From a bacterium (GTDB taxonomy: Bacteria; ARS69), in the NCBI GenBank assembly GCA_025774805.1, contig JALGZR010000054.1, positions 1 through 29,425 on the forward strand: a DNA stretch of 29,425 bases, written 5' to 3'. Under the pieces are notes generated by a model. The model did not search any database. It worked only from the letters and a program-made list of their open reading frames with translations, and was not told where the DNA came from. The translations under genes and the position numbers were made by a program. Of the stretch, positions 1 to 29,425 are shown in pieces. Each line of letters opens with the position of its first letter. The first letter of the stretch is position 1.

Positions 1-2
1 AC

Positions 3-611
3 GTCGACGTCGTGATGGTCCACGCGCCCGCTGCCGAGGAGGAATTCGTCCGCCGTGGTTTCGGCGTGTCGCGCGTGCCCGTCATGTACAATGACTTCGT
101 CATTCTCGGCCCTCTCTCCGATCCCGCGTCCATTCGCGAGAGCGACAGCGCCGCGGACGCCCTGCGCCGCATCAGCGAGCACCGCGCGGAGTTCGTCTCC
201 CGCGGCGACGACTCCGGAACCCACAAGAAGGAGCTCGCGATCTGGAGAGAGGCCGGGATCTCCCCGGCCCGTCCGTGGTACCTCGACGCCGGGCAGGGAA
301 TGGGCGCCTGTTTGCTCCTGGCCAGCGAGAAGGACGCCTACATCCTCTCGGATCGCGGAACGTACCTCTCCCGGGTGGACAGACTCCGGATCGAAGTTCT
401 CTTCGAGGGGGATCCGATCCTCGTGAATCCGTATGCGGTCATCGTCGTCACTCCCGAGCGCCGGCCGCACGGACGTCATGCGGGGGCCCAACGGCTCGTC
501 GAATGGCTGACCTCCGAGGAGGGGCAACGCCGGATCGGGCAGTTCCGCGTCAACGGCCAGGTGCTGTTCCATCCCGATGCGCTTCCGGGGGCGGCGGCGG
601 AGGGAGCATGA
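3..611 (+). CDS. tupA: Tungstate ABC transporter substrate-binding protein (3' part)
   Basis: The gene enters from the left window edge, so its N-terminus and signal peptide are missing; about 202 residues are visible. Segments typical of the TupA family are present: DVVMVHAPAAEEEFV near the visible N-terminus, VMYNDFVILGP at about 25-35, SRGDDSGTHKKEL at about 61-73, and the C-terminal pattern SDRGTYL ... EGDPILVNPYAVI ... WLTSEEGQRRIGQF. The protein should be periplasmic and deliver tungstate (less likely molybdate) to the TupBC permease/ATPase. Its stop codon overlaps the tupB start (ATGA), so the two are translationally coupled. Tungstate over molybdate is inferred from similarity to TupA rather than ModA; the sequence cannot settle metal selectivity. 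Confidence 0.9.
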   Translation, partial: VDVVMVHAPAAEEEFVRRGFGVSRVPVMYNDFVILGPLSDPASIRESDSAADALRRISEHRAEFVSRGDDSGTHKKELAIWREAGISPARPWYLDAGQGMGACLLLASEKDAYILSDRGTYLSRVDRLRIEVLFEGDPILVNPYAVIVVTPERRPHGRHAGAQRLVEWLTSEEGQRRIGQFRVNGQVLFHPDALPGAAAEGA

Positions 612-1309
612 GCTTTCTGTTCGGCGGGATCGAGGAGGCAGTCCGGCTCATCGTGACTCTCGATCGGGAGCTGCTCGAGGCGGTCCGGACGACGCTCCGG
701 GTCTCCCTCACGTCCACGGCGATCGCGTCCGCCCTGGCCCTGCCCCTCGGATTCCTGCTCGCCAGTCGGAAGTTCCCTGGCAAGGAGGGGATTCTCGCAC
801 TGCTCAAGACCGCGCTCGCCCTTCCCACCGTCCTGATCGGGCTCTTCGTGTACGGATTCGTCGCCCGGAGCGCCCCCCTCGGCAGTCTGAAGCTGCTGTT
901 CACCCCCGAGGCGATCATCATCGGCCAGGTTCTCCTCATCACGCCGCTCGTCACGGCGCTGATTCACGGCGTGCTCCAGGGGACGAGCCGCACGGTCTAC
1001 GAGGAGGCGATCCTGCTCGGCGCCTCGCCTGTCGCCGCGTTTTGGAAGACGATTCTCGAGGCGAGGGTCGGGGTCGTGACCGCGCTCATGGCCGGCTTCG
1101 GACGGGTCGCCACGGAGATCGGGATCTCCCTCATCCTGGGCGGCAACATTCGCGGTTTCACTCGGACCATCACGACGGCGATCTCGCTCGAGACGGCCCA
1201 GGGGGACTTCCCGCGCGCGGTCGCCCTGGGGATCGTGCTCTTGCTCATCGTCTTCGCGATCAACGTGGTGGTTGTCGCCGCCGGGGGACGAAGCGATGCT
1301 GTGGTATGA
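608..1309 (+). CDS. tupB: Tungstate ABC transporter permease
   Basis: A 233-residue integral membrane protein of the binding-protein-dependent permease family. Hydrophobic segments lie around residues 25-55, 62-82, 95-118, 155-180 and 205-225. The cytoplasmic EAA-type loop that docks on the ATPase is visible as EEAILLGASPVAAFWKTIL (about 137-155), followed by a Tup-like stretch GRVATEIGISLILGGNIRG. The ATG at 608 overlaps the tupA stop in an ATGA; longer in-frame extensions upstream would lie inside tupA and are not credible. It forms the channel through which tungstate crosses the inner membrane, with TupC as the motor. Confidence 0.92.
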   Translation: MSFLFGGIEEAVRLIVTLDRELLEAVRTTLRVSLTSTAIASALALPLGFLLASRKFPGKEGILALLKTALALPTVLIGLFVYGFVARSAPLGSLKLLFTPEAIIIGQVLLITPLVTALIHGVLQGTSRTVYEEAILLGASPVAAFWKTILEARVGVVTALMAGFGRVATEIGISLILGGNIRGFTRTITTAISLETAQGDFPRAVALGIVLLLIVFAINVVVVAAGGRSDAVV

Positions 1310-2297
1310 GGTCCAGCGCCTTCGCTTCGATTACCCCGACCGATTCCGGCTCGAGATCGACGACTTCCGCCTCGACTCGAAGGAGAAGGTGTCCGTCGTC
1401 GGCCGCAACGGCGCCGGCAAGTCGACGCTCTTGAGAGTCCTCGCGTTTCTCGAGAGGCCCCTGTCCTGGGAACGGTTCCGCTACGCGGGGCGGGATGTCG
1501 TGCCGGGGAAGACACCCCGCAAAGGGATCGGACTGCTCCGGCAACAGCCCTGGATCTTTCGCGGCACCGTCGAGGGCAACCTCGCCTACGGGCTGCGGGT
1601 CCGACGCCGATCGCGGCGAGAGATCCGTCGTCGGGTCGGGGCGATGTGCGAGCGCCTCGACCTCACGCGTCACCATCTCACGCCGGCCCGCGCTCTCTCC
1701 GGGGGCGAGCAGCGTCGCGTGGCCCTCGGGCGCATGCTGATCGTGGAGCCGGAGGTCCTGCTCCTCGACGAGCCCACCACCCACCTGGACGAGGCGTCCC
1801 GCAAGATCATCGGGCAGGTGCTCGCGGAGTGCGACGCCGCCGTGCTGCTCATGACCCACGACCTGCGACTCGCGTACGAGCTTCCCGGGCGGACCCTCGG
1901 AATGGAAAACGGCCGCCTCTCCGAGGTGCTCTCACGAAACGTCTTCTCGGGAACGTGCTCCGGCGGAGTGCTCACGACTCCGGGCGGGCTCGAGATTCTG
2001 CTCCCCCGGCCGCCGAGCGAATCGAAAGCGATGGTCGCCATCGATCCCCGTTCCGTCGTCATCTCGCACGAACCCCTGCACTCCAGCATGAGGAACTCCT
2101 TCACCGGCCGGATTCGGTCGGTCGAGAGCGAAGGAGAGAACCGCTGGCTCGAGATCGAGGGACGCGAGAGGTTCACGGCGGTCATCAGCCGGAAATCCTA
2201 CGAAGAGATGGAGCTCAACCTGGACCGAACCGTGGTGGTCTCGTTCAAGATCAACGCGGTCCAGCTCTTGCAGGGAAACGATGACGACTCTCGATGA
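1296..2297 (+). CDS. tupC: Tungstate ABC transporter ATP-binding protein with C-terminal Mop/TOBE domain
   Basis: A 333-residue ABC ATPase. Walker A is GRNGAGKST (36-44), the Q-loop LRQQP (81-85), the signature LSGGEQ (134-139), Walker B VLLLDE (154-159) and the H-loop histidine about 188. After the ATPase domain, residues about 265-333 form a Mop/TOBE-like domain (SFTGRIRSVESEG ... VVVSFKINAVQLL), as in ModC/WtpC, where such domains bind the oxyanion and inhibit transport when it is plentiful. The ATG at 1296 is preferred over an in-frame start at 1272 because it follows GGGGGACGA at suitable spacing. It overlaps tupB by 14 nt and moeA by 17 nt, so the whole cluster is one transcript. Confidence 0.92.
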   Translation: MLWYEVQRLRFDYPDRFRLEIDDFRLDSKEKVSVVGRNGAGKSTLLRVLAFLERPLSWERFRYAGRDVVPGKTPRKGIGLLRQQPWIFRGTVEGNLAYGLRVRRRSRREIRRRVGAMCERLDLTRHHLTPARALSGGEQRRVALGRMLIVEPEVLLLDEPTTHLDEASRKIIGQVLAECDAAVLLMTHDLRLAYELPGRTLGMENGRLSEVLSRNVFSGTCSGGVLTTPGGLEILLPRPPSESKAMVAIDPRSVVISHEPLHSSMRNSFTGRIRSVESEGENRWLEIEGRERFTAVISRKSYEEMELNLDRTVVVSFKINAVQLLQGNDDDSR

Positions 2298-3510
2298 GGC
2301 CCTCCGGATCATCCGCGACCACGCCATCGTGGGCTCGGAGACCGTCTCGACGGAGGTGCGCCGGGCGGCAGGTCTGGTGCTCGCCGAGGACGTCGCCTCC
2401 GACATGGACATGCCGGCGTTCGACCGGGCGATGATGGACGGGTTCGCTTACCGCCATCGGGACGTCGCCACGCACGAGACGATGCACATCGTCGCCACCG
2501 TCGCCGCCGGGGAGGAGTTCACCGGAGACCTGGCTCCGGGAGAGTGCGTGCGGATCATGACCGGCGCCCCCGTGCCCTCCGACGCGGACACCGTGATTCC
2601 GGTGGAGGAGACCCGGGAGGAGGGAGATCGGGTTCGATTCGAGGCTCCGCCGCCCGAGGGTCATCACATCTCCCCCCGCGGCGAGGATCTCGTCACCGGA
2701 GCGGTGGTCCTGCGGGAGGGCCAGCTCCTCGGGAGCGCCGAGGTCGGCGTTCTCGCGGCGGTGGGGCGCCGGTCGGTCCGGGTGTACGGGCCGCCTCGCG
2801 TGGCCTACCTGTCCACGGGGGACGAGCTCCTCGAGCCGGGAGAGCCCCTCCGCCCTGGCATGATCCGAAGCTCCAACTCCTCCGCCGTCCACGCGCAGAT
2901 CCTCGCTCTCCGGGCTCTGCCACACGATCTCGGGATCGCACGGGACGTCGAGGACGATCTGAGGGAGAAGATCGGCCGGGGTCTCGAACACGATATGCTC
3001 CTCCTCTCCGGCGGTGTCTCGAGGGGACGCTACGATCTCGTTCCCGATGTGCTCGAGAAGCTGGGCGTGCAGCTTCTCTTCCACCGGCTCCTGGTGAAGC
3101 CCGGACATCCGACGCTGTTCGGCGTCCGGGACCGCGCCCTGGTCTATGGCCTTCCCGGAAACCCGATCGCGGCGCTCTTCGCCTTCGAGCTCTATGCCGC
3201 CCCCGCGATCCGGGCGTTCATGCGTCATCCTCGTCCTTCGACCACGCGCTATCTCGGCGAGCTGACGGAGTCCATCACGAAACGTCCCGGAAAGGAGACC
3301 CTCGTTCCGTGTTTCACCGAGTGGAGGGACGCCGGCTTTCTCGTCCGTCCGATTCGCACCCACGGTTCCGCGGACATCTTCGGCATGACCGGGGCGAACG
3401 CGATCGCGATCCTGCCCGCCGACGTCGGGCACTTCGAGGCGGGACGCCCCGTTCCGTTTTGTCGGTTGGGGGAATCCGAAGGAGGGTTCTCGCGAAAGGA
3501 GACTCGATGA
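2281..3510 (+). CDS. moeA: Molybdopterin molybdenumtransferase MoeA
   Basis: A 409-residue cytosolic enzyme that inserts molybdate (or tungstate) into adenylylated molybdopterin. Diagnostic segments are MDMPAFDRAMMDGFA (about 41-55), RIMTGAPVPSDADTVIPVE (about 92-110), STGDELLEPGE (about 178-188), LSGGVSRGRYDLVPDVL (about 242-258) and YGLPGNPIAALFAFELY (about 290-306), covering the linker, MoCF and C-terminal domains. The length is normal for single-domain MoeA without a MogA fusion. The start lies inside the end of tupC and the stop overlaps the next start (ATGA). Placement directly behind the Tup transporter links uptake to cofactor insertion; paired with Tup genes it may prefer tungsten, but that is inference. 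Confidence 0.95.
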   Translation: MTTLDEALRIIRDHAIVGSETVSTEVRRAAGLVLAEDVASDMDMPAFDRAMMDGFAYRHRDVATHETMHIVATVAAGEEFTGDLAPGECVRIMTGAPVPSDADTVIPVEETREEGDRVRFEAPPPEGHHISPRGEDLVTGAVVLREGQLLGSAEVGVLAAVGRRSVRVYGPPRVAYLSTGDELLEPGEPLRPGMIRSSNSSAVHAQILALRALPHDLGIARDVEDDLREKIGRGLEHDMLLLSGGVSRGRYDLVPDVLEKLGVQLLFHRLLVKPGHPTLFGVRDRALVYGLPGNPIAALFAFELYAAPAIRAFMRHPRPSTTRYLGELTESITKRPGKETLVPCFTEWRDAGFLVRPIRTHGSADIFGMTGANAIAILPADVGHFEAGRPVPFCRLGESEGGFSRKETR

Positions 3511-3827
3511 AGCTGCGCATTCACGAGAACACACTGCGCCTCCGTCTCGGCGAGAAGGAGCTCGCCCGACTCGCGGAGAAGGGGAGGATCGAGAGCTCGC
3601 TTCGGTTCGGTTCGGGCGACCGGGAGCTCCTGGTCTACTCGCTGGAGAAGGACGGGGGAATCCGGGGGATCTCGGCCGACCTCGCGGATCACCGCATCCG
3701 GATCCGAATCGAGCCGGACGAGGCGGACCGCCTCACCCGCGGGGAGGAGGAGACGATCGCGGGGGGTCACCCGGTGGGAGGGAACGGATCGCTCGAGATC
3801 CGGGTCGAGCGGGACCTTCTCGGTTAG
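3507..3827 (+). CDS. DUF7009 family protein
   Basis: A small 106-residue protein beginning MKLRIHENTLRLRL and ending EIRVERDLLG, matching what I recall of the DUF7009 family, which has no established function. It is rich in charged residues and predicted beta-strands, with no signal peptide or membrane segment. The start codon overlaps the moeA stop as ATGA, making it the last gene of the tupABC-moeA operon. Tight coupling to moeA suggests a role in Mo/W cofactor handling, but this rests on position alone. Confidence 0.75.
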   Translation: MKLRIHENTLRLRLGEKELARLAEKGRIESSLRFGSGDRELLVYSLEKDGGIRGISADLADHRIRIRIEPDEADRLTRGEEETIAGGHPVGGNGSLEIRVERDLLG

Positions 3828-4341
3828 AGGTCCCCGGGGGGCCGACGCCGGCTCCTGGGCCGGGGTCGTGCCGCCGGCGCCCGGGCCGGGTCGCCGGGGC
3901 CGCGCCGCGCCGCCGAGCCGATGCCCTGACCGCCGCGAAAGGCCAGCGTTATAGCTGGGTGCTCGGAAGGTCTCTCTCGGCTTTCGGACGTGCCCCAAGC
4001 GCGACCGCCGATCTCCCTGTAGGATGGAGCGAGCCTTCGGGGTTTCCTCCGGGGCCCGACGTACCGTGAGGCCCGCGCAGCAAGGCTCGGAAGGGCTGCC
4101 GGCGCCGGAGTCCGCCCCCCGTTCGTCTCCCGCGACACAATCCGAGCGCCAACTTCGCAAACTCCTTGAATTGGCCGGCCCCGACCCCCTAGGATTGTCC
4201 CGAGGCGCCTCACGGCGCGATGCGCCGGACAGCCTCGAATCCGGGGTCCGCGGGCCGGATCAAGCGCGCGCGGTTCGGCCGATTCATGCGGTTTCAGCCT
4301 GCCCCGGGTAGGTGTTCACCGAAGCGTTGGAGGACAGTTTC
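3828..4341 (+). other. Intergenic leader region, no gene seen
   Basis: About 510 nt of very GC-rich sequence between the Mo/W operon and the first secreted PPC/P-domain gene. Short open frames exist on both strands but have arginine/proline-rich shadow composition. It holds the promoter at 4166-4195 and a leader of roughly 140 nt. I looked for cobalamin, c-di-GMP and molybdenum-cofactor riboswitch core motifs and did not see convincing ones. No clear terminator is visible behind the DUF7009 gene. Confidence 0.5.
4166..4195 (+). promoter_or_regulatory. Putative sigma-70-type promoter for the first PPC/P-domain gene
   Basis: TTGAAT (4166-4171), an 18-nt spacer and TAGGAT (4190-4195). The downstream paralogue has an equivalent TTGAAA-18-TACGAT arrangement, so two related genes share the same box design, which raises confidence in both. 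Transcription would start near 4202. Confidence 0.5.
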
Positions 4342-5364
4342 ATGAGAACTACGCGACTGCTTCTTTCTGCAGCTGCGATCCTGGTCCTGGCCGCGGGTTC
4401 AGCGTTCGCGACAAAGCAGGACGAGATCGACCAGCAACTCCTCAAGCCGTGGAACCTGCTCGGCATGCCCGACTTCGGAGGCCCGCGGGCGGACGTGAAC
4501 GAGAACGAGCCGAACGACGCGTGTCCTGGAGAGCTGTACACGCTCGGGGACGTGATGCACGGCGCGATCAATCCGGGCGGGGACCATGACTGGTTCTGCT
4601 TCTCCGGCACCGCGGGTGAGCTGCTCACCATCGGGACGGACGAGGACCCCGGTCTTCCCACGGTCGACACGGTCATCGAGCTGTACGCGGACGACTGCGT
4701 GACCCAGCTCGCGTTCAACAAGCTCGAGTACACCGGGAACTACTACCTGTTGGTTCGCGGCTACAGCTCGGCTTCGACCGGCAACTACATCATGGTCGGG
4801 GTCACTGTCCCGCAGACCGGCCCCGGGTTCTGCCCGGTCGGGGAGTACAAGGCCAGCAAGATCGACGTGAACCTGGTCATCTCCGATACGCTGGGGACGA
4901 TCGTGACGCCGGCCATCAAGTTCAACCCGCAGGTGACGAAGATCGTCGACGTCGTGGTCGACATCGAGATCGAGCACACCTGGGTGGGTGACCTCGACAT
5001 CATCCTGAGGCACACGGACGACGGCGGCTTCGTGCGGGAAGCGGCTCTGCTGGCCCGTCCGGGGGTGCCCGAGACCGGGTTCGGTTGCTCGGGTGACCTG
5101 ATCGCCGATCCGGAGAACAAGTACTACTTCGGAACGCGCGACGACCTCGAGCCGATCGGCGAGTTCGACTGCCCGGCGGTCATCGGAGCTCTCGAGCAAT
5201 TCCGCGGTCTGGGCTGCGGAGACGGGATCTGGCAGCTGATCATCACGGACCATGCCGGTGGAGACGACGGCTTCATCCACAACTGGTCGATCCATATCCG
5301 GTGTGAGGGTACGATCGCCGTCGAGAATGAGACCTGGGGGAACCTGAAGGCGCTGTACCGCTAG
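4342..5364 (+). CDS. Secreted protein with PPC and proprotein-convertase P-domain (copy A)
   Basis: A 340-residue exported protein. The signal peptide covers residues 1-23 (RTTR basic start, LLLSAAAILVLAAG core, cleavage after AFA). A bacterial pre-peptidase C-terminal (PPC) domain follows at about 52-155 (ENEPND ... GDHDWFCFSG ... YYLLVRG). A P-domain-like beta-sandwich lies at about 165-322 (HTWVGDLDIILRH ... GDDGFIHNWSIHI). No catalytic domain is present, so this looks like a free-standing adhesion or scaffold protein. It ends in ETWGNLKALYR, identical in the downstream paralogue. Compared with copy B it lacks a 14-residue PPC loop and a 12-residue P-domain stretch and has 8 rather than 11 cysteines. 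GGAGGA sits about 7-8 nt before the ATG. Confidence 0.88.
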   Translation: MRTTRLLLSAAAILVLAAGSAFATKQDEIDQQLLKPWNLLGMPDFGGPRADVNENEPNDACPGELYTLGDVMHGAINPGGDHDWFCFSGTAGELLTIGTDEDPGLPTVDTVIELYADDCVTQLAFNKLEYTGNYYLLVRGYSSASTGNYIMVGVTVPQTGPGFCPVGEYKASKIDVNLVISDTLGTIVTPAIKFNPQVTKIVDVVVDIEIEHTWVGDLDIILRHTDDGGFVREAALLARPGVPETGFGCSGDLIADPENKYYFGTRDDLEPIGEFDCPAVIGALEQFRGLGCGDGIWQLIITDHAGGDDGFIHNWSIHIRCEGTIAVENETWGNLKALYR

Positions 5365-5413
5365 GATCTCTGACGGTAGACAAGAGTCGGGCGCGACGCT
5401 CGATGCACGAAAG

Positions 5414-5443
5414 AGCGGGCCGGGGATCACCCCCCGGCCCGCT
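5414..5443 (+). terminator. Rho-independent-like terminator behind copy A
   Basis: A perfect 12-bp GC-rich stem (AGCGGGCCGGGG paired with CCCCGGCCCGCT) with a 6-nt loop, followed by only a weak T tract. It lies 50 nt behind the stop codon. Its left arm is nearly identical to the hairpin behind copy B, so the terminator was probably part of the duplicated unit. Confidence 0.75.
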
Positions 5444-5829
5444 TCGTCATGGGGCCTATCGTGAGTGCCGGCTCACCCTTTGCGGGGAGTCTCGTGGGGA
5501 GTCCGAGTGATAGCTCCTTGCAAGCTTTCGGGACCAAGCCGACCGTTCGCCCGCCCTACGGCGCGTAGAGGCCGGCCTCGAGAAACTCCCGGCAACGCCC
5601 CCGATCTCCCTGTTGAAATGCCTTGCCGGTTCCCGTTACGATTGCTGCGTCGCGCGGAGGCATGGTGACCTCCCGCGTTTGCCATGGGCGCCGGCGTCGC
5701 GGCGTGGAGGTGTCTCCACTCCCGGCCGGGCAAGCCCTCACCGTTCCGCTCGGGCTCACGCATTCCGAGATCGTCGCTCGGAGCGGGCTCCCCGGACGGA
5801 TCCACCCTCCATTCAGGAAGGACGACCCC
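5444..5829 (+). other. Leader region between the two paralogues
   Basis: About 390 nt with no credible gene. It contains the promoter at 5613-5642 and then about 180 nt of untranslated leader. Open frames running into the copy B gene from 5623 are just upstream extensions without a signal peptide at their start. Short GC-rich inverted segments occur (for example GGAGGC/GCCTCC-like around 5655-5675), but I see no recognisable riboswitch. Confidence 0.45.
5613..5642 (+). promoter_or_regulatory. Putative sigma-70-type promoter for the second PPC/P-domain gene
   Basis: TTGAAA (5613-5618), an 18-nt spacer and TACGAT (5637-5642), closely parallel to the boxes in front of copy A. Transcription would start near 5649, leaving a leader of roughly 180 nt. 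Confidence 0.55.
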
Positions 5830-6951
5830 ATGCGCATATCTAGACTTCTTCTTCTTTCGACCCTTGCAATAGTGGCTCTGGCTGCCGGGTCCGTAATGGC
5901 CGAGTTGCCCGCCAGCCTGGACAAGCGGGGAGAGATCGAGCAGCAGAACGACAAGCCGTGGAATCTCTTCGACATGCTGGACTTCGCGGATCCGCGGGCG
6001 GACGTGAACGAGAACGAGCCCAACGATACCTGCCCCGGGGAGCCGTACACGCTCGGGGACGTGATGCACGGCGCGATCAACCCGCCCGGGGACCACGACT
6101 GGTACTGCTTCGCCGGCAACGCGGGTGACGTCCTCACCATCGGGACGGACGCGGACCCCGGTCTTCCCCTGGTCGACACCGTGATCGAGCTGTACGCATC
6201 CGACTGCGTGACCCAGCTCGCGATCGACGACGACAGCGGTCCCGGCCTCTACTCGCTGATCGATGACTACAAGCTCGAGTACACCGGGAACTACTACCTG
6301 AGAGTCCGGGGCTTCAGCTCCTCCTCGAACGGCAACTACATCATGATCGGGGTCACCACCCCGCAGACCGGTCCCGCGATCTGCCCGGTCGGACAGTACA
6401 AGGCCAGCAAGGTCGACGTGAACATGGTGATCTCCGACACGCTGGGAACGATCTGCACGCCGGCCATCAAGTTCAACCCGCAGAACACGGTGATCACCGA
6501 CGTCGTGATCGACATCGAGATCGAGCACACGTGGGTCGGTGACCTCGACATCGTTCTGAGGCACACGGCCGACAATGGCGAGGTGCGGGAAGCGGCCCTG
6601 ATCGCCCGTCCGGGGGTGCCGGAGACCACGTTCGGTTGCGCGGGTGACCTGATCGCCGATCCGGAGAACAAGTACTACTTCGGAACGCGCGACGACCTCG
6701 AGCCGCTCGGCGAGTTCGACTGCCCGTCGGTCATCGATCCCGCCTGCTACGCCGTGGCGGTCGAGAACCCGGGCGCTCTCGAGCAGTTCCGCGGTCTCTT
6801 CTGCGGCGACGGCACCTGGGAGCTCTGCATCACGGACAGCGCTGCCGGAGACGACGGCTTCATCCACAACTGGTCGGTCCACATCCTGTGTGAGGCCCCG
6901 GTGGCCGTCGAGTCCGAGACCTGGGGCAACCTCAAGGCGCTCTACCGCTAG
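5830..6951 (+). CDS. Secreted protein with PPC and proprotein-convertase P-domain (copy B)
   Basis: A 373-residue paralogue of the preceding secreted protein. The signal peptide covers residues 1-24 (RISR basic start, LLLLSTLAIVALAAG core, cleavage after VMA). The PPC domain is at about 60-175 and, unlike copy A, is complete, with the acidic loop DDDSGPGLYSLIDDY (133-147) that usually precedes the YYLRVRG strand. The P-domain-like region spans about 185-356. Eleven cysteines are present in the mature part, three of them (C209, C306, C333) absent from copy A. The C-terminus is ETWGNLKALYR. The ATG at 5830 is chosen because AGGAAGG lies 8-9 nt upstream and it starts exactly at the signal peptide. 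No enzymatic domain is seen; a role at the cell surface is inferred. Confidence 0.88.
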   Translation: MRISRLLLLSTLAIVALAAGSVMAELPASLDKRGEIEQQNDKPWNLFDMLDFADPRADVNENEPNDTCPGEPYTLGDVMHGAINPPGDHDWYCFAGNAGDVLTIGTDADPGLPLVDTVIELYASDCVTQLAIDDDSGPGLYSLIDDYKLEYTGNYYLRVRGFSSSSNGNYIMIGVTTPQTGPAICPVGQYKASKVDVNMVISDTLGTICTPAIKFNPQNTVITDVVIDIEIEHTWVGDLDIVLRHTADNGEVREAALIARPGVPETTFGCAGDLIADPENKYYFGTRDDLEPLGEFDCPSVIDPACYAVAVENPGALEQFRGLFCGDGTWELCITDSAAGDDGFIHNWSVHILCEAPVAVESETWGNLKALYR

Positions 6952-7003
6952 GTTCTCGGACGAACCGACATCGCGTCGGACGGAAGCGCCCGTCGTGCCC
7001 AAG

Positions 7004-7033
7004 AGCGGGTCGGGGAGAAATCCCCGGCCCGCT
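7004..7033 (+). terminator. Terminator hairpin behind copy B
   Basis: A 13-bp stem (AGCGGGTCGGGGA against TCCCCGGCCCGCT, one G-T pair) closed by a GAAA tetraloop, followed by TCTCATT. It sits between convergent genes, 53 nt behind the copy B stop and 77 nt beyond the end of the opposite gene, so it may stop transcription from both sides. Confidence 0.75.
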
Positions 7034-7109
7034 TCTCATTAGTACGTCGGTCCGGCACGTCGGTCTGAGCCGACGGGGCGTTTCGGGCTACGTCGGGGAG
7101 CCGGTCCAC

Positions 7110-9341
7110 CTACCTCAGGCGGACGGACTTCCTCACGAAGGAGAGATCCCCGTCCGCGCGGAGGAAGTAGATGCCCGCGGGCACCCGGCGCCCGCTCCCG
7201 TCCCGCCCGTCCCAGAGGATGCGGATCTCGCTCCCGGTTCCGTGGAGCTCCGGAAGCGTCCGGACGTGCCGTCCGGCCACGTCGAACACCCGGACGCCGA
7301 TCCGGCTGCCGGCGGGAAGGACGAGACGGAGCTCCTGAAGGCCCCGCGCCGGCTGGGGCGTCACCGTTCCCACGAGAGAACCCTCGGGCCGGGTGGGAGT
7401 CGGAGCGTCGGTGGCATTGGACTCGAGGACGACCGACGTGTCGGCGGGAAAGGGCCCGAAAACCTCCATGGATCCACCCGGCCAGGTGACGACCACGCTG
7501 TCCACGGCGGTCCGATCGCCCAGCCCGAAGTGGAGCGCGAGGGGGCCCTGGAACCCGCGCCAGGGACTCGCCTCGGCGCGGCGGTGGACGACCGTCGATC
7601 CGGCGTGGCACGCGACCCGGGACCCGACGTACGTTCCGCCGTGGACAGTCTCGCCGAGGCGCACCGAGAGCCAGTGCCCGGCCGGGCCGTCGTTCCGGTA
7701 GACCGTGGAAGGGGCCTGGATGCTGTAGAAGTTCGGTCCCGCCCCGTCCTGGAGGAAGAGATCGAGGTCCCCGTCCTCGTCGAGATCGGCCCACACGCCC
7801 CCGTCGCCGAGGTGGTCCGTGTCGCCGGGGATCCATCCCGCCCCCTCCAGCGGCACGAAGGCGGCGCCGTCGTTCCGCCAGAGGATGTCGGGCTCGTTGA
7901 ACGTCTCCGACGTTCCCTTGTTGACGAGATGGAGATCGAGGTCCCCGTCGTTGTCGAAGTCGACCCAGTTCACGTGCCTCGGGTTCGTGGAGGTCGTCAG
8001 GCCGAGGGAGTCCGTGATCTCGCTGAACACGCCACCGTCGTTTCGATAGACGCGGAGCGCTCCGGGAGGATACGCGGGCTGCTCGAGATTCGAGTCCCCG
8101 GCGTACGGGATCCCCGAACCGTAGATCCGTCCGGAGTAATTACCGGCGGTCCCGGGCGGTGCGGAGACCCGGATCTGCCAGCGCCCACCGGCCGACTCCC
8201 GCCAGAGGTAGAGCCCCTCGTCCTCGCCGGGGGTGAAGGGGGGGGCGCCCACGTACTCGTCCGTGAGCACGGTCACCGGGTTGTTGGGGTGCACTCCGTC
8301 CGGGCCGAGGAAGAAGCGGTCGGGGATGAACGAGCCGCGCCACTGGAGGAGCGCGAGGGGAGATGCCGCCGCCGTGTCGAGCTCGAACGCGTCGACGCCG
8401 TCGTCGTTCAGACGGTGGTGCGCGAAGAACCAGAAGTCGTTTCCCTCGACTCCCCTCGCGTCCCAGATTCCCTCGTGTCCCTCGCACACCGCGAGATCCA
8501 TGTCTCCGTCGCTGTCGAAGTCGTCCCAGTCGGCGCCCGCGACAATCGGCAGCGAGTCGAACGCCGCCGCCGTGACGTCCGTGAATCCGGATCCGTCGTT
8601 TCTCCAGAGGATCGTCGGGCGGGAGAACTCCTCTCCGCCCACGAGAAGATCCGGATCGCCGTCGTCGTCGTAATCGGCGAAGAGACCCCCGACGGTGCCG
8701 TACCCCTCATCCACGCCCCAGTCGTTGGCGACGTCCGTGAAGCTCATCGATCCGTCGTTGCGGTAGAGGGAGTTCGGGCTCATCCCCAGAGGGGCTTTGG
8801 CGTGGTAGAGGTCGAGGTCGCCGTCTCCGTCGACGTCGGCGGCCGAGAAGCACCTCCCGCGACCCACGGTGTCGGCCATGCCTCCCGCGCCCGGGATCGA
8901 ATCGAGGAGCCCGCCCCCGAGCGACCGCCAGAGCTCGTTCCCGTCGTCCGAGCACGCGCAGCCCCCGTCGCCCCCGTGGGAGCACACGGCGTCGAGATAC
9001 TCGTCGCCGTCGAGATCCGCCCACAGGAACCCGTGACGGTCCTCGACGTCCGAGACGATCTGGGGGATTCCCGTGTGGGTGAAGGACCCGGTGCCATCGT
9101 TCGTGAAGATCCAGACGCTCAGGTAGTGGTGCGCGTTCACCACGTCGACGTCACCGTCCCGGTCGATGTCGATCGCCTGCGCGCCCCACGTCGGTTCGTC
9201 GCCGAAGATCCCCGACGACCCGGTCACGTCGGTGAAGCCCGCCACCGCATCCCGACCGGACACCGCCAGGGCCACAGCGACGATGAGTCCGGTGGAGACG
9301 AGGCGCCGCAGCGCCGGGAGGAGCGAGATCTTCCCGAAGAT
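7110..9341 (-). CDS. Secreted FG-GAP/VCBS repeat protein with ASPIC/UnbV and FlgD-like Ig domains
   Basis: About 743 residues. A signal peptide (residues 1-35: FGKISLLPALRR, hydrophobic LIVAVALAV, cleavage near DAVAG) precedes seven calcium-binding-type motifs of the DxDxDGDxD kind at about 58, 109, 169, 223, 274, 461 and 519, as in beta-propeller FG-GAP/VCBS proteins. An ASPIC/UnbV domain follows at about 557-640 (GSRVACHAGS ... GFQGPLALHFGLG ... VVVTWPGG). A FlgD-type Ig domain closes the protein at about 660-743 (VFDVAGRHVRTL ... WDGRDGSGRRVPAGIYFLRA). Residues about 320-430 are an insertion between propeller blades that I do not recognise. No ATG, GTG or TTG exists between the stop of the upstream gene and the hydrophobic core; the frame has ATC six nt behind a clean AGGAGA, so ATC is annotated as start. 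CTG at 9312-9310 and an ATG at 9446 inside the upstream gene are alternatives. Confidence 0.85.
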   Translation of the reverse strand: MFGKISLLPALRRLVSTGLIVAVALAVSGRDAVAGFTDVTGSSGIFGDEPTWGAQAIDIDRDGDVDVVNAHHYLSVWIFTNDGTGSFTHTGIPQIVSDVEDRHGFLWADLDGDEYLDAVCSHGGDGGCACSDDGNELWRSLGGGLLDSIPGAGGMADTVGRGRCFSAADVDGDGDLDLYHAKAPLGMSPNSLYRNDGSMSFTDVANDWGVDEGYGTVGGLFADYDDDGDPDLLVGGEEFSRPTILWRNDGSGFTDVTAAAFDSLPIVAGADWDDFDSDGDMDLAVCEGHEGIWDARGVEGNDFWFFAHHRLNDDGVDAFELDTAAASPLALLQWRGSFIPDRFFLGPDGVHPNNPVTVLTDEYVGAPPFTPGEDEGLYLWRESAGGRWQIRVSAPPGTAGNYSGRIYGSGIPYAGDSNLEQPAYPPGALRVYRNDGGVFSEITDSLGLTTSTNPRHVNWVDFDNDGDLDLHLVNKGTSETFNEPDILWRNDGAAFVPLEGAGWIPGDTDHLGDGGVWADLDEDGDLDLFLQDGAGPNFYSIQAPSTVYRNDGPAGHWLSVRLGETVHGGTYVGSRVACHAGSTVVHRRAEASPWRGFQGPLALHFGLGDRTAVDSVVVTWPGGSMEVFGPFPADTSVVLESNATDAPTPTRPEGSLVGTVTPQPARGLQELRLVLPAGSRIGVRVFDVAGRHVRTLPELHGTGSEIRILWDGRDGSGRRVPAGIYFLRADGDLSFVRKSVRLR

Positions 9342-9347
9342 GGCCGC

Positions 9348-9353
9348 TCTCCT
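9348..9353 (-). promoter_or_regulatory. Shine-Dalgarno sequence pointing to an ATC start
   Basis: On the minus strand AGGAGA overlaps the TAG stop of the upstream 701-aa gene and stands 6 nt before ATC (9341-9339). This is the site that decides the start of the FG-GAP gene; no conventional start codon lies at usable distance. Confidence 0.5.
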
Positions 9354-11457
9354 AACGAAGAAGCGTTCCCTTGACCGTGCGAACGGCCCCCTCCGCCTCG
9401 AGGCGGAAGAAGTAGACACCGCTTGCGACCCGGGACCCGGTGGCATCGCGTCCGTCCCAGGGTAGGGAGGTGACGCCGGCCGGGGCCGGTCCGTCCAGAA
9501 GCACCTGAATCGTTCGTCCGTTCACGTCCAGGATCGACAGCCGGGCCGCTCCCGCGCGCTCCTGCGAGAACGTGAGGCGGGTCGACGTCGCGAACGGGTT
9601 CGGCTCGCTCGGGTAGAGCCGGAGCCCCTCGACCCGCTCCCCCTCCGCGATCGCCGTCGGTCCGCCGCCGTACGGAGCCAGCGAGTTCAGGAAGAAGGTC
9701 GTGCCGACGCCGGGTCGGAACAGGCCGCCCTTCACCTTGGAGACGACGGGCGGGCGATCCGCGTCGAACCGGAAGTTGAACTGGGTCTGGTAGAAGAGCG
9801 CCGGCGCGTCGGGAACCGTGGCGTAGTCGTCCGTCCACCAGGAGATGCGATCGCTCGTGAAGGAGGACGACCAGTCCGTCTCCGGTTTGTGATCGATGTC
9901 GTGAAAACCGATGTTCGACACGACGGCCCCGGTGATCGGCACCTCGAAGAGGCGCATTCCGCGGCCGCAAGTGCGGTTGTACACGGCGTACTCGTAGTGC
10001 CAGCTCCCCCCGCCGAGGTCCGTCACCTTCACCGAGTGGAACATCCAGCCGTCATCGGGCGAGACGAGGGTGGAGTCGTGCGCATCTCCCCAGGTGAAGA
10101 TCGGGGCGCCCAGGATCACGTCGAGTCCGCCGCCGACGTCGGTGAAGTCCCAGTCGGTCCCGGACCAGGTCATCGTGCACTCGCGCCACCCGATGTTGTT
10201 GTAGAGGCTGTCGTCGTCGGCCACGAAGTAGACGCCCTCGTAGAGATAGGTCGCGGTGGTGTCCCCGAGATCCACATCGTCGACCTCGAGCCGGTGCGCC
10301 ACTTCGTCCGGCTCGATTCCCAGGTAGTCCCGCTCGCAATCGACCGGAGTCGCGTCGAAGAACGAACCGCAGGCCTCCCAGGACGCGATGTGCGGGTCGA
10401 CCTCCTCGCGTGGCCCGAGATAGTAGCGGGACGCGTTGTTGGCGGCCGAGTAGGTGTCCGAGCAGCCGATCTCCATGTAGGTGCCCCCGCCGCCGTCGCA
10501 ACCGAGGTCGCAATCGTCGTTGGCCAACGCGTACCAGGCGTGCTTGACCCAGTTCTGGCCGATCATCTCGAGGGCGCCGTCCTTCTCGCGATAGAGCGCC
10601 AGCCCGATGAACGGGTGGGTCTCCTCCATCGGCGCGTTCCAGGGCACGATCACTTCCCCGTTGTTGCACGCGGTCGTCGCGGCGGTGAGCCCGGCCGTCC
10701 CGTTCGGATAGATTCCGATCCGACCCGCGCTGTCGATGCCGTAGAGCTCGCGAAGGAGGATGTCGAGGACGAGTTCCTGCTGATCGGAGGCCCGGGAAGG
10801 GGGCTCGGGCGCTCTCACGCGGGGGCGCGCGGGAGTCGCCGCGAGACGCAGATCGAACGCACCCACGAGCTTCCCCTCGAGCGACGGCTGGCCGAGACGC
10901 TCGGCCCACTCTTCGGAGATCACGAGATCACCCATTCTCAGGGAGAGCTCCCCCCGCTCGGCTTCCAGGGTCCACCAGGCGTTGCGGACCTCGAGAGGGA
11001 CGGGAAGATCGCGGTCCCCCGTACGAATCCGGATCGGGACCCGGCCGGTTCCCGGCACCACCTCGAGAGCGAAGTCGAACAGGAACAGCGGATCGAGGAG
11101 AGCCTGGGTGCTCCGGTGACGGGCGCGAAACGCGAGCCCTCCCTGCACGGGGAGAATCGGGGCCATGCCGACGAACCCCTCGAACCTCTCCCCGGACGTT
11201 CGAAATCTCACCTCGGGAAGCTCGTCGACCACGAACGAGTAGACCGGTGGCTCCATTCCCAGCTTGATCGGAGCCGGTCCGGGGCGGGTCTCCCGAGTCG
11301 ACACGATCTCGAGACCCAGATCTCTCAGACGACCGTCACTCAGCGAGAACGAGGCCCGGGCCCCTGTGACCGTCCAGACGTTCTCGGCGGCGGAGGGTGA
11401 GGACAACGCGACCGTCAGAGCGGCCCCGAGCAGAAGAACCGTGCGTGGCGCCGACAT
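9352..11457 (-). CDS. Secreted hypothetical protein with C-terminal FlgD-like Ig domain
   Basis: A 701-residue exported protein. Residues 1-24 form a signal peptide (hydrophobic VLLLGAALTVAL, cleavage near PSAA). Residues about 25-230 are a beta-rich region I do not recognise. A large middle region (about 240-590) is rich in Trp, Tyr, Asp and Cys, with CDLGCDGGGGTYMEIGC, ACGSFFDATPVDC and TWGDAHDS. The end (about 615-701) is a FlgD-type Ig domain (YPSEPNPFATSTRLTFS ... SILDVNGRTI ... WDGRDATGSRVASGVYFFRL), often the anchoring or sorting part of surface proteins in related phyla. GGAGAGAG lies just before the ATG. It is followed immediately by the FG-GAP gene, so the two probably form a transcription unit. 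The function of the N-terminal and middle regions is unknown. Confidence 0.85.
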   Translation of the reverse strand: MSAPRTVLLLGAALTVALSSPSAAENVWTVTGARASFSLSDGRLRDLGLEIVSTRETRPGPAPIKLGMEPPVYSFVVDELPEVRFRTSGERFEGFVGMAPILPVQGGLAFRARHRSTQALLDPLFLFDFALEVVPGTGRVPIRIRTGDRDLPVPLEVRNAWWTLEAERGELSLRMGDLVISEEWAERLGQPSLEGKLVGAFDLRLAATPARPRVRAPEPPSRASDQQELVLDILLRELYGIDSAGRIGIYPNGTAGLTAATTACNNGEVIVPWNAPMEETHPFIGLALYREKDGALEMIGQNWVKHAWYALANDDCDLGCDGGGGTYMEIGCSDTYSAANNASRYYLGPREEVDPHIASWEACGSFFDATPVDCERDYLGIEPDEVAHRLEVDDVDLGDTTATYLYEGVYFVADDDSLYNNIGWRECTMTWSGTDWDFTDVGGGLDVILGAPIFTWGDAHDSTLVSPDDGWMFHSVKVTDLGGGSWHYEYAVYNRTCGRGMRLFEVPITGAVVSNIGFHDIDHKPETDWSSSFTSDRISWWTDDYATVPDAPALFYQTQFNFRFDADRPPVVSKVKGGLFRPGVGTTFFLNSLAPYGGGPTAIAEGERVEGLRLYPSEPNPFATSTRLTFSQERAGAARLSILDVNGRTIQVLLDGPAPAGVTSLPWDGRDATGSRVASGVYFFRLEAEGAVRTVKGTLLR

Positions 11458-11638
11458 GGGCTCTCTCCGCGGAGTGAAAGTTCGAGGACGTGGTGACCGG
11501 GGACCGAGCCGGCATCGGGGGGGGCCGGAGCGCTCGTTCGATCATCCCAGATCCGGGAGTGCGAGAGCAACCCCCGGAGCCCGGAAAGGGGCCGTCGGGG
11601 CCGTTTCGAGGCTCTGGGGGCACTCGGAGGCCGGGGAA

Positions 11639-11692
11639 GGCTCCTTCCCGCCGATTGCCGGGGACGGCTCCTTCGCTCCGATTGCCGGGGAG
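11639..11692 (+). repeat. Two tandem 27-bp repeats
   Basis: Two adjacent 27-nt units (11639-11665 and 11666-11692), both starting GGCTCCTTC and sharing CCGATTGCCGGGGA near the end, with 3-4 differences. A degraded third unit may follow (CTTTCCCGCCATCACCGATT). 27 nt equals 9 codons, so this could be the remains of a coding repeat. Confidence 0.65.
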
Positions 11693-11905
11693 CTGCCGCT
11701 TTCCCGCCATCACCGATTCGGACGGCGACGGCGTCGCGGATGACCCGGCCGCCGACCGGGCATCTCCGCCGTGAGGATCCACTCCAGGTGTGAGTTCTCA
11801 CCACGAGGTCGGACCCCCTCGGGAGAGCGGGCCGCGACGTGGGGCGCTTCCGGAACTCGTTGTTTTCCAGTGGATTGTGGCGGCGACGAGGTCCGTGGCC
11901 CGGAC

Positions 11906-11920
11906 TGGCACACAGGCTGC
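11906..11920 (+). promoter_or_regulatory. Possible sigma-54 (-24/-12) promoter
   Basis: TGGCAC-N5-CTGCA, with GG (11907-11908) and GC (11919-11920) separated by exactly 10 nt, matches the sigma-54 consensus TGGCAC-N5-TTGCA except for one T to C. It lies about 55 nt before the lipoprotein ATG. One chance match in a GC-rich leader is possible. Confidence 0.35.
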
Positions 11921-11974
11921 ACCAGGACCGGACGTGCACCTGATGAACCGCCCACCCGAAACCAGGAGACCGAA

Positions 11975-12805
11975 ATGAACCCGGTGACCTCTCTTCGAAA
12001 GCTCCGCAGCCTCGCCGCCGTCGCCACCGCCCTGATCCTCGCGAGCGGCTGCACCCAGGAACTGCCCACGACTCCCGGTTCCGAGCCCACGCCGGAGACC
12101 CCGCCGGCGCTTCCCCCGGCCGAGAGCCTCACGTTCGACTTCGACTTCTTCCAGGAGCCTCCGCCGCTCGAGCGCGCCTCGAAGCACAACTTCTTCAACG
12201 CGTTCGTCCGAGTCGTGGTCGTCAAGGCCGTGACGCATCTGGTCCTGACCCCGCCCGTCGCCGCGTTCTCGCTCGCGCTCCACACCGTTCCGAGCCCCCA
12301 GCCCGACGGCTCCTACATCTGGGTCTACACGTGGGTCCACGGTGAGGAAGAGGCTCAGGTGCGGTTGCGGGGGAAGGCTCTCGACGCGGACCGCGTCGAG
12401 TGGCAGATGCGTGTGTCGAGCACCGTCGAGGGATGGGATCAGGAGCTCTGGTTCGAGGGCCGGACCCGTGACGACGGCGAGTCAGGACAGTGGACCTTCT
12501 ACGACCTCGATCTCGAGGAGCAGCCGGCGGCGGCGGAGCTCGAATGGGGCGCCGACTTCGAGGGCGAGTTCCTCCGGTTCACCGATCTCTACCAGAACGT
12601 CGACGACACGCTCGAATACCGTGAGAACGGTTCCCTCATGTCGCTCACGTTCACCGACGCGAGCGATCCCGACCTCGGCTGGTACGTGAAGTGGAACGAC
12701 GCGGACGGCACCGGCAGCCTCCGCGCCCCGGACTACAACGACGGCGAGCCGGCCTGCTGGGACGAGCGCCAGAATGACACCGACTGCCCGGAGGTCACGT
12801 CCTGA
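11975..12805 (+). CDS. Putative lipoprotein of unknown function
   Basis: A 276-residue protein with a lipoprotein signal peptide: basic MNPVTSLRKLR, hydrophobic core and lipobox LASGC, giving a lipidated Cys at about residue 26. A Pro/Thr/Glu-rich spacer (about 28-50) links to a beta-rich, acidic globular part with many Trp and Tyr residues (WVYTWVHGEE, VEGWDQELWFEG, GQWTFYDLDLEE), which suggests a repetitive beta-barrel or lipocalin-like sheet. I do not recognise a family. The C-terminus carries two cysteines (ACWDERQNDTDC). AGGAGA is 5 nt before the ATG, and longer in-frame starts upstream lack a signal peptide. It is a single-gene unit ended by a strong hairpin. Confidence 0.82.
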   Translation: MNPVTSLRKLRSLAAVATALILASGCTQELPTTPGSEPTPETPPALPPAESLTFDFDFFQEPPPLERASKHNFFNAFVRVVVVKAVTHLVLTPPVAAFSLALHTVPSPQPDGSYIWVYTWVHGEEEAQVRLRGKALDADRVEWQMRVSSTVEGWDQELWFEGRTRDDGESGQWTFYDLDLEEQPAAAELEWGADFEGEFLRFTDLYQNVDDTLEYRENGSLMSLTFTDASDPDLGWYVKWNDADGTGSLRAPDYNDGEPACWDERQNDTDCPEVTS

Positions 12806-12846
12806 TCGAGGCGTGAACTGCAGCGCTACAGCGAAGGTCGCGACCG

Positions 12847-12872
12847 GCCGCCCGGGAGAGATCCCGGGCGGC
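12847..12872 (+). terminator. Terminator hairpin behind the lipoprotein gene
   Basis: A perfect 11-bp stem (GCCGCCCGGGA with TCCCGGGCGGC) with a GAGA tetraloop, followed by TTCACT. It lies 42 nt after the stop codon and 44 nt from the end of the convergent gene. Confidence 0.75.
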
Positions 12873-12915
12873 TTCACTCGTAACGGCGCGGCGCGCGATA
12901 CCACCCCCGCCCATC

Positions 12916-13893
12916 CTACGACGTCACCTTCAACGCTTCCGGTAACGGCAGAGGCGACTCGCCCTGGCGGGCGATCTCGCGGCGGAGCGCGATGAGGTTG
13001 CGGGCCATCGCGGATACGAAGTCCCGCGCCATGTCGAAGTGGTCCTCCAAAATGTCGAGAAAGTCCTCGGTGTCGCCCCGCAGTGCGACGACGGGCGTCT
13101 CGCACACGGCGGTGAACCAGCGCGGCTGGCCGCAGAGCCGCTCGAGATTGCCGAGGGGATAACCGGGTCCGGCGCGGAAGAGAACCGCCCCGTCCGCACC
13201 GGTGCAGACGATTCGTCCCGAAACGATGACGTACATGAGCGGAGAGGGTTCGCCGATCCGCCAGACGGTCTGGCCCTCCCGGAAACGGACCTCGGGGGTC
13301 GATCGCGCGAGCTGGGCGAGAGCCTCCAGGCTCGAATTGGCGAACGGTGAGCCGGGACGGCGGATCAGGACGATCCGCTCCACGAGATCGATCCGCTCGG
13401 GCGTCTTCTGAAACAGTCCCTCCGCGGGCGCGAGATAGGTGGAAGGGGGAATCCGACGGCGCTCGACCAGCATGATCCGAGCGAGGTTGCGGACGAGGTT
13501 GAGCAGGACTGAAAAGTGGTCCTCGAGGATGTCGTGGATCACATCATCTTCGAACATCAGGGTGAGGGTGGCCTCTTCCGCCGTCGCCTGGAGCCCCTCG
13601 GGGAGACCGGCGAGCATGGGAAGGAACCCGAACCCGTCGCGCGGCCCGAGCACCGCCGGTTCCGGGTACTCGCCTCCCTCCGCCCGAACGCGGCCCTCGG
13701 TGATGACGTGGTAGGAGCACGCGCGCTCTCCGGCTCGCAGGATCGTCTCTCCCGGGGCGAACTGACCCTCTTGGGCGTTCTCCGCGAAGACCGCGATGTC
13801 GGCGAGGTCCAGGGCCTCCAGGGGTCCCAGGGTCTTGAGGAACAGGACCCGCTCGAGCGGCCCCACTCTGCGGGCGCTATCGAATCGGGACAA
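12916..13893 (-). CDS. Protein with two cyclic-nucleotide-binding-like domains
   Basis: A 325-residue cytosolic protein. Two Crp-type cNMP-binding folds are visible, about residues 18-145 (FAPGETILRAGERACSYHVITEGRV) and 178-300 (FREGQTVWRIGEPSPLMYVIVSGRI). The phosphate-binding cassettes are degenerate: the usual FGE-x-AL/Arg signature is replaced by DGFGFLPMLAG and GYPLGNLERLCG, so binding of cAMP/cGMP is doubtful. No helix-turn-helix follows, so it is not a typical CRP regulator. The start is TTG at 13893, supported by AGGAG about 10 nt upstream; GTG at 13866 is an alternative without a ribosome site. It overlaps the end of the transporter-HEAT gene by 17 nt and is therefore coupled to it. 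Confidence 0.85.
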   Translation of the reverse strand: MSRFDSARRVGPLERVLFLKTLGPLEALDLADIAVFAENAQEGQFAPGETILRAGERACSYHVITEGRVRAEGGEYPEPAVLGPRDGFGFLPMLAGLPEGLQATAEEATLTLMFEDDVIHDILEDHFSVLLNLVRNLARIMLVERRRIPPSTYLAPAEGLFQKTPERIDLVERIVLIRRPGSPFANSSLEALAQLARSTPEVRFREGQTVWRIGEPSPLMYVIVSGRIVCTGADGAVLFRAGPGYPLGNLERLCGQPRWFTAVCETPVVALRGDTEDFLDILEDHFDMARDFVSAMARNLIALRREIARQGESPLPLPEALKVTS

Positions 13894-16765
13894 CGAACGC
13901 CTTCTCCTTCCCCGGATCGTCGAGCATGTCGAGCGCGACGCCGAACGTGTCCCGCATCGCCTCCATCGCGCTGTCCCGGAGGCGCGCGAGATCCTCTCGC
14001 AGATCCCGCAGCCCGAGCTCGCCCACGTGGTAGGCCACCAGGCAGCGCAGGTGGAGGCTGTTCTGCTCGAGGAGAACCTTGAGCAGGTCGTCGTGCGTCC
14101 GCGCCGGAGGACGGTAGAGCCGCGCCCCTGCCGCCAGACGCCGGTCGTCGGGAACGTCGTCGAGAATCCCCAGGACGACCTCCTTGATCGGCGAGGGAAG
14201 GGCGTTCTCCAGGAGCTCCCGGCTGCTCGCCCGCGAGTTTCGGTCGCCCTGCAGTCCGCGGTGGATGCGGCGGAAATCCTCGCGCGGATACCTCAGTCCG
14301 AACAGGCGGAACAGACGCTCGATGCCGTGCTCCTCCTTGTGCTCGAGAAGCTCGACGACCAGCCGTCGCACGGGCGTGTTCCACTCCGGGCGCGGTATCG
14401 ATTCCCGTGCGAGCTGATGCCCCCAGTCGATCGTCCGGAGGATCTTGCGCAACGTGTCCTCGATCACGCGGTCGAGCACGTCGAGATCCAACAAGACATC
14501 GGGGTGATGACTTCGGATGTGCCCGAGGGCCCGCAGGATCTTGTAGCGAACCGTGCCGTCGGGATCGACGGGGAGCCGGTCGAGGAGGAAGCGCGCCGCC
14601 CGGACCGGATCGAAGCAGCAGATCGTGCGGGGAAGGTGCCGACGGATCGGCCGGGGCAGCGACTCGTCCGCCAGGGCCTCGGCGAGACGATCCAGCGCGG
14701 GATTGCCGATGGCGACCAACGTCCGGCGCGCCTCTTCCCGGCATCCGCGCTGGGAGAGCATGGTGAGCAGGCTGTCGAAGTACTCGATCTTCGGCGTCTC
14801 GCGCATGGCGACGGCGACCTCGGACCGGAGCGCGGGGACGGGGTGGGTGGCCAGCGAGCGGAGCACCCCGTCGAACCGCGGGCCGGCACGGCGGCGGATC
14901 GCGCGGACCAGGGCCCTCTTCGCCTCGATCGAGCCGGCGTGGATGATCGTATCGAGGATCGACTGGACCCTCGGGTGAAGATCATCGGGCCGCCTGGCGG
15001 AGGCGAGCAGGAGCACGAGCGCCGTGGCCCGCACGTCGGGGGACTCGTCGGCGAGCGCACTCTCGAGCAGGTCGCAATCCGGCTCCACGGCCGGCATGGC
15101 CGTCAGCGCGGCGACTCGCACCTCTTCGTCGGGGTTCTTGTGCAGTCGCTCGAGCAGAGGGAGGTGGTCGGTGCGCCCCGCCTGCTGAAAGAGCTCGAGG
15201 GCCCGCACGACGACCTTCGGTGAAGGGTGATAGAGAATCAACGCGGGGGCGAGGTGGATGCGGTCCTTCTCCGCGAGGAGGTCGAGCGCGGCGCGGACCT
15301 CGGCGTCGTTCGGGCTCGAGAGGGCGGCCATGAGAGTCTCGAGCGAGGCGAGATCCATCTCGGGAAACTCCGCGCGCGTCTGGATCGTCCCCTCGTCGAG
15401 CGCGCTCCGGAAGAGGTCGAAGTAGTGCCGCTTCAGGCCGACCGCGATCACGAGCCATCCTGCACACAGGAGAAACAGCGCAACGCCGATTGTGGCATCC
15501 CCGGCTCCGAGCCCGATCGCCGCGAGAAAGGCGAGAGACGCGATCGCCTGGCCCCCGCGCTGGCCGAGCACGTCGACGAGACCCCGCGCGCGGGCCCGCC
15601 ACTCGCCGGCGAGCGGCACGTAGAGCACCTCCGTCGAGGTCCGGTGGAGCGAGTGGCGGAAGATGCCGTCGGAGCCCTTGATGGCGAACGCGGCCCAGAA
15701 AGTGCCGGCGCCGGAGGCCGCGGCGGTCATGCCGATTCCGAACGCGGCCCAGACGAAACCACCCGACACCACGAGGAGCAAGAGGGGCATGAAGGCCAGC
15801 ACGCGATCGATGGCGAGGTTGCGCGTCATCCATCCGACGAGGGAGATCTGCACGAGGAGAGCGGCGATGTTGAGAAGGAGGTAGGTCGTGGCGAAGACGT
15901 AACCCAGGTTCTCCGGCCTCACCTCCCGGGCGACGGCGGTCTTGAACACGAGATCCGCGACCGTGAGCGTGATCGTCGAAACGACGACAAGCGCGGCGAC
16001 CCGGCGGACATAGGGGTGGCGGGCGATCGCACGCAGGGTCGAGATCGTCGGGGCGGCGGCCCGAGCCGCGACTCGCGGGATCTCGACCGGAGGGGACTCG
16101 CCGTCGACCGGAGGCGGAGCGGCGTCGGGCGAAGGGGCCGGTGCCGGGAAAGCGCGCTCCTCCCGGCCTCTCTCCTGGGAGGCCGGACGCAGAAGGAATG
16201 GGGGGATGCCGGCGAGAAGGAACGAGATCGTCGCGGCGAGAACGAGCTCGGTCGCCTCGGCGGACGTGACGATCCGCTGCGCGAGAAACGACCCGGTGAT
16301 CGCGCCGAGAATGCTGCCCGCGCCGATCGTCGCGAAGAGACGCCGTGCCTGGGTGACGGTGAAGATCTCCCCGAGGAGGACCCAGAAGCGCACGACCAGG
16401 AGGGTGGCGAGCAGTCCCGACCAGATATAGAGAACGTACAGGATCCACTCCCCCGTACGCCCGATCAGGATCCAGAGGGAGAACGTGACCACACCGGCGC
16501 CCATCAGCAGAGACGCGAGCTGGGCTCGTGAAGGTCGGACGGGAGATCCCCGGCGGCGCTGCCTTCCCTCGAAGATCACGAGCGCCAGCACGGCGATTCC
16601 GAGATAGACGAAGGGGAGCCGTGCCGCCTCGAGCTTCGCGAGAAAGAGGGAGTCGCGCGCGGTCTCCAGAATGGAGTGCCCCACCATGATCCCGAAGAGG
16701 GTCAGGAACGCTCCGAGAGCGTTGCGTCTCTCCCCGGAACGGATGTCGGCGAGGCGGATTCTCAT
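13877..16765 (-). CDS. NTT-like (ADP/ATP translocase-type) membrane domain fused to HEAT repeats
   Basis: A 962-residue protein. Residues 1-460 carry about ten to twelve hydrophobic segments interrupted by a Pro/Ala/Glu-rich cytosolic linker (about 195-240). The stretch GSDGIFRHSLHRTSTEVLYVPL followed by ARGLVDVLGQRGGQA (about 364-406) resembles the hallmark region of the Npt1/Npt2 nucleotide-translocator family (Tlc, MFS-like). Residues about 470-950 are alpha-helical HEAT repeats (NDAEVRAALDLLAE, PDEEVRVAALTAM, ESPDVRATALVLLL, PVPALRSEVAVAMRE). The ATG overlaps the stop of the M24 peptidase gene (ATGA), and the next gene supplies cNMP-like domains. Transport of nucleotides is a family-based guess; the large HEAT module suggests a sensor or scaffold role at the inner membrane. 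Confidence 0.83.
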   Translation of the reverse strand: MRIRLADIRSGERRNALGAFLTLFGIMVGHSILETARDSLFLAKLEAARLPFVYLGIAVLALVIFEGRQRRRGSPVRPSRAQLASLLMGAGVVTFSLWILIGRTGEWILYVLYIWSGLLATLLVVRFWVLLGEIFTVTQARRLFATIGAGSILGAITGSFLAQRIVTSAEATELVLAATISFLLAGIPPFLLRPASQERGREERAFPAPAPSPDAAPPPVDGESPPVEIPRVAARAAAPTISTLRAIARHPYVRRVAALVVVSTITLTVADLVFKTAVAREVRPENLGYVFATTYLLLNIAALLVQISLVGWMTRNLAIDRVLAFMPLLLLVVSGGFVWAAFGIGMTAAASGAGTFWAAFAIKGSDGIFRHSLHRTSTEVLYVPLAGEWRARARGLVDVLGQRGGQAIASLAFLAAIGLGAGDATIGVALFLLCAGWLVIAVGLKRHYFDLFRSALDEGTIQTRAEFPEMDLASLETLMAALSSPNDAEVRAALDLLAEKDRIHLAPALILYHPSPKVVVRALELFQQAGRTDHLPLLERLHKNPDEEVRVAALTAMPAVEPDCDLLESALADESPDVRATALVLLLASARRPDDLHPRVQSILDTIIHAGSIEAKRALVRAIRRRAGPRFDGVLRSLATHPVPALRSEVAVAMRETPKIEYFDSLLTMLSQRGCREEARRTLVAIGNPALDRLAEALADESLPRPIRRHLPRTICCFDPVRAARFLLDRLPVDPDGTVRYKILRALGHIRSHHPDVLLDLDVLDRVIEDTLRKILRTIDWGHQLARESIPRPEWNTPVRRLVVELLEHKEEHGIERLFRLFGLRYPREDFRRIHRGLQGDRNSRASSRELLENALPSPIKEVVLGILDDVPDDRRLAAGARLYRPPARTHDDLLKVLLEQNSLHLRCLVAYHVGELGLRDLREDLARLRDSAMEAMRDTFGVALDMLDDPGKEKAFVVPIR

Positions 16766-18198
16766 GACCGCTCGGGGGCGGCGGAGCCGGCGGGTCCGCC
16801 GCCCACCAACGCCTCCACGTTCTCCACGCCCTTCGGGATCGCCGCGGTGAGCACCTCGGGGCCGTCGGAAGTGATCCGCACGTCGTCCTCGATCCGGATG
16901 CCCCCGAAGCCGCGCCCCTCGTTTCGGGACAGGAGCTCCTCCGCCCGATCGAAGTCGACGCAGTCGGCGAACCGCGCGGACAGCTCGGGATGGCGGAGAA
17001 TCGCGGGCACGAAGTAGATCCCGGGCTCGATCGTCACCACCATGCCCGGCTCGAGATCGCGATCGATGCGCAGGAAGGCGGTGCCGAACTGCTCGCTGCG
17101 GGCGCGACCTTCACCGTAGAGAACACGATCGCCGAACGACTCGAGATCGTGGGCATCGAGGCCGAGGAAATGCCCGAGTCCGTGCGGGAAGAAGAGCGCG
17201 TGGGCTCCGCGCTCGACGAGATCCTCCGGCGATCCGCGCAGGATGCCGAGGTCGACCAGCCCCTCCGCGATCACCCGCGCCGCGGCCAGATGGAGGTATC
17301 GGAAGCGGGTGCCGACAGTCGCTCCCGCGACGCCGGTCTCGTTCGCGCGGAGGACGATCTCGTAGACGGCGCGCTGCTCCGGACCGAATCGCCCCGTCGC
17401 CGGCCACGTGCGGGTCACGTCACACGCATAGCCCGACTCGATCTCCGCCCCCGTATCGAGAAGGAGAAGGTCCCCCTCGGCGAGCGTCCCCTCGTGGTGG
17501 TGGTTGTGGAGGATCTCCCCGCGCACCGAGAGGATCGTCTCGAACGCAGGGCAGCCCCCGTGCCGAGCGAAGCCCTCTTCGAGCGTGGCCACGAGGTGGT
17601 GCTCCCGGACGCCGGGACGGCTGCCGGCCATGACCGCGGCCACCGCGTCATGTGTCACCGCGACGGCGCGACGGATCTCCTCGACCTCGGGCTCGAGCTT
17701 GTGGAGACGGAGGTCGGCGAGAATGTCCTGCAATTCGATCGGCGCGATCCGATCGGGATCGCGAAACTCGAGCGGTATCCCGGTGATCCGCCGCGCCCGA
17801 TCCGTGACCTGGGGGTCGGCGACGGCCACGGAGTGGATCGGTCGGCCCCCGGCGATCTCTTCCACGCGCTCTTCCAGCCGCTCGACCGCCTCCACTCGAT
17901 CCACTCCGGTTCGGTCCCGCATCTCCCCGAATCCCGGCACGGGTCCCATCCAGAGGGCGTTCTCCACCGTGCGCTCGGACAGGAAGAGCGTGACGGTTCC
18001 GTCTGCCGGGTCGAAAAGACCCGCCGCGTCCCTTTCGGCCGCGCCGAAGAAGAAGAGGAAATGGCTGTCCGCGCGATCGGGATACGGGTTGTCGGGGTAG
18101 TTCCGCGGACGCGCGCCGCCGGCAAAGAGGAGAACGGGAGCGGGAATGCGATCGAGGAATTGACGGCGGCGGACGAGAAGGTGATCGAGCGGGATCAT
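16762..18198 (-). CDS. M24 family Xaa-Pro peptidase (PepP/prolidase-like)
   Basis: A 478-residue metalloenzyme that removes an N-terminal residue preceding proline or splits Xaa-Pro dipeptides. The N-terminal aminopeptidase-P-type domain is residues about 1-160 and includes NPYPDRADSHFLFFFG. The C-terminal pita-bread domain has the five dinuclear-metal ligands: D248 and D260 (DTGAEIESGYACDVTRTWP), H343 (HGLGHFLGLDAHD), E391 (IEPGIYF) and E437 (GIRIEDD); H232 or a neighbour in HNHHH fits the substrate-binding histidine. Length matches PepP/PEPD proteins. The start at 18198 is chosen because it begins the family's N-terminal domain, although its ribosome site is weak; a longer frame reaching 18825 runs through a promoter-type region. 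First gene of a three-gene overlapping operon. Confidence 0.92.
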   Translation of the reverse strand: MIPLDHLLVRRRQFLDRIPAPVLLFAGGARPRNYPDNPYPDRADSHFLFFFGAAERDAAGLFDPADGTVTLFLSERTVENALWMGPVPGFGEMRDRTGVDRVEAVERLEERVEEIAGGRPIHSVAVADPQVTDRARRITGIPLEFRDPDRIAPIELQDILADLRLHKLEPEVEEIRRAVAVTHDAVAAVMAGSRPGVREHHLVATLEEGFARHGGCPAFETILSVRGEILHNHHHEGTLAEGDLLLLDTGAEIESGYACDVTRTWPATGRFGPEQRAVYEIVLRANETGVAGATVGTRFRYLHLAAARVIAEGLVDLGILRGSPEDLVERGAHALFFPHGLGHFLGLDAHDLESFGDRVLYGEGRARSEQFGTAFLRIDRDLEPGMVVTIEPGIYFVPAILRHPELSARFADCVDFDRAEELLSRNEGRGFGGIRIEDDVRITSDGPEVLTAAIPKGVENVEALVGGGPAGSAAPERS

Positions 18199-18499
18199 GG
18201 CGGTTCCCGGGAGGCGGTGAGGTGGTGCCGACGGATTCGGACCCAGCCGGGACCGGGGAGACGTCACCGACGCCGAGCGGGGAAGAAAACGGTCGGCCCG
18301 CTCGCACCGTCCGGTCGAAGCAGGGTGGGTCTCAGAAGAGTGTAAGACCGGAACGGGGATCCCGGTAGGGGGTTGTGGGCGCCCGGCGGAAGACACCCCC
18401 TTGCCGTCGCCGCCCCCGCGGTCGTGCGGTCTCGCCGCCTTGCCCCGAGATCCCTTCCCCCGCATACTCTCGCGATCCGTGCTCCGGAGGAGGCGCGAC
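18199..18499. other. Divergent promoter region
   Basis: About 300 nt between the M24 peptidase operon (-) and the acetyltransferase gene (+). It contains the likely forward promoter at 18440-18468. On the minus strand TACACT near 18342-18337 could serve as a -10 box for the peptidase operon, but I see no good -35 partner. No gene is evident. Confidence 0.4.
18440..18468 (+). promoter_or_regulatory. Putative promoter of the YhbS-like acetyltransferase gene
   Basis: TTGCCC (18440-18445), a 17-nt spacer and CATACT (18463-18468) resemble sigma-70 boxes and sit about 30 nt before the ATG, leaving a short leader containing the ribosome site GGAGGAGG. Confidence 0.45.
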
Positions 18500-19009
18500 A
18501 TGATCACCGTACGACCGGAGACGATGGACGATATCCCGGCGATTCGGGACGTGAACGAACGGGCCTTCGAGGATCGGGTCGAGGCGGATCTGATCGATGC
18601 GCTCCGGCTCCGAGGGGCGGTGACCTCGTCCCTGGTCGCGGTTCGAGGCACGAGCGTCGTGGGACACATCCTCTTCACTCCCGCGGAGATCGTCTTCGAG
18701 GACTTCCGACTTCCGGCCGTGGCCCTCGGTCCGATGGCGGTCGTGCCGGATCTGCAGAGAACGGGAATCGGCACCCGGCTCGTCGAGGTCGGGCTGGAAT
18801 CCTTGCGGGCCGAAGGACACGACATCGTGATCGTCCTCGGACATCCGGAGTACTACCCGCGGTTCGGGTTCGTGACCGCCCGCACCCGTCAGATCGGATG
18901 CCCGTACGATGCACCGGACGAGGCGTTCATGGTGCTGGGGCTTCAGCCGGATACGAATTGGGGAAAGGGCGGAACGGCGCGCTATCAACCGGAGTTCGAC
19001 TCGGCGTAG
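18500..19009 (+). CDS. GNAT family N-acetyltransferase, YhbS-like
   Basis: A 169-residue acetyl-CoA-dependent transferase. The acetyl-CoA pyrophosphate loop is visible as VVPDLQRTGIGTRLV (about 80-94), preceded by the beta-strand LGPMAV and followed by IVLGHPEYYPRFGF (about 111-124), the signature of the YhbS branch. The N-terminus (ITVRPETMDDIPAIRDVNERAF) is standard for GNAT. The ATG at 18500 is preferred to the upstream in-frame ATG at 18401 because of the strong GGAGGAGG and the fold boundary. The substrate is unknown. Confidence 0.9.
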   Translation: MITVRPETMDDIPAIRDVNERAFEDRVEADLIDALRLRGAVTSSLVAVRGTSVVGHILFTPAEIVFEDFRLPAVALGPMAVVPDLQRTGIGTRLVEVGLESLRAEGHDIVIVLGHPEYYPRFGFVTARTRQIGCPYDAPDEAFMVLGLQPDTNWGKGGTARYQPEFDSA

Positions 19010-19127
19010 GAGCGGCGGACGGCGCGGCCCATGACGCGCGATCCCTGACGCGACCCGCGGCGCAGCGCGCGGCGCAGCCCGTGATACGGCCCAAGGGCGC
19101 CGGCCGTTCCTTCCGGGGAGGCGAGAC

Positions 19128-19949
19128 GTGGATGTGGTGAAGCACAACCGGAACGCGTGGGATCGGTACGTGAAGACGGGAAACCCCTGGACCGTTCCCG
19201 TCTCGCCGGAGCGGATCGCCGCCGCGCGGCGCGGCGATTGGAGCGTCATCCTGACGCCCACGAAGCCCGTACCTCGGGAGTGGTTCGGGCCGGTCGACGG
19301 GGCCCGCATTCTCTGTCTCGCGTCCGGCGGAGGCCAGCAGGCCTCCGTCCTCGCGGCCGCGGGCGGCCGGGTGACGTTGCTCGACAACTCGCCCCGTCAA
19401 CTGGATCAGGACCGAAACGTGGCGGCACGGGACTCACTCGATCTACGCCTCGAGCTGGGAACGATGACCGATCTGTCCCGGTTCGACGACAAGAGCTTCG
19501 ATCTGGTGTTTCATCCGGTGTCGAACGTGTTCGTGCCGGACGTGCGCCCCGTCTGGCGGGAAGCCTTTCGTGTGCTTCGCCCCGGCGGTCGGATGCTGGC
19601 CGGCATCGTGAACCCGCTGGTATATCTATTTGACGACGAGGAGATCGAGCGCTCCGATCCGGTCGTGAGGTACCCGATTCCCTACTCGGACCTGGAGTGC
19701 CGATCCCCGGAGCGGCTTCGCGATCAGATCGAATCGGGGGAGGCGCTGGAATTCGGCCATTCCCTGGAGGACCAGATCGGAGGACAGATCGACGCCGGCT
19801 TCGTTCTCACCGGCCTCTTCGAGGACCGGGACCCCGAGAGCCCTCTCGCCCGCTTCGCTCCCACATTCCTCGCCACGCGCGCGACGAAGCCTCCACTCGA
19901 GGTGGCCTCCTCACCCGAACGCGGCCCCCGCGACGACAGCCGTCCGTGA
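19128..19949 (+). CDS. SAM-dependent methyltransferase (class I)
   Basis: A 273-residue cytosolic protein. The SAM-binding motif I is ILCLASGGGQQASVLAAAGG (about 61-80) with acidic D86 (VTLLDNS) closing strand beta-2; motif post-I to III includes FDLVFHPVSNVFVPDV and the helix WREAFRVLRPGGRMLAGI (about 143-160). The glycine-rich loop reads ASGGGQQ, as in several uncharacterised methyltransferases. The start is GTG at 19128, 6 nt behind GGGGAGG; a nearby ATG is out of frame. Its stop overlaps the start of the next gene (GTGA). The last 25 residues are Pro/Arg-rich and probably disordered. Substrate unknown. Confidence 0.9.
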   Translation: MDVVKHNRNAWDRYVKTGNPWTVPVSPERIAAARRGDWSVILTPTKPVPREWFGPVDGARILCLASGGGQQASVLAAAGGRVTLLDNSPRQLDQDRNVAARDSLDLRLELGTMTDLSRFDDKSFDLVFHPVSNVFVPDVRPVWREAFRVLRPGGRMLAGIVNPLVYLFDDEEIERSDPVVRYPIPYSDLECRSPERLRDQIESGEALEFGHSLEDQIGGQIDAGFVLTGLFEDRDPESPLARFAPTFLATRATKPPLEVASSPERGPRDDSRP

Positions 19950-20407
19950 GGATCGAGCGTGCACGCCCCGCGGACGTCGAGGATCTCCTCCCGCTCATTC
20001 ACGAGCAGTTCCTCGAGCACCGAATCGAGGTCCCCGAGCCGGGGCTCCGGGGCGCGGTCCTCGCCGTTCTGGACCACGGGCAACACGGCATACTTCTCGT
20101 CGCGCGCGACGTGACCGAGCTCGTCGGCTTCGCGTACGTCTCGTTCACCTGGTCGCTCGAGCACGGCGGGAGGTCGGGCTGGCTGGAAGAGCTCTACGTA
20201 CGGCCGGCCCACCGGTGTCGCGGCGTCGGTCGCGCATTGCTTCGCGGGGTCGTGGAACGTCTCCGGGAAGCGGGATGCGCCGCGGTGGATCTGGAGGTCG
20301 ACCGTGCCCATTCCCGCGCGGAGAACCTCTACCGTCGGGAGGGCTTCGTGGCTCTCGATCGCGCTCGGTGGGTCCGCCCTCTGACCCGAGGGGCACCCGA
20401 CGACTAG
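19946..20407 (+). CDS. GNAT family N-acetyltransferase
   Basis: A 153-residue acetyltransferase starting at a GTG that overlaps the methyltransferase stop. The acetyl-CoA motif is RPAHRCRGVGRALLRGVVE (about 83-101) behind the strand WLEELYV, and the C-terminal AENLYRREGFVAL is typical of the fold. It is a different branch from the YhbS-like gene upstream. Coupled translation with the methyltransferase suggests a shared pathway, possibly modification of the same small molecule; this is inference. Confidence 0.9.
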   Translation: MRIERARPADVEDLLPLIHEQFLEHRIEVPEPGLRGAVLAVLDHGQHGILLVARDVTELVGFAYVSFTWSLEHGGRSGWLEELYVRPAHRCRGVGRALLRGVVERLREAGCAAVDLEVDRAHSRAENLYRREGFVALDRARWVRPLTRGAPDD

Positions 20408-20728
20408 CTCCTCCCGGCGCGCCGCCGCCGGGGGTTCCCGAGAGAAGGCATTTCCACTACCCTCTAGCGTGCATTTCTCACCAGGCTCGTCGCGCGGCTT
20501 CGCCGCTGCCGCAGCAGAGCCTGGTGAGATATGCAGGCCAGTCCTTCCAGCTCCGGGAAGACGATCCGACGGTCCGGAACGCTTGCCGGAGCGGCCACGC
20601 TCGGGTCCGGACACGGTCCGGGAAGCACCTGGGGCAAGATGAGGCCATTGCGGCCGCGCGTGCGGCCGTTCGACGGATCATGAGCTCCCGGTCGATCACG
20701 GGATCGGGCGAACCGAGAGGAGAATGAG
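20408..20728 (+). other. Intergenic region carrying a palindromic repeat
   Basis: About 320 nt between the acetyltransferase and the dodecin-like gene. It contains palindromic repeat copy 1 (20464-20541) and, near 20649-20666, a small perfect hairpin CGGCCGC-GCGT-GCGGCCG of uncertain role. No credible open frame or promoter is seen. Confidence 0.5.
20464..20541. repeat. Intergenic palindromic repeat, copy 1
   Basis: A left arm (20464-20488) containing TGCATTTCTCACCAGGCTC and a right arm (20517-20541) containing GAGCCTGGTGAGATATGCA pair at 22 of 25 positions. The interior is itself able to fold (GCGGCTTCGCCGC). The same arm sequence recurs at 22337-22519 and, as a single arm, at 20951-20969, so this is a repeat family rather than a unique terminator. 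Translated, the arm reads CISHQA. Confidence 0.8.
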
Positions 20729-20944
20729 ATGGCGGAGAGCGTGTACAAGGTCGTGGAACTGGTCGGCACGAGCACGGAATCTTGGGAGACGGCCGCGAGG
20801 AGCGCGGTGGAGCTGGCGTCGAAGAGCCTCCGGGATCTTCGCGTGGCGGAGGTCTCCGAGCTCGACATGCTGCTGGAAGAGGGGAAAGTGCGAACCTACC
20901 GGGCCAAGGTGAAGGTCTCGTTCAAGTATGAGGGAGGTTCGTAG
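20729..20944 (+). CDS. Dodecin-like protein lacking the flavin-stacking tryptophan
   Basis: A 71-residue protein with the complete dodecin pattern: VYKVVELVGTS, a single helix AARSAVELASKSLRDL, then two long strands ending RTYRAKVKVSFKYE. Dodecins assemble into hollow 12-mers that store flavin or flavin-like dimers. Here the position of the isoalloxazine-stacking Trp (WAEV or WFEV in characterised dodecins) is Val (VAEV), and the conserved flavin-contacting Gln of the penultimate strand is Arg (TYRAKV). A flavin-free role is therefore likely. AGGAG stands 6 nt before the ATG. It is flanked by palindromic repeats on both sides. Confidence 0.9.
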   Translation: MAESVYKVVELVGTSTESWETAARSAVELASKSLRDLRVAEVSELDMLLEEGKVRTYRAKVKVSFKYEGGS

Positions 20945-20950
20945 AACCGC

Positions 20951-20969
20951 GCCCGTATTTCTCACCTGA
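20951..20969. repeat. Single degenerate arm of the palindromic repeat
   Basis: GCCCGTATTTCTCACCTGA directly behind the dodecin-like gene matches the arm of copies 1 and 2 at about 15-16 of 19 positions. No partner arm is visible before the FMN reductase gene. It could be a decayed or truncated copy. Confidence 0.45.
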
Positions 20970-21075
20970 CCCTGCCGCGGCAGCGGCACGCGGCGCCGGA
21001 CGGTGTCGTTGCCGCGGACAGACCCGAGCCGGCCACGGCCGGCAGCACCTTGAACGGGAGGCCAGAAGACACTTC

Positions 21076-21684
21076 ATGACCGGAGAACGGGAGAAGAGCA
21101 TCCGCATCGCGGTCGTTCCCGGAAGCGTGCGGCCGGGAAACTACACGGGGAAGGCCGTGGGTCTGGTCCTCGACGAGCTCTCGACGTACGAGGACGTCGC
21201 CTGCGATGTCCTCGATCTGGCCGAGCTCCAGCTGCCCCACCCGGGTCAGGGAGGAGAGACCCCGGAGGTGGCTCGGTTCCGCGAGACGGTGGATCGGGCC
21301 ACCGGAGTGATCCTCGCGACACCGGAGTATCATGGGAGCTTCAGCAGCGTGATCAAAGTAGCCATCGAGAACTTGGGGTTTCCGTCGGTGCTCGCGGGAA
21401 AGCCGGTCGGTCTTCTCGGAGTCGCGGCGGGCACGATCGGGGCGGTCAAGTCCTTGGAGCAGCTTCGAGGGGTTTGCTCCCACGTCGGCGCGCTCGTGCT
21501 TCCCGGGCCGGTCTCGGTCGCCGGCGTTCAGAGGATCTTCGACGACGAGGGAAGATGTACGGACGAAGCGGTCGAGGAGCGGATCCGGGGGGTGGCACGC
21601 ACCCTGGTCGATTACATCCGGGGGCACATCTGCCCCCGCGTCGCGCTCGAGAAGTTCGTGAGGGAATCCGGGTCGAATCCCTAG
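21076..21684 (+). CDS. NADPH-dependent FMN reductase family protein
   Basis: A 202-residue flavodoxin-fold protein. The FMN phosphate loop is GSVRPGNYTGKAV (about 16-28), and the second signature ATPEYHGSFSSVIKVAIENL (about 79-98) carries the PEYHGS/PEYN-type FMN-contacting loop. The end of the sheet (GKPVGLLGVAAGTIGAVKSLEQLR) also fits. Such enzymes reduce FMN, quinones or azo compounds using NAD(P)H in the cytosol. The initiator ATG has a moderate GGGAGG 11-12 nt upstream. It lies 131 nt behind the dodecin-like gene and 47 nt before the DUF3024 gene. Confidence 0.92.
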   Translation: MTGEREKSIRIAVVPGSVRPGNYTGKAVGLVLDELSTYEDVACDVLDLAELQLPHPGQGGETPEVARFRETVDRATGVILATPEYHGSFSSVIKVAIENLGFPSVLAGKPVGLLGVAAGTIGAVKSLEQLRGVCSHVGALVLPGPVSVAGVQRIFDDEGRCTDEAVEERIRGVARTLVDYIRGHICPRVALEKFVRESGSNP

Positions 21685-21731
21685 CCCGCATCGAACGGCA
21701 TCGATGCGGTCCCCGATCCCGAGGGTAGAAC

Positions 21732-22076
21732 ATGCCTCTTCCGGAGCTCGTTCGACAACACGTGCAGGCGAAGCTTGGCCGCTTCTGCCGGGAGCGGGTA
21801 CCGGCCGAGGTTCGGGATCAGATTCGCCTGGACTTCGGAATCCGCGGAAACATGGTGACCCTCTTCGAGTGCCGGCCCCGATTCGATGCGCCCGAGGAGT
21901 GGGTCGAGTCGAAGATCGCTCAGTTCCGGTTCGATCCGAAGCTCCGCTCCTGGGGTCTCTACTGGACGGACCGGAACGGCAAGTGGCATCGCCACGACGG
22001 AGCGCCGCCGGCCAAGGAGATCAGCCCCCTGCTGGAAGAAGTCGATCGGGATCCCACGGGCATCTTCTGGGGATAG
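21732..22076 (+). CDS. DUF3024 family protein
   Basis: A 114-residue soluble protein whose segments FCRERVPAEVRDQIRLDFGI, VTLFECRPRF, VESKIAQFRFD and LYWTDRNGKWHRHD match DUF3024, a widespread small family with no known function. The C-terminus PLLEEVDRDPTGIFWG is also family-typical. No signal peptide, no membrane segment. It sits in a run of same-strand small genes between an FMN reductase and a molbindin. Confidence 0.88.
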   Translation: MPLPELVRQHVQAKLGRFCRERVPAEVRDQIRLDFGIRGNMVTLFECRPRFDAPEEWVESKIAQFRFDPKLRSWGLYWTDRNGKWHRHDGAPPAKEISPLLEEVDRDPTGIFWG

Positions 22077-22101
22077 CGAGCCGACGGAACGGGAGGTCGA
22101 C

Positions 22102-22311
22102 GTGAAGTACGGCGCGAGAAACAGGGTTCAGGCGACCGTGACGTCCATCCAAAAGGGCGATGTCATGGCGCTCGTGAAGTTCGATGTTCCGAGCCCCTCG
22201 AGGATGGCCTCCGTGATCACTACGGAGTCCGTCGAGGATCTCGGGCTTCGAGAGGGAGACACGGTGCAGCTCGTCATCAAGGCGGTCCACGTTCTCCCGG
22301 TGAAGGACTGA
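22102..22311 (+). CDS. Molbindin (single Mop/TOBE domain)
   Basis: A 69-residue protein made of one Mop domain: SARN-type start KYGARNRVQATVTSIQKGDV, then ALVKFDV, SVITTESVEDLGLREGD and a closing strand VQLVIKAVHVLPVK. Free-standing Mop proteins form hexamers that bind molybdate or tungstate and buffer it in the cytosol. The GTG at 22102 is used because GGGAGG precedes it by 5 nt and the domain begins there. It complements the tupABC-moeA operon 18 kb away in this window. Confidence 0.9.
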   Translation: MKYGARNRVQATVTSIQKGDVMALVKFDVPSPSRMASVITTESVEDLGLREGDTVQLVIKAVHVLPVKD

Positions 22312-22336
22312 GAGAACGGGCCCCGAAAAGCCGACT

Positions 22337-22519
22337 CTAGCCTGCATATCTCACCAGCCTCTGCTGCGGCCGCGGCAAAGCCGCGCCTGGCTTCGTCGTT
22401 GGGGCGCTTCCGCCCTGCGACGGGGCTACGGCCCCGCCTCGGGCGAAAAGCCCCCCATCTCCTCGCCAGCCACGGCTATCCGCAGCCTCGCGACGAGCCT
22501 GGTGAAAAATACAGGCTAG
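22337..22519. repeat. Intergenic palindromic repeat, copy 2 (with insert)
   Basis: The left arm (22337-22361, CTAGCCTGCATATCTCACCA plus GCCTC) and the right arm (22495-22519, ending ACAGGCTAG) pair at 21 of 25 positions. They enclose about 130 nt containing further small GC-rich hairpins (GCCGCGGCAAAGCCGCG, GGGGCTACGGCCCC). The arms match copy 1 at 20464-20541. Located behind the molbindin gene and before the convergent flippase gene, it may also act in transcription termination. Confidence 0.8.
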
Positions 22520-22622
22520 GCTCGGAATTGCGCTTTGCAACGCTCGGGACATCGAGATCAGGAGGGCGCTCTGACCGAGAAGAACGTCCTGCCCGATTCG
22601 CCCTTCCGCTTCCGGACTCTTG

Positions 22623-23927
22623 TCACGATTCGCTGAGCTCGGATCCGGAGTAGCGGCTCAGGACCCGACAGAAGGCCGTCCAGGCGATCACGGTGACCAC
22701 CAGATTGCCGGCCAGAAGCCCGAACGACACGCCGAGCAGTCCGCCCTGGTAAACCACGGCGGTCGCCACTCCCAGCATCACGACGACGCCGACCAGCGAG
22801 ATCCCGAACGACAGGTCCGGTCGCTCCAGAACCCGCAGCCCGACGATGGGCGCGAGATCGAGCGAGGCCACCCACGTCGCGAGCGCGATCACGGCCACGA
22901 CGTCGCCGTTCCCCGCGAAGGCTTCCCCGTAGATGCCCCCCACCAACCGCCCGCCCCAGATTACCAGGACCAGGCAGAACACCGACATCGCGAGCGCGAC
23001 CAGGAGCGCGATCTTTCGGCTGACTCGCCACAACTCGTCCCGGCCGCCGTCCGCGACCGCCCGGGCCATCCGGGGGGTGAGGATGTTGAGTATTCCGAGG
23101 ATGAACGGATTGGAAATCGCGACAACGGTCAAGCAGGCCGAGTAGATGCCGGTCGCGGCGGTGCCCAGGGTGAGAGCCAGAAACCAGTGGATCGAGTAGC
23201 CCCGCATCACCGACACCATCTGGCCGGCGAAGATCCATCGACTGAAGATCCAATTCTTGCGCCAGTCGCGGACCAGCCGCTCCCTTCGCACCTCGATTTC
23301 CCGGCGAACGTGGCCGAACCAGATCCCGGCGGTCAGCAGACAGGCGATACCGAGAGCGACGTAGGCCGCACGCGCCGACAGACGGCCGGTTGCAACCAGC
23401 CCTCCCATCCCCAGGACGAACAGTCCGGAGACGACGGCGTCGACGGCCAGCGCCGTTCGCATCCGGAGGTGCGCGAAGGAGAAGCGGCGCGCGAACTCCC
23501 GAGCGAGCAGCATCGGAGCGACCAGGGCCAAGACCAGCATCAGCGACGGACTGCCCGGGGGGCCGCCCGCGGCGGCCAGCAACCCGGCCAGTGTCAGGGT
23601 GGCGAGGGAGGCGATCAGAGCCAGCGAACCGGCGTGGGCCAGCGCGCTCCCGGCGAACGTCCGTCGCTCGGACGGGTCCATCCGGTTCCCGAAGATGGTG
23701 TAGGGCGTCGTGACCAGGGAGTCATGGGAGTTGGCCACGAACAGCATCACCGTGAAGGCGAGGGAGTAGAGGCCGAGCTCGCTCTCCGAGGCGACACGAC
23801 CTATCAGGATGGTCGTGAGAAAGCTGATGCCGCTGACGATCCCCTGATCGATCTGCGCCCAGTAGCTCGCGCGCGCGCTCTGCCCCCTGACCAGATCGCG
23901 CAACCGCCTCGTTCCCCGGTCCATCAT
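22623..23927 (-). CDS. Polysaccharide flippase-like membrane protein (Wzx/MOP superfamily)
   Basis: A 434-residue integral membrane protein with about twelve hydrophobic helices (for example LALIASLATLTLAGLLAAAG, VVVMLGVATAVVYQGG, LLAGNLVVTVIAWTAF). The N-terminus YWAQIDQGIVSGISFLTTILIGRVAS is characteristic of O-antigen/teichoic-acid flippases that move lipid-linked sugars across the inner membrane. The ATG at 23927 is annotated; a TTG at 23933 is closer to the only purine-rich site (GAGGGCGG) and is equally possible. It lies 55 nt behind the CapK-like gene on the same strand, so the two are probably cotranscribed. No polymerase or glycosyltransferase is present nearby. Confidence 0.82.
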   Translation of the reverse strand: MMDRGTRRLRDLVRGQSARASYWAQIDQGIVSGISFLTTILIGRVASESELGLYSLAFTVMLFVANSHDSLVTTPYTIFGNRMDPSERRTFAGSALAHAGSLALIASLATLTLAGLLAAAGGPPGSPSLMLVLALVAPMLLAREFARRFSFAHLRMRTALAVDAVVSGLFVLGMGGLVATGRLSARAAYVALGIACLLTAGIWFGHVRREIEVRRERLVRDWRKNWIFSRWIFAGQMVSVMRGYSIHWFLALTLGTAATGIYSACLTVVAISNPFILGILNILTPRMARAVADGGRDELWRVSRKIALLVALAMSVFCLVLVIWGGRLVGGIYGEAFAGNGDVVAVIALATWVASLDLAPIVGLRVLERPDLSFGISLVGVVVMLGVATAVVYQGGLLGVSFGLLAGNLVVTVIAWTAFCRVLSRYSGSELSES

Positions 23928-23982
23928 GGACAACCGTGTACCGCCCTCTGTCTCGAGAGTCCGGTCCCGATCCGTCTCACGG

Positions 23983-25341
23983 TCAGCGTCGATGACCGGT
24001 GTGATCGGGTGAGGCCGTGAGCGACCCCGTCTCCAAATCGTGAATTCGCTGATGTCCGAGATCGGACGTGACGAACCGAAGCTTGTCTCCCGAACCGGCG
24101 AGAGAGTCCACGACGTCCAGGGTCACCGGATAGCCCTCGATCAGCTCTTCCAGCTTCTGCCGGATCACCGCCAGATCGGGTGGAGAGGATGAGCCGTCCG
24201 GCTCCACTCGAACCGTCACCGCGCCGTCGGTCTCCTGATGCACGCGGTAGTGAGCGATGCCCACGCACCCCGGATCCTCGAACAGAGTCTCGATGCGGGC
24301 AGGATGCACGGGGATCCCGAGTCGAGTGAAGATCAGATCGTTCTCTCGCCCGGAGATGTCCCCCAAGATCGCGAAGCCTCGTTCGGGGAATGTTAGCGGT
24401 TCGTCGGTCAGGTCTCCGATCGCGTATCGGATCAGAGGAAACGACGGATTGTTCAGTCTCGTCACCACGATGTCGAGGTGGCCGTGCCCGCCGGCAATCG
24501 CCTCCATCAAGACCACGTCCTCGCGAACCCTCATCGTGCCGTCGGGAAACTCCCCGGCCAGAAACCCGCACTCCACCGATCCGTACTCACCGACCACCGG
24601 GACCTGAAACGCGTCATGAATGGCTTGCCGCACTCGGAACGTGACCCGTTCGGAGGTGACGATGATGCAACGAAGCGAGCTGCAGTGGAACCCCGCCGCC
24701 AACGCTTCCTGCGCCAGCAGGTGAATCGCGTTGGTGTACCCGTAGATCGATGCCGGTCGGAACTTCTCGATCTCGGCCAGATACCGCCGGAGATCCTCGG
24801 GCGCCAGCTTCTGAACCGTGTATCGGCGCCGACCGCGTAGCCGATCGAGGATCGCGAGCTGAAGTCGTCGAACCCGGCGCGTGTCGTATCCCCATACGAA
24901 CACCTTGCGATCCAGCATGTCCAGGCCCCACGCGGCCTCGAAGCGGTACTTGCTCCGCAACATCTCCCGGTGGGCACTCCGGCTCCAAAAGACGTTCAGC
25001 GGCGCGCCGGTGGAGCCCGACGTGCGGTGCCAGAACCCCGGCCCCGCCCGTTCCGACAGAAGGGCCCGGGTATCGGATCCGATGGACGCGCGCCGGAGGA
25101 TCGGCACCCGGTTCCGAAACTCATCCAGAGACTCGAATCGGTCGGGCAGATCCAACGATCGTGACAGACGACGGTAATGGGGTACGAACCGCACCGCGTG
25201 AGACCAGAGAGCGTTGAGCCGGCGGCACTGGAAGGTCTCGATCTCCGGACGCGACCACCGCTCGCGATCGGCCAGCCGGGATAGCTCGCGCCGGGCTCTT
25301 CGGAAACGGGGGGAAATCAGCAGCAGATGCTGGACGTTCAC
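23983..25341 (-). CDS. CapK/phenylacetate-CoA ligase-like adenylate-forming enzyme
   Basis: A 452-residue member of the ANL adenylating superfamily. The P-loop-like motif is RTSGSTGAP (106-114), followed by family landmarks EYGSVECGFLAGEF (about 282-295), RYAIGDL and GRENDLI, with the C-terminal lid domain at about 370-440. CapK-type relatives are found in capsule and exopolysaccharide clusters, where they are thought to activate small acids for attachment to polysaccharide. The start is GTG at 25341; the longer in-frame ORF reading to 25620 crosses a palindromic element and has no domain content. Together with the flippase it suggests synthesis and export of a decorated glycan. Confidence 0.88.
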   Translation of the reverse strand: MNVQHLLLISPRFRRARRELSRLADRERWSRPEIETFQCRRLNALWSHAVRFVPHYRRLSRSLDLPDRFESLDEFRNRVPILRRASIGSDTRALLSERAGPGFWHRTSGSTGAPLNVFWSRSAHREMLRSKYRFEAAWGLDMLDRKVFVWGYDTRRVRRLQLAILDRLRGRRRYTVQKLAPEDLRRYLAEIEKFRPASIYGYTNAIHLLAQEALAAGFHCSSLRCIIVTSERVTFRVRQAIHDAFQVPVVGEYGSVECGFLAGEFPDGTMRVREDVVLMEAIAGGHGHLDIVVTRLNNPSFPLIRYAIGDLTDEPLTFPERGFAILGDISGRENDLIFTRLGIPVHPARIETLFEDPGCVGIAHYRVHQETDGAVTVRVEPDGSSSPPDLAVIRQKLEELIEGYPVTLDVVDSLAGSGDKLRFVTSDLGHQRIHDLETGSLTASPDHTGHRR

Positions 25342-25874
25342 GGATCGCTCTCTTCTGGACAGTTCGGTCCATTGTATCGGATTTGGCCCGGACCATTCAT
25401 GAAGGATCTGCTGCGATCGCGGAACCACGCCACCGGACGGGCGTCCTCGGGGTCCGTACCCTGCGACGTATCGTCGAGATACGCCTCGGGTCCAAACCCC
25501 TGCGGGTGCCCGTCCGGTGGGCGTCTCCGCAATCTCGCGACGATCTTCATGAATGGTCCGGGCCAGGGGCGGAAGCCACGGTCGATCTCGATCCCGGAGC
25601 CGTCCGACGGGCGCCGGCACGCAGTTCGGCCGGTGAGCGGCGGGAAGTCGAAGCGGTTGATTTGGCCCCGCTTGTGCGAGCGAGGGAGGGGCCTTCTACG
25701 TCTTCCCCGAGTCGGACTGGAGGGGTGACGAATGTACGGGCCTCCGGTAGTCTCTCGGACGGACGGCCGGAGGGCCTTCGGTCACCGGAGACGCACGGCC
25801 GGGCTCATGGATCGAGCGCGGGTCCGTCCGACCGACTGCTTTCCGGAACCAGCAACGTCGAATGGGGGTGGGGG
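25342..25874. other. Intergenic region dominated by a fold-back element
   Basis: About 530 nt between divergent genes. It carries the 180-bp palindrome at 25385-25564. The remaining 310 nt to the 119-aa gene are GC-rich with no credible open frame. No clear promoter boxes were identified for either neighbour. Confidence 0.5.
25385..25564. repeat. 180-bp nested palindromic (fold-back) element
   Basis: The outer 20 bp, GGCCCGGACCATTCATGAAG, recur as an exact inverted copy at 25545-25564. Similarity continues inward to about 60 nt per arm, including a shared CACCGGACGGGC block. The exact centre carries GTATC-GTCGA-GATAC (25468-25482), so the whole element can fold into one long cruciform. No transposase and no obvious target-site duplication are seen. 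Confidence 0.85.
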
Positions 25875-26234
25875 ATGAACATCCGGACTCTGAGCGCCGG
25901 GATGTCCTTTCAGGGAAAGGTGTCCGGACGGAAGCAGACCTACTACGTGTTCGAGGGGCGGAACGCCTACTTCGTCTTCTCGTTCTCTCGTGCCAAGCCG
26001 AAGGCGGGTTACTTCAACATGGTCTCCGCCGAGGCCCTGAAGTACGCTCGTCGGCTCACGAAGGGGCAGCAGGGCGTGACCGCTCAGTCCGTCTTCAAGC
26101 GGTCGCGAACGCCCAGGTACATCGGATCGGCCCTGGAAGCGCTGAACATACTCTACGTCCTCGTCGCGCTGGGCGAGGCGAAGATCGACGGCCGTCACAA
26201 GACCAAGCAGCTCTTCTTCAACATGACCGCCTGA
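25875..26234 (+). CDS. Hypothetical protein, 119 aa
   Basis: A small basic protein (many Lys/Arg) beginning MNIRTLSAGMSFQGKVSGRK and ending HKTKQLFFNMTA. The central part VSAEALKYARRLTKGQQGV and the C-terminal SALEALNILYVLVALGEAKI look helical, and the last part could be a winged-helix-like unit; this is a visual impression only. No signal peptide. Composition and third-position GC fit a real gene, and the ATG follows a G-rich stretch (GGGGGTGGGG). I do not recognise a family. It lies between a palindromic element and a convergent type VI secretion gene pair. In-frame coding-like sequence continues beyond its TGA. Confidence 0.6.
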   Translation: MNIRTLSAGMSFQGKVSGRKQTYYVFEGRNAYFVFSFSRAKPKAGYFNMVSAEALKYARRLTKGQQGVTAQSVFKRSRTPRYIGSALEALNILYVLVALGEAKIDGRHKTKQLFFNMTA

Positions 26235-26387
26235 TTGACGAGGTCGTTCGGGCGCAGGCTATCGATTGCAGGCTGGACGCAGGGCTTCCGGGAAGTTCCC
26301 CCGAGGTTCTTCGGTCTTCAGCGCTGCTCGATCCACAACGGCGTGTACTTCCACGGCATCAAGACGAAGGAGCGTTCTCACACGTGA
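26235..26387 (+). pseudogene. Possible in-frame coding remnant behind the 119-aa gene
   Basis: The frame of the 119-aa gene stays open for 50 further codons past its TGA and reads a plausible protein end (RFFGLQRCSIHNGVYFHGIK ... SHT). It could be a C-terminal extension cut off by a nonsense mutation or a remnant of another gene. It overlaps the end of the opposite-strand DUF2169 gene by 29 nt. Chance openness over 50 codons in GC-rich DNA is quite possible. Confidence 0.25.
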
Positions 26388-27393
26388 TCCGGTAGTCCGT
26401 CACGTCGTGGGGGCCGTCCGGAATCGGGCAGAAGCTCCTCCAGAGCAGGATCAGCTTCATCTCGTCGGTGTCGACGATCACCGTGTCGAGGTTCGTCTCG
26501 AGGAGCACTTCGTCGCCCGATCTGCGCGCGACGAGGCACTCGGGGGGCTTGGTCCCCGGGAGGCGGAACTCCAGCCTCCCCGCCGGAACCGCGTTCCGCA
26601 CCAGGATGGATTCGTTTCCCCGCAGATAGCGGGGCATGACGAGGCCGGGAGAGGCCGCATTGAAGAAATCGCGCCGGAAGTCCTCCGGGAGAAGAGGCGA
26701 TCGCGTCTTCTCCCACTTCTCGCCGTACGTGCCGGCGAGCTCGCTGCGGGGCCTCCAGTCGGGAGAAACGAATCCGAATCCGGCGGGACGGCTCTTCCCC
26801 CCGTACTTCGCCACCGGCTTCTCCGGATCCTCGAGATTGGGTAGGGGCGCGCCCTCCTCGAACTTCGAGCCCTTGGCGTGGAACCCGACTCCGACCGGAT
26901 TCCGGGGCTCGCAATCGTGCTTCTTCGGGTCCGGATGGCTCCGGTCCCACCCCCCGAACGCCCGCTCGTAGACGAGCGGAATCTTCTCGAACGGCGCGGG
27001 CGGAGTGACCTTCGGCTTCAATAGCGTCTTCTCCCAATGACGGTCCCCGACGACGTGAATCGTCTTCCTGAGGTTCGAGACCCCGAACTGTACCCCGATC
27101 TTCGCGGTCCCCGGACGGGGGGCGTAGGCGTGGCCGACGAGAACGACGTCCGTCTTCGGCTTGATAAACGCGGTCTCCGGCTCGTACCGGAGGCTGCTCT
27201 CGCCGGGCGCGCCGTGGTACTCCCCCGCGAAGTTGACGGGGAGCTGGTCTTCGGCGAGCGTAACTCCTCCGTTCGAATCGAGATCGAACGTCGCCTTGAC
27301 GAGCGGCGCGACGATCGGCCGACCGTCCTCGTCGGCGAGGAGGAGCGGCTCGAACGCGAAGGGCGTTCGATTGTCGATGGAAGGATGTCCCAT
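26359..27393 (-). CDS. DUF2169 family type VI secretion-associated protein
   Basis: A 344-residue soluble protein with the DUF2169 layout: an N-terminal NRTPFAFEPLLLADEDG, then VVKATFDL-like strand (PLVKATFDLD), KPKTDVVLVGHAYAP, YERAFGGWDRSHPDP and EPRNPVGVGF, and near the end WRSFCPIP. DUF2169 genes are regularly found next to vgrG and are thought to help load effectors on the spike. The start at 27393 is 18 nt behind the vgrG stop, so they are cotranscribed. The cargo effector expected in such loci would normally lie further downstream, yet here the gene is followed by a convergent unknown gene. Confidence 0.88.
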   Translation of the reverse strand: MGHPSIDNRTPFAFEPLLLADEDGRPIVAPLVKATFDLDSNGGVTLAEDQLPVNFAGEYHGAPGESSLRYEPETAFIKPKTDVVLVGHAYAPRPGTAKIGVQFGVSNLRKTIHVVGDRHWEKTLLKPKVTPPAPFEKIPLVYERAFGGWDRSHPDPKKHDCEPRNPVGVGFHAKGSKFEEGAPLPNLEDPEKPVAKYGGKSRPAGFGFVSPDWRPRSELAGTYGEKWEKTRSPLLPEDFRRDFFNAASPGLVMPRYLRGNESILVRNAVPAGRLEFRLPGTKPPECLVARRSGDEVLLETNLDTVIVDTDEMKLILLWRSFCPIPDGPHDVTDYRITCENAPSS

Positions 27394-27411
27394 GACGCCC
27401 GCTAGCCCGGG

Positions 27412-29424
27412 CTAGTTCCCGGCGACCTTCGAGCCCTTGATGATCACGTCTCCCGAGCCCTTGACGTTGATCTTCTTGCCCTTGATCGTGATGTCGCCGC
27501 TCTTCCTCAACTGGATGGAAGCGCTGCCGGCCTTGAGCAGGATCTCATCCTTCGCCTCGAGCTGGATCTTCTTGGCCGACACTCCGTAGCTGTCCTTGAC
27601 CGTCAGCGTTCCCCCCGCGCCGACCTCCACCGTGTAGCCGCTGCCGACGGTGAGCTTCACCGCCTTTCCTGCGGACACGGTGACGTTCCCGGAAACGGAC
27701 TCCGTGAGATCCTGCTCCACGGTCACCGTCCGGTTCTTGGAGACGCTGACGCCCATGGAGCCGGCGACGGACTCGTTGTGGTTCTTCTGGACCGTGATGC
27801 TCTTGTCGGCGTTGACCGTCTCGGACTTGTTCTTCTCGACCGTCAGATCCCGGCTTCCGCCGACGCTCTCGTTCCGATTGCCGCCGATCGTGATCGTGAC
27901 GTTCTTCTCGACGCTCTCGGACCGGTTCGCGCCGATCTCCTTGGTCTCGTCGTTCTCGACCACGATCTTCTTGTCGCGCTCGGCGTGGATGTAGAGCTCT
28001 TCGTTGTCCTTCTTGTCCTCGAAGCGGATCTCGTTGAAGTTGTCGGGGTTGCCCTCCATGCTGCGGGTCTTGATCCCGCCACGGGAGTGCGTGTCGCTGT
28101 ACGGCCCCTCGTTCTCACCGTTGTAGACGCGCCCCACGACGAGAGGGAGATCGGGATCCCCCTCGAAAAACGTGACGATGACCTCGTGACCGACCCGAGG
28201 GTGATACTGGGCTCCCCATCCCCCGCCCGCGAGACCCTGCGAGACGCGCAGCCAGCAGGACGACGCGCCGCGCGACCAGGGGAACTCGACCCGGACCCGT
28301 GCCTGATCGTCGATCGCCTCCCTCACGATCGCGGTGTGAACGCCGTGGATGCGGGGCTTGGGGGTCCGACGCAGGGGTGTGAAGTTGACGGAGTCGGGAA
28401 CGCAGACGAAGGAGTTCTCGTAGCTGAACTCCTCGAACGTTCCGGCCTCGAAGTCCCCGGAGAAGGTGAGCTCGTGCCGGACCTCGGTGAGGAGATAGTC
28501 GCCGTCGAAGTCTTCCCGGAAGTGGTTGGTGAGCGTGATGCCGTGACCGGCCATGAGCGCCCACACCTTGCTCTTGCCCTGGAAGAGGATTGCCTTGGTG
28601 TCCTCCTCGGACATTCTCAGCCGGACCAGGCTTCGGAGCTCGTCGGTGCTGCCGCGCGTGCGCTTCCCGAACTCGGCGGGAAAGTCGTAGTAGTTGTACT
28701 CGGATGATGTGTCCAGCCCGACGTCGGAGTTCACCGACTCGTGGGGGTCGCCGAGCTTGGGGTCGGAGTACTCGAAGTCGATCATCTCGAAGGAGCCGGG
28801 CGTCAGCTCCTGGGTCTTCACGAACTCCGTGATGCGCGTCGTCTCGTCGACGTGCTCCCCCTCGTCCAGGCCGAACTCGACCTCGACGAGAGTGCCGCAC
28901 GAGGCGGTCCCGTCGCCGACGACCATCTTGTGACCTTCGCCGTCCGGCTCGAAGTAGTAGTAGAACCCCTCCTCCTCGAGGAGACGGGAAACGAAGTTGA
29001 AGTCGGTCTCCCGGTACTGGACGCAGTAGAGACGGGGGTCGGAGCTGGGTCCGGCCGTGTGATCCCAGTCGGCCTGCGAGAGCTTTTGGAAGAGCTCCTG
29101 GAAGATGTCGACGGTGGACCTCTCGTTGTGGATCTGGCAGCCCATATGCCGGCTCAACAGCCAGATCCAGGGGACCATCCGGATCTCGTAGACCCCGTAG
29201 CGTTCCTCGGTCGGGAGCTGCTTGAAGTGGGCGATGACGCCGTTGAACCGCCGAAGCGTCTCGCCTCCGGGGGCGATCTCGATGGAGATGGGCTGCCCCA
29301 CCAGCTGGAGGAAGTCGATCTCCAGATCGTCGGAGAGGAGCTCGACGCGGAACTCCGAGGGCCGGGAGACGTATTCCGTGCCCTCGAGCTTCCTCAGGTG
29401 AAACGTTCCGTCGGGAAGCGGAGT
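27412..29424 (-). CDS. vgrG: Type VI secretion spike protein VgrG (5' end outside the window)
   Basis: About 670 residues are visible; only the extreme N-terminus is cut off by the right window edge, since the visible frame opens with TPLPDGTFHLRKLEGTEYV, close to the usual VgrG start. The gp27-like ring is residues about 1-370 (EEEGFYYYFEPDGEGHKMVVGD). The gp5-like OB fold follows with RVRVEFPWSRG, SCWLRVSQGLAGGGWGAQYHPRVG-type text and EVIVTFFEGDPDLPLVVGRVYN. The C-terminal part (about 480-670) is a beta-helical needle made of short repeats with NESV/VEKN periods and KGKKINVKGSGDVIIKG at the end. There is no extra effector domain, so this is a structural spike rather than an evolved VgrG. 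Confidence 0.95.
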   Translation of the reverse strand, partial: TPLPDGTFHLRKLEGTEYVSRPSEFRVELLSDDLEIDFLQLVGQPISIEIAPGGETLRRFNGVIAHFKQLPTEERYGVYEIRMVPWIWLLSRHMGCQIHNERSTVDIFQELFQKLSQADWDHTAGPSSDPRLYCVQYRETDFNFVSRLLEEEGFYYYFEPDGEGHKMVVGDGTASCGTLVEVEFGLDEGEHVDETTRITEFVKTQELTPGSFEMIDFEYSDPKLGDPHESVNSDVGLDTSSEYNYYDFPAEFGKRTRGSTDELRSLVRLRMSEEDTKAILFQGKSKVWALMAGHGITLTNHFREDFDGDYLLTEVRHELTFSGDFEAGTFEEFSYENSFVCVPDSVNFTPLRRTPKPRIHGVHTAIVREAIDDQARVRVEFPWSRGASSCWLRVSQGLAGGGWGAQYHPRVGHEVIVTFFEGDPDLPLVVGRVYNGENEGPYSDTHSRGGIKTRSMEGNPDNFNEIRFEDKKDNEELYIHAERDKKIVVENDETKEIGANRSESVEKNVTITIGGNRNESVGGSRDLTVEKNKSETVNADKSITVQKNHNESVAGSMGVSVSKNRTVTVEQDLTESVSGNVTVSAGKAVKLTVGSGYTVEVGAGGTLTVKDSYGVSAKKIQLEAKDEILLKAGSASIQLRKSGDITIKGKKINVKGSGDVIIKGSKVAGN

Positions 29425-29425
29425 G

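Follow-up and report, generated by a model that had tools for sequence, protein, structure and literature searches.

A separate tandem-CNB gene strictly coupled to NTT-HEAT membrane proteins in one bacterial clade

On the minus strand of the 29,425-nucleotide stretch of DNA analysed here (hereafter the window; contig JALGZR010000054.1), three genes overlap head to tail, exactly as an earlier note on this sequence had described. They encode an aminopeptidase P (PepP), a fusion of an NTT-type membrane domain to HEAT repeats (NTT-HEAT), and a protein with two cNMP_binding-type (CNB) folds (Table 1). PepP overlaps NTT-HEAT by 4 bp, and NTT-HEAT overlaps the double-CNB gene by 17 bp; an AAGGAG lies 10 nt ahead of the TTG start of the latter. 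If translation instead began at the next in-frame start, a GTG at 13866, the second overlap would become a gap of 10 bp. No promoter or terminator beyond chance was detected at the locus, nor was any Rfam RNA or tRNA found. Spurious gene calls were ruled out by domains, homologues and structural models, and the long plus-strand ORFs opposite these genes (13796-15223 and 16990-18345) were taken as antisense artefacts in a genome of 67% GC.

Table 1. Positions of the genes, domains and signals of the NTT-HEAT/double-CNB locus within the window
Feature	Position	Strand	Description
Aminopeptidase P (PepP, M24B)	16762-18198	minus	478 aa; AMP_N + Peptidase_M24; upstream neighbour
ATGA overlap, PepP stop / NTT-HEAT start	16762-16765	minus	sequence
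NTT-HEAT fusion gene	13877-16765	minus	962 aa; Pfam TLC and HEAT_2 above cut-offs; 12 TM helices and solenoid
NTT (MFS-type) membrane domain	15395-16765	minus	residues 1-457 of NTT-HEAT; AtNTT1 fold match
HEAT-repeat solenoid	13895-15352	minus	residues 472-957 of NTT-HEAT; Pfam and model
AAGGAG, likely RBS of double-CNB gene	13904-13909	minus	sequence; within the coding end of NTT-HEAT
Double-CNB gene	12916-13893	minus	325 aa, TTG start; PF00027 twice; model pLDDT 89.9, pTM 0.85
CNB-A	13438-13869	minus	residues 9-152; phosphate cassette lost: F90 for Glu, E99 for Arg
CNB-B	12970-13401	minus	residues 165-308; remodelled cassette: N249 for Glu, E251, R258 kept

Elsewhere in the window, genes for a substrate-binding protein, an ABC ATPase with a TOBE domain and MoeA stand in a row on the plus strand (12-3510), probably a molybdate/tungstate uptake and cofactor operon. 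Two overlapping large proteins on the minus strand (7110-11457), one with FG-GAP and ASPIC/UnbV domains and both with FlgD-like Ig C-termini, are of the secreted-protein type. The minus-strand genes at 22623-29301 resemble a type VI secretion island that may carry cargo: a VgrG-like gene (27412-29301) is followed by DUF2169 (26359-27393), a protein weakly similar to AMP-binding ones (23983-25620) and a membrane protein with weak similarity to polysaccharide-synthesis proteins (22623-23933). The genome as a whole (5.1 Mb in 284 contigs, 96% complete) has no fewer than two other genes of the NTT family. One encodes a single-domain NTT (G000:C86; L035:8112-9479); the other (G000:C241; L034:4347-6737) encodes an NTT whose HEAT tail is shorter and which lacks a CNB, a type that recurs in other genomes and forms its own clade in the NTT tree.

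The membrane domain of the fusion groups with NTTs and not, as it might have done, with ordinary MFS transporters. Pfam TLC (PF03219) matches the protein at 40.2 bits (cut-off 21), whereas MFS_1 reaches only 24.1 bits, under its cut-off of 33.4. The structural model (mean pLDDT 84.4) places 12 membrane helices within residues 13-457, and the best fold matches to this part are AtNTT1 structures (Z 37.7 and 33.4, the best being 9j3m), with LacY after them (30.9); 412 residues align with AtNTT1 at 15% identity. On the combined evidence of TLC, MFS_1 and the ranking of AtNTT1 over LacY, we excluded an ordinary MFS sugar or drug transporter. C-terminal to the membrane domain, the model shows a HEAT solenoid of about 485 aa, and HEAT_2 scores 48.6 bits (cut-off 27.7). 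The earlier note's reading of this gene, an NTT-like membrane domain fused to about 480 residues of HEAT repeats, is thus upheld, with the refinement that in our tree (a quick search with SH-aLRT support and no bootstrap) the domain stands apart from the single-domain NTTs: all 26 of these and the 5 canonical NTTs lie on one side of a branch with SH-aLRT support of 99, and the window protein lies on the other.

In the downstream protein, Pfam cNMP_binding scores 82.6 bits (cut-off 27.5) over two stretches, and the model consists of two CNB folds with no further domain. Its structural matches reach Z of about 15 and include trypanosomatid PKAR structures. The protein shares the CNB fold with CRP/FNR regulators such as GlxR; unlike them it has two CNBs, has lost the cassette Glu and carries no DNA-binding domain. 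A CRP-type regulator was rejected on the same grounds, there being no C-terminal HTH, no Pfam domain other than cNMP_binding above its cut-off, and nothing but two CNBs in the model. Both phosphate cassettes, FGFLPMLAGLPEGLQAT and LGNLERLCGQPRWFTA, are degenerate when set against FGEL..PRTSSA in GlxR: neither retains the Glu and Arg pair, the corresponding residues being F90 and E99 in CNB-A and N249 and R258 in CNB-B. Pfam, model and cassette alignment therefore all bear out the earlier description of two cNMP-like folds with degenerate cassettes and no DNA-binding part. In CNB-B an acidic residue, E251, occupies the position of A202 in PKA, two residues beyond the lost cassette Glu.

Association of NTT-HEAT proteins with CNBs extends well beyond this locus. 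From a search of 386 genomes distributed across the domain we inspected about 75 loci, counting with profiles built from the first of them. Of the 57 proteins in which an NTT domain is extended at its C-terminus, 39 have a CNB either fused (22) or encoded immediately downstream on the same strand (17), 3 have one otherwise adjacent, and 15 have none. A fused or neighbouring CNB is thus found for 42 of 57 NTT-HEAT proteins and for 0 of 24 single-domain NTTs (Fisher p = 1e-10, the rows not being phylogenetically independent); the 24 were originally 25, the lone one with a CNB neighbour (L079) being a frame-split fusion that we left out. At 14 of 61 long NTT-HEAT loci (L037, L057, L059, L061, L062, L066, L160, L166, L168, L169, L172, L173, L174 and L178) the stretch examined, at most 19 kb long, contains a second NTT-family gene, and at 8 of the 14 it lies within 1.5 kb; two NTT-family genes per locus may represent a paired carrier.

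A search of named genome contigs returned no relative of the window NTT-HEAT protein. The closest NTT-HEAT protein in the first sample (L059, genome G377) is also followed by a 325-aa double-CNB gene that overlaps its stop. We therefore searched 187 genomes of the phylum of G377 with an alignment of the window and L059 NTT-HEAT proteins, a query that contains no CNB sequence, and fetched 20 loci. The weakest of them, L179, is cut off by the end of its contig, and the tree places it outside the clade; the remaining 19 all have a double-CNB gene of 298-372 aa on the same strand, abutting or overlapping the NTT-HEAT stop, its first possible start falling within the NTT-HEAT gene 1 to 176 bp before the end, a distance of 8 bp at seven loci. 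Together with those of the window and L059, their NTT domains make up one side of a branch with SH-aLRT support of 98, a single clade of 21. The case that would have spoken against a partnership, NTT-HEAT homologues never adjacent to cNMP genes, did not arise; both the broad co-occurrence and the coupling at 19 of 19 clade loci favour the earlier proposal that the CNB protein is a partner of NTT-HEAT. At five clade loci the module is adjoined by genes for an Omp85-domain protein and a protein of ~540-620 aa with no Pfam match (L164:4502-7877, L172:3924-7888, L174:267-3451, L178:1273-5517 and L059:3414-6624), the Omp85-domain protein of L172 being fused to PAP2.

Nucleotide exchange by NTTs depends on K155, E245, E385 and K527 (AtAATP1 numbering; PMC4256464, PMC10654386). 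We placed these sites in AtNTT1 through the alignment with 9j3j, in which chain numbering is 84 lower and three of the sites are E, E and K as required. All five canonical NTTs, which score 522-814 bits with the NTP/NDP exchange profile TIGR00769, carry KEEK, whereas the window protein carries R37, G117, D271 and Q406 and scores 37.2 bits against a cut-off of 387.2. It therefore shares the membrane fold of canonical ATP/ADP translocases (AtNTT1, Chlamydia Npt1/NTT1; PF03219, TIGR00769) and differs from them in these residues, in profile score and in its additional HEAT and CNB parts. The departure is general among the 57 NTT-HEAT proteins: K155 is found in none, E245 in 14, Asp or Glu at 385 in 48 and K527 in 2. 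Judged by these residues, the window protein is not a canonical ATP/ADP exchanger, and the earlier surmise that the fold serves some other use appears likely. Within the clade, R37 and D271 are invariant (21/21 each), G117 and Q406 are each kept in 17/21, and H30, E34 and T35 are conserved at 90% or more; because these positions are conserved, the pore site is under a constraint of its own rather than decaying. Conservation of a pore that departs from the canonical one points to a functional site for a different substrate, although the residue pattern itself names none.

The phosphate cassettes show a comparable uniformity. The cassette Glu is absent from all 42 CNB domains of the clade (0/21 in each CNB). 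The CNB-A cassette is otherwise unconserved, and CNB-B keeps its Arg in 16/21 and has Asp or Glu at the PKA-A202 position in 18/21, versus 4/46 among other NTT-HEAT-linked CNBs (p = 8e-10). With cassettes altered in this way across the clade, a cNMP should not be taken for granted as the ligand of the double-CNB protein. Of 50 NTT-HEAT-linked CNBs, by comparison, the Glu is present in 35, the Arg in 38 and both residues in 29, and cNMP binding is plausible in much of that family.

NTT-HEAT proteins have been described before. According to Major, Embley and Williams 2017 (PMC5381601), NTT-HEAT fusions are a family of single origin, widespread among bacteria (cyanobacteria, Chlamydia and free-living species among them) and also present in oomycetes. 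The cNBD gene sometimes lies a few nucleotides downstream, probably in one operon, and is sometimes fused; duplicated cNBDs occur in fused oomycete and Bacilli proteins, and the authors proposed that cAMP controls ATP uptake. Pairing of NTT-HEAT with a cNMP gene in free-living bacteria is consequently not new, and the window proteins resemble the published NTT-HEAT and NTT-HEAT-cNBD proteins in having an NTT, C-terminal HEAT repeats and a cNBD downstream or fused. They differ in that their clade has a separate double-CNB gene throughout and has lost the cassette Glu from every CNB, a sub-architecture and cassette state not described in the text of that paper that we read. What is new here is this clade, in which a separate double-CNB gene always follows NTT-HEAT and the cassette Glu is gone throughout; the window pair belongs to a distinct, strictly kept branch of the published pairing. 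Our literature search, mostly of papers outside subscription journals, yielded only Major et al. and one review citing it on NTT-HEAT, and no function or assay of any member.

Taken together, we somewhat favour a reading in which NTT-HEAT and the double-CNB protein are the two subunits of a single module, the CNB protein being the regulatory one, and we have less confidence in any named ligand. The NTT part would carry, or form a gated pore for, an anionic substrate resembling a nucleotide or phosphate, and would not be an ATP/ADP exchanger. The HEAT solenoid would act as a cytosolic arm coupling it to the CNB subunit, which would gate the carrier through HEAT, as may happen in relatives that have all three in one polypeptide. 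In this clade the subunit would respond to something other than cAMP or cGMP, or only to binding itself. Because 15 of the 57 NTT-HEAT proteins have no neighbouring CNB, the subunit is evidently not always needed outside the clade.

The same parts could also make up a transceptor, as the earlier note had suggested, in which the NTT fold senses a ligand at the membrane without moving a substrate and signals via HEAT to the CNB protein. The absence of E245 and K527 from most NTT-HEAT proteins and the regulatory look of the HEAT/CNB tail are consistent with such a role; the invariant R37/D271 pair and the clade-wide polar residues fit a working binding site, which either model could need. However, the module contains no signalling output (kinase, HTH or cyclase), and we consider a transceptor unlikely.

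A further possibility concerns the ligand: CNB-B may sense a nucleoside rather than a cyclic nucleotide, gating the carrier by purine status. In the trypanosomatid PKA regulatory subunit TbPKAR, a Glu at the PKA-A202 position binds ribose and renders the protein responsive to nucleosides (PMC10959531), and like the double-CNB protein this subunit has tandem CNBs without canonical cassettes and an acid at that position (in the window, in CNB-B only); trypanosomatid PKAR structures, as noted, are among the fold matches. The parallel is only partial, because the cassettes of trypanosomatids retain the first Glu and lack the Arg, whereas CNB-B has lost the first Glu and mostly kept the Arg, and no kinase accompanies it. 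E251 and R258 may therefore simply pair and close the pocket. We regard nucleoside sensing as distinctly doubtful.

The general role put forward by Major et al. is that of an ATP/ADP or NTP exchanger of the ordinary kind, under cAMP control by way of the CNB. The NTT fold, the many NTT-HEAT-linked CNBs that retain both cassette residues (29/50) and the one class III cyclase domain in the genome are consistent with it. Against it stand the R/G/D/Q pore residues, a TIGR00769 score far below cut-off and below those of the five canonical NTTs, and the loss of the cassette Glu from the whole clade. The genome also encodes purH, CTP synthase and an F-type ATP synthase, so there is no sign of a need for imported nucleotides, and a need for imported ATP seems unlikely in this host, which is presumably free-living. 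For this clade such an exchanger is decidedly improbable.

It is important to note that PepP does not travel with the pair. The protein itself appears intact, with AMP_N and Peptidase_M24 both above their Pfam cut-offs and the D/D/H/E/E metal-ligand motifs present, and it has orthologues within the window's family in G004 (62%) and G001 (55%). In G004 its end again overlaps the start of an NTT-HEAT relative. In G001 it is followed directly by the gene that in G004 comes after the CNB gene (tblastx 5e-147), and neither NTT-HEAT nor CNB is present there. No PepP was found near the NTT-HEAT loci of other lineages, and no NTT near 25 named PepP relatives. Because of G001 and the other-lineage loci, we infer that NTT-HEAT and CNB are gained and lost together and that PepP, which we rejected as an integral member, is probably a lineage-specific transcriptional neighbour; here the earlier note, which had placed all three genes in one unit, is not supported. 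A single pathway of PepP, NTT-HEAT and CNB, in which, say, a proline-containing or nucleotide-peptide conjugate is taken up and then trimmed by PepP, has in its favour the 4-bp overlap and the recurrence of the junction in G004, and is very improbable given the separate distribution of PepP. On the G004 contig with this junction (C82; L055:3256-3423) the first ~30 codons of NTT-HEAT are joined to the last ~25 codons of the CNB gene, the CNB-gene end being 93% identical to that on C336 (L149) over 89 bp; this join is a strain deletion or an assembly chimera.

Modules of NTT-HEAT and CNB are common in bacteria, including free-living ones, and one is found in Chlamydia. The clade described here offers a practical entry point to them: a separate, soluble subunit with a uniformly altered cassette can be purified and screened for ligands, and loss of its gene can be tested apart from the carrier. 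A ligand, if found, would tell what a large family of NTT relatives responds to. The boldest form of the proposal, which we put forward as a long shot, is that the two genes encode a ligand-gated NTT-superfamily carrier and that its tandem-CNB subunit, through a two-residue shift of the cassette acid, has exchanged cyclic nucleotides for another ligand, either a nucleoside or a nucleotide that is not cyclic. If true, bacteria would have a counterpart of the nucleoside-responsive trypanosomatid PKA, here joined to a membrane carrier of a nucleotide family.
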